Position numbers and translations under genes: made by a program. Below are positions 1 to 64,000 of a stretch of 64,000 nucleotides of DNA, one piece after another. Under the pieces are notes generated by a model. The model was not told the DNA's origin. It was given only the letters and a program-made list of their open reading frames with translations, and made no database searches. The stretch's first letter is position 1. Each line of letters opens with the position of its first letter. Origin of the DNA: Desulfurobacterium sp. TC5-1 (GTDB taxonomy: Bacteria; Aquificota; Aquificia; Desulfurobacteriales; Desulfurobacteriaceae); contig NZ_ATXC01000001.1 of NCBI RefSeq assembly GCF_000421485.1, forward strand, positions 923,087 to 987,086, written 5' to 3'.

Positions 1-272
1 TTGCCCTTGGAAGAAAAGAAGACCACCACTACGTAACGGAAAACTACCAAAAAGGCAACTTCTTCGTCCAGCTTGCTGCATTCAAAGAGTATTCAAACGC
101 CAAAGCCTTCATGGATAAAGTAAAAAAATCGGGAATAAAGGCAGACATCGTAATGGCTTACGGACTATACAGGGTTGTTGTTGGCCCGGAACTTACATAC
201 GTTAAAGCACAGGAGAAAAAGGAAGAAATCAGGAAACTATTCCCGGACGCCTTTATCCTTACAATAGATTAG
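1..272 (+). CDS. RlpA-like septal protein, C-terminal SPOR domain (5' truncated by window edge)
   Basis: The frame is open from base 3 to the stop at 270-272, giving about 89 residues of a C-terminus. The sequence FFVQLAAFKEYSNAKAF, followed by RVVVGPEL and EEIRKLFPDAFI, has the shape of a SPOR peptidoglycan-binding domain (beta-alpha-beta with a V-G-P-F-like strand). The segment in front (ALGRKEDHHYV) fits the linker of an RlpA lytic transglycosylase, whose double-psi barrel would lie upstream. SPOR domains bind denuded septal glycan, so a periplasmic cell-division role is inferred. It lies 9 bp before nadB and probably shares its transcript. Another SPOR protein cannot be excluded because the N-terminus is missing. 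Confidence 0.7.
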   Translation, partial: ALGRKEDHHYVTENYQKGNFFVQLAAFKEYSNAKAFMDKVKKSGIKADIVMAYGLYRVVVGPELTYVKAQEKKEEIRKLFPDAFILTID

Positions 273-281
273 GAGTAAAAG

Positions 282-1841
282 ATGAAATTGCTTAAAAACG
301 TTGAGATAAAAGAATTTCCCAAAACGTATGATGCAGTGGTAATAGGAAGCGGTGCAGCAGGGCTCTTCTGCGCTACGAAACTGTCCCAGGTAGGTTTAAA
401 TGTCTGCATACTTACAAAAGATACTGCAGACACATGTTCAACAAAGTTAGCACAGGGTGGTATAGCTGTGGCACTGCCGCCGGACGATTCTCCTCTTCTC
501 CACTACGAAGATACGCTAAAAGCCGGAGCAGGCCTTGTTGATAGACGAACCGCCCTAATTTTAGTAGAAGAGGGCGTAAAACGGGTAATAGACCTGATAA
601 GAATGGGGGCCACTTTTGAAACGGACGAAAGAGGACTTTTAAAGTTCACAAAAGAAGCAGCCCACTCTGTTTCAAGAATTGTCTATTACAGGGATAAAAC
701 CGGCGAAGAAGTTGAAAGGGCACTTCTTGACAGCTACAGAGGAGATATCATTGAATACGCAACTGTAAAAGAGCTGATAGTGAAAAACAACAGATGCTAC
801 GGTGTCATATTTGAAAAAAACGGTAAATACTACGCCATACATGCACCTGTAACCGCCATAGCAACAGGAGGCGCAGCCGGACTTTATGAAAAGAACACAA
901 ATCCCGAAACATCAACAGGCGACGGAATAGCAATGGCTCTCCGCTACGGCGCCGTCCTGAGAGACCTTGAGTTTGTGCAGTTCCATCCAACGGCATTCTG
1001 CGAAGACGGAACCTGCTTTCTCATATCGGAATCGGTAAGGGGCGAAGGGGCAATAATAGTTGATTCTTACGGCAGAAGATTCATGGGAGACTACCATCCG
1101 CTCTGGGAGCTGGCTCCAAGAGATGTGGTAACAAGAGCTATCGAAAATCAGAAAAAAATAACAGGCGGAAAGGTTTTCCTTGACTTCAGGCCTATAAAGG
1201 AAAAGGGAATAAACATCAAGGAGCGTTTTCCAACTATAACCGAAAAACTGAAAGAAGTCGGATACGATCCCGAAAAGGATCTTATTCCCATAACACCTGT
1301 TGCTCACTATTATATTGGCGGTATCAACGTTGACACCTTCGGCAGAACAAACATTACAGGACTGTTTGCCATAGGGGAAGCTTCCTGCACAGGCGTTCAC
1401 GGTGCAAACAGGCTTGCCAGCAATTCTCTCCTTGAATGTATTGTATTCGGCGAAAGAACAGCTTATGGAATGTACAGAGATCTAAGATTCCTGTCCCTTG
1501 ACTTTGAAAAGATACCCTTTAACGTTTCACCTCTTGTAAGAAAAACTACAGATGAAACCTTTACAATGAAGGACCTTAAACATGCATTGTGGAAGTATGC
1601 CGGCATCATAAGAGATGGAGGTGGACTGACAAAAGCAATAGAACTGTTTAGAAGAATGATACGTTCAAATTCATCTTACGAGGTTAAAAACGGAGCTATA
1701 CTGGCACTTGGCATAGCTATAAGCGCCATGAGAAGAGAAGAAAGCAGAGGCGGCCACTACAGGAGTGACTTCCCTTACGAAAGGGAAGAGATGAGATTTC
1801 ACAGCACGTTCACATTTCAGGATTTGATTAACTCTGTTTAA
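282..1841 (+). CDS. nadB: L-aspartate oxidase
   Basis: This FAD enzyme oxidises L-aspartate to iminoaspartate, the first step of bacterial NAD synthesis, which NadA then uses. The 519-residue length is normal. The Rossmann motif VIGSGAAGL lies at residues 20-28, the substrate-loop motif STKLAQGGIAVAL near residue 53, and the C-terminal FAD-binding motif HGANRLASNSLLE near residue 369. These distinguish it from the longer succinate dehydrogenase flavoproteins. The ATG follows AGGAG. The stop is 11 bp before the next start, so it is probably cotranscribed with the ADP-ribosylglycohydrolase. An anaerobe would need an electron acceptor such as fumarate, but the acceptor cannot be read from sequence. 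Confidence 0.95.
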   Translation: MKLLKNVEIKEFPKTYDAVVIGSGAAGLFCATKLSQVGLNVCILTKDTADTCSTKLAQGGIAVALPPDDSPLLHYEDTLKAGAGLVDRRTALILVEEGVKRVIDLIRMGATFETDERGLLKFTKEAAHSVSRIVYYRDKTGEEVERALLDSYRGDIIEYATVKELIVKNNRCYGVIFEKNGKYYAIHAPVTAIATGGAAGLYEKNTNPETSTGDGIAMALRYGAVLRDLEFVQFHPTAFCEDGTCFLISESVRGEGAIIVDSYGRRFMGDYHPLWELAPRDVVTRAIENQKKITGGKVFLDFRPIKEKGINIKERFPTITEKLKEVGYDPEKDLIPITPVAHYYIGGINVDTFGRTNITGLFAIGEASCTGVHGANRLASNSLLECIVFGERTAYGMYRDLRFLSLDFEKIPFNVSPLVRKTTDETFTMKDLKHALWKYAGIIRDGGGLTKAIELFRRMIRSNSSYEVKNGAILALGIAISAMRREESRGGHYRSDFPYEREEMRFHSTFTFQDLINSV

Positions 1842-1852
1842 AGGAGGAAACA

Positions 1853-2824
1853 GTGCTTCTTAAAAGGATAAAAGGAACAGTTTTTGGAGGGGCAATAGGA
1901 GATGCCCTTGGAACGCTTACAGAAGAGATGGACAGAGAAACCGTAAAGAAAAATTACGGAGGTGCCATCACAGACTTTGTAGAACCTTCCCCTTCATCTG
2001 TATGTCCATTTTTAAAAAAGGGACAGTACTCTCACGAAACACAGATGTTCCTCATAGCTCTCGAGATGTACGCCGAAAAGGGAAAGATAGACGAGGAGTT
2101 CTACGTTGAAAAACTTATAGAATGGGTAAAAGATGAAAAAAATCACCGATATCCTGCAGGTGGCCACATTAACGCTGCCCTCGCCTACAAAAGCGGCGCT
2201 CTGCCAGATGAGGCAAGAGTGAAAGGAACAGAGATTGATGGAGCCCTTCCTGCAGTTGCAGCAGGACTTTTTAGATGGGACAACAGCGAAGAGGCATACC
2301 AGGAGGGAAGCCACCTTGCTTCCATCGTTTATAAAGATGACATACTGATTGATACGGCCGGGCTAATAGCAGTTGCAGTATCAACCATCACAGGAGAAAG
2401 AATATTTCTTGAGATGGAAGAGGGAAAACTGCACTTTTTAGAACTCCTGCACTCTTTCTCTCAGGTTGAAATCGTAAAATCCTACATAGACATGGTAATA
2501 ACGACAGTAAAAGAGAACATTGATGAATTAGACGAACTTATTTTAAGGTTTGGAAACGGAAACTTTGTCCTTGAACCGTTTGCCCTTTCCCTCTACATAT
2601 TCCTGAAGTGGGGAAAAGACTTTAGAAAAAGCCTCTTGAGAGCCGTTAACGCCTACGGAGAATTTGGAGGCGACACCGACGCAATCGGATTTCTTACCGG
2701 CGCCCTTTCGGGATGCTACAATGGAATAGATGCAATACCGAAAGATTGGCTAAGAAACATAGAAAACGCCGGATATCTCAAACTGATATCTGAAAAAATT
2801 TTTGAGAAGATTAAAAATGAATAA
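1853..2824 (+). CDS. ADP-ribosylglycohydrolase family protein
   Basis: The 323-residue protein opens with GTVFGGAIGDALG and ends with GGDTDAIGFLTGALSGCYNG followed by a conserved IP..W segment. These are the metal-binding signatures of the all-alpha ADP-ribosylglycohydrolase/DraG fold, which removes ADP-ribose from proteins or nucleic acids with two Mg ions. The GTG start follows AAGGAGG at good spacing. It is translationally coupled to the next gene by an 8 bp overlap. The target is unknown. No nitrogenase or DraT gene is nearby, so a DraG role in nitrogenase control is not supported. Co-location with nadB could mean a link to NAD/ADP-ribose turnover, which is inference. Confidence 0.8.
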   Translation: MLLKRIKGTVFGGAIGDALGTLTEEMDRETVKKNYGGAITDFVEPSPSSVCPFLKKGQYSHETQMFLIALEMYAEKGKIDEEFYVEKLIEWVKDEKNHRYPAGGHINAALAYKSGALPDEARVKGTEIDGALPAVAAGLFRWDNSEEAYQEGSHLASIVYKDDILIDTAGLIAVAVSTITGERIFLEMEEGKLHFLELLHSFSQVEIVKSYIDMVITTVKENIDELDELILRFGNGNFVLEPFALSLYIFLKWGKDFRKSLLRAVNAYGEFGGDTDAIGFLTGALSGCYNGIDAIPKDWLRNIENAGYLKLISEKIFEKIKNE

Positions 2825-3884
2825 ATTATTCAAAATTGCAAAAGAGGAATGGATCTTTTTCGTGGCTCTAACAGCCACTGTTCTGTCTTCACTCTTTTTT
2901 AAAATACTACCGAAACTCACAATTAGAGATTTTAAAATACTTGTCATTCTGTTCAACTTTCTTGTAATTACAAAAGGCCTTGAGAAAAGCCGTTTATTTG
3001 TAAAAGTTGCATCCTTTTTTGAAAAAGGAAATCCATTTCTGAAGCTCACAATTCTGTCCGGTGGGCTATCTATGTTCGTAACAAACGACGTGGCACTTTT
3101 TACGGTTGTTCCCCTCACTTTATCTCTCTCCATACCTGAAGAAAAAATAATGCTGCTTGTTATATTGGAAGCCCTGTCTGTTAACGGAGCATCTGCTCTA
3201 ACCCCGTTCGGCAACCCTCAAAACATTTTCATTTATTACTACTACCACTTACATCCTGCAGTCTTTATGGGGGCAATCCTTCCGTTTTTCATTTTCTCTT
3301 TTTCAATCATAGTAGGACTTGCGCTCTTTTTTGGCAGAAAGAACATTAACATAACAGAGAGAGAGCACGAAGAAGAAATAAACAGAACGAAAGCTATCGT
3401 ATATAGTGCCTTCTTTATCATATTCATCGGCGTAATATTTCACATATTCCCTATAGAAGTAAGCATAATTCCGCCTCTTTACGCCCTAATCAAAGACAAA
3501 AACATACTCAAAGAGGTTGATTATTTTCTGCTGCTTACATTTTTAGCTTTCTTCGGTTTTACATCAAACATTAGTTCAATACTAAAATTTTCCCTTATGA
3601 ATCCCCAAAGAACAATGATTTACAGTGCCTTTTTAAGCCAGATAATAAGCAATGTACCGGCCGCACTACTGCTTGCCAAATTTACGAAACTGTGGAAAAG
3701 CCTTTTAATAGGTGTTAATATAGGTGGATTTGGAACGCTTGTAGGTTCACTTGCAAATCTAATAGCTTTCAAATTATTTAAAAATAAGTTTGATAATTTA
3801 GCGGGAAAATACCTCTTAATATTCCACCTGGCCAGCTTTTTTCTGTTTTTCGCATCTCTAACCTTTTCACTGATAATAATGTGA
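2817..3884 (+). CDS. ArsB/NhaD (SLC13-like) family membrane transporter
   Basis: About 355 residues with roughly ten hydrophobic helices. Two motifs fit the ArsB/NhaD ion transporter superfamily: FVTNDVALFTVVPLT near residue 85, and SNVPAALLL followed by GVNIGGFGTLVGSLANLIA near the C-terminus. Members move arsenite, Na+/H+ or organic anions across the inner membrane, and the substrate here cannot be assigned. ATG 2817 is chosen because GAGAAG precedes it. A TTG at 2802 is in frame but would deepen the overlap with the upstream gene. It is the last gene of a + strand run starting before base 1, and a hairpin follows at 3886-3904. Confidence 0.75.
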   Translation: MNKLFKIAKEEWIFFVALTATVLSSLFFKILPKLTIRDFKILVILFNFLVITKGLEKSRLFVKVASFFEKGNPFLKLTILSGGLSMFVTNDVALFTVVPLTLSLSIPEEKIMLLVILEALSVNGASALTPFGNPQNIFIYYYYHLHPAVFMGAILPFFIFSFSIIVGLALFFGRKNINITEREHEEEINRTKAIVYSAFFIIFIGVIFHIFPIEVSIIPPLYALIKDKNILKEVDYFLLLTFLAFFGFTSNISSILKFSLMNPQRTMIYSAFLSQIISNVPAALLLAKFTKLWKSLLIGVNIGGFGTLVGSLANLIAFKLFKNKFDNLAGKYLLIFHLASFFLFFASLTFSLIIM

Positions 3885-3885
3885 A

Positions 3886-3904
3886 GGGGAACCATAATGG
3901 TCCC
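3886..3904. terminator. hairpin between convergent genes
   Basis: GGGG-A-ACCA pairs with TGGTCCCC across a short AT loop, with one bulged A. It sits in the 27 bp gap between two convergent genes and probably serves both. The T-tract is weak on either side. Confidence 0.4.
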
Positions 3905-3911
3905 CCGTTTA

Positions 3912-5090
3912 CTATGCCTTTATAAGCTTCCTGTTTAATCTGAAAAGAACGATAATCGTTTTAAGCTGAAGGTATATAAGAGGAAGGTAGAGCAGAAGGT
4001 AAACGATAGAAAGCTTATAGATAAGCCCCGTTCCAACAAAACCCTTATTCAGCAAGAAATTTAGCATAACAAAGAGTGCAACACCAGGACATATCGCAGC
4101 ATAAGCGGTAACACTCTCACTTTTCCCGTCAATAAACTCTTTAAAGTAGTTTATATGCTTCATTACCATGTAACCTAAAAGACCGAAAAAGAGCTGAAGT
4201 GCAACGATAACCGTAAAAAGCACAAGGTGCTGGGTAGGATAGATGTGAACGTTAAAATTGTGGTGAAGTCCCATGGAATTTCTGAAAAGAGCAATGCCGG
4301 CAACCGTTAGAATAGGAATAATAATCCACAGGGAAATAGAAGCTTCACGGTTTACACCATGCTTAAACATTGAGTGAAAACCGATAACAAGCTTAATTAT
4401 TCCAAATACAGCCGCAACACTTAAAAATCCAACTGAAAAGACAATTCCAATTGCAGAAACAAGGGGATTGTGGCTCATAGCACCGGTGGCAGAAAAACCC
4501 ACAGCTATCATCGTAAACGCAAAAATGGAAAGCATCTGACTTAAGCTGTTGTTGATTTCCGTATCAAATCCACCAAAAGCAACTACCCTTGAAATAAAAT
4601 CCATAAATATCTTCACACCGTAAACTCCAATAGCGAAGAAGGCAAGCAGGGCAAACGGAAATATGTATTCAACAACATTCCACAGGTGCGGAATGAATAT
4701 AGCTCCAATCATAAAAAGCACGTTTACGGTCATGGCGTACGTGAGGGGAATCGCCATCAGTTGAACTTCAGCAGGAGATTTTTTAAGTTCTTCAAATTTC
4801 TTTGTTCTCTTAAAGTTGCTGTACTCCTTGATGTTCCAGAACAACAATCTAAAGTGCAGATAGGCAAAGAACGCAACACCGGCAACACCTACAACTACTA
4901 CAAGTCTCTGGAAAAGTGAACCCCCTTTTAAAACGCTGACGAGCGTATCATATACAGGAATTGGATAACCCTTGTGGGGCGTTAAAAACATCAGATACAT
5001 AAAAAAGGTTATAACCAGACCACCACTTCCAAGAGCGGCAAGATAGTAAAGAGGAGAATATTTCTCTCCTAAATTCTTTCTGAAACTCAT
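3912..5090 (-). CDS. polytopic membrane protein of unknown function (about 10 TM)
   Basis: The 392-residue protein is almost entirely hydrophobic, with about ten predicted helices separated by short loops. One conspicuous loop reads GLHHNFNVHIYPTQH and is rich in His, which could bind a metal or an anion. Size and topology resemble the TehA/TDT anion-channel class, but no diagnostic motif was recognised, so no function is assigned. The ATG is preceded by GAGAGGTGA. It has its own strong promoter (TTGACA-N17-TATATT). It is downstream of the secreted DUF302-like gene on the same strand but separated from it by a terminator. Confidence 0.6.
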   Translation of the reverse strand: MSFRKNLGEKYSPLYYLAALGSGGLVITFFMYLMFLTPHKGYPIPVYDTLVSVLKGGSLFQRLVVVVGVAGVAFFAYLHFRLLFWNIKEYSNFKRTKKFEELKKSPAEVQLMAIPLTYAMTVNVLFMIGAIFIPHLWNVVEYIFPFALLAFFAIGVYGVKIFMDFISRVVAFGGFDTEINNSLSQMLSIFAFTMIAVGFSATGAMSHNPLVSAIGIVFSVGFLSVAAVFGIIKLVIGFHSMFKHGVNREASISLWIIIPILTVAGIALFRNSMGLHHNFNVHIYPTQHLVLFTVIVALQLFFGLLGYMVMKHINYFKEFIDGKSESVTAYAAICPGVALFVMLNFLLNKGFVGTGLIYKLSIVYLLLYLPLIYLQLKTIIVLFRLNRKLIKA

Positions 5091-5123
5091 GCGTCACCTC
5101 TCACGTAATTTTTGCGTTCTATT

Positions 5124-5152
5124 AATATATGCAACTATTAATAGATTGTCAA
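5124..5152 (-). promoter_or_regulatory. sigma-70 type promoter for the 3912-5090 membrane protein
   Basis: On the minus strand, TTGACA (5147-5152) is separated by 17 bases from TATATT (5124-5129), about 34 bases upstream of the ATG at 5090. Confidence 0.7.
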
Positions 5153-5202
5153 GATAGAATGAAAAGCAATATTGAAAATACATTGAAAAAATTTCTGTCC
5201 CG

Positions 5203-5233
5203 AAAATAAAAAGCGGGGAGCCTGTGCTCCCCG
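5203..5233 (-). terminator. intrinsic terminator of the DUF302-like gene
   Basis: A perfect 8 bp stem, CGGGGAGC/GCTCCCCG (5214-5221 and 5226-5233), has a 4-base loop. Read on the minus strand it is followed by CTTTTTATTTT. Confidence 0.85.
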
Positions 5234-5263
5234 ATGCCCACACGTGAGAGGAGGTAACGGAGG

Positions 5264-6163
5264 TTACTTGGTGGCTACTTCTTTAAGCTGCTTCTCTATA
5301 TCATCCGGTGCTTGCTTTATGCTCATAAAACCGTGTTTACCAAACATCCCAAGGTAAGGCCAGCTGATGGCAATCCTGAATTTTCCATTAAGAGCAATAG
5401 CTTTATCTCCAATTACGAGAAGTTCGTACGGAAGATGTGCTGCGTGACTGTGAGAATCTACTTCCGGAACATCAATGTGAGAAAGAACAAACTCATCTGC
5501 AGCCTGCCCTTTTGTAAACTCAACACCAAAAAGTGTTGCTTTGGTTCCGGGAATATCAACCCTGTAAACCTTGGAAACACCGGCTACTTTTGCTTTTAAG
5601 TTGTTTTCAACCTTCTGAACACCCTGATTGTGATTATCGTAATCGGCAAGCTTGTAAAAATCGTCAAACTTAGGCATACAGCATTTATAGTTGTAATCTC
5701 TTAAATCGTCGGCATCTATACCATTCTTTGCCCCATACTCAAGTGCATCTCCAAGGGCAGAAATAAGAGCCTTTTTAACCGGAGCAATATTACCTTCCAT
5801 CCTAAAAGCGTTGAACCAATATTCAGGATTCGTGAAAGAAACTTCTACTTTTCCATTTCTATCAACAACAGCAATTCTTTCAACTGCTCCAAAAGCTCCA
5901 TACTCGGTATTTTTAGCAAGTTTTAGAAGTTCAGGACTCGTAACAACTATGATACCAACACCCTTTTCAGGCATGTAACTGCCCACAACTTGAAATCCGG
6001 CACCTTTCAATGCCTCTTCAGCAGACTTCATTCCATCTTCAACCGTCTTTGGCTGAAGTTTGCTCAGGATGAACGGTTGCAGTTTTTCACCTGCAAAAGC
6101 GCCACCTGCAAAAACAAACAGTGCTGTCACCGATAAAAGTACGGTGATGACGAAACGCCTCAT
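5264..6163 (-). CDS. secreted DUF302-like protein
   Basis: The 299-residue protein has a clear Sec signal peptide (MRRFVITVLLSVTALFVFA, cleavage near AFA-GE), so it is periplasmic or extracellular. The segment GAGFQVVGSYMPEKGVGIIVV and the following EKxAVVDRN-like strands resemble DUF302/TT1751-fold proteins, a small alpha/beta fold of unknown activity. A CC pair (YKCCMPKF) and a His-rich stretch (DSHSHAAHLPYE) suggest metal or redox chemistry, which is inference. It has its own TTGACA-N17-TATAAA promoter, an AGGAGG site and a strong terminator, so it is monocistronic and probably well expressed. Confidence 0.6.
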   Translation of the reverse strand: MRRFVITVLLSVTALFVFAGGAFAGEKLQPFILSKLQPKTVEDGMKSAEEALKGAGFQVVGSYMPEKGVGIIVVTSPELLKLAKNTEYGAFGAVERIAVVDRNGKVEVSFTNPEYWFNAFRMEGNIAPVKKALISALGDALEYGAKNGIDADDLRDYNYKCCMPKFDDFYKLADYDNHNQGVQKVENNLKAKVAGVSKVYRVDIPGTKATLFGVEFTKGQAADEFVLSHIDVPEVDSHSHAAHLPYELLVIGDKAIALNGKFRIAISWPYLGMFGKHGFMSIKQAPDDIEKQLKEVATK

Positions 6164-6193
6164 TTCAAACCTCCTGTAAAGTTGATACTGTGA

Positions 6194-6222
6194 TTTATAT
6201 CATGTGATTTTGTTAGTGTCAA
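6194..6222 (-). promoter_or_regulatory. sigma-70 type promoter for the DUF302-like gene
   Basis: TTGACA (6217-6222) and TATAAA (6194-6199) are 17 bases apart on the minus strand, about 30 bases upstream of the ATG at 6163. Confidence 0.8.
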
Positions 6223-6276
6223 GATATTTGAATATTGTTAATAGTAATCTATCTACAGATGTTATTTAATCGATTC

Positions 6277-6305
6277 TTGACAGAGAACAAAAGGGCACCT
6301 ATAAT
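6277..6305 (+). promoter_or_regulatory. near-perfect sigma-70 promoter for the 6394 operon
   Basis: TTGACA (6277-6282), a 17-base spacer and TATAAT (6300-6305) match the full consensus. The promoter is divergent from that of the DUF302-like gene. Confidence 0.85.
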
Positions 6306-6393
6306 TAGTAACATAGTTATGAAATAAAACTATATTTATAATAGATATTGAGAAAACAGATATTAATTTTTAAATTAATCTGGGGTGAAAACG

Positions 6394-7215
6394 ATGGATT
6401 TACAGGGAACAATTGACAATTATGAAAGTTTCATGAATATTCTCCAATTTATAATGAATAGTTCCTCGGCAAAAAAACTGATTTTACGCCGTTCCTGTGG
6501 AGAAGGTGAAGTTAACTATGCAATAATGTTCAAAGGTTACTTTTTATGTGATATTGAAACCAACGATCCAGCTGTATCTGAAGTGGAAAATCTTGAAACA
6601 AAATTTAAGGCTATATTTCACACTTTAATGCTCTTCGAGCACAGATGTATAAAATTCAAAGTGGAAGATATAGAACTTGCTAAAATTCCTGAAAACTGTG
6701 TAGATGTAAAAAACTGCATAATGGACTTTTTAAAAACAATAGACGAAGTCTATCCCACCTTCAAGGAAAAACACATAACCCTCGATTCCGTTTTCACCCT
6801 GAATTCTGAATTCAACACATCAAAAGCTATTTCATTATCTCCCCTGGCCTTCAAGCTGCTGGCAGCCTTTGCCGACAGAAAACCCATAAAAGAGTTTATC
6901 TGGAAGTGCGGTGAACCGGAAGAAGTTTTAAAAGAGATGAAAAAACTTGTTGACATAGGATTTTTAAGGGTTGAAAGTGAAAAAGAAGATTCGGGTAACT
7001 TCGTCATTAGCGAAGATGTAATGAGACGCTTCGAGAAGGAACTAAAAGATATAGTCGGCCCTATCGCCGAAATTCTAATAGATGGAGCAAAAGAGGAGCT
7101 CGGCATAGAGGGTATGCCTACAAGAAAACAGCTTATGGCAATGATTGATACTATTTCTAACCTTGCAGGTGATTACAGAGAAAAAATCTTAGAACTCAAA
7201 AGGAGGTTTGAATGA
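6394..7215 (+). CDS. DUF4388/PATAN-like cytoplasmic protein
   Basis: About 273 residues, with no signal peptide or membrane segment. The N-terminus (MDLQGTIDNYESFMNILQFIM) resembles the DUF4388/PATAN domain found in bacterial signalling and gliding proteins. A middle segment (SLSPLAFKLLAAFADRKPIKEF) looks like a winged helix. The C-terminus (IVGPIAEILIDGAKEELGI) resembles a helical domain often found beside DUF4388. ATG 6394 is chosen over GTG 6385 because GGGGTGA precedes it at normal spacing. The stop overlaps the start of the HAMP-like gene (ATGA), so the two are translationally coupled. A role in signalling or surface behaviour is inferred only. Confidence 0.55.
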   Translation: MDLQGTIDNYESFMNILQFIMNSSSAKKLILRRSCGEGEVNYAIMFKGYFLCDIETNDPAVSEVENLETKFKAIFHTLMLFEHRCIKFKVEDIELAKIPENCVDVKNCIMDFLKTIDEVYPTFKEKHITLDSVFTLNSEFNTSKAISLSPLAFKLLAAFADRKPIKEFIWKCGEPEEVLKEMKKLVDIGFLRVESEKEDSGNFVISEDVMRRFEKELKDIVGPIAEILIDGAKEELGIEGMPTRKQLMAMIDTISNLAGDYREKILELKRRFE

Positions 7216-7643
7216 AGGAAAAACTGTTACGACTGATTCTTTTCGCCGACCTGCCAACAGAAATTGCGTTTACACTACGGATGAGCTTATCGTTCATTTT
7301 AGTAGGCTTAATATTCATATTCTCAGGCCACTACGTCGCTCAGAAGTACCTTTCTAATGTTCCTGCTGTTTACGATGCCCTCAGAATGTATGACATTTTG
7401 GTCGTTGTCTTATCTCTCATAGTTGTCGGCTTAATTTTCTTCTACTCTAAAATTGTTGCCAAAGACTATAAGCAGATTCAGGAAGGAATTGAAAAACTAA
7501 GCGAGGGAAAGATGGATTTCGAAATTGAGCTTACACCGATTGCCGACAAAGCCATAATAGAGATTGCAAAAGCAATTGAAAGACTAAAAGCATCTCTTAA
7601 GATTTCTCTGGGCCTTGCAAAAAGAGGTATAAAGGCGAAGTGA
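7212..7643 (+). CDS. small two-TM protein with HAMP-like C-terminal domain
   Basis: The 143-residue protein has two hydrophobic helices (about residues 25-47 and 62-82) around a short periplasmic loop. A HAMP-like coil follows (KDYKQIQEGIEKLSEGKMDFEIELTPIADKAIIEIAKAIERL) with the usual pattern of helix, Glu-containing connector and helix. No kinase, cyclase or methyl-accepting output domain follows. HAMP domains normally relay signals inside receptors, so this protein may pass a conformational signal to its coupled DUF4388-like partner. That is inference. Its stop codon overlaps the stem of the terminator. Confidence 0.6.
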   Translation: MKEKLLRLILFADLPTEIAFTLRMSLSFILVGLIFIFSGHYVAQKYLSNVPAVYDALRMYDILVVVLSLIVVGLIFFYSKIVAKDYKQIQEGIEKLSEGKMDFEIELTPIADKAIIEIAKAIERLKASLKISLGLAKRGIKAK

Positions 7644-7663
7644 TTAACACTTCGCCCTTTTAT
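7634..7663 (+). terminator. intrinsic terminator of the DUF4388/HAMP operon
   Basis: A 9 bp perfect stem, GGCGAAGTG (7634-7642)/CACTTCGCC (7648-7656), has a 5-base loop and is followed by CTTTTATT. The gene's TGA lies within it. Convergent leuA ends at 7672. Confidence 0.85.
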
Positions 7664-7671
7664 TCCAATTT

Positions 7672-9213
7672 TCAATGGTGCTTTTTCTTCCTCTTTTCAA
7701 GTCTGTCAAGTGCTTCAAGGAAAGCAAGAGCTGAAGCTCTAACTATATCGGGGTCAACACCTCTACCACTAACGCTCATTCCTTCAAACTCTATCGTAAG
7801 GAAAACTTCAGCAAGAGCGTCTGTTCCAGATGTCAAAGCCCTTATCTTGAAATCTTTAAGCTGAATCTCATCACCTATGTTAAGGGCATTTTTAATCGCC
7901 TTGTAAGTAGCATCAACAGGACCGTTACCGACTGCAAGTCCTAACTTTTCGCCGTGAGGCGTATCTATCTTAACGGTAGCCGAAGGAATAATACCCTCAC
8001 CACTCACGGCCTGATTGTAAAGAAGTTTGTAATTTTTGTCCCTTGCTCCTTCCTCAAGACCTTCAACAATAAGCTCAATATCAATATCAAATATCTCTTT
8101 CTTCCTGGAAGCAAGCTCTTTAAACCTCTTGAATGCTTCTTTTAATTTCTCCTCTGAGAGCTCTATGCCCATTTCTTCAAGCTTCTTCCTGAATGCATGA
8201 CTTCCTGAATGCTTACCAAGAACGATTTTAGATTCTTTAAGTCCGATATCTTCAGGTTTCATGATCTCATAGGTCTCTCTCTTTGCAAGAACGCCGTGTT
8301 GATGAATCCCGGATTCGTGAGCAAAAGCGTTGTCACCAACGATAGGCTTTGTTCTTGAAATGATAATTCCTGTAAGCCTGCTTACAAGCTGAGATGTTCT
8401 ATAAATTTGTGTAGTATCTATGTCCGTATAAACAGGAAATTGGTCCTTTCTAACTTTTATAGCCATTACAATCTCTTCCATTGCAGCGTTACCGGCTCTT
8501 TCACCAATGCCGTTTATCGTACATTCAACCTGCCTTGCACCTGCCTTAACTGCAAGTAGAGAGTTAGCAGTGGCAAGTCCCAAATCGTTATGGCAGTGAA
8601 CACTTATTATGGCTTTGTCTATATTCTTAACATTCTCCTTTATGGCGAGGATTCTATCGTGCCACTCATCCGGAATAGCATATCCCACAGTATCAGGAAT
8701 GTTAACAACTTTTGCCCCCGCTTCTATAACAGCCTCAAGAACTTCATAGAGGTAAGACAGTTCCGTCCTTACGGCATCTTCAGGTGAAAATTCAACTTCA
8801 GCTCTTCCTTCACTTATGTCAATAATCATCTTAACAGCGTCAACAGCACGCTTTAAAACCTCTTCTCTTGTCATTCTCAACTTATACTTAAGGTGAATGT
8901 CTGATGTTGCTATAAATGTGTGAATCCTCGGTCTTGCAGCACTTTTAAGCGCATCCCACGCAGCCTTTATATCCGCTTCAACGGCCCTTGCAAGAGAACA
9001 GACTGTTGAATTTTCCACTTCTTCAGCTATCCTTTTAATAGCTTCAAAATCAGCAGGCGAACTTATCGCAAATCCAGCCTCTATTATGTCAACGCCAAGC
9101 CTTTCAAGTTGCTTTGCTATTTGAACTTTTTCGTCAACCGTCAGGTTAACACCAGGGGTTTGTTCACCATCCCGAAGAGTAGTATCAAATATGTAAAGTT
9201 TTTCCCGTTCCAC
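7672..9213 (-). CDS. leuA: 2-isopropylmalate synthase
   Basis: It condenses 2-oxoisovalerate with acetyl-CoA, the first committed step of leucine synthesis. The 513-residue protein has the TIM-barrel start [17 protein letters not shown] and the metal-binding HxH segment [16 protein letters not shown]. The C-terminal LeuA allosteric domain (about residues 390-505, with [20 protein letters not shown]) is the leucine feedback site. Length and domain order match the bacterial LeuA class. Citramalate or homocitrate synthase is less likely given this full match. It is transcribed alone from a promoter at 9249-9277. Confidence 0.92.
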
Positions 9214-9248
9214 GACCGCCTCCTGTAGTTGTAATCAGTTATCGTTTA

Positions 9249-9277
9249 ATATTATAGTTTACAGGTATCTTTTTCAA
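9249..9277 (-). promoter_or_regulatory. probable leuA promoter
   Basis: On the minus strand TTGAAA (9272-9277) precedes TAATAT (9249-9254) by 17 bases. An overlapping TATAAT at 9251-9256 gives 15-base spacing. No leader peptide or T-box was recognised in the short 5' UTR. Confidence 0.55.
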
Positions 9278-9339
9278 GGAACATAAGTTAAGGTGATAGA
9301 ATAAAGCACAATTTATCTATGTAAGGAGGCAGTTAACCG

Positions 9340-10002
9340 GTGGAAGCACAGGAAACAATTTTAAAAGCTTTGATAGAGGGAAACAGCAACTGGGTTAATT
9401 CCCGCGATAAATCCTACTTTGAACCGTTTATAGAGTGCCAGCATCCGGTAATAACAATGGTAAACTGCTCAGACGCAAGAGTCCACGCAACAATATTTTT
9501 CGAAGATCCAACAGACAAAATTTTTCTCATAACAAACATCGGCAATCAGATTGCACCATCAAGAGGTTCAATAGATTTTGGCATCTACAACCTGAAAACA
9601 CCTATCCTTCTGATATTGGGACATACCCACTGCGGTGCCGTAAAGGCAGCATTAAGCAACTATTCAGACGAACCGATAAACATTAAAAACACCCTTGACC
9701 ATCTCCACATACCTCTTTCAACGGTGAAAAGAAGCGATAACTTTGAAAAGATGTGGCTTGAAGGTGTTGAAAAAAACGTTGACTACCAGGTATCAGAAGC
9801 CATGAAAATGTACGGTCACATCGTAGAAAGTGGAAAGTTAACAATCATAGGTGCCGTTTATGACTTTACAAACGCATACAGAAAAGGCTCTGGCAGGGTG
9901 ATTATAAGAAATATCAACGGCGAAAACGACAGAAACCACATCAAAAATCATCCAATACTTAAAAACCTACCGGAAAAGATAAAAGAAAAAGCTTTCCTGT
10001 GA
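9340..10002 (+). CDS. beta-class carbonic anhydrase
   Basis: It interconverts CO2 and bicarbonate with zinc. The 220-residue protein has the zinc ligands Cys43, His95 and Cys98 (motifs NCSDAR and GHTHCGA) and the Asp45-Arg47 dyad of beta carbonic anhydrases. No signal peptide is present, so it is cytoplasmic. GTG 9340 follows AAGGAGG at good spacing. In an organism using the reductive TCA cycle it would supply CO2 or bicarbonate to carboxylases, which is inference. It is a single gene on the + strand, facing a convergent gene 3 bp away. Confidence 0.9.
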   Translation: MEAQETILKALIEGNSNWVNSRDKSYFEPFIECQHPVITMVNCSDARVHATIFFEDPTDKIFLITNIGNQIAPSRGSIDFGIYNLKTPILLILGHTHCGAVKAALSNYSDEPINIKNTLDHLHIPLSTVKRSDNFEKMWLEGVEKNVDYQVSEAMKMYGHIVESGKLTIIGAVYDFTNAYRKGSGRVIIRNINGENDRNHIKNHPILKNLPEKIKEKAFL

Positions 10003-10005
10003 ACA

Positions 10006-10893
10006 TTATACAGAGATGTTTATTCTGCCTGAAAGTTTTAACCTTACGGTCTCTATCTGACTTTTATCAGGCGGTCTTTCCAATCTGTAAGAGACAGCAA
10101 CGGGAATAAACCCTGCAGAAAGCAGCTTATTCTTTAACTGTTCATCAAGAAGCTTAAGTTTATTTAAAATCCTCTCATCCTCTGTTAAAAAGTCAACAGA
10201 AACTTCATTATTTATAACAAAAAGAGAGACAAATACAGAGATGCCTTTCCTGTTAATTTCAATCTCCACCTTAACCCCGTCTTCCTCTTTTTCAAAGTAA
10301 ACATCTATGTCAGTATCTTTAATTTTGATAGGGAAAAGAACGACATCTCCGACAGGCAGAAAGTAAAAAGCCATAATGGCAAGAAGTAGCTTTTTATAAT
10401 CTTCTTCTGAAAGTTTTCCCCGTGAAGAAGCGACAAGCTCTTTAGCGGCGGCAATCAATTTAAAAATCGTTTCGGATGAAAAGAGAGAAGAGAGAAAGTT
10501 TGCAAAAAACTTATCATCAAAAGTCCCGGCATTCCAGACTTCAGGGTAGTGTTTCTTTAAATATATAGAAACGATTTTTTCAAACGAATCGGCATCAAGA
10601 AAAGGTAGAAGCGATTTCAGAATGAACTTCTGCGCCCACTCAGGATCAATCTCTACAAGCTTTAGCTCAAGCTTCGGCGACAAGGACTTTATGATAAAAG
10701 TAAGAATCTGCCCCGGTTCAAACTCTTCATCAACGTCAACCTCAGCAACAATTACTCTGTTTCCAACTAAAATCTTTGCCTTTCCATCTTCCGTATATCC
10801 GAGAAATTTCAGTTTTAATTTTTTTCCTTTTAACTCATCGGTAGAATCACCCTTCCTCTCTCCCTGAATGACAGAAGAGAGAAGCTTCTCCAT
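10006..10893 (-). CDS. FliK-like protein (flagellar hook-length control-like)
   Basis: The 295 residues from ATG 10893 include an N-terminal beta domain (GKKLKLKFLGY...KILVGNRVIVAEV...EPGQILTFIIKSL) and a C-terminal domain (ISVFVSLFVINNEVSVDFLTEDERILNKL...LLSAGF). This pattern resembles hook-length control proteins. Similarity is judged by eye, so the call is tentative. No other flagellar gene is adjacent, although flgNKL lie 45 kb away. The frame stays open for 33 codons upstream to the stop of the cysteine synthase gene, without ATG, GTG or TTG. The true start may therefore be non-canonical (see findings). Confidence 0.45.
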   Translation of the reverse strand: MEKLLSSVIQGERKGDSTDELKGKKLKLKFLGYTEDGKAKILVGNRVIVAEVDVDEEFEPGQILTFIIKSLSPKLELKLVEIDPEWAQKFILKSLLPFLDADSFEKIVSIYLKKHYPEVWNAGTFDDKFFANFLSSLFSSETIFKLIAAAKELVASSRGKLSEEDYKKLLLAIMAFYFLPVGDVVLFPIKIKDTDIDVYFEKEEDGVKVEIEINRKGISVFVSLFVINNEVSVDFLTEDERILNKLKLLDEQLKNKLLSAGFIPVAVSYRLERPPDKSQIETVRLKLSGRINISV

Positions 10894-10992
10894 ATCTCTC
10901 CGTGAAAAATCCTGAAGCTTTGCTGGAAGATTCCTGCTTATTGCTTCAGCAGGGATAATACCTTCTATTTTTCTTATCTCTATAACAGCCCC

Positions 10993-11904
10993 CTATCCAA
11001 ACAGTTCAGTTGAAAGGTAACGCTCGCCGGTATCAGGAAAAACTGTAACAACAGGTGTTTTAAGCTTTCCGTCTTTAAAGGCTTTTAAAACAGCGGCGAC
11101 ATTTGCACCGGAAGAGATACCGGCAAGTATTCCAAACTCTCCGGCAAGTTTTTCACAGTAATACTTTGCCTCATCAAAAGTTACAGTGATAGGGAAAGAA
11201 ACAACAGACATATCAAGTGTTTCAGGAATAAAACCGGCACCTATTCCCTGAATCTTATGGATGCCGGGTTTGCTTCCGGATATAACAGCGGATTCTTCAG
11301 GTTCTACCGCAACAATAACGGCATCAGGATTTACCTCTTTAAACCTTCTGCCAACACCCGTTAACGTGCCGCCTGTTCCGACTCCGGCTACAAAAGAACC
11401 GGGAATCTCTCCAAGCTGTTCCAGTATCTCAACAGCAGTACCTTCATAGTGAGCTTTTATATTTGCAGGATTTTTAAACTGCCGGGCAGGAAAGTATAAA
11501 TCGGAATTTTCAGATATTCGCCTTTCAACCTCTCTAATAGCACCGGGGATTCCAAGAGAAGCAGGCGTTAAAATAAGTTCAGCACCGTAAGCCTTCAGTA
11601 TCTTCTTTCTCTCCTCACTCATGTTTTCCGGCATAACAATCGTGCAGCCGTAACCTTTTGCAGCACAGACAAGGGCAAGACCTATTCCCGTGTTTCCGCT
11701 TGTAGCCTCTATTACTCTCTTTCCCTTCTTTAAAAGCCCTCTTTTCTCTGCATCCTCAACAATCGAAAGGGCAACTCTGTCCTTTATACTGCCGCCGGGA
11801 TTAAACATTTCAAGTTTTGCGTAAAAGGTCACACCTTCAACGGTAAGTTCAAAAAGAGGCGTATTTCCAATAAGTTCAAGGATACTTCTTGACAATATAC
11901 CCAT
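10993..11904 (-). CDS. cysteine synthase (O-acetylserine sulfhydrylase)
   Basis: This PLP enzyme forms cysteine from O-acetylserine and sulfide. Starting at ATG 11904 it is 303 residues, a normal length. The N-terminus ILELIGNTPL, the PLP-lysine motif GGSIKDR (Lys41), the substrate loop EATSGNTGIGLA and the phosphate-binding GVGTGGTLTGVGR are all present. These fit both CysK and CysM. The KIQGIGAGFIPETLD segment is typical of CysK-type enzymes, so the paralogue is not assigned. GAGGG lies 8 bases before the ATG. It overlaps the upstream Trm10-like gene by 29 bp and is probably translationally coupled to it. Confidence 0.9.
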   Translation of the reverse strand: MGILSRSILELIGNTPLFELTVEGVTFYAKLEMFNPGGSIKDRVALSIVEDAEKRGLLKKGKRVIEATSGNTGIGLALVCAAKGYGCTIVMPENMSEERKKILKAYGAELILTPASLGIPGAIREVERRISENSDLYFPARQFKNPANIKAHYEGTAVEILEQLGEIPGSFVAGVGTGGTLTGVGRRFKEVNPDAVIVAVEPEESAVISGSKPGIHKIQGIGAGFIPETLDMSVVSFPITVTFDEAKYYCEKLAGEFGILAGISSGANVAAVLKAFKDGKLKTPVVTVFPDTGERYLSTELFG

Positions 11905-12970
11905 CAATTAAACCCTCTATCTGCAAAATTTTTCTGCCTTTTACAGCTTCTTCTTTTATTATTTTATCAAGAATTTCATCTTTTACGACTGTAAATCCGT
12001 TTACGTGCTTTGAAGCCTTGCGAAAGTGGAAATCTTTAAGGGAAAATTCCTCAGCAAGTTGATTGTAAAAAGAGAGCGGTAAACATTTATGAACGCCGTT
12101 TACATCTTTAATTCTTTTTAAATTAGCGGTAACGGATTCTCTCGCAATCCTTAACTTTGCCTGTCTGGTAAGATTCCGTCTTATAACCTCCTCAAGGGAA
12201 TCGGTGCACGTGAGAAAATCACACAACAGCTTTGTAAGTTCGTTGATTCTGTCTGAAACCGGAAGTATTGAACCTCTGTAAGCAATTTTTCTATGAACAG
12301 CCCCACGGTAAATTTCAGCGGTAGCACCTTTTAACCGCTCACCGTGATCAACAATACCTCCAAAAACAAGGACAGTATCTTCATCAACATCGTCCCGCGT
12401 CAGCGTCTCATCAGCATTCGGATCAAGGACGACAATACGCTTTTTTAAAGGTTTAGAACAAATCTCAAACGGAACATCCGGCGTAAAGAACTCTTTTAGA
12501 TAAGGCACACAGTAGCCTTCACTATCTATAAGATAAAAGTTCTCAGGCGTAAAGTAATCTTTAACAACACCGAACATAATCTCAAGCTGATTAAAAAGAC
12601 TCCTCTTCTCCTTATCAATCAATGAAGGGAAAAATCGCATGTCAACAGCAATGTCCGGATACGAAAAATCCTCTCTTGATATGATAGAAACACCTTTAAA
12701 ACTACCACTTGACTTTAGAATAACTGCATCAGCTATAGCGCTACCAGTTGAAAAGAGCAGGTTTACACCACCAACACTATCAAGAATTCTACCGGGAAGA
12801 ATCTCACCAAATTCTTCCTTTCCAACAACCTTAAACCTGCCCGTAGCAACAAGGTAGGCAAGTCTGTTAAAAAGGTCGCCTCTTCCCGGCTTCCTCAAGT
12901 ATTTGACATTCTCAATACCTGCACGTTTTAAGCGCTCCGCAAAAATCTCCTTTGCTCTCTTAAAAATCAT
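11876..12970 (-). CDS. Trm10-type (SPOUT) tRNA methyltransferase-like protein
   Basis: About 364 residues. The C-terminal half reads IVVLDPNADETLTRDD, then VLVFGGIVDHGE, then IAYRGSILPVSDRINEL. It matches by eye the Trm10 SPOUT fold, especially archaeal tRNA purine-9 N1-methyltransferases (LDP-x-A-D, GGIVD and PDRIN motifs). Such enzymes methylate N1 of G9 or A9 using SAM. The N-terminal half is unrecognised and may bind tRNA. ATG 12970 is chosen because AAGGAG precedes it and it leaves about 90 bp for promoters to the divergent argJ. A GTG at 13018 is an alternative start. The assignment needs a profile search. Confidence 0.55.
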   Translation of the reverse strand: MIFKRAKEIFAERLKRAGIENVKYLRKPGRGDLFNRLAYLVATGRFKVVGKEEFGEILPGRILDSVGGVNLLFSTGSAIADAVILKSSGSFKGVSIISREDFSYPDIAVDMRFFPSLIDKEKRSLFNQLEIMFGVVKDYFTPENFYLIDSEGYCVPYLKEFFTPDVPFEICSKPLKKRIVVLDPNADETLTRDDVDEDTVLVFGGIVDHGERLKGATAEIYRGAVHRKIAYRGSILPVSDRINELTKLLCDFLTCTDSLEEVIRRNLTRQAKLRIARESVTANLKRIKDVNGVHKCLPLSFYNQLAEEFSLKDFHFRKASKHVNGFTVVKDEILDKIIKEEAVKGRKILQIEGLIDGYIVKKYP

Positions 12971-13060
12971 CTCTCTCCTTCTTATGCTTTCTGTTTTCCT
13001 TAAATTTAAAGCCAGCACTCATAAATGCTAAAATGAGAAAAAAATAGCGAGAGGTTGCAG

Positions 13061-14239
13061 GTGAAAGGAATAGCTGATGTAAAAGGCTTTTTATGTGGAA
13101 CTGGAAAGGGCAACATAAAGAACACCCTCAAACCATCAAATAAAAAAGATATTCTGGTGATAGTTTCCGAAAAACCGGCAACGGCAGCGGCGGTCTTTAC
13201 AACAAACGATGTTAAGGCTGCACCGGTTAAACTGTCTCAAAAATTGGTTAAAGCCTATGAAAAAGTCCACGGTATCGTTGCAAACAGCGGAAATGCAAAT
13301 GCCTGCACTGGCGAAAGGGGAATGAAAGACGCTGAAACAATGGCAAAAATCTGCCAGAACCTTACGGGAAAATCACCGTTTTTAGTCGCATCAACAGGTG
13401 TAATAGGCGAATTTCTACCAATGGACAGAATGGAAAAAGGGATAGAAGAAGCGGTAGAAAACTTGGGAAAGGCAACCTCTAAAGAGGCTGCCCAGGCTAT
13501 AATGACAACCGATACATTCCCGAAAACCGCCTTCTTTGAAGGAAAAGGTTTTACCATCGGCGGAATAGCAAAAGGGGCAGGTATGATAGACCCTGCAATG
13601 GCAACGATGCTTTCGTTCATCGCTACAGACGCAGAGATAGACAAAAAATTGCTTGAAAAAGCGTTAAGAGAGGCAAACGAAATAAGCTTTAACGCAATAA
13701 CCGTTGATGGTGACATGAGCACCAACGATACTGTATTCTTCCTTGCAAACGGTACATCAGGAAAGAGAATAACGGAAGAAAATTACGGCGAATTTTTAGA
13801 TGGTTTGAAAGAAGTGATGAAATCCCTTGCCTACCAGATTGTAAAAGACGGAGAAGGCGCAACAAAAGTGGTGAGGATTAAAGTCATCGGTGCAAGGACA
13901 AAAGAAGAAGCAAGGAAAGTGGCAAGGAAAATTGCCCTTTCACCTTTAGTAAAAACGGCTGTTTTTGGCTGCGACCCTAACTGGGGAAGAATCATAGCAG
14001 CAGCCGGCAGCGCAGGCGTAAAATTAGTGGAAGAGAAAACCGAACTTAAAATCGGCGGTTACCTCCTCTTTAAAGGGACAAAGACAGACTACGACGAAAC
14101 CGTCGTGCATAAGTACATGAAAAAAAGTGAAGAGATTGTGATAGAAGTTAACCTTAACCTTGGCAGCGCATTTTTTGAATACTTAACCTGCGACTTTAGC
14201 TATGAATATGTGAAAATAAACGCTGAATACAGGACTTAA
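13061..14239 (+). CDS. argJ: bifunctional ornithine acetyltransferase / N-acetylglutamate synthase
   Basis: ArgJ transfers acetyl from N-acetylornithine to glutamate in the cyclic arginine pathway and may also use acetyl-CoA. The protein is about 392 residues. It has the autocleavage site GAGMIDPAMATMLSF, where the Thr of ATML becomes the N-terminal nucleophile of the beta chain. Other signatures are GIVANSGNANACTG and FGCDPNWGRI near the C-terminus. The ATMLSF context fits the family. GTG 13061 is preferred over TTG 13055 because GAGAGG lies 6 bases upstream. It is followed 1 bp later by coaX, so they share a transcript. Confidence 0.93.
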   Translation: MKGIADVKGFLCGTGKGNIKNTLKPSNKKDILVIVSEKPATAAAVFTTNDVKAAPVKLSQKLVKAYEKVHGIVANSGNANACTGERGMKDAETMAKICQNLTGKSPFLVASTGVIGEFLPMDRMEKGIEEAVENLGKATSKEAAQAIMTTDTFPKTAFFEGKGFTIGGIAKGAGMIDPAMATMLSFIATDAEIDKKLLEKALREANEISFNAITVDGDMSTNDTVFFLANGTSGKRITEENYGEFLDGLKEVMKSLAYQIVKDGEGATKVVRIKVIGARTKEEARKVARKIALSPLVKTAVFGCDPNWGRIIAAAGSAGVKLVEEKTELKIGGYLLFKGTKTDYDETVVHKYMKKSEEIVIEVNLNLGSAFFEYLTCDFSYEYVKINAEYRT

Positions 14240-14240
14240 A

Positions 14241-14915
14241 ATGGTTGCCCTGATAGATGCAGGAAACAGTTTTGTAAAAGTTGTTTTCTGGAACGGCAAA
14301 ACGTTTGAAAATGCAATTCAGATACCGACAGGGGAAGTCAGGAAATTTTTTCCTGTAAAAGGTGAATCGGCAGTTATCTCAAGCGTAGTTCCGTCACTTA
14401 ATGAAACTTTTAAGAAAGCCTTCAAAAAAACAACTTTCGTAAACGCCCGGATACCGCTTCCTGTAAAGATAGACTACAAAAACCCTGAAAGGTTGGGCGC
14501 TGACAGAATAGCCCTCGCCTGCGGAATTTTAGACTACGAAAACAGCGGCATAGTTGTGTCTGCAGGAACAACAGTAGTTGTTGATATAGTTATTGAAAAA
14601 ACTTTTATCGGCGGAATCATTCTGCCAGGAGTGAAAGCAATCCATAGGGCGCTGAATCTTGTTACAGAACAGCTTCCAGAAGTGGAAAACAGATTTATAG
14701 ACAAACTCCCTGGAAAGTCAACAGCAGAATGCATAAAAGTGGGAACAGCCCTCGCACTAAAAGGTGCCGTTAAAGAGGTAATGGAAAAGTATTCAGGCTT
14801 ACCGGTCGTATTTACAGGCGGCTACGGAAATATTTTAAAAGAAATGATTGGAAAAGGAACCTATGATCCGTTCCTGATTTTTAAGGGAATGGTGAAAATT
14901 GTGAAGGAAAAATAA
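14241..14915 (+). CDS. coaX: type III pantothenate kinase
   Basis: It phosphorylates pantothenate, the first step from pantothenate to coenzyme A. The 224-residue protein has the ASKHA-fold phosphate motif IDAGNSFVKVVFWNG at the N-terminus, PERLGADRIALA in the middle and SAGTTVVVDIV as the second nucleotide motif. The length is slightly short for CoaX (usually about 250). Type III kinases need a monovalent cation and are not inhibited by CoA, as known for the family. panB, earlier in the same pathway, lies about 11 kb away. ATG 14241 follows argJ directly. Confidence 0.88.
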   Translation: MVALIDAGNSFVKVVFWNGKTFENAIQIPTGEVRKFFPVKGESAVISSVVPSLNETFKKAFKKTTFVNARIPLPVKIDYKNPERLGADRIALACGILDYENSGIVVSAGTTVVVDIVIEKTFIGGIILPGVKAIHRALNLVTEQLPEVENRFIDKLPGKSTAECIKVGTALALKGAVKEVMEKYSGLPVVFTGGYGNILKEMIGKGTYDPFLIFKGMVKIVKEK

Positions 14916-14939
14916 AAAGAGGGGGCGTATGCCCCCTCT
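14911..14939 (-). terminator. groESL operon terminator (probably bidirectional)
   Basis: A 9 bp perfect stem, AGAGGGGGC/GCCCCCTCT (14918-14926, 14931-14939), has a GTAT loop. On the minus strand it runs into TTTTTATT, ending groEL transcription. It also closes coaX on the + strand with a weaker tract. Confidence 0.85.
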
Positions 14940-14957
14940 TCTACCTTAAATCTGTCA

Positions 14958-16601
14958 TTAATATTCAGGCATTGGAGGTACGTTCTTCTCTTCTTTCTCA
15001 GGAATTTCAGTAATTGTGGCCTCTGTTGTGAGGAGAAGGCCGGCAACTGAAGCAGCGTTTTGAAGAGCAACCCTCTCAACCTTGGTTGGGTCAATTACAC
15101 CTGCTGCTACAAGGTCTTCATATTCACCTTTTCTTGCGTTGAATCCGTAGTTTATGCCTTTCTCGTTGATAAGCTCTTTAACCTTCTCAACAACAACCTG
15201 TCCGGCGTAACCTGCGTTCTCAGCAATCTGCCTCAATGGTGCTTCAACAGCTTTCTTAACTATCTCAACACCATGCTTTCTGTCAATTTCGTTAGCTTCG
15301 TCAAGCTCTTTTATAAGCTCATCAAGCTTCCTTGCAGCAGCAAGGAGTGCTGTTCCACCACCGGGAACAATACCCTCTTCTACTGCAGCTCTTGTTGCGT
15401 GAAGTGCATCTTCAACCCTTGCCTTCTTCTCTTTAAGTTCAGCTTCAGTAGCAGCACCTACCTTGATGATAGCTACACCACCTGCAAGCTTGGCAAGTCT
15501 TTCCTGAAGCTTCTCTTTATCGTACTCAGAAGTTGCCTTTTCAAGCTCTGCCTTAATCTGCTTAATTCTTGCTTCAATCTCTTCCGGCTTACCTTTACCG
15601 CCGATAATAGTCGTGTGCTCTTTGTCAACAACAACCTTGTCAGCCTGACCAAGCATATCAAGTGTAACGTTTTCAAGCTTGATGCCAAGGTCTTCAAGGA
15701 TAGCCTGTCCACCTGTAAGGATAGCAATATCCTGAAGCATAGCCTTTCTTCTTTCACCAAAACCAGGTGCTTTAACCGCACATACGCTTAATGTTCCACG
15801 GAGCTTGTTAACAACGAGTGTTGCCAGAGCTTCACCTTCCACATCTTCAGCGATGATGAGAAGTGGTCTTCCCTCTCTTGCAACAGATTCAAGAACTGGA
15901 AGAAGCTCTCTTATGTTTGAAATCTTCTTACCGTAGATGAGAATGTAAGGATTCTCAAGAACAGCTTCCATCTTGTCAGGATCTGTTACGAAGTATGGTG
16001 AGAGATAACCTCTGTCAAACTGCATACCCTCAACAACTTTAAGTTCTGTCTTGAGCCCTTTAGCCTCTTCAACAGTGATAACGCCTTCCTTGCCTACTTT
16101 ATCCATAGCTTCAGCGATGAGCTCGCCAATCTCTTTATCGTAGTTTGCAGAAATTGTTGCAACCTGAGCAATCTGCTCCTTTGTCTCAACAGGCTTTGAT
16201 ATTGCCTTAAGCTCTTCTACAATCTTCTCAACAGCAGCGTCAACACCTCTTTTAAGCTCAATGGCATTATCGCCGGCAGTTACAAACTTGAGACCGTCGT
16301 TAAAGATAGCCTGAGCAAGAACAGTAGCTGTTGTCGTTCCGTCACCGGCCTTGTCAGCTGTCTTTTGAGCAACCTCTTTAACAAGCTGAGCACCAATGTT
16401 CTCAATTGGATCCACAAGCTCAATCTCTTTTGCAACAGTAACACCGTCTTTTGTAACAAGTGGTGAACCGAACTTCCTTTCAATAACAACGTTTCTACCA
16501 CCAGGACCCATTGTTGCCTTTACAGCGTTGGCAAGCTTATCAACACCTATCTTAACTTTCTGCCTTGCTTCATCAGCAAATCTAATATCTTTTCCTGCCA
16601 T
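14958..16601 (-). CDS. groEL: chaperonin GroEL (60 kDa)
   Basis: A cytoplasmic chaperonin that folds proteins in a double ring with GroES using ATP. The 547-residue protein has the ATP-binding [12 protein letters not shown], the equatorial GPGGRNVVI and the late-domain [14 protein letters not shown] 16601 ([10 protein letters not shown]) is chosen over an in-frame start 9 bases upstream because GGAGGTGA precedes it. The C-terminus is [13 protein letters not shown] instead of the usual Gly-Gly-Met repeats, so the chamber-floor tail differs from that of E. coli. It is downstream of groES in an operon under a perfect CIRCE element. Confidence 0.97.
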
Positions 16602-16627
16602 GGTTCTCACCTCCTCCTTGAATTTTT

Positions 16628-16915
16628 TTACTCAACGATGGCAAGGATGTCTTCTTCTCTGATGATGAGATACTTTTCACCATCAAGCTCAACTTCGTTC
16701 CCTGCATACTTGCTGTAGAGAACCCTGTCACCGGCTTTAACCTTGAGAGGTCTTACCTCACCGTTGTCAAGAAGTTTCCCTTCACCAACGGCAACAACTT
16801 CTCCAATTTGAGACTCTTCCTTAGCGGTATCTGGAAGGATAATTCCACCAGCGGTCTTCTGCTCCATCTCAACTTTCTTTACAACCACCCTATCGTAGAG
16901 AGGCTTTAACTTCAT
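16628..16915 (-). CDS. groES: co-chaperonin GroES (10 kDa)
   Basis: GroES caps the GroEL ring. From ATG 16915 the protein is 95 residues ([14 protein letters not shown]), the standard length, with the mobile loop [19 protein letters not shown]. The longer frame upstream is rejected because AAGGAGGGTGTG sits directly before this ATG. It precedes groEL by 26 bp. The CIRCE element and promoter lie directly upstream, so HrcA repression and heat induction are expected from family knowledge. Confidence 0.97.
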
Positions 16916-16941
16916 CGTCACACCCTCCTTTTTCTGGATTT

Positions 16942-16968
16942 TTAGCACTCACCTAAGGTGAGTGCTAA
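16942..16968. promoter_or_regulatory. CIRCE operator (HrcA binding site)
   Basis: TTAGCACTC (16942-16950) and GAGTGCTAA (16960-16968) form an exact 9-N9-9 inverted repeat, a full match to the CIRCE consensus. It lies between the groESL promoter and the groES ribosome-binding site. Confidence 0.97.
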
Positions 16969-16983
16969 TCAGGTTCGGTATAT

Positions 16984-17011
16984 AATTTAGACGGAAGGTG
17001 TAAAGTGTCAA
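16984..17011 (-). promoter_or_regulatory. groESL sigma-70 promoter
   Basis: On the minus strand TTGACA (17006-17011) and TAAATT (16984-16989) are 16 bases apart and directly upstream of CIRCE, so bound HrcA would cover the start region. Confidence 0.7.
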
Positions 17012-17050
17012 GAGAATCACCCGATAAAAAACAAAAATAAAGGAAGGTTT

Positions 17051-17449
17051 TCAGGGAGTTTGATAACAATGAATAAAACCGTTTACATGTCCGTAAGCAG
17101 TATCGATATCACAAACGATTTTTATTCCGTGAACGTGGAAAGTGCAGTTAGAATTGGCAATTTTAATGTAAGAGTTTGCCGCAGAAGAATTTGAAGCATT
17201 ACTAAAATCAATTACCAGAGTACAGGTATCACTGGAATCATAAACTCTACATACCTTTGTAAGTGTTCCGTTATTGGCAAACTGAGCCATAAGCTCTCCG
17301 GCACAGGTAATCAAGTCTGACTGCACTCTTGAAACAACAGCTTTTTCTTTATAATTAACAAATGTTTGAACAGCCACCAGTGAAAGTATAGAAATAATGG
17401 AAATAACAATAAGAAGTTCTATTAATGAAAAAGCCCCCCTTTTGTTCAT
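17051..17449 (-). CDS. type IV pilin-like protein (second, minor)
   Basis: The 132-residue protein starts MNKRGAFSLIELLIVISII, a class III prepilin signal with the conserved Glu at +5 of the mature chain. Cleavage would fall after Ala rather than the usual Gly. The globular part has several Cys (TCAGELM, KVCRVY, DTCTL, NCTF, IVCDI, IHCYQ) that could form disulfides. ATG 17449 is preferred to an upstream in-frame start because GGGGAGAA precedes it. It lies behind the terminator that follows the first pilin gene, so it is probably expressed at a lower level by read-through. It is a likely minor pilin or pseudopilin. Confidence 0.8.
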   Translation of the reverse strand: MNKRGAFSLIELLIVISIISILSLVAVQTFVNYKEKAVVSRVQSDLITCAGELMAQFANNGTLTKVCRVYDSSDTCTLVIDFSNASNSSAANSYIKIANSNCTFHVHGIKIVCDIDTAYGHVNGFIHCYQTP

Positions 17450-17484
17450 CCAATTCTCCCCTGCATAATTATATACACATAAAT

Positions 17485-17517
17485 TAAATAAAACCGCGCC
17501 CGGGCAATCCGGACGCG
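17485..17517 (-). terminator. terminator between the two pilin genes
   Basis: CGCGCCCGG (17495-17503) pairs with CCGGACGCG (17509-17517), with one G-U pair on the minus strand, followed there by GTTTTATTT. It ends most transcripts of the first pilin gene. Confidence 0.7.
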
Positions 17518-17545
17518 CAGATATCAAATTTGACAGGAAAATTTA

Positions 17546-17896
17546 TTATTGTGGCGTGCAAGTAATGGTATTTGTATTACTGTCAACGGAACAAGAAACA
17601 TTATGACCTTTCACTTTAAAAGTTGTTGGACTAATACCTGTAAGTGTACCGGTAGAATTTAATGTAATAGTAGCGTTTGTATTGTTATCATCTTTCACTG
17701 GGCAGATATAAGTTGTATTGCCCGTATCGGCAAACTGAGCCAAGGCTGCAGTAACGCAGGAAGCCAGCGTTGATTGAACATTTGCCGCAGCCGCCTTTCT
17801 TACATAGTTGGTGTACTGCGGAATAGCAATCGCGGCAAGGATTGCAATAATTGCCACGACGATGAGAAGTTCTACCAGCGTAAACGCCTTTCTCAT
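17546..17896 (-). CDS. type IV pilin (probable major pilin)
   Basis: The 116-residue protein starts [31 protein letters not shown]-like, a classic type IVa N-terminus. Phe is at +1, Glu at +5, and the mature helix carries the usual Ala/Pro22 pattern. The residue before cleavage is Ala rather than Gly. The globular domain is small and Thr/Asn-rich, with Cys in ASCV, ICPV, VSCSV and ITCTP that could form two disulfides. AAGGAGG precedes the ATG. A sigma-54 type promoter lies about 65 bp upstream and a terminator directly downstream, consistent with a strongly expressed single-gene transcript. It resembles short pilins of the Geobacter type. Confidence 0.88.
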
Positions 17897-17959
17897 GATG
17901 TACCTCCTTTTCTATAAAAGTTTTTTTGTAGGCTTTTTTAAAACCTCACTAACTTGTAT

Positions 17960-17977
17960 TAGCATTTACCGTGCCAG
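17960..17977 (-). promoter_or_regulatory. sigma-54 (RpoN) promoter of the pilin gene
   Basis: The minus strand reads CTGGCACGGTAAATGCTA. This matches the -24/-12 consensus (TGGCACG-N4-TTGC) at every position except one T to A change in the -12 element. The expected start site lies about 55 bases before the pilin ATG. Type IV pilin genes are commonly sigma-54 and PilR controlled. Confidence 0.8.
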
Positions 17978-18078
17978 GTTTATGGTTTTAATGGTAAAAA
18001 CTAAAGATACATGCCGTGCACCATAAAATCAGTCTTAATTGCAATTTACAGCTGCAGACAAAAATCCCCATAAAGCAG

Positions 18079-18095
18079 GTGACAAAATTTGTCAC
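18079..18095. promoter_or_regulatory. palindromic operator/enhancer site 1
   Basis: GTGACAAAATTTGTCAC is a perfect 17-base palindrome around a central A. It lies about 115 bp upstream of the sigma-54 promoter and 41 bp (centre to centre) from a second copy. Confidence 0.6.
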
Positions 18096-18118
18096 TTATC
18101 CGGCTGAATCAAAATTCA

Positions 18119-18137
18119 GGTGACAATAATTGTCACC
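18119..18137. promoter_or_regulatory. palindromic operator/enhancer site 2
   Basis: GGTGACAATAATTGTCACC is a perfect 19-base palindrome with the same half-site (GTGACAA) as site 1. It is about 45 bp before the heptose kinase start and about 156 bp upstream of the pilin -24 element. It could act on either gene. Confidence 0.6.
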
Positions 18138-18182
18138 TCAAAAGATGGTATCATTTGTTAACTCAGGCTCAGGAGAGAAGCA

Positions 18183-19145
18183 GTGAAAGGAATAACCAAA
18201 AAGTTCAGAGGAAAGAAAATACTGGTTATCGGCGATCTGATGATAGACGAGTACATTTCTGGAAAGGTTGAAAGGATTTCACCGGAAGCACCCGTTCCGG
18301 TTGTGGAGGCAAAAGAGACAACGGCAAAACCGGGAGGTGCGGCAAACGTTGCGGTAAACTTAAAAACGCTGGGAGCAAAGCCTATCGTTCTTGGCGTGGT
18401 TGGAAACGATGAAAAGGGAAAGATGTTAGAGCAGATGCTGAAAAAAAGAGGAATTGACACTTCCCTTCTGATAAAGGATGAAACGAGGCCGACAACCGTA
18501 AAAACAAGAATCATAGCCGGCGCTCAGCAGCTTCTTAGAGTTGATTGGGAATCAAAAGAGTATTTAAACAGGGAGATTGTCCTTAAAATAATAGAAGAGT
18601 TCAGGGAAGATTTCAGGAACTTTGACGGAATAATTATTTCAGATTACGGAAAAGGGGTTATTACAGAAGAGCTTTTTAAAGCTGCAGCAGAAGTAAAAAA
18701 AAGCGGCAAAATTGTAACCCTTGACCCTAAAGAGAGAAATTTTCATCTCTACCACGATGTAACAGCTATGACGCCAAACATGAAAGAGACATACCAGGCT
18801 GTCGGCATATACCCTGAAACGGAAGAAACTGCAGAAAAAGCCGGAAAAAAACTGATTGAAAAGTTTAAGCTTGATTTTGCACTGATAACAAGAAGCGAAA
18901 AAGGCATGAGCCTGATAAAGAGAGACAAAAGCTACCACATACCGGCAAAAGCCAAGCAGGTTTATGATGTTACAGGAGCCGGAGATACGGTTATAGCGGT
19001 TTTCACTCTATCTTTAGTTGCCGGCGCATCACCGGAAAAAGCCGCGGAAATTGCAAACATTGCAGGCGGAATTGTTGTAGGAAAGTTAGGGACAGCCTTT
19101 GTTAAACCTGAAGAAATTGAAAAAGCAATAGAGGAAGGGGCGTAA
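18183..19145 (+). CDS. rfaE1: D-glycero-beta-D-manno-heptose-7-phosphate kinase (HldE kinase domain)
   Basis: A PfkB-family sugar kinase that makes heptose 1,7-bisphosphate for the LPS inner core. The 320-residue protein has the N-terminal VIGDLMIDEYISGKVERISPEAPVPV segment that marks the RfaE/HldE kinase group, and the PfkB signature VTGAGDTVIAVF with catalytic Asp. It lacks the nucleotidyltransferase half of fused HldE, so that activity must be encoded elsewhere. GTG 18183 follows GGAGAG. It is a single gene with a terminator overlapping its end. Its upstream region holds two palindromes shared with the divergent pilin promoter. Confidence 0.88.
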   Translation: MKGITKKFRGKKILVIGDLMIDEYISGKVERISPEAPVPVVEAKETTAKPGGAANVAVNLKTLGAKPIVLGVVGNDEKGKMLEQMLKKRGIDTSLLIKDETRPTTVKTRIIAGAQQLLRVDWESKEYLNREIVLKIIEEFREDFRNFDGIIISDYGKGVITEELFKAAAEVKKSGKIVTLDPKERNFHLYHDVTAMTPNMKETYQAVGIYPETEETAEKAGKKLIEKFKLDFALITRSEKGMSLIKRDKSYHIPAKAKQVYDVTGAGDTVIAVFTLSLVAGASPEKAAEIANIAGGIVVGKLGTAFVKPEEIEKAIEEGA

Positions 19146-19158
19146 CCCCCTCCTTTTT
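19132..19158 (+). terminator. terminator of the heptose kinase gene
   Basis: GGAAGGGG pairs with CCCCCTCC with one mismatch around a CGTAA loop, followed by TTTTT. The stem overlaps the last codons of the gene. Confidence 0.75.
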
Positions 19159-19816
19159 AAAGCCTTTTAAAGCAGAGCCACCAGTCAAAGCACTCAATTT
19201 CACCTTTTGAAGCGGCTTCAAGTCTCTGCCTGGCAGTTTCAACATCTGTAGCAGGCGGAATAATCACCTTATCACCAATAAGCTCATTCTCAGGCCAGTT
19301 AGCAGGAAGGGCAACACCGTTTTTATCGGACACCTGAAGACCTTTAACTGCCCTTAAAATCTCATCAATATTTCTGCCTAACTCCTGAGGATAGTAAAGA
19401 ATCAATCTTACAACTCCTTCAGGGTCAACCACAAAAACCGCCCTAACCGTATTTGTACCTTTTCCCGGATGAATAAGACCAAGTACATCGGCAACTGCAC
19501 CTGTATCGGCAATTATCGGAAACTCGATTTCAACGCCCAGTTTATCCTTTATCCACTCTTCCCACTTAATGTGCGAAAAAACCTGATCAACGCTCAGGCC
19601 TATAAGCTCACAATTTAACTCCCTGAACTTATCATACCTTTTCTGGAACGCTACAAATTCTGTCGTGCACACAGGTGTAAAATCGGCAGGATGGCTGAAA
19701 AGGACAAACCATTTACCTTTAAATGCTTCAGGTAACCTAATCTTTCCGTGAGTTGTTTGAACTTCAATTTCTGGAAACTTTTCACCCAACAACGGTATTC
19801 CTTTTCTCTCTTCCAT
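19157..19816 (-). CDS. peroxiredoxin (archaeal-type, Prx6 class)
   Basis: It reduces peroxides with an active-site thiol in the cytoplasm. The 219-residue protein has the motif [13 protein letters not shown] with peroxidatic Cys50. The C-terminal arm carries Cys209 and Cys215 ([12 protein letters not shown]), the three-Cys arrangement of archaeal thioredoxin peroxidases such as that of Aeropyrum. Length and the [15 protein letters not shown] start fit that group. AGGAGG precedes the ATG. It is a single gene with a probable promoter at 19900-19928. Confidence 0.9.
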
Positions 19817-19899
19817 AAAAACCTCCTTTTCTGAAAATTATTTTTATTTGCATTTATAAATATAGTCCTTCGAAATACAATTGCAACTAATTTTCAATT

Positions 19900-19928
19900 A
19901 ATAAACCCTCCTGAAAGGATCGTGTCAA
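19900..19928 (-). promoter_or_regulatory. probable peroxiredoxin promoter
   Basis: TTGACA (19923-19928) and TTTATT (19900-19905) lie 17 bases apart on the minus strand, about 84 bases before the ATG. No clear PerR or OxyR box was recognised. Confidence 0.5.
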
Positions 19929-20010
19929 TCTACCTTCTCTTTAAAGTTACCTGTGACAGGCTGTTCGTTAAAGGTGAGCATTTCTAAACTACAATAATGC
20001 TTTAGATTTA

Positions 20011-20039
20011 TTGACAAAATGAGTTAGAAAATATATCTT
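20011..20039 (+). promoter_or_regulatory. promoter of the RAMP-like/prefoldin operon
   Basis: TTGACA (20011-20016) and TATCTT (20034-20039) are 17 bases apart, 31 bases before the ATG at 20071. Confidence 0.65.
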
Positions 20040-20070
20040 TATACATGAAAGATAACAGGAGGAAAAAAAC

Positions 20071-20763
20071 ATGACTGTAACCGAACTCAGAGAAATACAG
20101 GCACTGAATACGCTGGTGTTTGAAACTTTAGGGCAGCCCGAAAAAGGAAGGGAGTTTAAATTCAAAAGCTTAAAAAGGTGGGGACTTGACCTGATAATCG
20201 GGAAAAAGAACGGCCAGAAAGCTTTTTTCGTTTCTGAATACGGGAAAAGAAAAGCGGGTGACACATATGAGGAAGAAGGTATTCATTATGAAGTTACAGA
20301 AGTGCTTTACGAAATGCCAAAGAATAAAAAACTGTTTGCTCACATAGAAATGAAAAACGGAAGGGCATACCTCGTAGGTGAGCTTATAGAAGGAAGCGAA
20401 AACATTGAAATACTCCGTCTTCCCGCACCATCACTTCTGATTGCATATTTTAAAAAACACAAACTTCACCACTTAATAGAAGCCTTAAAAAACATCGGCA
20501 CGGCAACGGAGCTTGTTAAACAGCGGGGACAGGAAGGGAAACCTTACCCTTTTGAACAGCTTCCAAATGTTGCAAGAAGGTTTCTAAGAGAAGCGAAAAA
20601 AGTAGAAAAGGAAGCCGGTTTTGGAAGAGTAGCCCTTGCATATTTCGGAGAAAATAAAGACGGAGAGCCAAGATTCAGAGTTTCATGGCTTCTTCCAACA
20701 ATAGCCCTTTTTGAGATAAACATAGCAGAAAAATCCGACAAAATCCTCGCCGCTTTCAAGTAG
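20071..20763 (+). CDS. hypothetical protein, first gene of the RAMP-like/prefoldin operon
   Basis: The family of this 230-residue cytoplasmic protein is not recognised. It has no signal peptide or membrane segment. The N-terminal half is rich in beta strands and Lys ([35 protein letters not shown]). The middle is helical ([32 protein letters not shown]). The end carries [18 protein letters not shown]. The high basic content could fit nucleic-acid binding, which is inference. ATG 20071 follows ACAGGAGG. The next start is 10 bp after its stop, which indicates cotranscription with the RAMP-like gene. Confidence 0.6.
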
Positions 20764-20773
20764 GGGGAAAATT

Positions 20774-21493
20774 ATGGAGCTGCTGACATGGACTCCTATG
20801 GCATTCTATAAAAAACGATTTCCAAGAAATAAGGAAGGTAAACCGTTCATATCTGCAAATGCTTTCAAAGAGGCTTTTACAAGCGCTGTAATCTATTACT
20901 ACATAAAAAAAGATAGAGAAATAGAACAGCGTGTAAAAAATTACCTGCTTAAAAAAGGGCTTAAACCTGAAGAGGTTGTTGACAAAATAAAAAACATAAT
21001 TGCAGAAAAGTACAGCCTCCTTCAAGAAATAGAACTTCCTGAAAAGATTTTTATTAATGAAGCAGATCTTTACGAAACGAGAATATCTGTTTTTGACCTT
21101 AAAAAGCGGGAAGACACAGGCCACTTTGAAATAGAAGTATTTAAAGGAAGGACAAAAGTTCCCGTTAAAGTATCGCATCCCGAAAAGCTTAAATCTGCAT
21201 GCCATTCATACTGTGAAGCTTTAGCAAACATAGAGAAGAAAATGTTGAAAGACCATCCACTGGCAGAAAACTTCTATCTTCCCCTTTCTGACTCCATCAA
21301 AAAGTGGGAAATACCGCTGAGAATGGGAATGTGGACAGACCTCAGATTCAAAGGATATCTTCTCTTTTTCTGGAGGATAAAAGAAGTTAGAGAAAAACTT
21401 TTCAGGGAACTTAAAACAGACATAAGACCATCAAAAATCATTTATCTGCCTGAAGAAAAGGCAACAGCAGGCTGGTGTGAGCTTTCAATCTAA
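20774..21493 (+). CDS. RAMP-like (Csm5-like) protein outside a CRISPR locus
   Basis: 239 residues. The start reads MELLTWTPMAF, then GKPFISANAFKEAFTSAVIYYYIKKD. By eye this parallels the Csm5/RAMP pattern of strand, loop, K-P-Y-I-P-G-S-S-x-K-G-A and helix, with the glycines replaced by Ala. The middle (YETRISVFDLKKREDTGHFEIEVFKGRTKVPV) and the end (PLRMGMWTDLRFKG ... ATAGWCELSI) fit the second RAMP fold, with a Csm5-like Arg-Leu-Gly and P-L-G-W-V-K-L ending. RAMPs bind RNA, usually in CRISPR effector complexes, but no array or cas gene is present here. The Gly-rich loop is degenerate, so the activity may differ. The ATG follows GGGGGAAAA. The assignment is tentative. Confidence 0.4.
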   Translation: MELLTWTPMAFYKKRFPRNKEGKPFISANAFKEAFTSAVIYYYIKKDREIEQRVKNYLLKKGLKPEEVVDKIKNIIAEKYSLLQEIELPEKIFINEADLYETRISVFDLKKREDTGHFEIEVFKGRTKVPVKVSHPEKLKSACHSYCEALANIEKKMLKDHPLAENFYLPLSDSIKKWEIPLRMGMWTDLRFKGYLLFFWRIKEVREKLFRELKTDIRPSKIIYLPEEKATAGWCELSI

Positions 21494-21520
21494 ATAATCT
21501 CAAATAAAAGGAGGTGGAGC

Positions 21521-21997
21521 ATGTTGAAGAAACTGTTAAAGAAAGATGACAAGAAAATGGCAGAACTCAACAGGCAGTTGAGAAGCTACATTGCACAGAT
21601 TGAAGCCCTGCGCGTAGAAATTGCGAACATTGACGACCTGATATCCGAATACAGAGCAACAATAACCACACTCAAAAACCTTAAAGACCTTGGCGACGGT
21701 AAAGAAGTCTTACTTCCAGTAGGCAGAATCGCACAGGTTGCTGCAAAACTTGAAAAAGTTGAAAAAGTAGTCATAAGCATCGGAAGCGGAATATCCGTTG
21801 AACTGCCGTTTAAAGAAGCAGTATCTCAGATAGAAAAAGAAATTGCCGCTCTAATTGTTCTCAGAGAAGCACTTGAAAAAGCGATGGTTGACCTGTATGC
21901 TAAAGTAGAAGAGACAACAGAGAAAATAAGAGAGCACGGACAAGCTGAAGCTTCAGAAGAGGCCAAAGATGAAGAAGAAGAAAAAGCAGAAAAATAA
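21521..21997 (+). CDS. pfdA: archaeal-type prefoldin alpha subunit
   Basis: The 158-residue protein has the prefoldin alpha plan. A first coiled coil (about residues 14-48) is followed by a four-strand beta region (GDGKEVLLPVGRIAQVAAKL, then KVVISIGSGISVEL), a second coiled coil (about residues 100-140) and an acidic tail. The IGSGISVE strand and EAVSQIEKEI helix align closely by eye with archaeal alpha subunits. Prefoldin holds unfolded proteins and passes them to chaperonins in archaea and eukaryotes. It is unusual in bacteria, and group I groEL lies 5 kb away. GGAGGTGG precedes the ATG. The 3' end overlaps the prefoldin-beta-like mini-gene by 29 bp. Confidence 0.8.
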   Translation: MLKKLLKKDDKKMAELNRQLRSYIAQIEALRVEIANIDDLISEYRATITTLKNLKDLGDGKEVLLPVGRIAQVAAKLEKVEKVVISIGSGISVELPFKEAVSQIEKEIAALIVLREALEKAMVDLYAKVEETTEKIREHGQAEASEEAKDEEEEKAEK

Positions 21998-22130
21998 AGA
22001 AATCGTAGAATTCCTGAAAAAACTTCCTGCTGAAAGGAAGATATACTACAAAGCCGGAAACATCATGGTAGAAGTTTCCAGAGAAGAGGCGATAAATCTT
22101 CTTGAAAAAGAAAACCGCGGGGAGAATTAA
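21969..22130 (+). CDS. 53-residue prefoldin-beta-like mini-protein
   Basis: The frame from ATG 21969 to TAA 22130 encodes 53 residues. After a Lys-rich start (MKKKKKQKN) comes EFLKKLPAERKIYYKAGNIM then VEVSREEAINLLEKEN. This matches by eye the beta-hairpin core of prefoldin beta (L-P-D-D-A-x-I-Y-K-x-x-G-x-x-x-V, then K-E-x-A-x-x-x-L). Almost all of the coiled-coil arms of a normal beta subunit of about 120 residues are missing. AGAGG lies 6 bases before the ATG, supporting translation. It overlaps pfdA in another frame, and a terminator covers its stop. Alternatively it is a remnant of a full gene, but the open frame and start site argue that it is expressed. Confidence 0.65.
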   Translation: MKKKKKQKNKEIVEFLKKLPAERKIYYKAGNIMVEVSREEAINLLEKENRGEN

Positions 22131-22141
22131 CCCGCGGTTTT
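22111..22141. terminator. bidirectional terminator after the prefoldin operon
   Basis: An 11 bp perfect stem, AAAACCGCGGG (22111-22121)/CCCGCGGTTTT (22131-22141), has a 9-base loop. The outer A/T pairs give a U-tract in both directions. Confidence 0.9.
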
Positions 22142-22144
22142 AAA

Positions 22145-22465
22145 TCAAAAATGAATAATTTTATCAGCCCATTCAATGATTTCATATAAATCTTCCATCG
22201 TTGAAAGAGGGCAGGCACCGGTATCAACATACTTCTCAATAACAATGCACGTTCCACAAGTGTAAAGTTGTCCGCCCTTTTCCAGAAAACTCTCCATTCT
22301 TTCCTTTAAGTTAACCTCTTCAGCATCAATTATCTTTGTATCAAAACACTCGCCAAGGAAAAAGACCTTTACTTCATTACCAGCATCAACAGCAATGTTG
22401 GCAAACTTCATAGCACTGCGGATACGCCTGATTTTATCAGTACCAATAACAACAGCAAGTTTCAT
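22145..22465 (-). CDS. DsrE-family sulfur-relay-like protein
   Basis: The 106-residue protein starts MKLAVVIGTDKIRRIRSAMKFANIAVDAGNEVKVFFLGE, the Rossmann-like DsrE/DsrF fold. A Cys pair in LYTCGTCIV sits where the sulfur-carrying Cys of this family lies. Such proteins pass persulfide sulfur or act in tRNA thiolation. No dsr or tus partners are adjacent, so its route is unknown. It would suit a sulfur-reducing organism, which is inference. It is read as a single gene sharing the bidirectional terminator with the prefoldin operon. Confidence 0.75.
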   Translation of the reverse strand: MKLAVVIGTDKIRRIRSAMKFANIAVDAGNEVKVFFLGECFDTKIIDAEEVNLKERMESFLEKGGQLYTCGTCIVIEKYVDTGACPLSTMEDLYEIIEWADKIIHF

Positions 22466-22619
22466 GTACTTTCCCCCCTCAGAAGGTTAAAAATTATTAT
22501 TAATTAAAACTGACAACCAATTTCACACAACAATTCATTATATACCCTAAAAATGAAATAAGCAACAGGTTCTTTAAAAATGAAATTAATTATGAACTTT
22601 AGAGAAAAACTTATTGTTT

Positions 22620-23609
22620 TTAATCAGCCCTGTTAGAAGGCATTGTGGTTTCTACAGGAACAATTTTATTTTTCTCGGGTTTAAGAATTTGAATCCTCTG
22701 ATTCAGCCAGTCAGTTACTATAACATTTCCCCTTTCGTCAACCGCAACATCCGTAGGATAATTAAACCAGCCGGGTGACCACCCTCTTCCACCAAATTCA
22801 AAAAGAAACTTTCCGGACATATCGTATGCAAGCACAGCGTGCCTCATTGGGTCACAAACATAGATACGCCTGTTATCCTCATCAACTGCAACGGCAGAAG
22901 GCTGGCTTAACTGACCGAAATTTGCACCGTGAGTTCCAAATTTAAACAGAAATGCACCATCCTTATCAAAAACGTAAACCTGACCAAAATCAAGTGCAAC
23001 AAGATAAACACGGCCAAGAGAGTCAACACCAACATTGGAAACTATAGACCCTACCCTTTCACCTTTAACTTTTATTTCCGGATATAGAAATCTTGTGAAA
23101 TTTCCGTTTTGATTAAAGCAGGCAACAAAATCTTTTCCAGCACCGGTAACGTATATTTCACCCGTAACAGGATTAACTGCCACATGAGTCGGAATAAATT
23201 TTGAAGCTCCCTTAAAGCCTTTTATGGGAATTATTTTTTTCAATATAAGAGACGGGGAAAGAACATAGATCTTCCTTTCATTAGAAGAAATAAAATAAAA
23301 CTTGCCCTTTTTATCCACAAAAAGATCAACAGGATCCTTTATTCCGTACCCTTTCCCCAACGCCATAAAAGGAAAGAAATCCGGTGTATAGAAAATAACC
23401 TTGGACTTTCCAGGTTCAACAACATAAAGCTGCCGGGATCTTCTGTCATAAAAGATGGAACCGGGATAGGTCAAAGCCTTCCCGGTCTCATCTATGTTAA
23501 TGATGCCGAGCACTTTTGTTGAAACAACTTCCTGCGCCCTTGAGACAGCAGGAAAAGTGTAAAGCAAACCAACCAAAAAGGCAGCTATTAACCTTTTGTT
23601 GTATGACAT
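22620..23609 (-). CDS. secreted NHL-repeat beta-propeller protein
   Basis: About 329 residues with a signal peptide (MSYNKRLIAAFLVGLLYTF, cleavage near SRA-QE). It carries about six NHL blades, for example PSAVAVDEDNRRIYVCDP and PTDVAVDERGNVIVTDWLNQR. These make a six-bladed propeller used for protein contacts outside the cytoplasm. ATG 23609 is favoured because it gives a standard signal peptide. GTG codons at 23618 and 23624 are possible. It overlaps the end of the hexaheme cytochrome gene by 22 bp, so the two are translationally coupled. NHL genes also accompany outer-surface cytochrome genes in Geobacter, suggesting a role in cytochrome export or assembly. Confidence 0.8.
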   Translation of the reverse strand: MSYNKRLIAAFLVGLLYTFPAVSRAQEVVSTKVLGIINIDETGKALTYPGSIFYDRRSRQLYVVEPGKSKVIFYTPDFFPFMALGKGYGIKDPVDLFVDKKGKFYFISSNERKIYVLSPSLILKKIIPIKGFKGASKFIPTHVAVNPVTGEIYVTGAGKDFVACFNQNGNFTRFLYPEIKVKGERVGSIVSNVGVDSLGRVYLVALDFGQVYVFDKDGAFLFKFGTHGANFGQLSQPSAVAVDEDNRRIYVCDPMRHAVLAYDMSGKFLFEFGGRGWSPGWFNYPTDVAVDERGNVIVTDWLNQRIQILKPEKNKIVPVETTMPSNRAD

Positions 23610-24940
23610 ACCATGCACCCGCACTCATTCATAAGAGTAGCGTTCGTAGTAGCACTATCAGCAATACAGGTTGAGTAGTCCCATCTGAGAAGGTCGTAGT
23701 ACGGTGAGCCGTGAGCCCTGTGACAGGACACACATGTAACTATGGCATCATCACCCGTCCAGGAAATTGTATTGTCCGTGAGAAGTGTATAGTTATCCGT
23801 TGCAACAGGAGCAAACATACTGTAAGGAGATGATGTTCCGTTACCGCCGTTGTAGTATCTATATTCTGGAAGGGTGTTGCCATCAACTCCTATCGTAGCA
23901 GGTCCTGCATTTGAAAGGTCAAAGTCAGTCGGGTGCCTGAGCCATGGCGTCCCTATGGGTGAATCAATAGTATTGGGATCTCTTGAAACTTCAGCACCGC
24001 TGTGGAACATACCGTGACATTCTGCACATAGGTATGAAATAGTATGTGGATTAGCCGTTGTGGGATCTTCTGATGTTCTATCTACACCGTAATAGACGTT
24101 GTGGGAAAGTCCATTGGCATCTGGAACTGCTGCAAACTCATAATAGTTATGCTCATCCCCGGCAATACCGGCAAGGAATCTGTAGCTGTTACCTATTGTT
24201 CCCGTGCCGTTAACCCATCCATACATGTTTGAGTGGTGGGCGCCGTTAACCCCTGCAAAACTATCAAGAGTAGCTGCATTGTGTCTGCCGTGGCATCCGT
24301 AAACACCGGCACATGTAAGCTGATGCGTCCATGTAACTTCTCCGTTAGCAACTTTAGAACCAAAGATAGCATCTGTAAAGTGTGTGGCGTTTGAATCCCA
24401 TCCAGGCGGTGTAAGACCGATGTTAGGATCAGGAGGCATGCCTAAATCAGCTACATTGTGAGCACATCTCGGATCTTGAGTCCTTCCCCAGTAGAAGCTT
24501 CCGCCAGCAAGAGCTCTGTTCTCTCCCCACGTTGCAGTAGAATAGTTACCCGTTGTATAGGCATCACCGGTTGCAGGATACTCTGGCTGAGTTGTTGAAT
24601 CAACGTAAGGCCAGAGATGGTCACCGTAATAAAGAGTAGCTGCCTTTGGTGCTTCACCGTAAGTATGGCAGTATTGACAGTCACCGCGCAGGAGGTTTCT
24701 GATAGGCGTCGTTGCATTTGTCGAATTAAGGTTGGCAAACGTCATAGCCACAACGTTCGTCGAACTCACAGTACCCGTAGCATAGGTAGTATTACTGTCC
24801 CACGGATATACACCGTGCTGAGAGTTGTGCATTGTGTGACAGTTCACACAGGGACCGACAACAGCACTGGCATTTTGATATAAGATAAAACCAGAACAGG
24901 CCAGTGCTGCAAGCGTCCCTGCCAGCAGCTTATTCCTCAT
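23588..24940 (-). CDS. OmcS-like hexaheme c-type cytochrome
   Basis: 450 residues with a signal peptide (MRNKLLAGTLAALACSGFIL, cleavage near ASA-VV). Heme motifs lie at residues 31-35 (CVNCH), 88-92 (CQYCH), 305-309 (CAECH), 403-407 (CVSCH) and 442-446 (CMVCH), plus an atypical CX5CH at 210-217. Order, spacing and local sequence (CxxCHTMHN, YRFLAG, LRHPT, CVSCHRAHGS and a final CH near the C-terminus) parallel Geobacter OmcS, which has six hemes in 432 residues and forms extracellular filaments. OmcS uses a His before heme 1 to bridge subunits; none precedes Cys31 here, so polymerisation is unproven. ATG 24940 follows AGGAGG. It is coupled to the NHL gene. Confidence 0.8.
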   Translation of the reverse strand: MRNKLLAGTLAALACSGFILYQNASAVVGPCVNCHTMHNSQHGVYPWDSNTTYATGTVSSTNVVAMTFANLNSTNATTPIRNLLRGDCQYCHTYGEAPKAATLYYGDHLWPYVDSTTQPEYPATGDAYTTGNYSTATWGENRALAGGSFYWGRTQDPRCAHNVADLGMPPDPNIGLTPPGWDSNATHFTDAIFGSKVANGEVTWTHQLTCAGVYGCHGRHNAATLDSFAGVNGAHHSNMYGWVNGTGTIGNSYRFLAGIAGDEHNYYEFAAVPDANGLSHNVYYGVDRTSEDPTTANPHTISYLCAECHGMFHSGAEVSRDPNTIDSPIGTPWLRHPTDFDLSNAGPATIGVDGNTLPEYRYYNGGNGTSSPYSMFAPVATDNYTLLTDNTISWTGDDAIVTCVSCHRAHGSPYYDLLRWDYSTCIADSATTNATLMNECGCMVCHTTKG

Positions 24941-25153
24941 TTCTCCACACCTCCTAATAGTATTCACATGCCAAGTTATCTCAAAAATCTTGAAGACATA
25001 CCCGCTTTATTTTATCAGAACTCATAGCAAAAATCCATTTAGCTTTCACTCAACTACTTGATTCTTAATAAATAGAAAAGTAAAACAATATTCCCACCTT
25101 TGAAATATATATCATAAAGCTGAGAAAATTCAAGAGGACGACCCAGGCAAAAG

Positions 25154-25855
25154 TTAAAGCAGATATAAACCTTTCCTAATTAGACCACTTTTTATCAAAT
25201 ATATTTCATCACACAGAGCATCCACCACTGCGGGATTGTGACTTATAAAAAGATAACTAACAGAAAACTTTTCCTGAAGCTCCAGAAAAAGATTTATTAT
25301 TTGAGATTGGATGGACACATCAAGAGCAGAAGTTGGTTCATCAGCAATTATTACTTCTGGTTTTAGAATTATTGCCCTTGCTATTGCAATCCTCTGCCTC
25401 TGCCCACCAGAAAGCTGATGAGGATAAAGGTTAAGAACAGATTCAGAAAGTCCGCATAGAGAAAGTGTCTCTTTAACTTTTTCCTCTATCTCATCTCTTC
25501 TCAAATCAAAGTTGATCTTCAACCCTTCAGCCACTATATCCTTTACTTTCATGCGGGGATTGAGAGAACCATAAGGATTCTGGAACACTGCCTGAACATT
25601 TAACCTGTAGGTTTTATAGCGTTTCTTATCCATTTTGTAAATTGAGTTACCTTTGTAGAGGACATCACCCTCATCAGGTTTCTCAAGGTCAAGGAGAATC
25701 TTTGCAAGGGTCGTTTTACCACAGCCGCTGTCCCCTAAAATTCCTACACTTTTTCCCTTTTCTATCCGCAGAGAAACACCTTTTAAAACGGAAAGAGAAA
25801 AGTTTCTCCTGATAGGAAAAGATTTATAAATGTCCTTACACTCTAAAACAACCAT
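25154..25855 (-). CDS. orphan ABC transporter ATPase (OppF/NikE type)
   Basis: The 233-residue protein has Walker A (GDSGCGKTT), the Q-loop (QAVFQNPYGSLNPRM), the signature LSGGQRQRIAIARA and Walker B (VIIADEPTSALD). The FQNPYGSLNPRM and LSG...VSIQSQI features mark the peptide/nickel (OppF, DdpF, NikE) subfamily. The C-terminal oligopeptide extension is absent and the end is short (GLIRKGLYLL). No permease or binding-protein gene is nearby. Its start shares one base with the panB stop, so it is translated from the panB transcript. The substrate is unknown. Confidence 0.8.
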   Translation of the reverse strand: MVVLECKDIYKSFPIRRNFSLSVLKGVSLRIEKGKSVGILGDSGCGKTTLAKILLDLEKPDEGDVLYKGNSIYKMDKKRYKTYRLNVQAVFQNPYGSLNPRMKVKDIVAEGLKINFDLRRDEIEEKVKETLSLCGLSESVLNLYPHQLSGGQRQRIAIARAIILKPEVIIADEPTSALDVSIQSQIINLFLELQEKFSVSYLFISHNPAVVDALCDEIYLIKSGLIRKGLYLL

Positions 25856-26649
25856 CAGTAAGAATGCTCCTCGCCGGGAAATACGCCGTTTTTCACCTCT
25901 TTAACGTAACTTTCAACGGCACTGCGTATCTCTTTCCCGACTTCCGCATAACGCTTGACAAACTTAGGCTTAAACTTATCAAACATTCCTATCATGTCAT
26001 GAAAAACTAAAACCTGACCGTCACAGTACTTTCCAGCACCGATACCGATAGTCGGAATGGAAAGAGATTCCGTTATCTCTTTAGCAAGGTCTGAAGGTAC
26101 CTTTTCAAGAACAACGGCAAAGGCTCCTGCTCTCTCAACAGCTTTAGCGTCCTCTACCAATTTCTCTCTCTCCTCTCCCTTCCCTCTTAACACATAACCA
26201 CCATAGACGTTAACACTTTGTGGCTGAAGTCCTATATGACCACAAACGGGAATTCCAGCATCAACAAGCGCTTTTATCGTATCCTCCTGTTCTTTTCCAC
26301 CCTCTATCTTAACGGCATCACATCCGGTTTCTTTTAAAGCTCTTCCAGCATTTAAAATAGCATCTCTCTTTCCCGTCTGATAAGAGAGGAAGGGCATGTC
26401 AAAAATCACCATTGCCCTTTTTCTTGCCCTGACAACAGCCCTTGTATGGTGAACCATCTCTTCCATGGTTACGGGAATCGTTGAATCATAGCCAAGCATA
26501 ACCATACCAAGTGAATCACCTACAAGGATAATATCAACGCCTGCACTATCAACTATTAAAGCAGAAGTGTAATCATAAGCGGTAAGCATGGTAATCTTTT
26601 CACCGTTCCTTTTCATTTCAAGCAATGTTTTTGTCGTAACTTTTTTCAT
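25855..26649 (-). CDS. panB: 3-methyl-2-oxobutanoate hydroxymethyltransferase
   Basis: PanB transfers a hydroxymethyl group from methylene-tetrahydrofolate to 2-oxoisovalerate, giving ketopantoate for coenzyme A. The 264-residue protein has ITMLTAYDYTSALIVDSAGVD, the Mg-binding VGDSLGMVMLGYDST and GIPVCGHIGLQPQSV, all diagnostic. ATG 26649 is chosen because GGAGG lies 5 bases upstream. It follows the acl operon terminator by about 35 bp, so it has its own start of transcription or uses read-through. It is coupled to the orphan ATPase downstream. Confidence 0.93.
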   Translation of the reverse strand: MKKVTTKTLLEMKRNGEKITMLTAYDYTSALIVDSAGVDIILVGDSLGMVMLGYDSTIPVTMEEMVHHTRAVVRARKRAMVIFDMPFLSYQTGKRDAILNAGRALKETGCDAVKIEGGKEQEDTIKALVDAGIPVCGHIGLQPQSVNVYGGYVLRGKGEEREKLVEDAKAVERAGAFAVVLEKVPSDLAKEITESLSIPTIGIGAGKYCDGQVLVFHDMIGMFDKFKPKFVKRYAEVGKEIRSAVESYVKEVKNGVFPGEEHSY

Positions 26650-26683
26650 CACCGCCTCCAGTTCATGTTTAATCTAATTCTAC

Positions 26684-26713
26684 AAAATAAAAAAAGGGGG
26701 CTAAAAAGCCCCC
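26684..26713 (-). terminator. terminator of the icd-aclB-aclA operon
   Basis: GGGGGC (26696-26701) pairs with GCCCCC (26708-26713). On the minus strand the stem is followed by TTTTTTTATTTT. Confidence 0.9.
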
Positions 26714-26736
26714 TATCAAGTTAGCGAAAACAGCTA

Positions 26737-28587
26737 TTATAGACCTTCAGGCCTCTTAACATCATAGAGAACATCATCCATAGGATGCCTGTAGAGAGGC
26801 ATTGCAAGTCTCTTCTCGTCAAGAATGTGGCCTATAAATCCGATAGACCTTCCAAGAACGAAGAACGCGTTAAAGGCACCTGCATTGATAAGCTCGTCAA
26901 TTTCAGAATCTGAGTATCCAAGGTTTCTGAACATATCAACAAGGAGAACACCTATTGTTCCATCAACGTTAAGGATAAGGTTCTCTTTCTTGGCAGTCGT
27001 AACCTTTTCTACTTCAAGAGCATAGTCTAAAAGCTCTGTTGATGGGAACTTTTCCTTTGCAAAGTTTTTGAGAAGTTCAACCCTCTTGTCAGGGTTCTTT
27101 GTTGATTTAATTCTGTGACCGATACCTGGAATAGGGATCTTCTCAACATTCTTCATATAGTCAACAAACTCAAACGGATCCATACCCTGTTCTTTAGCAA
27201 ACTTAAAGTACTTGGCAGCTCCGTCAATAGCACCACCGAACCTTGGTCCTATCGTAAGGATACCTGTTGCAAGAGCTGACATGAGATCTTTTCCTGCTCT
27301 TGCAGTAACCTTTGCGTTGTGAGCACCTGAAACACAGGGACCGTGATCCGCAACAACTTTAATAACCATATCTATGAACTTAGAAGCCCAGTCAGGGAAC
27401 TTCCTCTTAAACCAGAGAAGACCTATAACGTCAGCGATTGAGAATTCTCTCTCAATAACTTCTGAAATTGGAAGTCCACAGTACGTTGCCTCTTCGCCTC
27501 TGTCGTCGGATATAGTACAGATAAAGTTGGTAGGCTTTCTAACCTTTCCGGCCTTAACAAGTTTTGCGTAATCTTCAGGAAGTTCTGGAACTTCAGGTTC
27601 TTCAATCTCCCCAATTAGACCCTTTGACTTAAGATCTTCGTAAACACCCCTTATAAGTTCAGGGAATTCGTCAAAAGAGTTAGGAACAAGCGCACCTGCA
27701 GCCCTTAAAGCAGCATTTTTAGCATCTGCTGTTTCTCTATCAGCACCGGCTTTTGCACCTGCGTGACCAAACTGAACTTCTCCGGCAAAGTGCTTTGAAA
27801 TAGTTCCAATACACCATGCAATGAGAGGCTTGGTAATAAGACCATCCTTAAGAGCCTCAACAACTCTGTATTCAAGGTCTCCACCAAGTTCTCCAAGCAT
27901 AATCATAAATTTAACCTGTGGATTCTTCTGAAATCTGAGAAGATGATCGAGGAAATCAGACCCTGGAAATCTGTCACCACCAATAGCGATACCTTCAACA
28001 ATACCGTCAGCATTCCTTGCAATTACATTTGAAAGTTCGTTGAAGAGTCCACCGGAACGGGTAACAAGGCCAACAGAACCGGGTCTGTGAAGCTTTGATT
28101 TAACGATATTCTCAATCGTTCCGCCGGCGTTTCCAATCCTAAATGCTCCAGCGGCAATACCACCAACAGTAGCAGGGCCAATGATCACTTTTCCTGCCTT
28201 TTTCGCCTTAAGAGCCATATCCCTTGCAAATCTTTCAGGAATACCTTCAGCAGTAATAGCTATTGTTTTTATTGTTGGAATGTTGATAGCCTCAAGTGTA
28301 ACGTTGTAGGCAGTTCTGAAAGAAGCAAAGTTAACCAGAACATCAGCTTCCGGATGCTTTTCTGCTGCCTCTGCTGTTGACTTGTAGATAGGTATCATAA
28401 TCTCTTTTGTGCCGTGGAAGAACTTTTCAAATTTCCTGTTCTGAGTAGGCGCAACGATTGCAACGATACTCGGGCTCCTTCCAACAATAAAATCGTAATC
28501 GAGCATCCTTTGAATAGCATTTCTGTTTAAGTTCCAGAAAATAGCCTTCGTATTTCTATCAAAAAGAATGTAATCGGGTCTTGCCAT
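26737..28587 (-). CDS. aclA: ATP-citrate lyase, large (alpha) subunit
   Basis: With AclB it cleaves citrate to acetyl-CoA and oxaloacetate using ATP and CoA, the key step of the reductive TCA cycle. The 616-residue protein has a succinyl-CoA-synthetase-alpha-like half with the phospho-His motif VQFGHAGAKAG (His275). A citrate-synthase-like half has GPCVSGAHNAKVTARAGKD and IPGIGHRIKSTKNPD. The fusion of both halves marks two-subunit ATP-citrate lyase rather than separate citryl-CoA synthetase and lyase. AAGGAGGG precedes the ATG. It lies 13 bp after aclB in an icd-aclB-aclA operon. Use of ATP-citrate lyase fits Desulfurobacteriaceae better than Aquificaceae. Confidence 0.95.
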   Translation of the reverse strand: MARPDYILFDRNTKAIFWNLNRNAIQRMLDYDFIVGRSPSIVAIVAPTQNRKFEKFFHGTKEIMIPIYKSTAEAAEKHPEADVLVNFASFRTAYNVTLEAINIPTIKTIAITAEGIPERFARDMALKAKKAGKVIIGPATVGGIAAGAFRIGNAGGTIENIVKSKLHRPGSVGLVTRSGGLFNELSNVIARNADGIVEGIAIGGDRFPGSDFLDHLLRFQKNPQVKFMIMLGELGGDLEYRVVEALKDGLITKPLIAWCIGTISKHFAGEVQFGHAGAKAGADRETADAKNAALRAAGALVPNSFDEFPELIRGVYEDLKSKGLIGEIEEPEVPELPEDYAKLVKAGKVRKPTNFICTISDDRGEEATYCGLPISEVIEREFSIADVIGLLWFKRKFPDWASKFIDMVIKVVADHGPCVSGAHNAKVTARAGKDLMSALATGILTIGPRFGGAIDGAAKYFKFAKEQGMDPFEFVDYMKNVEKIPIPGIGHRIKSTKNPDKRVELLKNFAKEKFPSTELLDYALEVEKVTTAKKENLILNVDGTIGVLLVDMFRNLGYSDSEIDELINAGAFNAFFVLGRSIGFIGHILDEKRLAMPLYRHPMDDVLYDVKRPEGL

Positions 28588-28600
28588 TCTTAATCCCTCC

Positions 28601-29896
28601 TTATTTATTGTCGCTTAAAGCTTTGCTAACTATTGCTGTAATGTGAGTTTCAGGACCGTAAACCTCTATTGGAAGGCCGAGACCTTCAGCCGCTTCTTTT
28701 ATCTGCTTAAGTCCAAGCTCATAATTTGGACCACCACGTCTAACGTAAATCCTGACACCAACATCTCTAAGCTTATCAGCATACTCCTTCATAGCGTCTA
28801 TGATTCCGGCAAACGTCTTGGCAACGTCTGTAAAGTTAGCAATAGCACCACCTATGATGAGAATCTTCGGTCTTCCCTGTGGATCTTTATTTCTCGTCAT
28901 AAGATCAAAAACAGTTTTGACGTACTCCCTCGTTTCAGCCCTTGAAGGGTTACCTGAATACTCACCGTAGTTGGCAAGCTCATCAACATAGCCAAGGTCT
29001 GCAATTGTATCGGCATAAACAACAGAAGCGCCACCACCGGCAACCAATGTCCAGATTCTACCTTCAGGGTTGAGAATTGTCAGTTTAAGAGAAGCACCTG
29101 ACTTTTCGTCCATATCTTTAATGTACTTCTCTTCAGGTGTAAGCTCCCTGCCAAATCCGCTCGGGAACTCTATCTCTCCCCACTTTCTTCCAGCAACAAA
29201 CTGAGCCGTATCATCAAGCCTTGCCACAAAGTCAAGAGGATAAACCTGGTTTCCTGTCATAGCAAGAGGGTTGATTTCAAGGTAGGTAAAGTGAAGGTCT
29301 TTAAAGAAGTTATAAAGCTTCTGAACAAAGTTTGCATACTTATCCTTATCTTTTATTTCCGCAGGAACATTTTCTCTTATAAGCTTTTTAATTTCCTCAT
29401 CCGCTGCAAGTGCAGGAATGAAAACCTCCTTCACCTTATCCCAGTTTTCCTCAACATCAATACCACCGAAGGCAGACATGAAGATTTTGTCACCTTCCCT
29501 TTCCATCGTCATAGCAATGTAGTACTCCTCATCATGAGGAACGAACGGCTCAACGATAAAGTGTGTGAGGTAACCTGTCTGCCCTTTAATAGTAACAGGC
29601 TCAGACATCTTTTCCTTTATCCACTTTTTAACATCTTCCCACTTAACATCACCTGGCTTTTCAATCTTATAAAGGACAAGACCGAGTTTTCCTCTCTTAC
29701 CGAAAAGCATGTCAGGCTTTGCGACAAGCGGCATGTGAAGAAGCCACGGATGACGTTCTGGAAGTTTATCAAGGTCTGTTTCCGGTGTTATAAGAACAGA
29801 TTTGAAATCGTATTTAAAGTCACCGTCAAAATACTCAGACCAGTGGTTAAAAAGCATTCTTTTGGCATCGTATTCTCTAATTCCTCTCTGTGCCAT
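28601..29896 (-). CDS. aclB: ATP-citrate lyase, small (beta) subunit
   Basis: The 431-residue partner of AclA carries the ATP-grasp and CoA-binding parts related to succinyl-CoA synthetase beta. Visible features are the N-terminal GIREYDAKRMLFNHW, the phosphate-binding TLVAGGGASVVYADTI near residue 285 and the CoA-side KILIIGGAIANFTDVAKTF. Sequence order and length fit AclB of green sulfur bacteria. AAGGAGG precedes the ATG. It lies 60 bp after icd, with a GC-rich hairpin between them that may reduce or balance transcription. Confidence 0.94.
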   Translation of the reverse strand: MAQRGIREYDAKRMLFNHWSEYFDGDFKYDFKSVLITPETDLDKLPERHPWLLHMPLVAKPDMLFGKRGKLGLVLYKIEKPGDVKWEDVKKWIKEKMSEPVTIKGQTGYLTHFIVEPFVPHDEEYYIAMTMEREGDKIFMSAFGGIDVEENWDKVKEVFIPALAADEEIKKLIRENVPAEIKDKDKYANFVQKLYNFFKDLHFTYLEINPLAMTGNQVYPLDFVARLDDTAQFVAGRKWGEIEFPSGFGRELTPEEKYIKDMDEKSGASLKLTILNPEGRIWTLVAGGGASVVYADTIADLGYVDELANYGEYSGNPSRAETREYVKTVFDLMTRNKDPQGRPKILIIGGAIANFTDVAKTFAGIIDAMKEYADKLRDVGVRIYVRRGGPNYELGLKQIKEAAEGLGLPIEVYGPETHITAIVSKALSDNK

Positions 29897-29929
29897 CTAT
29901 TTCCTCCTTAACAGGTTGAAATTTAAAGG

Positions 29930-29949
29930 GCACGGCTTAGAAGCCGTGC
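29930..29949 (-). terminator. hairpin between icd and aclB (possible attenuator or processing site)
   Basis: GCACGGCTT pairs with AAGCCGTGC (29930-29938, 29941-29949). On the minus strand it is followed only by CCTTTAAATTT, so it is a weak terminator at best. It could be a processing or stabilising stem. Confidence 0.4.
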
Positions 29950-29956
29950 GAAATTT

Positions 29957-32167
29957 TTAAATGGAATCGATAATTTCGTTGAATGTTTTACTCGGCCTCA
30001 TAGCCGCTTCCGCCTTTTCGTCATCAGGAAGATAGTAACCGCCAATATCCTTTGGTGAACCTTCCGTTGCCCTTATCTCTTCAAGAATCTTCTCTTCATT
30101 TTCTTTAAGAGCTTTGGCTATCGGGGCAAATTTCTCGGCCAACTCTTTATCCTCTGTCTGGTTTGCAAGAGCTTCCGCCCAGTAAAGAGCAAGGTAGAAG
30201 TGGCTTCCCCTTGTATCAAGCTCCCCGACCTTTCTCTTAGGCGTTCTGTCATTTTCAAGATACTTACCTACAGCTTCGGAAAGCGTTTCAGCAAGAACCT
30301 TAATCTTTTCATCACCGGCTTGCTTGTAAGCAAGCTTCAGAGATTCAACAAATGCAAGGTATTCACCAAGAGAATCCCACCTTAAGTGCCCCTCTTTAAC
30401 AAACTGCTGAACGTGCTTGGGTGCCGAACCGCCCGCACCTGTTTCAAATACACCACCACCATTAATAAGAGGAACTATTGAAAGACTTCTTGCACTTGTT
30501 CCAACTTCAATAATCGGGAACAGGTCTGTAAGGTAATCTCTGAGAACGTTTCCTGTAACGGCAATCGTATTTAGACCCTGTCTGAATCTCTTGAGCGTGT
30601 ACTTCATAGCTTCTGGTGGAGCCATTATGTGCCATTCTATACCTGTAAGGTCATACTTTTTAAGCTCTTCCCTAACCTTTCTAATAAGTTGTCTGTCGTG
30701 AGCTCTGTAAGCGTCAAGCCAGAATACGATAGGCTCTCCACTTTCTTTAGCTCTGTTTACGGCAAGTTTAACCCAATCTTCAATAGCTATCTTTTTGGTA
30801 ACACAACTTCTGTAGATATCGCCGGCGTTAACCTCGTGTTCTATAAGAACGTTTCCATCTTCATCAACAACTCTCATAATACCGTCAGCCGGAGGGAAGA
30901 ATGTCTTGTCGTGGCTACCATACTCTTCAGCCTTCATTGCCATGAGACCCACGTTGGCCACGCTTCCAATTGTTTTAGGATCAAACTGTCCGTTAAGCTT
31001 TATATCGTCAACAATCTCTCTGTACATTGTTGCGTAGCTTCTATCCGGAACTGTAATAACGCAGTCGTCAACCTCACCGGAAGGTCCCCAACCCTGAATA
31101 CCGTTCTTTATAACGGCAGGAATAGAAGCATCGATAATAACATCGTTAGGTCTGTGGAGGTTTGTTATTCCCTTATCAGAATCAACCATGTAAAGCCTTG
31201 GCTGCTTAGCGTAAATCTCTTCTATTTTTTTCTTAATAGCCTCTTGTTTTTCCTCCGGAAGTTTTGAAAGCTTCTTCTCAAGGTCAACAAGTCCGTTGTT
31301 AGGATTAAAACCTATCTCTTCAAGCTCCCTGCCAAATTCTTCGAAAAGCTCCTTAAAGTAAACTCTGATTGCATCACCAAACATTACAGGATCGGAAACT
31401 TTCATCATAGTAGCTTTTACGTGAAGGGAGAAGAGAATATCGTTATACTTAGCATCCTCAATCACTTCTGAGTAAAATTCTCTAAGCTTTTCTCTGTTCA
31501 TGTAAGTAGCATCAACAACATCACCTTCACCAAGCTCTATCTCTTTCATAACGGTAACGTTGCCGTTCTTATCAACGAACTCATATCGGATTTTTGTATC
31601 TTTCTGAAGTGTTACAGATTTTTCGTTCTCATAGAAGTCTCCACCTTTCATGTGAGCAACGTAACTCTTTGAATTTTCAGGAACAGGCTTCATCCAATTG
31701 CGCTTTTCTGCAGCTTTTCTGGCATAATCCTTAACAGGCTTTGCAATTCTCCTGTCTGAGTTACCCTGCCTGAGAACCGGGTTAACAACGCTACCAAGAC
31801 ACTTTGCGTAAACTTCCCTTATTTTCTTCTCTTCCTCTGTTTTTGGATCTTCAGGAAAATCAGGAATATCATAACCTTTTGACTGAAGCTCTTTTATAGC
31901 ATCAACAAGCTGAGGAATTGAAGCTGAAATGTTTGGAAGCTTCATAATGTTGGCTTCCGGTTTCCATACAAGCTCGCCAAGATAAGCAAGATCATCAGGT
32001 GCCTTTCCCCAGGCAGCAAGAACTCTTCCACCAAGAGAAATATCTCTCAGCTCAATCTCTACACCGGCATCCTTTGTAAAAGCCCTGACAATTGGAAGCA
32101 GGGAGTAAGTTGCAAGTGCCGGCGCCTCGTCAACTTTTGTCCAGACGATGGTAGCCTTTTTAGCCAT
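29957..32167 (-). CDS. icd: NADP-dependent isocitrate dehydrogenase, monomeric
   Basis: In this setting it carboxylates 2-oxoglutarate to isocitrate with NADPH, a CO2-fixing step of the reductive TCA cycle. The 736-residue length and motifs (KATIVWTKVDEAPALATYSLLPI, then VLRQGNSDRRIAKPVK, then STSARSLSIVPLINGGGVFETGAGGSAPKHV) identify the monomeric type, about twice the size of common IDH subunits. A monomeric enzyme is also reported for the reductive cycle of Chlorobium. AGGAGG precedes the ATG. It is the first gene of the icd-aclB-aclA operon and has a strong promoter at 32255-32283. Confidence 0.95.
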   Translation of the reverse strand: MAKKATIVWTKVDEAPALATYSLLPIVRAFTKDAGVEIELRDISLGGRVLAAWGKAPDDLAYLGELVWKPEANIMKLPNISASIPQLVDAIKELQSKGYDIPDFPEDPKTEEEKKIREVYAKCLGSVVNPVLRQGNSDRRIAKPVKDYARKAAEKRNWMKPVPENSKSYVAHMKGGDFYENEKSVTLQKDTKIRYEFVDKNGNVTVMKEIELGEGDVVDATYMNREKLREFYSEVIEDAKYNDILFSLHVKATMMKVSDPVMFGDAIRVYFKELFEEFGRELEEIGFNPNNGLVDLEKKLSKLPEEKQEAIKKKIEEIYAKQPRLYMVDSDKGITNLHRPNDVIIDASIPAVIKNGIQGWGPSGEVDDCVITVPDRSYATMYREIVDDIKLNGQFDPKTIGSVANVGLMAMKAEEYGSHDKTFFPPADGIMRVVDEDGNVLIEHEVNAGDIYRSCVTKKIAIEDWVKLAVNRAKESGEPIVFWLDAYRAHDRQLIRKVREELKKYDLTGIEWHIMAPPEAMKYTLKRFRQGLNTIAVTGNVLRDYLTDLFPIIEVGTSARSLSIVPLINGGGVFETGAGGSAPKHVQQFVKEGHLRWDSLGEYLAFVESLKLAYKQAGDEKIKVLAETLSEAVGKYLENDRTPKRKVGELDTRGSHFYLALYWAEALANQTEDKELAEKFAPIAKALKENEEKILEEIRATEGSPKDIGGYYLPDDEKAEAAMRPSKTFNEIIDSI

Positions 32168-32254
32168 AGTCTCCTTCCTCCTAAAGAGTTTTATCCATTA
32201 CGGTAAGTTTCATTGCATTCTCATCGTATAAAGGTCTAAATTAAAGCTTGAGAA

Positions 32255-32283
32255 ATTATATGATTTTTACAAAATTTTTACAA
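32255..32283 (-). promoter_or_regulatory. promoter of the icd-acl operon, with shared 18-base motif
   Basis: On the minus strand TTGTAA (32278-32283) and a perfect TATAAT (32255-32260) are 17 bases apart. The spacer region contains TGTAAAAATTTTGTAAAA (32265-32282), also found exactly upstream of nfnA. Confidence 0.8.
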
Positions 32284-32338
32284 GTTTTTTACAGACAACA
32301 GAAAGACCTTGAAACTAAAGGGCTCTAAGGAGGAGAAA

Positions 32339-32656
32339 ATGTCCGTTCTGGTTGAATTTGCCATGTTCCCCACCGACAAAGGAGAGAGCGTAAGCAAGTA
32401 TGTAAGCAGAATTATAAAGATGATTGATGAGTCCGGGGTAGAATATAAACTCACGCCGATGGGAACTGTGTTTGAAACAGATACAATTGAAGAAGCGTTA
32501 GAGATTATCAAAAAAGCGTACAAAGAGTTAGAACCAGACTGTAACAGGATCTATTCCACCGTAAAGTTTGACATAAGAAAAGGGAGAAAAAACAGAATGA
32601 AGCAGAAGATAGAATCTGTTGAGAAGAGAATTGGGAGAGAGATTAAAAAGATTTAA
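32339..32656 (+). CDS. MTH1187-family thiamine-binding-like protein
   Basis: The 105-residue protein (MSVLVEFAMFPTDKGESVSKYVSRII, then YKLTPMGTVFETDTIEEALEII) belongs to the DUF77/MTH1187/YkoF family, small ferredoxin-like folds that bind thiamine or related ligands. ATG 32339 is chosen because AAGGAGG lies directly upstream. An in-frame start at 32309 has none. It is divergent from icd and ends in a shared terminator. The biological role of single-domain members is unclear. Cofactor supply for thiamine-pyrophosphate enzymes of the reductive cycle would fit, as inference. Confidence 0.8.
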   Translation: MSVLVEFAMFPTDKGESVSKYVSRIIKMIDESGVEYKLTPMGTVFETDTIEEALEIIKKAYKELEPDCNRIYSTVKFDIRKGRKNRMKQKIESVEKRIGREIKKI

Positions 32657-32678
32657 AAAGCGGGGAAATTCCCCGCTT
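32653..32678 (-). terminator. bidirectional terminator (nfnB and thiamine-binding gene)
   Basis: A 10 bp perfect stem, AAGCGGGGAA/TTCCCCGCTT (32658-32667, 32669-32678). Read on the minus strand it runs into TTTTTAAAT. Confidence 0.8.
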
Positions 32679-32681
32679 AAA

Positions 32682-34079
<1,398 letters not shown>

Positions 34080-34925
34080 TTACTCCCTTCCGCAACCGCA
34101 GTGTTTTTTCTGAAACTCTTTTAAAGCTTCACCTTCTAATGACTTAAACATACGAAGCCTGTTCATAAGCTCATCAAAATCAACCTGGTGGGCATCAAAC
34201 TCAGGACCATCAACGCATGCAAACTTCACCTCACCACCAACCGTAACACGGCAGGCACCGCACATACCTGTACCATCAACCATTATAGGGTTAAGAGAAG
34301 CTACCGTCGGAATGTCGTACTTCTTTGTTAACTCAGCAACTGCTTTCATCATTGGCACAGGACCGGCGGTTATAACCATATCTATTTTCTCACCTTCATC
34401 TATCAATTTCTGAATCCCATCTGTAACAAGGCCTTTCATTCCATAAGAACCGTCATTTGTGGTAACAATCACCCTGTCCGAGAGGGCTTTCATCTTATCT
34501 TCCCAGAAGATGAGGTCCTTGCTTCTAAAGCCCATAACTGTCGTAATTCTGTTCCCAGCCTCTTTTACACCCTGAGCTATGTGGTGAATAGGTGCAAGAC
34601 CAAGACCTCCACCAACGCAAACAACATGTCCCCAATTCTCAATATGAGTAGGTCTCCCAAGAGGACCAACAACGTCAGGAATAACGTGTCCCTCTTCAAA
34701 ACATGAAAGGTGGAAGGTAGTTTTACCAACTCTCTGAACCATGAGAGTAATCGTTCCCTGCTCAGGGTCTTTTTCTGCAATTGTTAGGGGAATTCTCTCA
34801 CCCTTTTTTGAAATCCTTACAATGATAAACTGACCGGGCTTTGCCTTTTCAGCTATCTCCGGTGCTTCAATCACAAACTCGTCAACATTCTCGGCGAGTT
34901 CCCGTTTTCTGACTATTCTGTACAT
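34080..34925 (-). CDS. NfnA-type small subunit (FAD/NAD-binding, [2Fe-2S])
   Basis: The 281-residue protein resembles the electron-transfer subunit of dihydroorotate dehydrogenase. FAD is bound by RIPLTIAEKD near residue 44, and NAD by CVGGGLGLAPIHHIAQ near residue 103. The [2Fe-2S] site is VDGTGMCGACRVTVGGEVKFAC, with Cys222, Cys225 and Cys237 and Asp218 in the position used by NfnA. A Cys pair (HCGCGRE) ends the chain. With the next gene it should form NfnAB, which would adjust NADPH and ferredoxin pools for CO2 fixation. The pair has its own upstream region carrying the 18-base motif shared with icd. Confidence 0.82.
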   Translation of the reverse strand: MYRIVRKRELAENVDEFVIEAPEIAEKAKPGQFIIVRISKKGERIPLTIAEKDPEQGTITLMVQRVGKTTFHLSCFEEGHVIPDVVGPLGRPTHIENWGHVVCVGGGLGLAPIHHIAQGVKEAGNRITTVMGFRSKDLIFWEDKMKALSDRVIVTTNDGSYGMKGLVTDGIQKLIDEGEKIDMVITAGPVPMMKAVAELTKKYDIPTVASLNPIMVDGTGMCGACRVTVGGEVKFACVDGPEFDAHQVDFDELMNRLRMFKSLEGEALKEFQKKHCGCGRE

Positions 34926-34959
34926 GTCCTCACCTCATTCCCGTAATTTTGTCATAGAA

Positions 34960-34977
34960 TTTTACAAAATTTTTACA
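34960..34977 (-). promoter_or_regulatory. 18-base motif in the nfnA promoter region, identical to the icd promoter
   Basis: The + strand reads TTTTACAAAATTTTTACA, exactly as at 32265-32282. On the minus strand TATGAC sits where icd has TATAAT, so the motif probably overlaps the -35 region. It is 35 bases before the nfnA ATG. Confidence 0.6.
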
Positions 34978-34996
34978 TTTTTCACCAAATCAGACT

Positions 34997-36148
34997 TTAC
35001 CTGAAGAAAGAGAGAAGCTTTCTAAAATCGTCTGAAGGATACGAATCCACTATCTCACCAAGAAGCGTTATCGCTAACATTGCCTCGGCAACAACCGCAG
35101 CCGCCGGAACAGCACATATATCGGAACGCTCTATAGAAGCTTCATAAGGTTCAAGGGTTTTAAGGTCAACACTCCTCAAAGGCTTGTAAAGTGTTGGAAT
35201 AGGTTTCATAGCACACCTAACAACAACCGGCTCTCCGTTTGTCATTCCACCTTCTAATCCACCTGCTCTGTTTGTTTCCCTGTAGAAACCTCTTTCCTCA
35301 GAGTAGAATATCTCATCGTGAACTTTAGAACCTGGCGTTTTAGCTCCTTCAAATCCAGAACCGATCTCAATACCCTTTATTGCCTGAATACTCATCATAG
35401 CCTGAGCTATCTTACCGTCAAGCCGCCTGTCCCACTGAACGTAAGAACCAAGACCAACAGGAACGTTCAGAGCAAAAACCTCAAAAACACCACCAAGACT
35501 TTCTCCCTTTTCTTTCATACTGTCAACATAGCGCTTAAACTCTTCTTCAATAGCTTCATCTTTTACAGGAAGCCTGAGCTCCGAATTTTCGGAATTATCA
35601 AACCGCTCCTTAAAGGAAATATCCTCATAAAGTTTCCTGTCAACCTGCTTTTCACCAATTGAAACAACGTAACTTCCTACAAAAATACCTAAATGCCTCA
35701 ATAGATTCTTACAGAGGGCACCGGCAGCCACCCTACCTGCTGTCTCTCTTGCACTTGACCGTTCAAGAACGTTCCTTATATCATCAAAACCGTACTTAAT
35801 AAAACCTGTTAAATCTGCATGCCCCGGACGGGGTCTCAAAACCTTCTTTTCTTCCGGAAGCTCTCCCGGTTCCGGTTTCATTATTTCCGTCCAGTTCTCA
35901 TAATCCCTGTTCCAAACAGCCATCAAAATAGGAGAACCAAGCGTTTTTCCAAGCCTTACACCAGATAAGAACTCAACTTTATCCTTCTCTATTTTCATTC
36001 TACCGCCACGGCCATACCCCCCCTGCCTTCTAAGAAGCTCACCGTTAATAAAATCAAAATCAACAGGAAAGTTGGCCGGAAAACCCTCTAAAAAAGCAAA
36101 AATACCTTTCCCGTGAGACTCACCCGCAGTAAAAAACCTTAAAGCCAC
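34997..36148 (-). CDS. aroC: chorismate synthase
   Basis: AroC makes chorismate from EPSP with reduced FMN, at the end of the shikimate pathway. From GTG 36148 it has 383 residues ([22 protein letters not shown]). It carries the conserved GESHG, the RPGHADLTG segment, [16 protein letters not shown] and the [12 protein letters not shown] motif near the C-terminus. The GTG start is chosen because GGGAGG lies directly upstream and the 9 residues before it are not family-like. Chorismate feeds mqnA (48.1 kb) and trpD (50.3 kb) in this same window. nfnBA lie downstream on the same strand. Confidence 0.95.
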
Positions 36149-36198
36149 GCTACCTCCCGCAAAAAACTTTTTCAACAGGGAATTATGCCAGATACAAC

Positions 36199-36227
36199 TT
36201 GAATTCTAAACCTCTATATCCTATCAT
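36199..36227 (+). promoter_or_regulatory. promoter of tRNA-Gly and the following genes
   Basis: TTGAAT (36199-36204), a 17-base spacer and TATCAT (36222-36227) end 20 bases before the tRNA. Confidence 0.65.
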
Positions 36228-36247
36228 TTTTAATGAAGACTTCCGTT

Positions 36248-36323
36248 GCGGGCGTAGCTCAGCTGGCAGAGCATCAGCTTCCCAAGCTGAGGGTCGCGGG
36301 TTCAAATCCCGTCGCCCGCTCCA
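36248..36323 (+). tRNA. tRNA-Gly (anticodon CCC)
   Basis: A 76-base cloverleaf. The acceptor stem GCGGGCG/CGCCCGC has discriminator T and an encoded CCA. The D arm is GCTCAGCTGGCAGAGC, the anticodon stem TCAGC/GCTGA has loop TTCCCAA (anticodon CCC), and the T arm is CGGGTTCAAATCCCG. The TonB-like gene begins 26 bp later, so the two may share a precursor transcript. Confidence 0.97.
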
Positions 36324-36349
36324 TAAAAATTTTCAGGTGGAAAATCACA

Positions 36350-37123
36350 TTGAAACAGGAAAAGTTTCTTAAGGACGAATACGCCAAATTAGATATTGTT
36401 GCCCTCGCCATTTCTATTCTTATACACGCCTCCATTTTAAGCATATTTCACATTAAAAACAGCATACTCAAAACAACAGAGTTTGAAGTTATAGACTTTA
36501 ACGCCTTCAGCCTTGACACAGAAGTCGAATCAAACCTCATAGCTTTAAAAAGTAATCCCGGCAAGTCAACCTCTCTTTCTAATGCAGACATAAGAGTTGA
36601 AATTCCCTCAGGATTGATTACAAAGAAAAACAGCAGAGGAAGTTCTAAAAACAGCTTAATCTCAAAAGTTTTAAAAAAAGGCGAAATAAAAACCACAAAT
36701 ATTTATAAAACCGGAAACAAAAATGCACCGAGTTCAGAAAGAGAAAACAGCAAATCTTTAGGAAATACCGGCTACACTTTATCCATTTCTGACAGCACAA
36801 GCGGAACAGGGAAAAATTCTTTTTCAGATCTCAAAGTGAAAGGCTCCTCTATTGCACCCTATGCGCTTATGATAAAAAAGATAATAATGAGCAACTGGAA
36901 AAACCCCTACGCCGGAACTCGAAAGGACTTAAAGGTAGAACTCTCCTTTACAATAGACAAACAGGGAAAAATGACTTCTTTCAACATTGAGAAGCTATCA
37001 ACCGACAGCCTCTTCAACGATGCTGCAATAAACGCCATTTACAACTCTGCACCATTTCCGCCAATACCCAAAAACATCCCAATAAAGAGCCTCACCTTAA
37101 AAGTAAAGTTTGAGGTTAAATAG
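36350..37123 (+). CDS. TonB-like energy transducer or periplasmic TonB-C protein
   Basis: About 257 residues from TTG 36350, which follows AGGTGG and avoids overlap with the tRNA. One N-terminal membrane helix (LDIVALAISILIHASILSIF) is followed by a long Ser/Lys/Asn-rich linker. The C-terminus (IMSNWKNPYAGTRKDLKVELSFTIDKQGKMTSFNIEKLSTDSLFNDAAINAIYNSAPFPPIP) fits the TonB/TolA C-terminal fold. The linker lacks the Pro-rich repeats of classic TonB. It would span the periplasm and contact an outer-membrane protein. No exbBD genes are adjacent, so TolA-like function is equally possible. Confidence 0.7.
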   Translation: MKQEKFLKDEYAKLDIVALAISILIHASILSIFHIKNSILKTTEFEVIDFNAFSLDTEVESNLIALKSNPGKSTSLSNADIRVEIPSGLITKKNSRGSSKNSLISKVLKKGEIKTTNIYKTGNKNAPSSERENSKSLGNTGYTLSISDSTSGTGKNSFSDLKVKGSSIAPYALMIKKIIMSNWKNPYAGTRKDLKVELSFTIDKQGKMTSFNIEKLSTDSLFNDAAINAIYNSAPFPPIPKNIPIKSLTLKVKFEVK

Positions 37124-37124
37124 T

Positions 37125-37757
37125 GTGAAGGAAACATTCATTACTTTGATTTTAAATGCATATCTCAAAACACTTAGAATAGAAATTCACCTTAAAAAGG
37201 GAGCAAGGCTCCCTTCACCTGAAAACCCGGGAATATATATGTTCTGGCATGGAAGGATGTTAATTCTCCCATTCGTATTTAAAGACAAAGGGCAACTTGT
37301 AAAAGTTCTTATAAGCCGACACCGCGACGGAGAAAAAATAGCAGGAATAATACACAAACTCGGTTTTGGAACAGTAAGAGGCTCAACAGGAATAAAAAAG
37401 GGTGGAGATAAAGCTTTTAGAAATCTCGTAAAAGCACTTCAAAACGGCTACAGCATAGCGATAACACCTGACGGACCCAGGGGACCCAGAGAAAAATTAA
37501 AAACAGGGGTGGCAAAACTTTCAATGATAACTAAAATTCCTGTATTTCCGGTAACCTTCTCGACAAATAGGGGAAAGGCTCTTGGTTCATGGGATAGATT
37601 TTTAGTACCCTACCCATTTTCAAAGTGCAAAATTGCAATCGGTGAACCGTTAATTCCAGAAACAGATGAAGATTTAAAAACTTTCGCTAATAGGTTAGAA
37701 TTAAGCTTAAAGAGTCTTACACAACAAACAGACGGAGAGATGGGATGGAAAACCTGA
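37125..37757 (+). CDS. DUF374 lysophospholipid acyltransferase-like protein
   Basis: About 210 residues. The motif FWHGRM near residue 40 replaces the HX4D box, and PDGPRGPREKLKTGV plus IPVFPVTF complete the DUF374 signature, a branch of the LpxL/acyltransferase superfamily. A role in lipid A or phospholipid acylation at the inner membrane is known for relatives, but the exact substrate is unknown. GTG 37125 is chosen because GAGG lies 7 bases upstream. It begins next to the stop of the TonB-like gene and overlaps the next gene by 13 bp, so all are in one operon. Confidence 0.75.
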   Translation: MKETFITLILNAYLKTLRIEIHLKKGARLPSPENPGIYMFWHGRMLILPFVFKDKGQLVKVLISRHRDGEKIAGIIHKLGFGTVRGSTGIKKGGDKAFRNLVKALQNGYSIAITPDGPRGPREKLKTGVAKLSMITKIPVFPVTFSTNRGKALGSWDRFLVPYPFSKCKIAIGEPLIPETDEDLKTFANRLELSLKSLTQQTDGEMGWKT

Positions 37758-38512
37758 TAGCTGTAATGAGCGATTACGGCCTTAAAGATGCCTACGTTGG
37801 AACTTTAAAGGCAACGCTTTACATGAACAATCCCGAAGCACGGGTTGTTGACATAACTCACCATATCAGACCCTTTGATTTAGTGGATGCAGCAATCAAA
37901 CTAAAGTGGTCTTACAGATACTTTCCATCAGGAACAGTTTTTCTAATAGCTGTAGATCCAGATCCTTCAGCAGAATTGATAATCATTTCAACTGAAAAAT
38001 ATTACATAGTAACACCAAACAACGGCATTCCAAGTTTAATGTTAGAGGAAGAACCTGCAGACTCTGTTTATATTATTACTGCCGATCACTACTTCATTGA
38101 AGGAAAAGGCAACTTCAGAGGAAGAAACCAGCTTGCTCCCATCGCTGCCCAGCTTGCAAAATTCCAATCGCCATTTTACCTTGGTGACCAGAAAGAACTT
38201 TCAATCATCAAAAGGTTTAGAATACCGTCTCCAAAAGAGATAGAACCCGGAAAATTTGAATGCATTATTATAGACGTGGACAGTTTTGGAAACCTAATAC
38301 TTAATATGGAATACAACGGACAACTTCCTTCGCGAATCGAAATAAACGGCGTCGAAATCACATCCTCCTCTTTAAATTTTAGGGGTAAGAAAAAAGGAGA
38401 ATTTTTCATATCAGTTAACCCGGAAGGTCACTATCAGCTGATATCCTATATGGCCTCTGCCGCAAGGCTATTAAAAGCCACAAGGGGAACCAAAGTAGTG
38501 GTGGAGTTTTAA
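37745..38512 (+). CDS. S-adenosyl-L-methionine hydroxide adenosyltransferase (DUF62)
   Basis: The 255-residue protein belongs to the DUF62/SAM hydroxide adenosyltransferase family, which hydrolyses SAM to adenosine and methionine and is related to fluorinase and chlorinase. Visible signatures are MSDYGLKDAYVGTLKATLY at the N-terminus, ITHHIRPFDLVDAA and the C-terminal VDSFGNLILNM. No halogenase insertion loop was recognised. Its physiological purpose is unclear, though disposal of damaged SAM at high temperature is a plausible inference. The ATG overlaps the previous gene, and mnmG starts on the next base after its stop. Confidence 0.82.
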   Translation: MENLIAVMSDYGLKDAYVGTLKATLYMNNPEARVVDITHHIRPFDLVDAAIKLKWSYRYFPSGTVFLIAVDPDPSAELIIISTEKYYIVTPNNGIPSLMLEEEPADSVYIITADHYFIEGKGNFRGRNQLAPIAAQLAKFQSPFYLGDQKELSIIKRFRIPSPKEIEPGKFECIIIDVDSFGNLILNMEYNGQLPSRIEINGVEITSSSLNFRGKKKGEFFISVNPEGHYQLISYMASAARLLKATRGTKVVVEF

Positions 38513-40420
38513 ATGTGGGACGGCATCTATGACGTAATAGTTGTTGGAGCCGGCCATGCAGGATGTGAAGCAGCACTTGCTGCAGCGAGAATGGGATGTA
38601 AAACCGCTCTATTCACCATAAATGTTGACAAAATAGCCGAAATGTCCTGCAATCCATCAATTGGCGGCGTGGCAAAAGGAACGGTGGTTAGAGAAATTGA
38701 TGCCCTGGGTGGCGAAATGGCAAAAAACATTGACGCCACAGGCATCCAGTTTCGAATCCTCAACAGGAAAAAAGGACCTGCTGTCAGAGCTCCAAGAGCA
38801 CAGGCAGACAAGGAAGCTTACCGTAAAAGAATGAGAATGGTTATAGAAAATACTGAAAACCTTGACATAATACAGCAAATAGTTGACGATATAATCGTTG
38901 AAAACCAGGAAGTAAAAGGTGTTTTAACACACATAGGGGCAAGATACGCAGCAAAGGCGGTAGTAGTTACAGCCGGAACGTTCCTGAAGGGAAAAATTAT
39001 CATCGGATTCGAAGAATTCGAAGGCGGCAGAATGTGGGAGCCGTCTGCCAACAAACTTTCCGATTTCTATGTAAGGCACGGCTTTCGCGTTGCAAGACTT
39101 AAAACAGGAACACCGACAAGGTTAGACGGAAGAACCATTGACTTTTCAAAAATGGAAGAGCAGCCTGGCGATGAACCACCTCCGTTTTTTTCCTACTGGA
39201 CAGAGCCAAGGGAAATCAAGCAGATACCCTGCTATATAACATATACAACACCTGAAACCCACGAAATCATAAGGAAAAACCTTCATCGTTCCCCGATGTA
39301 TGGTGAAAAAAAATTAATAACAGGAACAGGCGTTAGATACTGTCCCTCAATAGAGGATAAAATTGTAAAGTTCCCCGACAGACAGAGGCACCACGTTTTT
39401 GTGGAACCTGAAGGCAGAGATACTATAGAGTTTTATCCGAACGGAACGTCAACAAGTTTACCTTACGATGTTCAGGAAGCGATAATTCACTCAATACCGG
39501 GATTGGAAAACGCAAAAATAATAAGGCCGGCTTACGGGATTGAGTACGACTTCATAGATCCAACACACCTATATCCAACACTTGAAACAAAAATAATAAA
39601 AGGGCTTTTCAACGCAGGTCAGGTAAACGGAACAACAGGATATGAAGAGGCAGCGGGACAGGGAATCGTTGCAGGTATTAACGCAGCGCTAACTGCAAAG
39701 GAAAGTGACGAAAAATTTGTTCTTGGAAGAGACGAAGCTTACATCGGTGTTATGATAGATGACCTTGTAAACAAAGGAGTCAGAGAACCTTACAGACTCT
39801 TCACCTCAAGGGCAGAATACAGGCTTATTTTAAGGTACGACAACGCTGATCTCAGACTGGCAAAGTACGGCTACAAGTTTGGTCTAATCACAAAAGAGCA
39901 GTACGAAAAAGTAAAGAAAAAGTACGAAACTGTCAAAGTTTTCATAGAAAAATTAAAAGAGCTTAAAGTTAAACCGGAAGAAATAAACCCTATGCTTGAA
40001 AAAGAGGGAACAACACCCGTAAAAGAAACGGTCAGTTGCTACAACATTCTAAAAAGACCGGAAGTTAAACTCTCTTCCCTTCTTAAAATAGTCAACCTTC
40101 CAAAACCCTCAGAAGTAGATGAAAAAACGATAAAAGAAGCACTTGAAGAAACAGAGATAGAAATAAAGTACGAAGGCTACATAAAGAGACAACTTGAAGA
40201 TGTCAAAAAATTTAGAAAGCTGGAAAACATAAAAATACCTGAAGGCTTTGATTATGATTCTGTTCCCATATCAACGGAAGAAAAGCAAAAACTCAAGGAG
40301 GCAAAACCTCTAACACTCGGGCAGGCATCAAGACTTGAAGGTATAAGGCCTGCATCAATATCTATTCTTTCCGTTTACATAAACAGATGGAAGTCCCGTA
40401 GAGAGGGAAAAGGTGCTTGA
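38513..40420 (+). CDS. mnmG: tRNA uridine-5-carboxymethylaminomethyl synthesis enzyme MnmG (GidA)
   Basis: With MnmE it forms cmnm5U at the wobble position of several tRNAs using methylene-THF and FAD. The 635-residue length is standard. It has the FAD motif VVGAGHAGCEAALAAARMG, the CNPSIGGVAKG motif and the C-terminal helical region ending in RLEGIRPASISIL. The ATG starts one base after the DUF62 stop. It overlaps rsmG by 8 bp, repeating the common gidA-gidB arrangement. mnmE is not in the window. Confidence 0.96.
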   Translation: MWDGIYDVIVVGAGHAGCEAALAAARMGCKTALFTINVDKIAEMSCNPSIGGVAKGTVVREIDALGGEMAKNIDATGIQFRILNRKKGPAVRAPRAQADKEAYRKRMRMVIENTENLDIIQQIVDDIIVENQEVKGVLTHIGARYAAKAVVVTAGTFLKGKIIIGFEEFEGGRMWEPSANKLSDFYVRHGFRVARLKTGTPTRLDGRTIDFSKMEEQPGDEPPPFFSYWTEPREIKQIPCYITYTTPETHEIIRKNLHRSPMYGEKKLITGTGVRYCPSIEDKIVKFPDRQRHHVFVEPEGRDTIEFYPNGTSTSLPYDVQEAIIHSIPGLENAKIIRPAYGIEYDFIDPTHLYPTLETKIIKGLFNAGQVNGTTGYEEAAGQGIVAGINAALTAKESDEKFVLGRDEAYIGVMIDDLVNKGVREPYRLFTSRAEYRLILRYDNADLRLAKYGYKFGLITKEQYEKVKKKYETVKVFIEKLKELKVKPEEINPMLEKEGTTPVKETVSCYNILKRPEVKLSSLLKIVNLPKPSEVDEKTIKEALEETEIEIKYEGYIKRQLEDVKKFRKLENIKIPEGFDYDSVPISTEEKQKLKEAKPLTLGQASRLEGIRPASISILSVYINRWKSRREGKGA

Positions 40421-41042
40421 GAACCTCTGCGCCCTAAATGGCATAACCCTGCCAGATGAAGGTTTTGAAAAGCTTGAGATTTATAAATCCCTTTTAAAGA
40501 AGTGGGGAAAAAGGATAAACATCACATCTATACTTTCAGACGAAGAGATTGAGAAAAAGCACTTTTTTGATTCGTTGACAGGAATCAAAGCTTTTGAAAA
40601 AGCTGGAATTAACTTAAAAGATAAGCACGTGGCAGATGTTGGTTCAGGTGGCGGATTCCCAGGAATGGTGCTTGCCATCGCGCTTCCCGAAACAACGTTT
40701 ACTCTTGTGGAACCAAGGCACAAAAGGTGCGTTTTTTTGGAACAGGTGAAAAGGGAACTGAAAATTAACAACGTTTCAATAGAGTGCACAAGGATTGAGG
40801 AGTTAACAGATAAAAAGTTTGATATTTTAACAATGCGGGCCGTGGAAGACCCCAAAAGTGCTGTTAAAATCACAAAGCCTTTTTTAGAAAACCGTGCCGT
40901 GCTGTGTATCTACCGGGGAAAAGAGCCGTTTACAGGCGAGATTCCCGGATTTATAATTGAAAGGATAGATCTTGACCTTAAAGGAGTAAACTTTAAGAGA
41001 CACTTTCTCTTCATAAGAAAGGAGGAGCCCGTTGGAACCTGA
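40413..41042 (+). CDS. rsmG: 16S rRNA (guanine-527-N7)-methyltransferase RsmG (GidB)
   Basis: RsmG methylates G527 of 16S rRNA with SAM. The 209-residue protein has VADVGSGGGFPGMVLAIALPETTFTLVEPRHKR-type motif I and the helical start (LYKSLLKKWGKRINITSI) of the family. GTG 40413 overlaps the mnmG end. A small acetyltransferase-like gene overlaps its 3' end by 11 bp. Loss of this enzyme is known to give low-level streptomycin resistance in other bacteria. Confidence 0.93.
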   Translation: MLENLCALNGITLPDEGFEKLEIYKSLLKKWGKRINITSILSDEEIEKKHFFDSLTGIKAFEKAGINLKDKHVADVGSGGGFPGMVLAIALPETTFTLVEPRHKRCVFLEQVKRELKINNVSIECTRIEELTDKKFDILTMRAVEDPKSAVKITKPFLENRAVLCIYRGKEPFTGEIPGFIIERIDLDLKGVNFKRHFLFIRKEEPVGT

Positions 41043-41295
41043 AATTGTTGGCGAAAAAATTGTCCTCAAGTTAGGAGAAGAAGAGGCATTTGTAAAGTTT
41101 AAGATTGAACAAAACATAATAATGGTAACAACAACCTACGTCCCTGAATCCCATAGAGGAAAGGGCATTGCCGGAAAACTCAATGCAAAATTGGTAGAAA
41201 TGGCTAAGGAAAAGAGAATGAAAATCTACCCGCTCTGCGAATACACAAGAAAATACCTTGAACGCAAACAGCTACACGAGCTGATTTATGAATAA
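41032..41295 (+). CDS. small GNAT-type N-acetyltransferase (YjdJ-like)
   Basis: The 87-residue protein fits the short Gcn5-related family represented by YjdJ and human GNAT domain-containing protein 1. The acetyl-CoA loop is STYVPESHRGKGIAGKLNAKLVEMA-like (residues about 35-58), followed by YPLCEYTRKYLER. Such mini-GNATs lack the N-terminal part of full enzymes, and their substrates are mostly unknown. TTG 41032 follows AAAGGAGG and overlaps rsmG. It ends the mnmG transcript group before the efflux operon. Confidence 0.75.
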   Translation: MEPEIVGEKIVLKLGEEEAFVKFKIEQNIIMVTTTYVPESHRGKGIAGKLNAKLVEMAKEKRMKIYPLCEYTRKYLERKQLHELIYE

Positions 41296-41389
41296 AACGC
41301 AAACAACAATCATTTGCACTTGACTATTAAAGAGAAATGTATTAGTTTGATACACAACTGAACGAAGATTCACAGGATAAGGTGAAGAG

Positions 41390-42631
41390 ATGAAAAGGAC
41401 GATAGCACTGCTGCTTCTTTTAACGGCAAACGGCTACAGCATGACCATAGGAGAGCTTAAAGAGGCTCTCAAGAATAACAACCTCGAAGTTAAACAGTCC
41501 ATAAAAAGCCTTGAATCAGCGCAGTTCCAGAAAAGAGCAGACCTAAAAAAATTCTTTCCTGTTTTCAACATTCAGGCTTCAGCCTCAAGGTTTTATCCGT
41601 ACACAACCACAACGGGGAAAGCGTGGGAAAACGACTACAACGCCGGAATAACAGCAACGGCAAACATCTGGAACTTTCAGACAAGGACAAAGGTAAAAAT
41701 TGACACGGCTCAGATAGAAAGCCAGAAATTAGCAATAGATAAAACATTTGAAGACATATACCTTCAAGGAATAAGCTACCTGTTGCAATTAAAAGGAGCA
41801 GAAAAGAAGATAGCGTTAAGAAAAAAAGAGCTTGAAAACGCCAAAAAAATATACAGGGTAGCCAGGTCAAGGTACGACCAGGGACTTGTGCTTATAACGG
41901 ACGTCTTAAAAGCCCGTGCAAACGTGGAAAAGGCAAAAAGCACACTGATCGCCGCAGAAAGTGAAAAGGAAAAGATAGAAACGGCACTGCAGAGCCTTTT
42001 AAATACCGACAGGAACATAACAGCTGACGTAAAACTTTCTGACAACCTGACAGTCCCTTCCGTAAAGGAACTTGTTGAAAATGCAGTAGAAACCAGAAAA
42101 GAGATAGCAATTCAGAAACTGAAGATAAAAACCGCTGAACTGTCAGTTCAATCTGTAAAAGACGGCAACAAACCTTCTGTAACTGTTTCAGCATCGTACT
42201 TTAGAGAGAGTCACGACCTGTCATTTGAAAATGAAAACTACAACTTTCAGGTAAGCCTTAACTGGAGGATATTTGACTCATTCCAAACAAAATACGCAGC
42301 GCTATCTGCCGAAAAAGAGAAAGAGATGGCAGAAATTGAACTTGCAAAACTTAAAAATCAGATTAAAAAAGAGGTTTTAGATAGTTATACCGACTTCAAA
42401 ACGGCAAAGGCAAACCTTGAAAATGCCAGAAGTTACCTGAGGTTTGCTCAAAAAACCTACGAGAGAACACTAAATGAATATGAACTGGGCGTTTCTGACC
42501 TTGTATCTCTGCTTTCGGCCTACAACGAATACACAAATGCTGAAGAAAACTTTACCGATAATCTGGTTAACCTTAATATAGCTTACTACAAACTACTTAA
42601 AAGCGCTGGAATGCTTGGAGGATCAAAGTGA
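41390..42631 (+). CDS. TolC-family outer-membrane efflux protein
   Basis: The 413-residue protein has a signal peptide (MKRTIALLLLLTANGYS) and two repeats of long amphipathic helices with short beta segments (for example NAGITATANIW and NFQVSLNWRIFDSF). This is the TolC/OEP trimeric barrel-tunnel plan. It provides the outer-membrane exit for the MacA/MacB pump encoded next. The start follows an AAGGTGAAG site. Its stop overlaps the membrane-fusion gene (ATGA-like 4 bp overlap), so assembly partners are made together. Substrate is unknown. Confidence 0.88.
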   Translation: MKRTIALLLLLTANGYSMTIGELKEALKNNNLEVKQSIKSLESAQFQKRADLKKFFPVFNIQASASRFYPYTTTTGKAWENDYNAGITATANIWNFQTRTKVKIDTAQIESQKLAIDKTFEDIYLQGISYLLQLKGAEKKIALRKKELENAKKIYRVARSRYDQGLVLITDVLKARANVEKAKSTLIAAESEKEKIETALQSLLNTDRNITADVKLSDNLTVPSVKELVENAVETRKEIAIQKLKIKTAELSVQSVKDGNKPSVTVSASYFRESHDLSFENENYNFQVSLNWRIFDSFQTKYAALSAEKEKEMAEIELAKLKNQIKKEVLDSYTDFKTAKANLENARSYLRFAQKTYERTLNEYELGVSDLVSLLSAYNEYTNAEENFTDNLVNLNIAYYKLLKSAGMLGGSK

Positions 42632-43869
42632 AAAAGATAATAGCCCTGATAGGAATAATCATACTGATAGCCGGAGGCGTGTTTATCGCTAAAAGGGGAA
42701 AGAGCAAGGAATTAATCCCTGTAAAAACGGCAAAGGTAAAGAGGGGAATGGTAAAAAATGTAGTTGAAGCGTCCGGAATGATGAAACCTCAGGTGGGTGC
42801 AAAGGTAAAGGTTGGAGCAAGAATATCCGGTACTGTTTTAAAAGAGAATGTAAAGGTTGGCGACTTTGTTAAAAAAGGTGATCTTATAGCCGTAATAGAC
42901 AACAGAGAACTAAGAGAAAACTTAAAAATAGCAGAAGCAAACCTGAAAGAAATAGAAAAGAACTATCCTAAGAGAATAAAAACACAGGAGCTTGCCGTTA
43001 AAAGTGCAGAAGCAAACCTGAAATCTGCAGAACTTAAACTTAAAACGGAAAGGGCAAACTACAACCTCAAAAAGTGGGAGTTCGAAAGGCAGGAAAACCT
43101 TTACAAAACAGGCTACACAACAGAAAACGCCTACAGACAGGCAAAGGCAGCTTACGAAAATGCCAAAAACAGCTTAAAAGCGGCAGAGGAAGCCGTAAAA
43201 CAGGCGAAGCTTGCACTTGAAAAAGAGAAAGAAGCACTCTCACAGCTTAAAACAGAGTTTAAGGAAAAACTCAAGCAGGCAAAAGCCCAGTATGAACAGG
43301 CAAAAATCAGGTTCTCCTACTCATACATCTATGCACCTAAATCCGGTGTTATCTCCTACGTTTCAACACAGGAAGGAGAAACCGTGGTAGCAGGATTGAA
43401 CGCACCTGAATTTGTAACGATTCTCGTTCCTGATAAGCTTGAAAACTGGATATACGTAGATGAAACAGAGATCGGAAAGATAAAGAAAGGACAGAAAGTT
43501 CAATTCACCGTTGATACGTACAGAAACAAAACCTTTGAAGGAAAAGTCGTTGAAATATATCCGGAACCAAAAGTTCTTAACAATGTCGTTTACTACATCG
43601 TCGTTGCAAGAGGATTTAAGAAGGCAGCTCTTCTTAAACCTGACATGACAACCCATAACGAAATTATTATAGGTATCAAGAAAAATGTGCTGGTTGTTCC
43701 AAACAGTGCCGTTAAATGGAAAAAAGGGAAGTACGTGGTTTACAAGGTTGTTAACGGAAAAGTGAAAGAAGTTCCTGTTGAAGTGGGCTGGTCTGACGAC
43801 AAGTACATGGAAATTGTCAAAGGTCTCAAAGAGGGCGATACCATAGCACTCAAGGTAAAGGTGAAGTAA
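42628..43869 (+). CDS. MacA-like periplasmic membrane-fusion protein
   Basis: 413 residues. One N-terminal membrane helix (IIALIGIIILIAGGVFIA) is followed by a lipoyl-like domain (GARISGTVLKENVKVGDFVKKGDLIAVID), a long coiled coil of about 120 residues rich in Lys, Ala and Glu, then the beta-barrel and membrane-proximal domains. This is the HlyD/MacA adaptor plan linking an ABC pump to TolC. The coiled coil is Lys-rich, as expected for a thermophile. It overlaps tolC by 4 bp, and the ATPase gene starts one base after its stop. Confidence 0.88.
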   Translation: MKKIIALIGIIILIAGGVFIAKRGKSKELIPVKTAKVKRGMVKNVVEASGMMKPQVGAKVKVGARISGTVLKENVKVGDFVKKGDLIAVIDNRELRENLKIAEANLKEIEKNYPKRIKTQELAVKSAEANLKSAELKLKTERANYNLKKWEFERQENLYKTGYTTENAYRQAKAAYENAKNSLKAAEEAVKQAKLALEKEKEALSQLKTEFKEKLKQAKAQYEQAKIRFSYSYIYAPKSGVISYVSTQEGETVVAGLNAPEFVTILVPDKLENWIYVDETEIGKIKKGQKVQFTVDTYRNKTFEGKVVEIYPEPKVLNNVVYYIVVARGFKKAALLKPDMTTHNEIIIGIKKNVLVVPNSAVKWKKGKYVVYKVVNGKVKEVPVEVGWSDDKYMEIVKGLKEGDTIALKVKVK

Positions 43870-44559
43870 ATGGAACTTATAAGGCTTGAAAACATAACAA
43901 AAACTTTCTATCAGGGAGACATAGAAACAAAGGTCCTAAAAGGAATAAACCTGACCATAAACGAAGGTGACTTTGTTGCCATAATGGGTCCTTCCGGTTC
44001 TGGAAAATCAACCCTTATGTACATAATAGGTTTCCTTGACAAACCTACCAGTGGTAAATACTACTTCCGGGGCGAAGACGTATCATCGTTTGATGACGAC
44101 AGAATATCAAGGTTAAGAGGAAGACACATAGGATTTGTTTTCCAGTCTTTCTATCTTGTTCCATACCTGAGTGTAAGAGACAATGTCCTTTTACCAACAA
44201 TTTACCTCAAAGGTAGTGAAAAAAAAGAAGTATTTAAAGATACAACACCTGAAAAGAAGGCAGAGGAGATACTGACGCGCCTTGGCCTAAAGGAGAGAAT
44301 ACCCTTTAGACCGGACCAGCTTTCCGGCGGGCAGAAACAGAGAGTTGCAATAGCAAGAGCTCTTATAAACTCTCCATCTCTCATCATAGCCGACGAACCG
44401 ACAGGTGCACTTGACCAGGCTTCCGGAAAAGCGGTTATGGAAATATTTACGGAACTTAACAGAGAGGGGAAAACAATACTTATCGTTACCCACGACCCTG
44501 AAGTTGCCCGTTACGCAAAGAGAATTGTCAGAATAAAAGATGGAGTGATTGAAGAGTGA
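43870..44559 (+). CDS. MacB/LolD-type ABC transporter ATPase
   Basis: The 229-residue protein has Walker A (GPSGSGKST) near residue 40, the Q-loop GFVFQSFYLVPYL, the signature LSGGQKQRVAIARAL, Walker B LIIADEPTGALD and the H-loop VTHDPEVA. These place it in the MacB/LolD/FtsE group, which powers mechanotransmission pumps. In E. coli MacB the ATPase is fused to the permease, while here it is a separate gene. A short insertion (GSEKKEVFKDTTPEKKAEEIL) follows the Q-loop region. It overlaps the first permease gene by 4 bp. Confidence 0.9.
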   Translation: MELIRLENITKTFYQGDIETKVLKGINLTINEGDFVAIMGPSGSGKSTLMYIIGFLDKPTSGKYYFRGEDVSSFDDDRISRLRGRHIGFVFQSFYLVPYLSVRDNVLLPTIYLKGSEKKEVFKDTTPEKKAEEILTRLGLKERIPFRPDQLSGGQKQRVAIARALINSPSLIIADEPTGALDQASGKAVMEIFTELNREGKTILIVTHDPEVARYAKRIVRIKDGVIEE

Positions 44560-45752
44560 ACGGGCTTTACTTTAAGGACTTATTTTCGTCTCTATACCAC
44601 AATAAGGTTAGGACAGCCTTTGCCTTGCTTGGCATTGTAATGGGCGTGGCATCTCTTGTTCTGATTGTTGCTGCCATACAGGGAAGCACCTTAAGGGCGA
44701 GAAAGATTATTCAGAAACTTGGACCTGATTCAATATTTATAGTATCGGGAAAGATGGGAGCAGGCCCAAGACACAGAACAATGACACTTACAATGGAAGA
44801 TGTAAGGGAAATTTCAAGGCTTGAAGGCATCTTCGCACTTACATACGGACTGATAAAACCCGTTAGAATTTCTGCCGGAAAGTACGCAAAGACAACAACC
44901 AGCTTTGGCGTCGGTCCAAACTGGATAACCTCCTGGGACTACCACATAGATGTAGGTAGAGATTTCACCCCTAACGACTTTAAAAACTTCAGAAAGGTTT
45001 GCATCGTCGGATGGGATGTTGCGAATTTCCTTTTTCCCAATCAAAACCCCATAGGAAAAGTGGTTATAGTTGAAAAAACACCTTTTAGAATCGTTGGCGT
45101 CTATAAAAGGCGGGGAAAAACACCTCAGGGAAGAAACATGGACGACAGAATTTTTATACCCTATCCCATATACAAAAAGGTTGTCTTTCCACTCAAAGAG
45201 GACAACATATCACTTATAAGATTTCGCGTCCAGAACATGGACGAGTACGATCTCATTTTAAAAGAGACAAAACAGCTACTATCAAAAAGGCACGACGTAA
45301 AAGAGGAACTTACAATAATTACGCCGTCTCTTGTGAAAAAAGTGCTGTCCATGATAAGTGCAAGTCTATCAATGTTCCTGGGACTTGCATCCATAACGGC
45401 TTTAGTCGTTGGTGGTTTTGTTCTCTCAAGTATTTTCTACATAAATATCTACGTGAGGCAGTGGGAAATAGGACTTAGAAGAGCAATGGGAGCAACAAAA
45501 AGGGACATTCTCATAAGGATAATGGCAGAAAGTGTCGTAATAGCAATACTTGGAGCTATAATTGGAACGGCCATAGGACTCTTAGGCGTTAAAATCGTCT
45601 TGCCGCTGCTTTCCATACCCGTGGTTTATCCTGTTGAAGCCTTTATCCTTGCAGTTGCCTTTTCAATTGCAGTTGGACTGATAGCATCCTACGCACCGGC
45701 TAAAAAAGCGGCAGAATTTGAACCGGTAGAATCTTTAAGGTCAAAGGTTTAA
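44556..45752 (+). CDS. MacB-like ABC permease 1
   Basis: The 398-residue protein has the FtsX/MacB layout. One N-terminal helix (TAFALLGIVMGVASLVLIVAAI) is followed by a large periplasmic domain of about 210 residues and three C-terminal helices, with the GLRRAMGATKRDI coupling segment facing the ATPase. It is paired with a second, divergent permease, suggesting a heterodimer in place of the MacB homodimer. GTG 44556 overlaps the ATPase stop. The periplasmic domain would contact MacA and TolC. Confidence 0.87.
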   Translation: MNGLYFKDLFSSLYHNKVRTAFALLGIVMGVASLVLIVAAIQGSTLRARKIIQKLGPDSIFIVSGKMGAGPRHRTMTLTMEDVREISRLEGIFALTYGLIKPVRISAGKYAKTTTSFGVGPNWITSWDYHIDVGRDFTPNDFKNFRKVCIVGWDVANFLFPNQNPIGKVVIVEKTPFRIVGVYKRRGKTPQGRNMDDRIFIPYPIYKKVVFPLKEDNISLIRFRVQNMDEYDLILKETKQLLSKRHDVKEELTIITPSLVKKVLSMISASLSMFLGLASITALVVGGFVLSSIFYINIYVRQWEIGLRRAMGATKRDILIRIMAESVVIAILGAIIGTAIGLLGVKIVLPLLSIPVVYPVEAFILAVAFSIAVGLIASYAPAKKAAEFEPVESLRSKV

Positions 45753-46952
45753 GTGATGATAGAGATAGAAACGATACTTCATTATTTTGGAAGTAACAAA
45801 AAGAGAACCGTTTTAGCGGTCATAGGCGTTGCCATTGGCGTCTTTTCACTTGTCCTCATGATGGGAATAACAGGCGCCATGAAAAACAAGGTAAATAGGT
45901 ACCTTGGTGACCTGGGAAGTCAGGTCTTTGTTGTTATTCCCGGAGAAATCAAAAACTTAGGTGGAAGGCTGCTTCAGGTAAAATTCTTTCCAACATTAAC
46001 GTTAAAAGACGCAAAAGCAATTGGAGAAAGGTGTGTTCTTGTAAAGGAAACATCACCAATAAAAGAGGTCTATCCTCCCGTTCACGCAAATGGAAAGTTC
46101 TCAACACCAAAAGTTTTAGGCGTTGATGAAAACTACGCAGAAATAACCTCTTCATACCCTGCAGCGGGAAGATTCATAACAAAAAACGATGTAAAAGAGT
46201 TCCGACAGGTAGCTGTCATTGGTGTTGAGGTAGCCAGAGATCTTTTTGGTGAAAAGTACCCCGTTGGAAAAACCCTTTACCTATACAACGCCCCCTACAA
46301 GATAATCGGCGTTCTGCCTGAAAAAGGAACAGACATATCGGGTGAAAACTTAGACAACAGAGTTTTAGTCCCGATAAGCTGTGCAGTAAGAAGATTGGAA
46401 AACGTTGACTATATAGATGGCATCTATGTCCTACCCGTATCTGAAAAGGTTGTTGACAATGCGATGAAAGAGGTCTCTTCCCTCCTTAAAAAGAGGCACG
46501 GAAAAAAAGACTTTTCCATAAGCCGTTACGAAGACCTTGTCAACACTCAAAAAGAAGCGATGGAAATATTTTCTGTTCTTAGCGTAACCGTAGCAACAAT
46601 AGCTTTCAGCGTCGGTGCACTTGGAATATTAGCAGTGATGACACTATCTGTCTATGAAAGACTTGTAGAAATTGGTGTCAGGAGAGCTTTTGGTGCAACC
46701 AAGATGGACATCTTCAAACAGTTTCTCACGGAAGCAACAATTCTCTCTCTAACCGGTTCTGTTTCTGGCGCCGTAATAGCAACGGGGCTTGTAAACATCA
46801 TCGCAAAAATAGCAAAATGGCAGCCATATATCCCGGTAAAAGGAATACTTATATCCATAGCACTCTCTGTGGCAGTTGGACTTATTGCAGGCGTCTATCC
46901 GGCAATGAGAGCCACATCTTTTGAACCGAAGGAGATACTGAAGGATGCATGA
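45753..46952 (+). CDS. MacB-like ABC permease 2
   Basis: The 399-residue paralogue of the preceding permease has the same plan: an N-terminal helix (VLAVIGVAIGVFSLVLMMGI), a periplasmic domain, and three helices with GVRRAFGATKMDI. It follows the first permease with no gap, and its stop overlaps the sulfur-carrier gene by 8 bp. Two permeases, one ATPase, one MacA and one TolC make a complete export operon. The substrate could be a lipoprotein, siderophore or toxic compound, and nothing in the sequence decides this. Confidence 0.87.
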   Translation: MMIEIETILHYFGSNKKRTVLAVIGVAIGVFSLVLMMGITGAMKNKVNRYLGDLGSQVFVVIPGEIKNLGGRLLQVKFFPTLTLKDAKAIGERCVLVKETSPIKEVYPPVHANGKFSTPKVLGVDENYAEITSSYPAAGRFITKNDVKEFRQVAVIGVEVARDLFGEKYPVGKTLYLYNAPYKIIGVLPEKGTDISGENLDNRVLVPISCAVRRLENVDYIDGIYVLPVSEKVVDNAMKEVSSLLKKRHGKKDFSISRYEDLVNTQKEAMEIFSVLSVTVATIAFSVGALGILAVMTLSVYERLVEIGVRRAFGATKMDIFKQFLTEATILSLTGSVSGAVIATGLVNIIAKIAKWQPYIPVKGILISIALSVAVGLIAGVYPAMRATSFEPKEILKDA

Positions 46953-47151
46953 AATAAGCGTCGAAATAGATGGAAAGGTGATAACCGTCCCAATAAAAAA
47001 GCGTTCCATAAGGGTGGATTCCTTACTTGAAAAACTTTCAATCTATCCTGAAACTGCCGTTGTTATCAGAGGGAAGGAACTTTTATGCGACGATGATAGG
47101 ATAAACGAAGGGGAAAAGGTTAAAATAGTCGTAGCTACTTCAAAAGGTTAA
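46945..47151 (+). CDS. ubiquitin-like sulfur carrier (MoaD/ThiS/TtuB type) with atypical C-terminus
   Basis: The 68-residue protein has the beta-grasp pattern (MHEISVEIDGKVITVPI, then VVIRGKELLCDDDRINEGEKVKIVVA). Such carriers end in Gly-Gly, whose terminal carboxylate is adenylated and thiolated. Here the chain ends SKG, so the next-to-last Gly is replaced by Lys. It lies 11 bp before ttuA, which needs a carrier (TtuB) for tRNA 2-thiouridine, so a TtuB-like role is inferred. The ATG overlaps the permease gene. An E1-like activating gene is not in the window. Confidence 0.75.
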   Translation: MHEISVEIDGKVITVPIKKRSIRVDSLLEKLSIYPETAVVIRGKELLCDDDRINEGEKVKIVVATSKG

Positions 47152-47161
47152 GGCGGTTTAC

Positions 47162-48109
47162 ATGCTATGTAAAATCTGTAAAGCAAAAGGGAAGAGAGAA
47201 AAAGCTGTTATTTTTATAAGACACCACAAACTTGCCCTCTGCAAAAATCACTTTTTAGAATGGTTTGAAAAACAAACGCTTAAAACTATAAAACACTTTT
47301 CCATGTTTAACAGAGGAGAAAAAATTGGCGTTGCTGTTTCCGGTGGTAAAGACAGTCTATCTTTATGGCAGCTTTTAACAGAGGCTGGTTTTGAAACGGT
47401 AGGTATTCACATATCTTTAGGTATAGGTAAAGATAATTACTCAGAAAAATCTCTAAAACTCTGTGAAAAACTTTCAGAAAAGTTAAATCGTCCGCTTATC
47501 GTCTTTGACCTAAAAGAAGAATTCGGTTACACAATAGAAGAGATTGCAAAGCTTTCGGGAAGAAAAGACGTCTGTTCTGTCTGTGGAACGTTTAAAAGAT
47601 ACCTGATGAACAAAATAGCCATTGAGGAAAACCTATCAGCAGTAGCAACCGGACACAACCTTGACGACGAATCTGCAGTTTTGCTTTCAAACACCATAAG
47701 ATGGGAAACGGGATACCTTGGCAGACAATATCCTGTTCTTAGTGAAAGAGAGGGCTTTGCAAGGAAGGTAAAACCTTTCTGCTTTCTAACAGAAAAGGAG
47801 ATTGTAAGCTACGCCATTTTAAAAGGAATAGATTTCATGGAAACGGGCTGTCCCAACGCAAAAACTGCAACTTCTCCCGTTTACAAACAGGCCCTTGCCT
47901 TCCTTGAACACAAAATGGCAGGGACAAAACTCAGGTTTTACAAAGAATTCTTAAAGAAAGCTAAACCACTGTTTGAAAAAGAGGCAAAAGAGGAATACAA
48001 TCTTACACCGTGCAAAATTTGCGGAATGCCAACAACTGCAAATGTGTGTTCCGTCTGCAGAATTCTTGAGAAGATAAGAGGTGTAAATGCTAAAAGTGGG
48101 AAAAATTGA
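47162..48109 (+). CDS. ttuA: tRNA 2-thiolation enzyme TtuA (Ncs6/TtcA family)
   Basis: TtuA adds sulfur to U54 of tRNAs in thermophiles, stabilising them at high temperature. The 315-residue protein has an N-terminal zinc-finger part (CKIC at residues 3-6), the PP-loop SGGKDS at residues 60-65, and [4Fe-4S] ligands Cys138, Cys141 and Cys230. A second zinc finger lies at the C-terminus (CKICGMPTTANVCSVC). This is the full TtuA arrangement rather than that of TtcA. It follows the sulfur-carrier gene and overlaps mqnA by 23 bp. This supports growth at high temperature. Confidence 0.88.
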   Translation: MLCKICKAKGKREKAVIFIRHHKLALCKNHFLEWFEKQTLKTIKHFSMFNRGEKIGVAVSGGKDSLSLWQLLTEAGFETVGIHISLGIGKDNYSEKSLKLCEKLSEKLNRPLIVFDLKEEFGYTIEEIAKLSGRKDVCSVCGTFKRYLMNKIAIEENLSAVATGHNLDDESAVLLSNTIRWETGYLGRQYPVLSEREGFARKVKPFCFLTEKEIVSYAILKGIDFMETGCPNAKTATSPVYKQALAFLEHKMAGTKLRFYKEFLKKAKPLFEKEAKEEYNLTPCKICGMPTTANVCSVCRILEKIRGVNAKSGKN

Positions 48110-48896
48110 ATATATAAACGTTCTACCTGTATACTTCGGATTCATTGACAGCGCCGTACCCTTTGACTACCAGTTCACAGAGGCAGTACCCTCTGCCCTA
48201 AACGAGTTTTTAAGAGAAGGAAAAATAGATGTAAGCCCCATATCTTCCTACGAATTCATAACAAACAGTGAAAGGTACCTTCTATTTCCAGACCTTTCAA
48301 TATCATCTTTTGGAAGAGTAAAAAGTGTTCTCTTCTTCTCAAAACTGCCAATCCATCAGCTCCACAGAAAAGATGTATGGCTTACAAAAAGTTCAATGAC
48401 CTCAAGGGCACTTATTGAATACCTTTTAAAAAATCGGTATGGTGTCGAACCTAACTACTACTACTACAGCATGAAGGAAGGCAATCTTCCAAAGAGTGCA
48501 ACAGCCGTTCTGGCAATAGGTGATGACGCCTTCAAACTTCTAAAAGACAAAAACTACCGCTTCATATACGATTTGGGGGAGGAATGGCACAACATCTACG
48601 ATCTTCCATTTGTCTTTGCCGTCTGGGCAGTAAGAAGGGATACTGCTGAAAATCATCCACTATCTGTTAAAAAAATCTTTGAAAAATTCATAGAATCAAA
48701 AAGTTACGGTCTGGCACATCTTGAGAAGATAGCTAAAAGGTATGCTAAAAAAGTTGGACTAACGGAAGATGAATGCATGGAATACTTTAAGTGCCTCAAC
48801 TACGACCTGACAAACCTTCATAAAAAAGCTATCAATAAGTTTGCAAACCTTTTAGGTTTTGAAATAGACGTCGAAAAGTTCCTGCTTTCTACCTGA
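48087..48896 (+). CDS. mqnA: chorismate dehydratase of the futalosine menaquinone pathway
   Basis: MqnA converts chorismate to 3-enolpyruvyl-benzoate, the entry to the futalosine route of menaquinone. The 269-residue protein has a periplasmic-binding-protein-like fold with VGKIEYINVLPVYFGF at the start, KIDVSPISSYEFI and the later SSFGRVKSVLFFS and LTKSSMTSRALI. These match MqnA more than MqnD. GAGG lies just before the ATG. It starts inside the 3' end of ttuA. Menaquinone would be the membrane electron carrier for anaerobic respiration. Confidence 0.88.
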   Translation: MLKVGKIEYINVLPVYFGFIDSAVPFDYQFTEAVPSALNEFLREGKIDVSPISSYEFITNSERYLLFPDLSISSFGRVKSVLFFSKLPIHQLHRKDVWLTKSSMTSRALIEYLLKNRYGVEPNYYYYSMKEGNLPKSATAVLAIGDDAFKLLKDKNYRFIYDLGEEWHNIYDLPFVFAVWAVRRDTAENHPLSVKKIFEKFIESKSYGLAHLEKIAKRYAKKVGLTEDECMEYFKCLNYDLTNLHKKAINKFANLLGFEIDVEKFLLST

Positions 48897-48937
48897 ATTC
48901 CTATATTTTTCTCTAACAAATCACCGCGGAGATCTGC

Positions 48938-49864
48938 ATGCACATAGACTTTTTCAGACTTTATTTAATGATAATATCCTCAATAACCTTTGGATATCTG
49001 ATAGCTGCCATAAGTGTTGAAACGGGTTTTATTAACTGGCTCGGACTCAAAACGGTAAAACTTTCTAAAATAGGCATTCATCCGCTACTATCGCCCATCC
49101 CCATTCTCTACCTTGTAAGTCCCCGGGCAGCACACCTTCACGCCTCTAAACTGCTGAAAGAGGGAAAGATAAAACCGAGAGACCTTTACATTACCGCTGC
49201 CGCTTCAAACTTTCCTATGAGAATAACTTTTCTCTACAGATACTACTTTCCTGTTCTGATACCGTTAATAGGATGGATTGCCGTTTACTATGGCCTTTTA
49301 AGACTCCTCTTTGACACTGTAGTTCTGTTTATCGTACTTATAACAGGAAGACGCATCTACAAAAACATAAAAAGAACAGGAAACGACAGTGAAACGATAA
49401 AAATTCAGCTTAACTACGAAACTTTAAAAAAAGGAATAGCCTCAGGCCTAAAAGAGGGGGGAAAGTTCATTATAAAATTTTCACCTCTATTTGGATTTGT
49501 CACATTTCTTATAAATCATGGCATAATGGACAAAATGCTTACATTTATGTCACCTCTCCTTAAATGGGCGGGGCTTGACAACCTGTGCGCAACCTACGTA
49601 GCAACAGCAGCCATAAGCCCTCCAGTGGCATATGGTCTTATAAAAGTAATGATTGCAAAACACTATCCGCTTATAAAAATTTTAGGCGCTATGTTTATCG
49701 GAAACGCATGCTTTACATTTTTAAGAGCCTGGTGGGCATATGTTCTACCTTATTATCTGGGACTTTATCCCATGAAAGTAACGATAATTCTTATATTTAT
49801 ACAGAGTTTTCTGCCAGCTTTATACAATCTTTCCATGGGCATAATATTCAGCAAGTTTTTATGA
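48938..49864 (+). CDS. nucleoside-recognition (Gate) domain membrane protein
   Basis: The 308-residue protein has about eight membrane helices in two similar halves. Features are SPIPILYLVSPRAAHLHASKLL, EGGKFIIKFSPLFGFVTFLI and AISPPVAYGLIKVMIA. This resembles the Gate/nucleoside-recognition family (SpmA and related archaeal proteins), whose transport role is poorly defined. The ATG at 48938 follows CGGAG. It lies 41 bp after mqnA and 7 bp before the TOPRIM gene, probably in the same operon. Confidence 0.65.
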   Translation: MHIDFFRLYLMIISSITFGYLIAAISVETGFINWLGLKTVKLSKIGIHPLLSPIPILYLVSPRAAHLHASKLLKEGKIKPRDLYITAAASNFPMRITFLYRYYFPVLIPLIGWIAVYYGLLRLLFDTVVLFIVLITGRRIYKNIKRTGNDSETIKIQLNYETLKKGIASGLKEGGKFIIKFSPLFGFVTFLINHGIMDKMLTFMSPLLKWAGLDNLCATYVATAAISPPVAYGLIKVMIAKHYPLIKILGAMFIGNACFTFLRAWWAYVLPYYLGLYPMKVTIILIFIQSFLPALYNLSMGIIFSKFL

Positions 49865-49871
49865 GGAAAGG

Positions 49872-50252
49872 ATGGAAAGAGAAAGTGTAAAAAAGCTTAA
49901 AAACTGGATTCTGTCCCTTAAAAATTTTTTAAACTCAGCGGAAAACACGGCCGTTGTCGTTGAGGGGAAGAGGGATTTAGCCGCATTAGAAAGGTTTGGC
50001 GTTTATCCGGTATTTGCATTAAAAGGCATGGGATTTCACTCTTTCTCAGAAATGCTGGCCGATGAAAAAGGCATAAGGCTTGTAATCCTCATAACAGACT
50101 TTGATCCAGAAGGTGAAGAAATAGCGAGAAAACTTCAAAGAGTTCTCTCAAAATACAACATTAAGGTTGATACCTCTTTCAGAGAAAGTTTAAGAGAAAC
50201 CGGGCTAAAATTTGTTGAGGAGATCCCGGAAAAACTGAGAATGGCTTTTTAA
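49872..50252 (+). CDS. TOPRIM-domain protein (RNase M5/UPF0292-like)
   Basis: The 126-residue protein has the TOPRIM motifs VVVEGKRDLAALERFG (catalytic Glu) and LITDFDPEGEE (DxD). This metal-binding fold is found in primases, RNase M5 and small archaeal UPF0292 proteins. The size is a single TOPRIM domain with short extensions, and it lacks the RNase M5 C-terminal part. A function in RNA or DNA processing is likely but not assigned. The ATG follows GAGGAAAGG. A hairpin after the stop serves both this gene and convergent trpD. Confidence 0.75.
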   Translation: MERESVKKLKNWILSLKNFLNSAENTAVVVEGKRDLAALERFGVYPVFALKGMGFHSFSEMLADEKGIRLVILITDFDPEGEEIARKLQRVLSKYNIKVDTSFRESLRETGLKFVEEIPEKLRMAF

Positions 50253-50273
50253 AAAGCCTGTCCGAAGACAGGC
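50251..50273 (-). terminator. trpD terminator (bidirectional hairpin)
   Basis: GCCTGTC/GACAGGC (50256-50262, 50267-50273) has a CGAA loop on the + strand. On the minus strand it is followed by TTTTT. Confidence 0.8.
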
Positions 50274-50280
50274 ATAAAAT

Positions 50281-51315
50281 TCACTGGAACCGCTGACTTA
50301 CTTCAATCACCTTCTTCAAAACTTCAAAAGGCCTACCTTCGTTTAAAAGGTCAAGAGCAAGTCTCACACCTTCAGAAGGTGAAGCAACTTTCCCTGCAAC
50401 GTAAAAACCAAACCCGGCGTTAAGGGCAACCATATCCCTTTTAGCAGATTTGTCTTCTCCTTTCAAAATAGCCTCTATCATTCTCTTATTATCGTCAAGA
50501 GTTTCTGCAGCAGCTATTTCTTTAATGTCAGCTTTTTCAAAGCCAAAATCTTCCGGAGAAACCACATAGCTTTTAACATCACCGTCCAAAAGTTCAGTTA
50601 TCTTCGTTCTTTCACAGATTGTAATCTCATCCATACCGTCAAAACCATGAACTATACAGGCTTTCTTAACTCCAAGCTTTAAAAGAACACCGGCAATCTT
50701 CTCTGAAAGTTCGCCGTCAAATATACCCATAAGCTGCCTCATGGCACCGGCAGGGTTGGTAAGAGGTCCTAAAATGTTAAAAACTGTCCTGACACCAAGT
50801 TCTCTTCTTGGCTTTATAACATTTGCCATAGCCGGATGAAAAACTGGAGCAAACATAAAACCAAATCCCGTTTCTTCTATACATTTCCCAACTTCTTCAG
50901 GCTGAAGGTCTATCTTTACACCAAGAGCCTCAAGGATATCGGCACTTCCACACTTACTTGAAACAGACCTGTTGCCGTGTTTCGCAACAGGAACACCACC
51001 AGCAGCAAGGACAAAAGCAACCGTCGTAGAAACGTTGAACGTTCCTTTTAAATCACCACCAGTTCCACAGGTATCCACTATCTTCTCTTTAAGGCTCTCT
51101 GAAAGATAAACCTTTCTACTTTTTTCTCTCATCGCAGAAGCGGCACCCGCTATTTCCTCTGTCGTCTCACCCTTCATTCTCAGAGCAACCAGAATACCTG
51201 CTATCTGCGCCGGCGTAAGCTCACCCCCCATGATCTTTCCAAAAAGCTCTCTGGTCTCCTCATAAGAAAGGTTCTCTCTTTTTATTACCTTCTCAAGAAC
51301 TGCCCGATATTCCAT
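50281..51315 (-). CDS. trpD: anthranilate phosphoribosyltransferase
   Basis: TrpD joins anthranilate with PRPP in tryptophan synthesis. The 344-residue protein has the PRPP and anthranilate sites VDTCGTGGDLKGTFNVST, VAKHGNRSVSSKCGSADILE and RRELGVRTVFNILGPLTNPA. All are diagnostic and in the right order. It is the last gene of a minus-strand group, 4 bp after the GIY-YIG-like gene. Other trp genes are not in the window. Confidence 0.95.
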   Translation of the reverse strand: MEYRAVLEKVIKRENLSYEETRELFGKIMGGELTPAQIAGILVALRMKGETTEEIAGAASAMREKSRKVYLSESLKEKIVDTCGTGGDLKGTFNVSTTVAFVLAAGGVPVAKHGNRSVSSKCGSADILEALGVKIDLQPEEVGKCIEETGFGFMFAPVFHPAMANVIKPRRELGVRTVFNILGPLTNPAGAMRQLMGIFDGELSEKIAGVLLKLGVKKACIVHGFDGMDEITICERTKITELLDGDVKSYVVSPEDFGFEKADIKEIAAAETLDDNKRMIEAILKGEDKSAKRDMVALNAGFGFYVAGKVASPSEGVRLALDLLNEGRPFEVLKKVIEVSQRFQ

Positions 51316-51318
51316 AAC

Positions 51319-51759
51319 TCACCCCCTGAATCTGAAAACGATAAATGGTAAATCGGAAACAATTTTATCAATTTCAGAAAGAGAATTAACGATAAAAAGG
51401 TGAGAAACACAGGAACAATCAGAACAACCAAAGCCTGAAATAGCACTAAAAACACCCTTAAACCTTTCAGCAATTTCACACTCAATTCTTTTTTCTAAAA
51501 AACAGTAAACGGCAACTGGAGTAAAAAACCTTGACGTAGAAACGTAATCAAAATGCCAGTGTTTCTTTTTTCTCTTCTTCAAATGTCTATTTAATCTGCT
51601 ATTTAATCCGCCCGAACCAAAAGCAGAACCAATATAACCGTAAGTCGCTTCAGGAAGAAGAAAAACTCTTCTTTTCGTTTGAATTTTTCTCTCTTTTTTC
51701 AGGTTAAAAACAATAATGTAGGTTCCCCTGCTATCTGGAAATTCTATTCTGGACTTCAA
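51319..51759 (-). CDS. DUF123/GIY-YIG-like small nuclease-fold protein
   Basis: The 146-residue protein has GTYIIVFNLKKERKI and YGYIGSAFGSGGLNSRLNRHLKKRKKKHWHFDYV. These fit the DUF123 branch of the GIY-YIG superfamily: GTYxxxF replaces GIY, YIGSA replaces YIG, and RLNRH carries the helix Arg. A Cys-rich segment (GFGCSDCSCVSHLF) follows, which is also seen in DUF123 proteins. Relatives are found mainly in archaea and thermophiles, often fused to endonuclease III. The target is unknown. It overlaps the FAD-dehydrogenase gene by 4 bp. Confidence 0.7.
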   Translation of the reverse strand: MKSRIEFPDSRGTYIIVFNLKKERKIQTKRRVFLLPEATYGYIGSAFGSGGLNSRLNRHLKKRKKKHWHFDYVSTSRFFTPVAVYCFLEKRIECEIAERFKGVFSAISGFGCSDCSCVSHLFIVNSLSEIDKIVSDLPFIVFRFRG

Positions 51760-53312
51760 CTATTATCCTCCAGAATGGAAAGGGCAACATTCATACCGTC
51801 AATGGCAGAACTTGTTATACCACCGGCATAACCTGCCCCCTCACCCGCCGGATAGAGATTTTTAAAATTTAAAGCTCTAAACCGCTCATCCCTCAATATC
51901 CGAACGGGAGAAGAAGTTCTGGTTTCAACACCCACAACTGTAGCTTCATCACTGACAAAACGCTTCAATTTCTTTTCCCAATATTTAAAAGCCCTTTTAA
52001 GCGAAGCTGTAACAAACGGAGGCAGAATACGGTCAACCCGGGCAGGCGAAATTTCAGGAATAAAACCGTGTTTTGGCAGTTTCTTGAAGGGTGTTTCCCT
52101 TCCCTTTATAAAGTCCATAAGGTTCTGGGCAGGCATAGCATAGTTACCACCACCTGCCATAAAGGCTGCCCTTTCAAGCTTTCTCTGAAACTCAACTGCC
52201 TTAAGGGGATCATTACCAAAATCATCGGGAAAAACCTGAACAACTATGGCACTGTTTGCCATAACACCTTCTCTTGCAAAGTTACTCATACCGTTGGTAA
52301 CAACCGTGTCCTTCTCTGAGGAGGAACAGATAACAACACCACCGGGACACATGCAGAACGAAAAAACGCCCCTATCCCCGGCCTTTGCAGTTACAGCATA
52401 CTCTGCCGGTGGAAGGTCAGGATTCTCAAAGTATTTTCCGTACTGCATTCTATTTATCAACCTCTGAGGATGGATAATCCTCACACCAACGGAAAAAGGC
52501 TTTGCAGTAAGTTCCACGTTAAAATTTTTAAACATTGAAAAAGTATCTCTTGCACTGTTCCCAATTGCAAAAATAACTGCATCAAACTTTTCTTCATAAA
52601 CCCTATCCTCAATTAAGTCCCTCACTCTCAGGGAAGTGACCTTTCCCTCATTTACATTCATACCCACAACAAGCGAAGAAAAACGAAACTCAACACCGCC
52701 ACTTTCAAGGGTCTTCCTCATAGAAGGAATCACCTTTCTCAGCTTATCGGTACCGATATGAGGTTTAGAAAGGTAAAGTATCTCCTCGGGTGCACCGTGT
52801 TCAACAAGCACACTGTAAACAAAATGTTTTTTCTTATCCTTTACCCTTGTAGTTAACTTTCCGTCTGAAAATGTTCCGGCTCCACCTTCACCAAACTGAA
52901 CATTGGAGTTTTCATCAAGAACTCTTTTTACCCAGAATCTCTGAACATCTTCCTCTCTCTCTTCAATCCTTTTGCCCCTCTCAAAAACAACAACTCTAAC
53001 CCCACCAGCTAACAGCGTATAGGCAGCAAAAAGGCCGGCAGGACCAGAACCAACAACAGCGACCTTTAAATTCTTATTAACAGACGGAATCTCTATTTCA
53101 GGAAGGGGCTTGTGAATGCGACAACCGGACGCAATCAACCTTTCTGCTATCTCTTCGTCAACATCAAAAAGCAAACGGTAAACAAACTCCGGTTTCTTCC
53201 TTGCATCAAGTGATTTCTTTAAAATGGCGAACCTTAAAGGATACCCCTTCTCTCTCAGTTTGTCTTCAAGCCTTTCGCCTATCTTTACTTTTACCTCTCC
53301 TTCTACCAGCAT
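51756..53312 (-). CDS. FAD-dependent dehydrogenase (NAD(FAD)-utilising, COG2509-like)
   Basis: The 518-residue flavoprotein has a short N-terminal basic domain (KKSLDARKKPEFVYRLLFDV), the FAD motif VAVVGSGPAGLFAAYTLL near residue 75, NVQFGEGGAGTFSDGKLTTR, and the late motif YPAGEGAGYAGGITSSAIDGMNVA. This is the signature of a widespread family of uncharacterised dehydrogenases often called COG2509. Its substrate is unknown. ATG 53312 follows GAGG and lies within the end of the RusA-like gene (47 bp overlap). Confidence 0.8.
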   Translation of the reverse strand: MLVEGEVKVKIGERLEDKLREKGYPLRFAILKKSLDARKKPEFVYRLLFDVDEEIAERLIASGCRIHKPLPEIEIPSVNKNLKVAVVGSGPAGLFAAYTLLAGGVRVVVFERGKRIEEREEDVQRFWVKRVLDENSNVQFGEGGAGTFSDGKLTTRVKDKKKHFVYSVLVEHGAPEEILYLSKPHIGTDKLRKVIPSMRKTLESGGVEFRFSSLVVGMNVNEGKVTSLRVRDLIEDRVYEEKFDAVIFAIGNSARDTFSMFKNFNVELTAKPFSVGVRIIHPQRLINRMQYGKYFENPDLPPAEYAVTAKAGDRGVFSFCMCPGGVVICSSSEKDTVVTNGMSNFAREGVMANSAIVVQVFPDDFGNDPLKAVEFQRKLERAAFMAGGGNYAMPAQNLMDFIKGRETPFKKLPKHGFIPEISPARVDRILPPFVTASLKRAFKYWEKKLKRFVSDEATVVGVETRTSSPVRILRDERFRALNFKNLYPAGEGAGYAGGITSSAIDGMNVALSILEDNS

Positions 53313-53811
53313 GAGGAACCTCTATCTTAAGCTCTTCAAAAAACTTTAAAAGTCCATCTTCAAAAATCTCTATCTCCCTCTCAAGTTCACAAACAACTTC
53401 CTCTTCAAGAGGTTCTATATCAATAATTACAATCTCATCGAACCTTCTTAAACCCAAACGTTTTTCAACCTTCTCCTTAACATATATCAGCGAATCTCTC
53501 CTGAGCACCTCTGCTTTCTCAAGGGCATCACCTATAAATTTCTCAGCATTATCAATATCCCTCTGTTTTATCCGACCTGAAAGCAAAAAAGAGAAGGAAA
53601 CCTTAACAGGTCTCTCTATGGGAAAATGCTCCATCCCATATTTCTGTTTCTGAATGTGAAACTGGAAAACAGCCTCTCTCTGTGAAGAAAGAACGGAAGG
53701 ATTATTAATAATAAAAGGCTTCATTTCACCGTAAACCCTTCTGTGAGAAATCTTTTTATAGTTAGCCTTACTTGGAATTTTACCGACAAAATAGAAACGG
53801 AATTTCTCCAT
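53266..53811 (-). CDS. RusA-like Holliday junction resolvase
   Basis: About 181 residues. The segment SGRIKQRDIDNAEKFIGDALEKAEVLRRDSLIYVKEKVEKR matches the RusA catalytic core, with the D-x-D-N metal site and a second acidic residue (RRD). RusA resolves four-way DNA junctions and is often phage-derived. No phage genes are adjacent here. The C-terminal 60 residues, rich in Glu and then Arg/Lys, exceed a minimal RusA. ATG 53811 is preferred to GTG 53820 because GGAAG lies 8 bases upstream. It is the first gene of the minus-strand group ending in trpD. Confidence 0.7.
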   Translation of the reverse strand: MEKFRFYFVGKIPSKANYKKISHRRVYGEMKPFIINNPSVLSSQREAVFQFHIQKQKYGMEHFPIERPVKVSFSFLLSGRIKQRDIDNAEKFIGDALEKAEVLRRDSLIYVKEKVEKRLGLRRFDEIVIIDIEPLEEEVVCELEREIEIFEDGLLKFFEELKIEVPHAGRRRGKSKDRRKA

Positions 53812-53887
53812 AAAAAGCACTTCCAGTGTTAATGATATAATTTCCTGAAAATTGTAACAAATAAAGACTTACACAAAAGGAAGGGAA

Positions 53888-54928
53888 ATGTCCGTACAAG
53901 AGATAGAGTACCTTAGAAAAAATGTGGTAAGAAAGTTTATCCGCATTCTTATGCTTTTACTCAGTGTTATCCTGTTTTCTACCTTAGGAACAATGCTAAT
54001 AGAACACTGGTCCTTTTTTGATGCGCTGTGGCACGTAATAATAACTATATCAACAGTCGGCTACGGAGAAATTCATCCCTTAACAGAAACAGGAAGATTA
54101 TTCACAATGATTGTAATCGTCGTTGCTTTTAGTGTTTATGCATACGGCGCTTCCACCATAGCATATTTAATCTTCGAAGGTGACCTGAAAAAATACTTTG
54201 CGTTGAAGAGGTTGGAAAAAATGATTTCCCAGATGAAAAATCACACGATAGTATGCGGCCTTGGGAGAACAGGATTGGCAGCTATTCAGGAACTACACAA
54301 AGAACACATCCCTTTCGTGGTTATTGAAAAAGAACACGAAAAAATAAACAAAGCCTTAGAAACGTTTCATAATATGAGATATATAGTTGGTGATGCGACA
54401 AATGATGAAATACTGCTCAAAGCCGGAATAAAATCCGCTGCGAACCTCATAATTACAACATCAAACGACTCCAATAACCTTTTTATAACGCTATCTGCCA
54501 AGAACCTGAATCCAAGAGTGAAAATAGTAGCAAGAGCATCGGAAGAATCAAGCATTCCAAAACTCAAAATGGCCGGAGCTGACGAAGTTATTTCACCTAA
54601 CACGATCGGCGGCATTAGAATGGCATCAATAGCCATAAGGCCTAACGTTGTCAGTTTCCTTGACATCGTTACAAGGCACGGCGAAATAGATCTAAGACTT
54701 GAAGAGGTTAAAATTCCCATGGATTCTCCTGTCCACGGGAAACTCCTGAAAGACGTTCAAATTCCTCAGAAAACAGGCGTAATCGTCATAGGCATCAAAA
54801 GAGAAGATGGATCGTTTATCCTCAACCCGGTATCCACAACGATGCTTCTAAGAGGTGATACAATAATTATCATAGGAACTACTGAGCAATTTGAAAAACT
54901 GAAAAAACTGATAAGAGGGGAACATTGA
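53888..54928 (+). CDS. potassium channel with RCK/TrkA domains (MthK-like)
   Basis: The 346-residue inner-membrane protein has two helices around the pore loop ITISTVGYGEIHP (selectivity filter TVGYG at residues 56-60). A cytoplasmic TrkA-N Rossmann domain (TIVCGLGRTGLAAIQELHK) and a TrkA-C domain follow. This is the architecture of ligand-gated K+ channels such as MthK. The RCK Rossmann motif GLGRTG could bind nucleotide or Ca2+. The ATG follows AAGGAAGGG. Its stop overlaps the flgN start, so it is in the same transcript as flagellar genes, which is an unusual association. Confidence 0.88.
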   Translation: MSVQEIEYLRKNVVRKFIRILMLLLSVILFSTLGTMLIEHWSFFDALWHVIITISTVGYGEIHPLTETGRLFTMIVIVVAFSVYAYGASTIAYLIFEGDLKKYFALKRLEKMISQMKNHTIVCGLGRTGLAAIQELHKEHIPFVVIEKEHEKINKALETFHNMRYIVGDATNDEILLKAGIKSAANLIITTSNDSNNLFITLSAKNLNPRVKIVARASEESSIPKLKMAGADEVISPNTIGGIRMASIAIRPNVVSFLDIVTRHGEIDLRLEEVKIPMDSPVHGKLLKDVQIPQKTGVIVIGIKREDGSFILNPVSTTMLLRGDTIIIIGTTEQFEKLKKLIRGEH

Positions 54929-55281
54929 TGGACATTAAGGAAGAATTGGATAACATTTTGAAATTATTAGAAGAAGAGAATGTGTTGCTTAAAAAGGGAA
55001 TAGCAGAACCCAAAACAGCAGATAGGCTGTTTGAAATTAGCGAACAGAAGAGAAAGATACTCGCAAAAATAGCAAAATTAGAAGCAAAGGATCTCAATCC
55101 ATTTAGAGATACCATCAAAAAAATTGAAGAACTTAACAAGCGAAATAGTATTTTACTCCTGAACAACATAGATATATTAGAAGAAACCGTTAAAACTTTA
55201 ATTCCGGAAGAGTATGTTGATGTCTATTCAAAGAACGGGAAAATATCACAAAACCGCTCAATATTCGGGAAGAAGGTATAA
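54928..55281 (+). CDS. flgN: FlgN-like flagellar export chaperone
   Basis: The 117-residue protein is a helical coil (IKEELDNILKLLEEENVLLKKGIAEPKTADRLFEISEQKRKIL) of the FlgN type, which holds FlgK and FlgL before export. Assignment rests on size, helical pattern and its place directly before flgK and flgL. ATG 54928 follows GAGGGG and is preferred over the TTG one codon earlier. The tail (YSKNGKISQNRSIFGKKV) is typical of FlgN. Its end overlaps a sigma-28-type promoter for flgK. Confidence 0.72.
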   Translation: MDIKEELDNILKLLEEENVLLKKGIAEPKTADRLFEISEQKRKILAKIAKLEAKDLNPFRDTIKKIEELNKRNSILLLNNIDILEETVKTLIPEEYVDVYSKNGKISQNRSIFGKKV

Positions 55282-55305
55282 AAATTCATCGACTTTAAAC
55301 GATAA
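55279..55305 (+). promoter_or_regulatory. sigma-28 (FliA) type promoter for flgK-flgL
   Basis: TAAA (55279-55282), a 15-base spacer and AACGATAA (55298-55305) match the TAAA-N15-GCCGATAA consensus at all but two positions. It lies 29 bases before the flgK ATG. Confidence 0.65.
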
Positions 55306-55334
55306 TAGAGTTTAGAAGTTTGCCGGAGGGAAAA

Positions 55335-56696
55335 ATGTCACTCCTGTATGCGCTATCAATAGCTGGGCAATCGTTACTAACCTATCAAGATGCGATAAAT
55401 GTCACCAATAAAAACATCTCAAACGCATTCACAGATGGATACTCAAGAGAAGAAGCCATAATTGCAGATCTTCCCGCAAGGAGCGGCGCTTACATACAAA
55501 ATATAAGAAGGCTATCGAGCAAAATAATATTCAGCAGGTACATAAAAGCAAATCAGGAAACGGAAGGACTAAACGACTACAAAAGCATACTTGATCAGGT
55601 TGAAGACGTGTTTAATGAAACAGCCGGAAGCGGTTTTGGAGCTGCCCTTAACGACTTTTTTGCATCCCTTAACGACATAGCAGTAAACCCCGGTGACTTA
55701 ACAGCAAGATATGCAGCCCTTTCAAAGGCAAAAGCTTTAGTAGGAAGAATAAGGGATTCTTATTCATATCTGACGGACATAAAAGATAAAACAACCTTAG
55801 GCGTAAAAGATACAGTGGATAACATCAATCGTCTAACGGAAAAGCTTGCCGACATTAATAAAAACCTCAAGCTCTTTTATGCATCAAACAAAGAAAGGTA
55901 CAACGAATACCTTGACGAAAGAGATAGAGCGTTAAAGGAACTAAGTGCTCTCGTAGATACAAAAGTTACATTCCACGATGACGGCACCGTTGACATTTCA
56001 ACTGCAAAGGGATTCGCGTTAGTAATCGGCATTGACTCAAAAAAACTCTCTTTTTCGACTGATGGAAACAACAACCCGGTAATCAGGTGGAACAACACAG
56101 ATATAACCTCTGAATTTCAGAACGGAAAACTTGGTGGATACCTGAAAGGTGTCTCATTCATTAACGAAACAATAGATAGACTAAATACATTCACAACAGA
56201 GTTCGCCAACGCGATAAACAACCAGCACAAAGCTGGATACGATTTAAACGGAAATCCCGGAACAGACTTTTTCACGAGTGACAACGGTTCTTCAACTATA
56301 GACGCTTCAAACATAACGCTAAACTTTGAAAATCCAGAACTCATAGCAGCATCAGGAAACGCCACCTATCCAGACTCCGACAATACAAATATCAAAGCCA
56401 TAATAGCTCTTGAAGATACACCAATATCAGGTCTTAATAATCAAACCTTTTCAGAATACTACTCAACCGAAATCATTACGCCGATAGCGACACAGACAAA
56501 CCAGACAGACAACCTAATAAAGTCTTCTACAGAGATAAGAGATTCCCTCGACCAGCAGTTAAAAGAGATATCCTCAGTAAACACAGATGAAGAATTTATA
56601 AACCTTACAAAATTCCAGAGAGCTTACGAAGCATCAGCAAAGGTTGTAAGCGTTACAGACGAACTGATACAAACAATCCTCAACATGGTTCAGTGA
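55335..56696 (+). CDS. flgK: flagellar hook-associated protein FlgK (HAP1)
   Basis: FlgK joins the hook to the filament. The 453-residue protein has the flagellar rod N-terminus (MSLLYALSIAGQSLLTYQDAINVTNKNISNAFTDGYSREEA), a hypervariable middle, and the C-terminal SSVNTDEEFINLTKFQRAYEASAKVVSVTDELIQTILNM heptad helix. ATG 55335 is chosen because GGAGGG precedes it, over a TTG five codons upstream. It is followed 8 bp later by flgL. It is exported by the flagellar secretion system and lacks a Sec signal. Confidence 0.93.
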   Translation: MSLLYALSIAGQSLLTYQDAINVTNKNISNAFTDGYSREEAIIADLPARSGAYIQNIRRLSSKIIFSRYIKANQETEGLNDYKSILDQVEDVFNETAGSGFGAALNDFFASLNDIAVNPGDLTARYAALSKAKALVGRIRDSYSYLTDIKDKTTLGVKDTVDNINRLTEKLADINKNLKLFYASNKERYNEYLDERDRALKELSALVDTKVTFHDDGTVDISTAKGFALVIGIDSKKLSFSTDGNNNPVIRWNNTDITSEFQNGKLGGYLKGVSFINETIDRLNTFTTEFANAINNQHKAGYDLNGNPGTDFFTSDNGSSTIDASNITLNFENPELIAASGNATYPDSDNTNIKAIIALEDTPISGLNNQTFSEYYSTEIITPIATQTNQTDNLIKSSTEIRDSLDQQLKEISSVNTDEEFINLTKFQRAYEASAKVVSVTDELIQTILNMVQ

Positions 56697-56704
56697 GGTA
56701 AAAG

Positions 56705-57649
56705 ATGAGAATACCGGATATAGCATACTTCGACATTTTTAAAAAGTACGACCGAATAAGACAGGAAGAATTAGAAAGGTATAACCTTGAAGCAGCATCC
56801 GGCAAAAAACTTTTGAAACCGTCTGATGATCCTGTAAATTTCGTGAGAGCCTTAAGGTACAAAAAGTTAAACAAAAACATTGAGACATATCTTAGAAACA
56901 GTGATCTCGTTCTAACAAAACTTGAAACGGCAGAATCAACAATGGGAACGATAGTGAACACAGGAGAAGCTCTGAGAGTTAAAATAGTTCAGATACTAAA
57001 TACGGGCGTCATAACCGATGACGAGGCAAAAGCTCTTAAAGATTACTTCTTAAAGATGAAAGATTACATAATAAATCAGGCAAACATCTCTATTGGCGAG
57101 GACTATCTTTTCGGAGGCGTAAAATCAAAAACTGCACCTTTTACAGCTGATGGAACGTATCAGGGCGAAACGGAAGAAACCACGGCACCTATATCAAAAG
57201 GTGTGGAGCTTAACACCACATACAACGGTGCCGAATACATGGGTGTTAACTATGCATCAGGAAAAATACTTTTAGTCGATGTAATAGATACAATAGTAAA
57301 TGCCATAGACAGTGGCAATTTAGATCAGCTTAACAACATGACAATAAACGTTGACCTTGATAACACCGGAACGACACAGAAGATGAAGATACTTGACGCT
57401 TTCGATGCAGGACTTTCAAAAATAATGGAACACCGCTCGCAGATAGGAAGCCAGATAGCAACCTTAAACGACCTTAAAACGCAGAACGAATCTCTCAAGC
57501 TTAAATTCACAAACCTTGTGTCAGAAATGGAAGACGCCGATTACTCAGAAGTTATAATGAACCTTCAAAAGAGTCAAACAGCATATCAAGCACTCCTTGC
57601 CGCCATATCAAACACCAAGAATTTAAGCCTGTTAAACTTCCTCAAGTAA
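56705..57649 (+). CDS. flgL: flagellar hook-associated protein FlgL (HAP3)
   Basis: The 314-residue protein has flagellin-like N- and C-terminal helices: ERYNLEAASGKKLLKPSDDPVNFVRALRYKK at the start, and LKFTNLVSEMEDADYSEVIMNLQKSQTAYQALLAAISNTKNLSLLNFL at the end. The SGKKLLKPSDDP motif is diagnostic for FlgL rather than flagellin, as is its place after flgK. It forms the second junction ring. GAGG lies before the ATG. A short GC hairpin follows the stop. Confidence 0.92.
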   Translation: MRIPDIAYFDIFKKYDRIRQEELERYNLEAASGKKLLKPSDDPVNFVRALRYKKLNKNIETYLRNSDLVLTKLETAESTMGTIVNTGEALRVKIVQILNTGVITDDEAKALKDYFLKMKDYIINQANISIGEDYLFGGVKSKTAPFTADGTYQGETEETTAPISKGVELNTTYNGAEYMGVNYASGKILLVDVIDTIVNAIDSGNLDQLNNMTINVDLDNTGTTQKMKILDAFDAGLSKIMEHRSQIGSQIATLNDLKTQNESLKLKFTNLVSEMEDADYSEVIMNLQKSQTAYQALLAAISNTKNLSLLNFLK

Positions 57650-57655
57650 ATACCG

Positions 57656-57669
57656 GGGCAGCTGCCCCC
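57656..57669 (+). terminator. weak hairpin after flgL
   Basis: GGGGC/GCCCC (57656-57660, 57665-57669) has an AGCT loop and is followed by CCTTCCC. It lacks a clear T-tract, so termination is uncertain. Confidence 0.35.
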
Positions 57670-57767
57670 TTCCCATCCCAATCACCTTTGTGAGAAAATA
57701 GACACCGTAGCAAAAATTTGGTGCAGGTTTATATTTTTAACTGCCACTAACTTTCAGGAGATAGCCA

Positions 57768-58697
57768 ATGAAAACCGTCTTAAAGTTCAAATACTTGGAC
57801 ACCGAAAAAACAGGACTCGCACTTGCAATAGATGGATTTAATGCTAACTACAATGAAAAAGTTGTTGTTGAAACGGATAGAGGTATTGAAATAGTTAAGG
57901 TTTTGGGTGTTTATGAAGTGAACGATGAAACTTTTGAAAGTTTTGGATTTAAGGAAGAAAATACCTTCAAAGTTCTTAGAAAACCAACAGAGGAAGATTT
58001 GAAAAAATTCAGAGAGAACGAACAGTTCTGTACAGAAGCTATTCCGGTATGTAAAGAAAAAATCAAAAAACATGAACTTCCCATGAAACTTGTTAAAGCC
58101 TACACAACTTTGAACAGAGAAAGGCTCGTTTTCTACTTCACATCAGAAACCCGCGTCGATTTCAGGCAACTTGTAAGAGACCTTGCATCACACTTCAGGC
58201 TCAGAATAGAGCTGAGACAGATAGGTGTTAGAGACGAAGTGAAAATGATAGGTTCTATGGGAATGTGCGGAAAGGAGTGCTGCTGTAAAGAATACCTCGA
58301 ATGTTTCGATTCAATCTCTCTATCAATGGCAAGAATCCAGGGACTTCCGCCAAACCCGGCAAAACTTTCAGGCGTCTGCGGAAGGCTCATGTGCTGTCTC
58401 AAGTACGAAGAGCCCATCTATCGAATAAGGGAATACCTCCCACAGATAGGGGAAACAATCACAATCAACGGTGTAACTGGAAGGGTGGTTGACGTAAACA
58501 TCCCGACTGAAACTGTAACACTTGAAATAGATTCAGGCGTAAAAAGGCAGATAGATATAAAAACGTTTATTCCTGAAGATGAATGGGAAAGATACACGGA
58601 GGAGGTGAAAAAATTCATAGACGACACATTCAAATGCTTTACAAAGGCAAGCGCAGACCATGAAGCTGAAGAAGAGATACCAGAGCAAGTTGAATAA
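57768..58697 (+). CDS. ricT: PSP1-domain protein RicT (YaaT)
   Basis: The 309-residue protein has the PSP1 core (LTRE...FYFTSETRVDFRQLVRDLASHFRLRIELRQIGVRDEVKMIG) and the Cys cluster CGKECCCKEYL ... VCGRLMCCLKYE, which matches RicT/YaaT. In Bacillus RicT acts with RicA and RicF in an [Fe-S] complex influencing RNase Y and phosphorelays. Here no ricA or ricF is nearby. The start follows AGGAG. The end overlaps the radical SAM gene by 38 bp, so the two are coupled. Confidence 0.88.
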   Translation: MKTVLKFKYLDTEKTGLALAIDGFNANYNEKVVVETDRGIEIVKVLGVYEVNDETFESFGFKEENTFKVLRKPTEEDLKKFRENEQFCTEAIPVCKEKIKKHELPMKLVKAYTTLNRERLVFYFTSETRVDFRQLVRDLASHFRLRIELRQIGVRDEVKMIGSMGMCGKECCCKEYLECFDSISLSMARIQGLPPNPAKLSGVCGRLMCCLKYEEPIYRIREYLPQIGETITINGVTGRVVDVNIPTETVTLEIDSGVKRQIDIKTFIPEDEWERYTEEVKKFIDDTFKCFTKASADHEAEEEIPEQVE

Positions 58698-59460
58698 CCT
58701 CTTTGTTTATGAAACAGAGGATGGCTACCATGTAGAATCTGTTTTCTACAGAGGTGATACTCTTTGTATATCCACTCAGGTTGGCTGTCCTATTGGATGC
58801 TACTTTTGTGCTTCGGGAAGTAGAGGCTTCTTCAGAAATCTATCTGCCGAAGAGATCAAATCACAATTCTTGCTCTTAGAGAAAACGCTTCCAATCAAAG
58901 GAATCGCCATAGCCGGTATAGGTGAACCGGCCGCCAACGTGGAATCGGTTCTGGACGCCCTGAACTTTTTCAAACAAAGAAATTTAAAAGTAACCATCAC
59001 AACAACGGGATTTCCTGAAAGCGGATTCAAAAAGCTTCTCTCATGTGAACACGACGGTATAACATTTTCAATTCACGGCTTTTCAGAAAGGGTCAGAAAA
59101 AAACTATTCAAGCTGAACTTTCCTTTTAAAAAAACAGTATCAACATTTATAGACCACATCGAACCCCTGTCAAAGACAAAGAGGAAAAAGTACCAGATCG
59201 GTTATCTCTTACTTGAAGAGATAAACGACTCAAAAGAAGAACTGACACAACTTGCAGAGTTTGCCCAAAAATATAGCCTGACCGTTATGCTCATGATGTA
59301 CAATCCGGTTGAAACGAGTCCTTTCAAACCCGTATCACCTGAAAAGTATGAGAAATGTTTCAAATTTTTGAGAAAATACGGTATAAGGGTAACTTTAAGC
59401 AACAGGTTCAGAACTGACCCGCTTGGCGGATGTGGAACATTAACTATAGCAAGGAATTAA
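58660..59460 (+). CDS. short RlmN/Cfr-like radical SAM protein
   Basis: The 266-residue protein has the radical SAM cluster CX3CX2C (Cys43, Cys47, Cys50 in VGCPIGCYFCASG). It also has the two extra Cys of RlmN/Cfr methyl synthases: Cys36 in TLCISTQVGC and Cys258 in DPLGGCGTL. It begins only about 35 residues before the cluster, so it lacks the N-terminal RNA-binding helical domain of RlmN (full length about 340-390). It may methylate an RNA or another target. The methyl-transfer chemistry is inferred from the conserved Cys pair. It lies within the ricT end and before a PD-(D/E)XK-like gene. Confidence 0.7.
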   Translation: MKLKKRYQSKLNNLFVYETEDGYHVESVFYRGDTLCISTQVGCPIGCYFCASGSRGFFRNLSAEEIKSQFLLLEKTLPIKGIAIAGIGEPAANVESVLDALNFFKQRNLKVTITTTGFPESGFKKLLSCEHDGITFSIHGFSERVRKKLFKLNFPFKKTVSTFIDHIEPLSKTKRKKYQIGYLLLEEINDSKEELTQLAEFAQKYSLTVMLMMYNPVETSPFKPVSPEKYEKCFKFLRKYGIRVTLSNRFRTDPLGGCGTLTIARN

Positions 59461-59462
59461 AG

Positions 59463-60254
59463 ATGAACCGTTTTAGTTGTTACGTAGATGTGGAAAGATT
59501 CCTTGGTGAACCCGTCAAGGAACTGGCACAGTTTCTATGTTGCCTCAGAAGGGGGAAGAGGTTTGAAACGATTTTTTCAGTTGCGAATTTCTTAAAAAAA
59601 GTTAACAAAGTTGGGGACTTTTACCAATTCAAAAACTCACCTGAAAAAATAAAATTCATGGAAGAACTTCCCCTCCCGAAGGAAGACAGAGAAATTCTCT
59701 GGAAACTCATCAGCCGCTTTTTCCTGAAACATTGTGAAAACTCATCAGGAATAGAAATCCCCCAAAACGACCTCATTTCCCTCAGAAAAGGCAGGCTTTT
59801 TGAAGAAATTATCTACAGAATAGGCCCCGCCAAAAGGTGGAAGGTTGACCTCGTTTCAATGCACTGTCAACCAATGATAAACGGGAGAAAGGCTGACATA
59901 AAATGTGGCGATAAGATCATATCCGGCAAAAACTTAGACGTTGTTTTCTGGGGAAAAAACTACGTCGAAGGATACGAGTGTAAGTCCAACGTTGCATTCT
60001 TTATACAGCTCGGGATGGGACACGGAGAAAGAGCAAAGAAAATAAGAGACAAAGTGAGATACTTAAATCAACTTGCCATATTTTTAAAGAGACACTTTAG
60101 AGAAGCAGAAATAACACTTGCAAGCTTTGCCCCTGACAGAAATTATGAAAAATTTATCCCGGTAATAAAAGAGTGGATTTCTAAATGTGGTGATGAGGAC
60201 AAAATTCATTTTAAAATAAAAACGATAGAAGATATCTTAAAAGAAGTAGAGTAG
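59463..60254 (+). CDS. PD-(D/E)XK-like nuclease-fold protein of unknown role
   Basis: The family of this 263-residue protein is not recognised. The central segment GRLFEEIIYRIGPAKRW, followed by GKNLDVVFWGKNYVEGYECKSNVAFF, has the E, D and E-x-K spacing of PD-(D/E)XK endonuclease folds. The N-terminal 100 residues are helical and carry a CC pair (FLCCLRRGKRF). ATG 59463 is preferred because AAGGA lies 7 bases upstream and it directly follows the radical SAM stop. Cotranscription with ricT and the radical SAM gene suggests a nucleic-acid role, as inference. Confidence 0.5.
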   Translation: MNRFSCYVDVERFLGEPVKELAQFLCCLRRGKRFETIFSVANFLKKVNKVGDFYQFKNSPEKIKFMEELPLPKEDREILWKLISRFFLKHCENSSGIEIPQNDLISLRKGRLFEEIIYRIGPAKRWKVDLVSMHCQPMINGRKADIKCGDKIISGKNLDVVFWGKNYVEGYECKSNVAFFIQLGMGHGERAKKIRDKVRYLNQLAIFLKRHFREAEITLASFAPDRNYEKFIPVIKEWISKCGDEDKIHFKIKTIEDILKEVE

Positions 60255-60271
60255 CGGGGCCGAAAGCCCCG
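60255..60271. terminator. hairpin between convergent genes
   Basis: CGGGGC/GCCCCG has a CGAAA loop and separates the + strand nuclease-like gene from the minus-strand lipoprotein gene. No T-tract is seen on either side. Confidence 0.4.
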
Positions 60272-60281
60272 ACGAATACTG

Positions 60282-61652
60282 TTATTCAAGGTCAACTATT
60301 TTTACATTATCTACTTTAACAGGATCAACATCCCTGCTCTTCAAACAGATGAATCCATACCTGTTCAATGCAGGATCGTTATCTGTAATATCAATTACCC
60401 CTTTATCATCAACAAATACCTCTATCCTGTTCCCTTTAACTGTCAATCTTACCCTATACCATCCGTTCACCGGCTTTGGCTGAAAGCGGTTTTCCGCAAC
60501 TTTCACCCTACTGCTACCTGCAAATTTATAAACCGCAACCTTGTTAGATGCATAAAAAGTAACTTCATAACCGGCAGAAGGATTCTCCGAAGCTCTAAAA
60601 ATTATTCCGACAGATTTATAACCACCGGATTCCTTATCAAAAGCTAAATCAAAATCTTTGTAAGTTTTCCCTGTCAGACACACTTTACCGCCTCTATTCA
60701 GCTCCAGAACCTTACCTATACGACCGTTAATCTGAACAGACTGAACGACTTTAGCATCTTTGCCCTGCCAGGGACCGAACGGTGCCATCTGGCCAAGACC
60801 ATACTTTTCAAAATCTTCCGTAAAGACTTTACCTATCGTTTCCCCTGCACTTTCCTGAACGGAAGAGCCACCAGCTGCCTCCACCTGTTGATTTGAAGAC
60901 GGAGAATTAAGAGGCTCAACACTTTCACCGTTTGATGAATACCTGTAATAGTCTTCAGGTACATTTTGTGCTATAGCCTTCACAGCGTTGTCTATCATAA
61001 CCATAACTGCCTTTTCCATAGGTGTATTCTTATACTCTTCAAGACCAACACCTAAAGGCACTTTTCCAAAAAGACTACCACCAAGACCACCAACGCTGAA
61101 ACTTGAAGCTTTACCCTCGACCCTCGTTGAACTTAAAATCCTTCCTGTTCTGACATCAACGAGCTTAATTATAGCGGCAATGTAAGCTTCTTTAGTCCCT
61201 ATCTTTACACCGCCAAGAAGTGGAACTTTTGGAAGAAAACCACCAACGCCTATTCCAAAACCACCTGCGTTTGGTTCAAATGCAACTACAGCACCGGTAA
61301 CGGCGATATCCGCCCTCTCAAAAGCACCTCCTGAAGGACCTACAGGAGCTCCAAACTCTTTTTCAGATTGAATTGCCGATATCTCTCCACCTCTTTCCAG
61401 AACTATAAATTTCCCTGTTCGCATCAGAGCATCCTGAAGCATCTCAGAAATTCCACTCCCTATGCGTCCGTTACACTTCGCCGCTTTACATTTAAAACTG
61501 AGAACAGCAATACGCGCCTTCTTACCTTTGTAAGAAGCCACAGCATTTATGTTCTGCGGAGTTGTCACCACGGTAGTGGTAGTACCTCCACATCCGGCAA
61601 CAAATGCAGCAGAAAGGATAAAAACACTCAGAAAGGTTATACTTTTCTTCAT
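60282..61652 (-). CDS. CsgG-like lipoprotein with C-terminal LamG/DUF1080-like domain
   Basis: About 456 residues. A lipoprotein signal ends in the lipobox VAGC (Cys21). Residues about 45-220 (KARIAVLSFKCKAAKCNGRIGSGISEMLQDALMRTGKFIVLERGG) fit the CsgG/curli-secretion or FlgT-like fold used in outer-membrane assembly. A Ser/Glu-rich linker follows. The last 180 residues (YEVTFYASNKVAVYKFAGSSRVKV ... GWYRVRLTVKGNRIEVFVDDK) resemble a LamG or DUF1080 jelly roll that could bind glycans. The fusion is unusual. No csgA or csgB genes are adjacent. ATG 61652 follows GGGAGGTG. Confidence 0.7.
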   Translation of the reverse strand: MKKSITFLSVFILSAAFVAGCGGTTTTVVTTPQNINAVASYKGKKARIAVLSFKCKAAKCNGRIGSGISEMLQDALMRTGKFIVLERGGEISAIQSEKEFGAPVGPSGGAFERADIAVTGAVVAFEPNAGGFGIGVGGFLPKVPLLGGVKIGTKEAYIAAIIKLVDVRTGRILSSTRVEGKASSFSVGGLGGSLFGKVPLGVGLEEYKNTPMEKAVMVMIDNAVKAIAQNVPEDYYRYSSNGESVEPLNSPSSNQQVEAAGGSSVQESAGETIGKVFTEDFEKYGLGQMAPFGPWQGKDAKVVQSVQINGRIGKVLELNRGGKVCLTGKTYKDFDLAFDKESGGYKSVGIIFRASENPSAGYEVTFYASNKVAVYKFAGSSRVKVAENRFQPKPVNGWYRVRLTVKGNRIEVFVDDKGVIDITDNDPALNRYGFICLKSRDVDPVKVDNVKIVDLE

Positions 61653-61855
61653 CTCCACACCTCCCAAAAATATCTTAGGCCTTCATAATTAATTTTATAT
61701 TTTCCTTTAAAAAGGAACAATTTAACCTGCAGAATTTAAAATAATATGAAGAATTTACAAAAAGCCTTTGCGAGAAAGCCCTGCTTTTCAAAGCAGAGAT
61801 GAACCGCACAGCGTAAGCCGTTGAAACAGGATGATTCAAAGATTAATTTTAAGCT

Positions 61856-63121
61856 ATGAACGGATTAAAGCAAGAGAAAATTAAAGAAACTCTTAATGCA
61901 ACCAGAAAACGGAGAAAACGTCAAATTCCCCGCGTCTATCAACTTAAACTTCAGAACCTATCAAAGAAAGATAGAAAAAAACTTGACAGACTATTCCTTG
62001 AAGCCAAGTGGCTCTACAACTACATAATTGCAGACATAGAAAACCGTCTAACCAAAGACTCCTGGAAGCTCAAGCAGGTAGAAATCAAAACACCCGAAGG
62101 CTTTGAAAAGAGAGACATCAATACTCTCTCATCTCAAATGAGACAGGGAATAATCGAAAGGATAAAACACTCCCTTAAATCCCTCAAAAAAGCAAAAGAA
62201 AAAGGAATCAAAGCAGGCAAACTCTCATTCAAAAGCGAAATAAGAAGCATACCCCTAAAACAGTATGGAATAACCTACAAAATTTCAGGAGACAGAAACA
62301 GAATAAAGATACAGGGAATAAAGAAAAAGTTCAGAGTTTTAGGACTCCACCAGTTAATAGAGGACTGTGAAATAGCAAACGGACTGCTTGTAAAGAAACC
62401 GAGTGGCTACTACCTCTACGTCACTTGCTACCTGCAAAAAGAAAAAGCATTAGAAGAAATCAAAAAGAAACAAACCAGACAACCTATTGGAATAGACCTT
62501 GGAATAAAACACCAGATAACCCTATCAAACGGAGAAAAAATAAGCTGGTATGTAGAAGAAACCAAAAGACTCAAAAAACTACAAAAAACACTCTCAAGAA
62601 AACAAAAAGGAAGCAAGAACTACTTTAAAACCAAGCTGAAAATTCAAAAAGAGTGGGAATATATTCAGAACAAGAGGAAAGACACCCTCAACAAAGCCAT
62701 AAGCCACCTGAAGAAATTCTTCCTGATAGCAATTCAAAACGACTCAATAAAAGGCTGGCACGAAGGATACTTTGGTAAACAGGTTCAAAACACGGGGATA
62801 GGAGGAATAACTGCAAGGCTGAAACGCCTTGCGACTCTTATTCCCGTGTTCTTTGTTGATAGATACGAACCTACCACACAAGTTTGTTCTTTCTGCGGAC
62901 ACAGGCAGAAAATCCCCCTATCAGAAAGGACATACAAATGTCCTCTCTGCGGAAAAGAGATAGACCGGGACGTTAACTCTGCAAAGAACATACTCAAGAT
63001 AGCGGTAGAGAAACTCAAAGGAGAAGGAAAACTCCTTAAAACCCTACCCGTGGACTGCGGGGAAGTAACGCCTGTGGAGTGGGCAATAGCCCACGGTGAA
63101 GCAGGAAGCCTGCCACTTTAG
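61856..63121 (+). CDS. tnpB: TnpB RNA-guided nuclease-family protein
   Basis: 421 residues. RuvC-I is IGIDLGIK with Asp214. The zinc ribbon has Cys344, Cys347, Cys362 and Cys365. RuvC-III is EIDRDVNSAKNIL with Asp372. In RuvC-II the usual I-x-E-D-L-N-x-K-G appears as IQNDSIKGW, so the Glu position is Gln294 and Asp296 follows. The RNA-guided nuclease may use a shifted acidic residue or be inactive. TnpB uses a right-end guide RNA to cut DNA and help the element persist. The C-terminal tail (GEVTPVEWAIAHGEAGSLPL) is read from the right-end hairpin region. No tnpA is present. Confidence 0.88.
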   Translation: MNGLKQEKIKETLNATRKRRKRQIPRVYQLKLQNLSKKDRKKLDRLFLEAKWLYNYIIADIENRLTKDSWKLKQVEIKTPEGFEKRDINTLSSQMRQGIIERIKHSLKSLKKAKEKGIKAGKLSFKSEIRSIPLKQYGITYKISGDRNRIKIQGIKKKFRVLGLHQLIEDCEIANGLLVKKPSGYYLYVTCYLQKEKALEEIKKKQTRQPIGIDLGIKHQITLSNGEKISWYVEETKRLKKLQKTLSRKQKGSKNYFKTKLKIQKEWEYIQNKRKDTLNKAISHLKKFFLIAIQNDSIKGWHEGYFGKQVQNTGIGGITARLKRLATLIPVFFVDRYEPTTQVCSFCGHRQKIPLSERTYKCPLCGKEIDRDVNSAKNILKIAVEKLKGEGKLLKTLPVDCGEVTPVEWAIAHGEAGSLPL

Positions 63122-63139
63122 TGGTAGGAGGATGTCACT
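63040..63139 (+). ncRNA. putative right-end omega/reRNA scaffold of the TnpB element
   Basis: The tnpB 3' end folds into a hairpin TGGGC-AATA-GCCCA and a final stem CCTGCCAC/GTGGTAGG. This matches how guide RNAs of TnpB elements derive from the 3' end of the gene and the right end. The guide would be the roughly 16-20 bases that follow, inside the flanking flippase gene. Its 5' limit is not known. Confidence 0.4.
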
Positions 63140-64000
63140 TTGAAGACTTAAAGGAAAGGTACAACCAGCCAGAAAGAGCCGTAAATCCAGACATACATAG
63201 GATAAGAGTGTGGAAATAGACTGCGTAAGGAAGAGCCTTTTTAGCATTCATCCCTATAAGGGAAAAGCCACCAACCATTCCAGCTTCAAATGTTCCAAAT
63301 CCACCTATGCTGTGTATGGGAAGGATAGTCGTAAATTCTGCAAACGTTGAAACAAAAATAGTTTTAAAAAAGCCAAGCCCGAGATGAGCTGCATTTAGAA
63401 TAAACATAAACGCTGTGAACTTCAAAATCCATATACAGATAGAGAAGAAAAACATCTGCATTAATTTATCTACCCTGAAAAGAACTGCAGAAGCGATGAT
63501 TAACTTATCAAAAAAAGGAATTCTTTCCTTAAAAAAGTGTAGAAATTTATAAGCAACAAACAGAGCAATCCCGACAAGAGCAACCGCCAATATGGGGAAG
63601 AAAATCAACCTTTTATCAGAAAAAGAAACGGAAAATAGAGAGAATAGAAAGAGAATAGAAAGAGATAAAAGATCAAATACCCGTGCCCCAAAAAGGACAA
63701 CAGAAGAACGCGTCATATCTATACCGTAAAGCTTCTTCAAAATAAGGGGAAAAGAGGTTTCGCCGGAGCGAAAAGGCATCACATTATTAAAAAACGTGTG
63801 AACACCTATAACAGAAGCCATCTCTGAAAGGGGAATCTCTTCAATGTAAAGTTTAAGCCTCAAAGCCCGAAAAATATAAACAAACACGTAGATAAAAAGG
63901 GAAAAAGCAATATCCCTGTAACTTAAATCCTTTAACATGCTGGAAATTTGAGAAAATACATCGTACCTATAAAGGATGTATCCAAAAATTACTAAAATTA
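63135..64000 (-). CDS. UPF0104/YbhN-like membrane flippase protein (5' truncated by window edge)
   Basis: The frame is open from the stop at 63135-63137 to the window end, about 288 residues, with around eight membrane helices. Motifs such as IGVHTFFNNVMPFRSGETSFPLILKK and PIHSIGGFGTFEAGMVGGF match the UPF0104/MprF-flippase-like (lysylphosphatidylglycerol synthetase TM) family. An ATG at 63938 is not the true start, because 20 more open codons (ending VIFGYILYRYDVFSQISS) look like a first membrane helix. The stop codon lies within the right end of the TnpB element, so the element abuts the gene's 3' end. Members move lipids or glycolipids. Confidence 0.75.
   Translation of the reverse strand, partial: ILVIFGYILYRYDVFSQISSMLKDLSYRDIAFSLFIYVFVYIFRALRLKLYIEEIPLSEMASVIGVHTFFNNVMPFRSGETSFPLILKKLYGIDMTRSSVVLFGARVFDLLSLSILFLFSLFSVSFSDKRLIFFPILAVALVGIALFVAYKFLHFFKERIPFFDKLIIASAVLFRVDKLMQMFFFSICIWILKFTAFMFILNAAHLGLGFFKTIFVSTFAEFTTILPIHSIGGFGTFEAGMVGGFSLIGMNAKKALPYAVYFHTLILCMSGFTALSGWLYLSFKSSK

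Follow-up and report, generated by a model that had tools for sequence, protein, structure and literature searches.

The cytochrome and NHL genes

The window, i.e. the whole analysed stretch of 64,000 nucleotides, belongs to a host genome of 1.65 Mb. At the locus, a gene for a multiheme cytochrome and a gene for a secreted NHL-repeat protein overlap on the reverse strand, and the locus consists of these two genes only (Table 1). For the cytochrome, the open reading frame at 24940-23588(-) and an apparent Sec signal peptide, assigned by eye (MRNK, a hydrophobic stretch, then ASA/VV), agree with the preliminary description of a secreted protein of 450 residues. The NHL protein matched PF01436 with E 9.2e-14 and the NHL domains of TRIM71 and Thin in the PDB at about 1e-40.

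Table 1 Features of the gene pair (positions in the window) and of a related block at another locus of the genome (positions within that locus)
Feature	Position	Strand	Basis
OmcS-superfamily hexaheme cytochrome, 450 aa	23588..24940	(-)	ORF; profile match, hhalign, Foldseek
Sec signal peptide (predicted), residues 1-26, ASA/VVGPC, no lipobox	24863..24940	(-)	By eye; ASAVVG kept in orthologs
Heme 1 site C31VNCH35	24836..24850	(-)	97% conserved (77-row alignment)
His38 (CHTMH), matching OmcS His16; candidate for ligating heme 5 of the neighbouring subunit	24827..24829	(-)	Alignment to 6ef8; 96% conserved
Heme 2 site C88QYCH92	24665..24679	(-)	97% conserved (77-row alignment)
His161 (HN), distal-ligand candidate, common to OmcS GHN	24458..24460	(-)	Invariant
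Heme 3 site C210AGVYGCH217, expanded CX5CH	24290..24313	(-)	99-100% conserved; 3-residue insertion relative to OmcS CSSCH
His235-His236, distal-ligand candidates (OmcS: DPH)	24233..24238	(-)	Invariant
His280 (HNxY), distal-ligand candidate, absent from OmcS	24101..24103	(-)	Invariant in 44-sequence profile
Heme 4 site C305AECH309	24014..24028	(-)	100% conserved (77-row alignment)
His313 (CHxxFH), distal-ligand candidate	24002..24004	(-)	Invariant in 44-sequence profile
His336 (LRHPT), distal-ligand candidate common to OmcS	23933..23935	(-)	Invariant
Heme 5 site C403VSCH407 (OmcS CLSCH332)	23720..23734	(-)	96% conserved; alignment to OmcS
His410 (HRAH), distal-ligand candidate common to OmcS	23711..23713	(-)	Invariant in 44-sequence and 16 OmcS-type sets
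Heme 6 site C442MVCH446, four residues before the C-terminus	23603..23617	(-)	95-96% conserved
Secreted NHL-repeat beta-propeller protein, 329 aa from ATG (longest ORF to 23624)	22620..23609	(-)	PF01436, PDB NHL domains
22-bp overlap of cytochrome and NHL genes	23588..23609	(-)	ORF overlap kept in L081, L082, L006
Reduced OmcS/Oet-type block	L075 (G000:C1:1069000-1088000) 8105-16437		Two lipoproteins, PPIase, 6-heme, NHL, OmcS-like, octaheme

The overlap of 22 bp with a secreted NHL propeller, as first described, holds for an NHL start at ATG 23609. With GTG 23624 as start it amounts to 37 bp, and this overlap of the reading frames is present in all three other genus members. Translational coupling of cytochrome and NHL gene is likely. 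Within the genus, purifying selection acts on both genes. In the three other genomes the cytochrome shows 83-91% identity, with dN of 0.05-0.13, dS of 1-2.7 and dN/dS of approximately 0.05-0.07. Low dN/dS and the maintenance of the pair and its overlap indicate that both are real, selected genes. Across the loci of relatives, an NHL gene directly adjoined 27 of 102 family genes, compared with 38 of 598 genes outside the family (Fisher p 1.7e-8; the loci are not fully independent).

The cytochrome contains ten N-X-S/T sites versus 5.8 in shuffled sequences, with 51 of 1000 shuffles as high; this weak signal possibly reflects glycosylation. Two type IV pilin-like genes are located at window positions 17051-17896 (-), about 6 kb from the cytochrome. 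Genes at window 26737-32167, read as encoding ATP-citrate lyase and an isocitrate dehydrogenase of the monomeric type, fit autotrophy by the reductive TCA cycle; the preliminary description had assumed an autotroph.

Heme attachment sites

The protein had been described as a hexaheme cytochrome. Six attachment sites were found, but just five of them are CXXCH, and heme 3 is represented by the expanded motif CX5CH. In the family alignment of 77 rows (76 family members and OmcS) C210 is conserved to 100%, C216 to 99% and H217 to 100%. Among the 44 sequences of the family profile C31, C34, H35, C88, C91, H92, H161, C216, H235, H236, R254 and L256 are invariant, as are C305, C308, H309, H313, H336, P337, C403, C406, H407, H410 and C442. 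Profile-profile alignment paired the region of C210 with the leading Cys of the OmcS heme 3 motif and GCH with SCH, the insertion lying inside CXXCH. The deep-branching hexahemes L068 and L069 show an unexpanded CXXCH at this position, with a His-His pair after it; heptaheme relatives have CX2CH, CX3CH or CX4CH. Judged by these three comparisons, a real heme site at CX5CH is more likely than a disulfide.

A protein with five hemes, in which C210 and C216 form a disulfide, CX5CH stays empty and the heme chain is broken, would not be a wire. The AlphaFold2 (AF2) model, in which CX5CH appears as a beta hairpin, could be read in this way, and no use of CX5CH as heme site was found in the literature searched. 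We regard this reading as quite improbable. OmcS, L068 and L069 have CXXCH at the corresponding site and the heptahemes CX2-5CH, and both Cys and the His are conserved almost without exception. Expanded motifs are moreover known to bear heme, namely in OmcZ with a loop of 14 residues (PMC9473688) and in MccA with CX15CH (PMC7096707). If it does form part of a heme chain, the CX5CH site would put to a clear test how much stretching a heme spacing motif tolerates. In the superfamily the heme count varies around the heme 3 position; the heptaheme relatives (L030 9151-10338, L047 7977-9119 and others) carry an extra heme near heme 3, with spacings from CX2CH to CX5CH.

Relationship to OmcS

With the single sequence as query, phmmer detected no match in the PDB at E<=1. 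By this search the kinship to OmcS noted by eye would have seemed unsupported, and profiles were needed. Homologous loci of the cytochrome numbered 69, mostly from Desulfobulbaceae, Desulfuromonadales and Nitrospirota. Profile A1 comprised 44 family proteins, A2 93 rows and A3 16 OmcS-type proteins of Desulfuromonadia. Against the PDB, A1 gave OmcS (6ef8) as top match with E 2.3e-26, followed by NrfA with E 5e-4. A2 matched OmcS with E 6.7e-28, and A3 matched OmcS with E 1.6e-148 and nothing else. The alignment of the window family with the 16 OmcS-type proteins by hhalign reached probability 100 and E 1.1e-44 over 299 columns. Homology of the cytochrome to OmcS is thus near certain, and the likeness in number and order of hemes and in local segments was confirmed by the profiles. 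The segments CVNCHTMHN, YRFLAG, LRHPT, CVSCHRAHGS and the C-terminal CMVCHTTKG are present and represent conserved family columns rather than chance similarity.

Placement in a soluble periplasmic family by a profile search had been named as a refutation; the search favours OmcS instead. Soluble periplasmic cytochromes (c3/c7, NrfA/NrfB) were rejected as assignment, the best match being elsewhere. Pfam and NCBIfam searches yielded generic doubled-CXXCH matches at threshold only.

The AF2 model from the 93-row alignment had pLDDT 69.7 and pTM 0.77. Among 350,542 PDB chains Foldseek matched it to OmcS (6ef8) only (E 2.7e-4, prob 0.97). As to the structural check on the monomer, OmcS is therefore the sole PDB match, but the TM-score to OmcS was only 0.36 with an rmsd of 14.9, so the same subunit arrangement as in OmcS is unproven by the model. 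An earlier model from 44 rows was poorer (pLDDT 60.7, Foldseek E 6.6e-3, TM 0.24). The viral fold library contained no match to the AF2 model and the plasmid collection none to the cytochrome.

Direct equivalence to OmcS did not stand. In the tree the OmcS-type proteins were split from the CX5CH and heptaheme branches with SH-aLRT 100. Within one Desulfuromonadia order the scores were bimodal: the CX5CH family mostly reached E 1e-36 to 1e-132, the OmcS type 1e-12 to 1e-33. OmcS sensu stricto was rejected for the window cytochrome, which lies outside this clade, has a heme 3 site other than CXXCH (CxSCHDPH) and is without His2 (FHxGG). A GSU2501 type was also rejected for the CX5CH family, since in Geobacter-type genomes the hexahemes encoded immediately upstream of the block are CXXCH proteins. 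Within the OmcS superfamily the cytochrome belongs to a sister branch, with CX5CH as the heme 3 site. The OmcS query for genome searches agrees with the PDB sequence in the parts aligned within residues 7-348; the conclusions rest on profiles A1 and A3. The best match to this query in the searched genomes was only 72% identical, hence the type species is apparently outside the genome sample.

Histidine ligands

The preliminary description assumed that OmcS bridges its subunits by a His before heme 1, and saw an objection to direct equivalence in the lack of a His ahead of Cys31. Of the 12 His ligands in an OmcS subunit, 11 belong to that subunit itself, and the neighbour provides the remaining one, which binds heme 5 (PMC6584659; PMC7096707). 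By alignment to 6ef8 the last His of CHTMH has number 16 and the His of CLSCH at heme 5 number 332. We take His16 to be the bridging residue, paired with His332. Wang et al. reportedly assigned the inter-subunit ligand to His16 in 2019. The missing His is a true difference, as His2 (FHxGG) precedes heme 1 in all 16 OmcS-type proteins and is absent in the window cytochrome, but the consequence drawn for bridging was wrong. The objection is mostly misplaced.

Six non-motif His are invariant in the 16 OmcS-type proteins, those of FH (2), TMH (16), GHN, DPH, HP and RAH. The ligand columns TMH, GHN, DPH/GAHH, HP and RAH are common to OmcS and the window family. In the latter eight non-motif His are conserved for six hemes; hence all six hemes could, by this count, be ligated inside one subunit.

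Wholly internal ligation would suit a monomeric hexaheme carrier of the OmcS superfamily, secreted or periplasmic, which would not polymerise and would relay electrons between the outer membrane and quinone-linked oxidoreductases. The eight conserved His suffice for the six distal positions, and His2, invariant in OmcS, is absent. Furthermore, OmcS alone is known to form a wire, and its close homologs OmcT, OmcJ and GSU2501 are not (PMC12977616). Against such a carrier speak the CHTMH histidine, which fits a bridging ligand and is kept at 96%, the Foldseek match to a filament protein only, and the presence in the same genome of genes syntenic with the assembly block. Although we judge a monomeric carrier unlikely, it is the most serious of the alternatives.

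Distribution and the second paralog

The cytochrome family was detected in all four genomes of the window's genus, in 0 of 18 others of its family and in 0 of 132 other genomes of the phylum, which cover 30 genera in all. The closest named relative in the genome collection is a Desulfurobacterium MAG (Aquificota), whose cytochrome is 82% identical. Both paralog clades are nested among sequences of Desulfobacterota and Nitrospirota. This nesting and the restriction to one genus of the phylum make lateral transfer probable; acquisition by the ancestor of the genus is the simplest account of the tree and the distribution.

The second paralog of the same genome (C1:1078520-1079692, locus L075) is 52% identical over residues 87-449. 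It groups inside the operon-linked clade (SH-aLRT 98), and the window type just outside (90). Its neighbourhood has the order lipoprotein of 193 aa, 472-aa protein, lipoprotein of 200 aa, PPIC-type isomerase (PF13145, E 4.7e-22), 6-heme protein, NHL, OmcS-like cytochrome and octaheme cytochrome. These genes match Desulfobulbaceae loci in the same order, the PPIase with 1e-71 to 1e-86 and the octaheme protein with about 1e-90, and most of them also match Geobacter-type OmcS loci. The slot of the 16-heme protein is occupied by a 198-aa homolog with six hemes, as in other genus members. An ortholog of the 26-heme gene was found neither in L075 nor elsewhere in the genome. The search of the own genome for an OetI barrel was empty, a weak search as barrels diverge fast. 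Except for NHL none of the block genes lies beside the window copy.

Propeller, 16-heme, 26-heme and PPIase genes were described as a core operon (PMC5539420). The block was linked to maturation and secretion of OmcS (PMC12977616, citing Shen et al. 2025), and the OmcS-like cytochromes of the cassette were proposed to form filaments in ANME partners (PMC10553843). In these papers the cluster is reported for Desulfobacterota. No report of OmcS-like cytochromes in Desulfurobacterium was found in the literature searched.

In locus L076 (G000:C2:58000-77500) a 24-heme cytochrome, NHL, a 3-heme protein, a cytochrome b-like membrane protein and a 6-heme protein are encoded in one run (8604-14720), a candidate for another electron-transfer complex with NHL partner. 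This 24-heme cytochrome, encoded on contig 2 and accompanied by an NHL gene of its own, is a candidate outer-membrane conduit in place of the 26-heme protein. Further multiheme cytochromes are encoded in L143 (5703-7310, 8 hemes), L146 (5880-7046, 12), L147 (5711-7210, 8) and L144 (5237-6016, 7); the one of L143 adjoins a NiFe hydrogenase-like operon.

The position of the window copy outside the assembly block would also suit a terminal reductase or adhesin-like cytochrome on the cell surface, which would contact the substrate while docked on a filament of another kind, be it a pilus or the second paralog, with NHL as surface scaffold. An insertion of about 18 aa after heme 1, specific for the genus in the 77-row alignment, the number of N-X-S/T sites and the two pilin-like genes point in the same direction. 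However, there is no hint of an open (His/none) heme, since the conserved His outnumber the distal positions. No binding domain is present, and the pilin genes stand on their own at a distance. Such a surface protein is therefore very unlikely.

Proposed function

On balance, we favour an OmcS-like head-to-tail filament with bridging by His38, gained laterally and with NHL as folding or export partner; its probability lies somewhat above even. Taken by itself, filament formation by the window cytochrome is likewise slightly favoured. A role in extracellular electron transfer is likely; as candidate function it is strengthened by the L075 block and by the adjacency of NHL across the family.

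In the favoured reading the cytochrome would be exported by Sec and loaded by the c-type maturation system, resulting in six bis-His hemes strung along the chain in sequence order. The NHL protein would act as co-expressed periplasmic partner for folding or export of the cytochrome, and the PPIase of the L075 block may assist. Heme 1 and His38 would be part of an N-terminal arm that docks on the next subunit and there ligates heme 5 through His38. By stacking head to tail the subunits would form an extracellular heme chain for electron traffic between the cell and a partner outside it, i.e. a mineral, elemental sulfur or another cell. As a guess, solid sulfur would be reasonable for this genus. 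AF2 modelled this arm, residues 1-57 after signal peptide removal, with low confidence. This would fit a swapped arm packing on the neighbour, a suggestive point only, as the genus-specific insertion also lowers confidence. The comparisons establish membership in the family, the six sites, the conservation of the candidate ligands, the pairing with NHL, the restriction to the genus and the synteny of the block. We infer that CX5CH carries a heme, that the protein polymerises and lies outside the cell, which way the electrons flow and what NHL does.

More tentatively, and with a probability clearly below even, the family may constitute a distinct class of nanowires with a CX5CH heme, which moved with a stripped-down block into one thermophilic genus of Aquificota. 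Building and charging of filaments could then be simpler than in Geobacter, and the filaments might reach solid sulfur or minerals at vents. If the filament reading is true, OmcS-type extracellular wiring extends by lateral transfer to an autotrophic thermophile of Aquificota, and the genus is the sole one with such wiring among 30 sampled in the phylum. The reduced gene set would show which parts are needed (PPIase, NHL, lipoproteins) and which are dispensable (26-heme, full 16-heme), and heat-stable cytochrome filaments would be a useful material. Related 'OmcS-like' genes have already been discussed in other phyla, and PMC12977616 cautions that wire formation does not follow from homology.

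Comparison with known systems

OmcS of Geobacter sulfurreducens (6ef8/6nef) forms filaments. Like the window cytochrome it is secreted, has about 400 aa, starts with CHTMHN and shows the same order of six sites. GHN, YR(F/I)L, LRHP, CLSCHRAH and a terminal CxxCH are common to both, as is little secondary structure. In contrast, the window cytochrome has CX5CH instead of CXXCH at heme 3, no His2 and the additional His280 and His235/236. It belongs to a separate clade with about 25% profile identity to OmcS.

Among other cytochromes, the filament protein OmcE (7tfs) with four hemes has a CHTxHN start and was faintly matched by the profile (E 0.005). The filaments of OmcZ (8 hemes) and the archaeal AvECN/PcECN (4 hemes) gave no sequence match to the window family. 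The weak match of NrfA pentaheme nitrite reductases is confined to the last hemes and represents ordinary multiheme resemblance.

The OmcS-like cytochrome of the oetABI cassette, a 6-heme Apc2a, was described for syntrophic sulfate reducers (PMC10553843); both the bacterial orders and the genes beside it in the operon are those of the CX5CH relatives. PPIase, 26-heme, 16-heme and NHL neighbours of these relatives are also those of the cytochromes in the propeller-16heme-26heme-PPIase operon (PMC5539420). By bacterial orders and operon neighbours, rather than by sequences, the cytochromes of both studies are probably of the same family as the CX5CH relatives. The window copy differs from these operons in that NHL is its only such neighbour, and the block of its own genome is without a 26-heme gene.

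The GSU2501/OmcT-type hexahemes and the eight-gene block for OmcS maturation (PMC12977616, citing Shen et al. 2025) compare with L075 in the order of lipoprotein, PPIase, multiheme and NHL genes. All Geobacter-type hexahemes examined have CXXCH at heme 3, unlike the window cytochrome. In contrast to L075, the Geobacter-type block includes 26-heme and 16-heme genes and a gene of about 750 aa at the place of the barrel.
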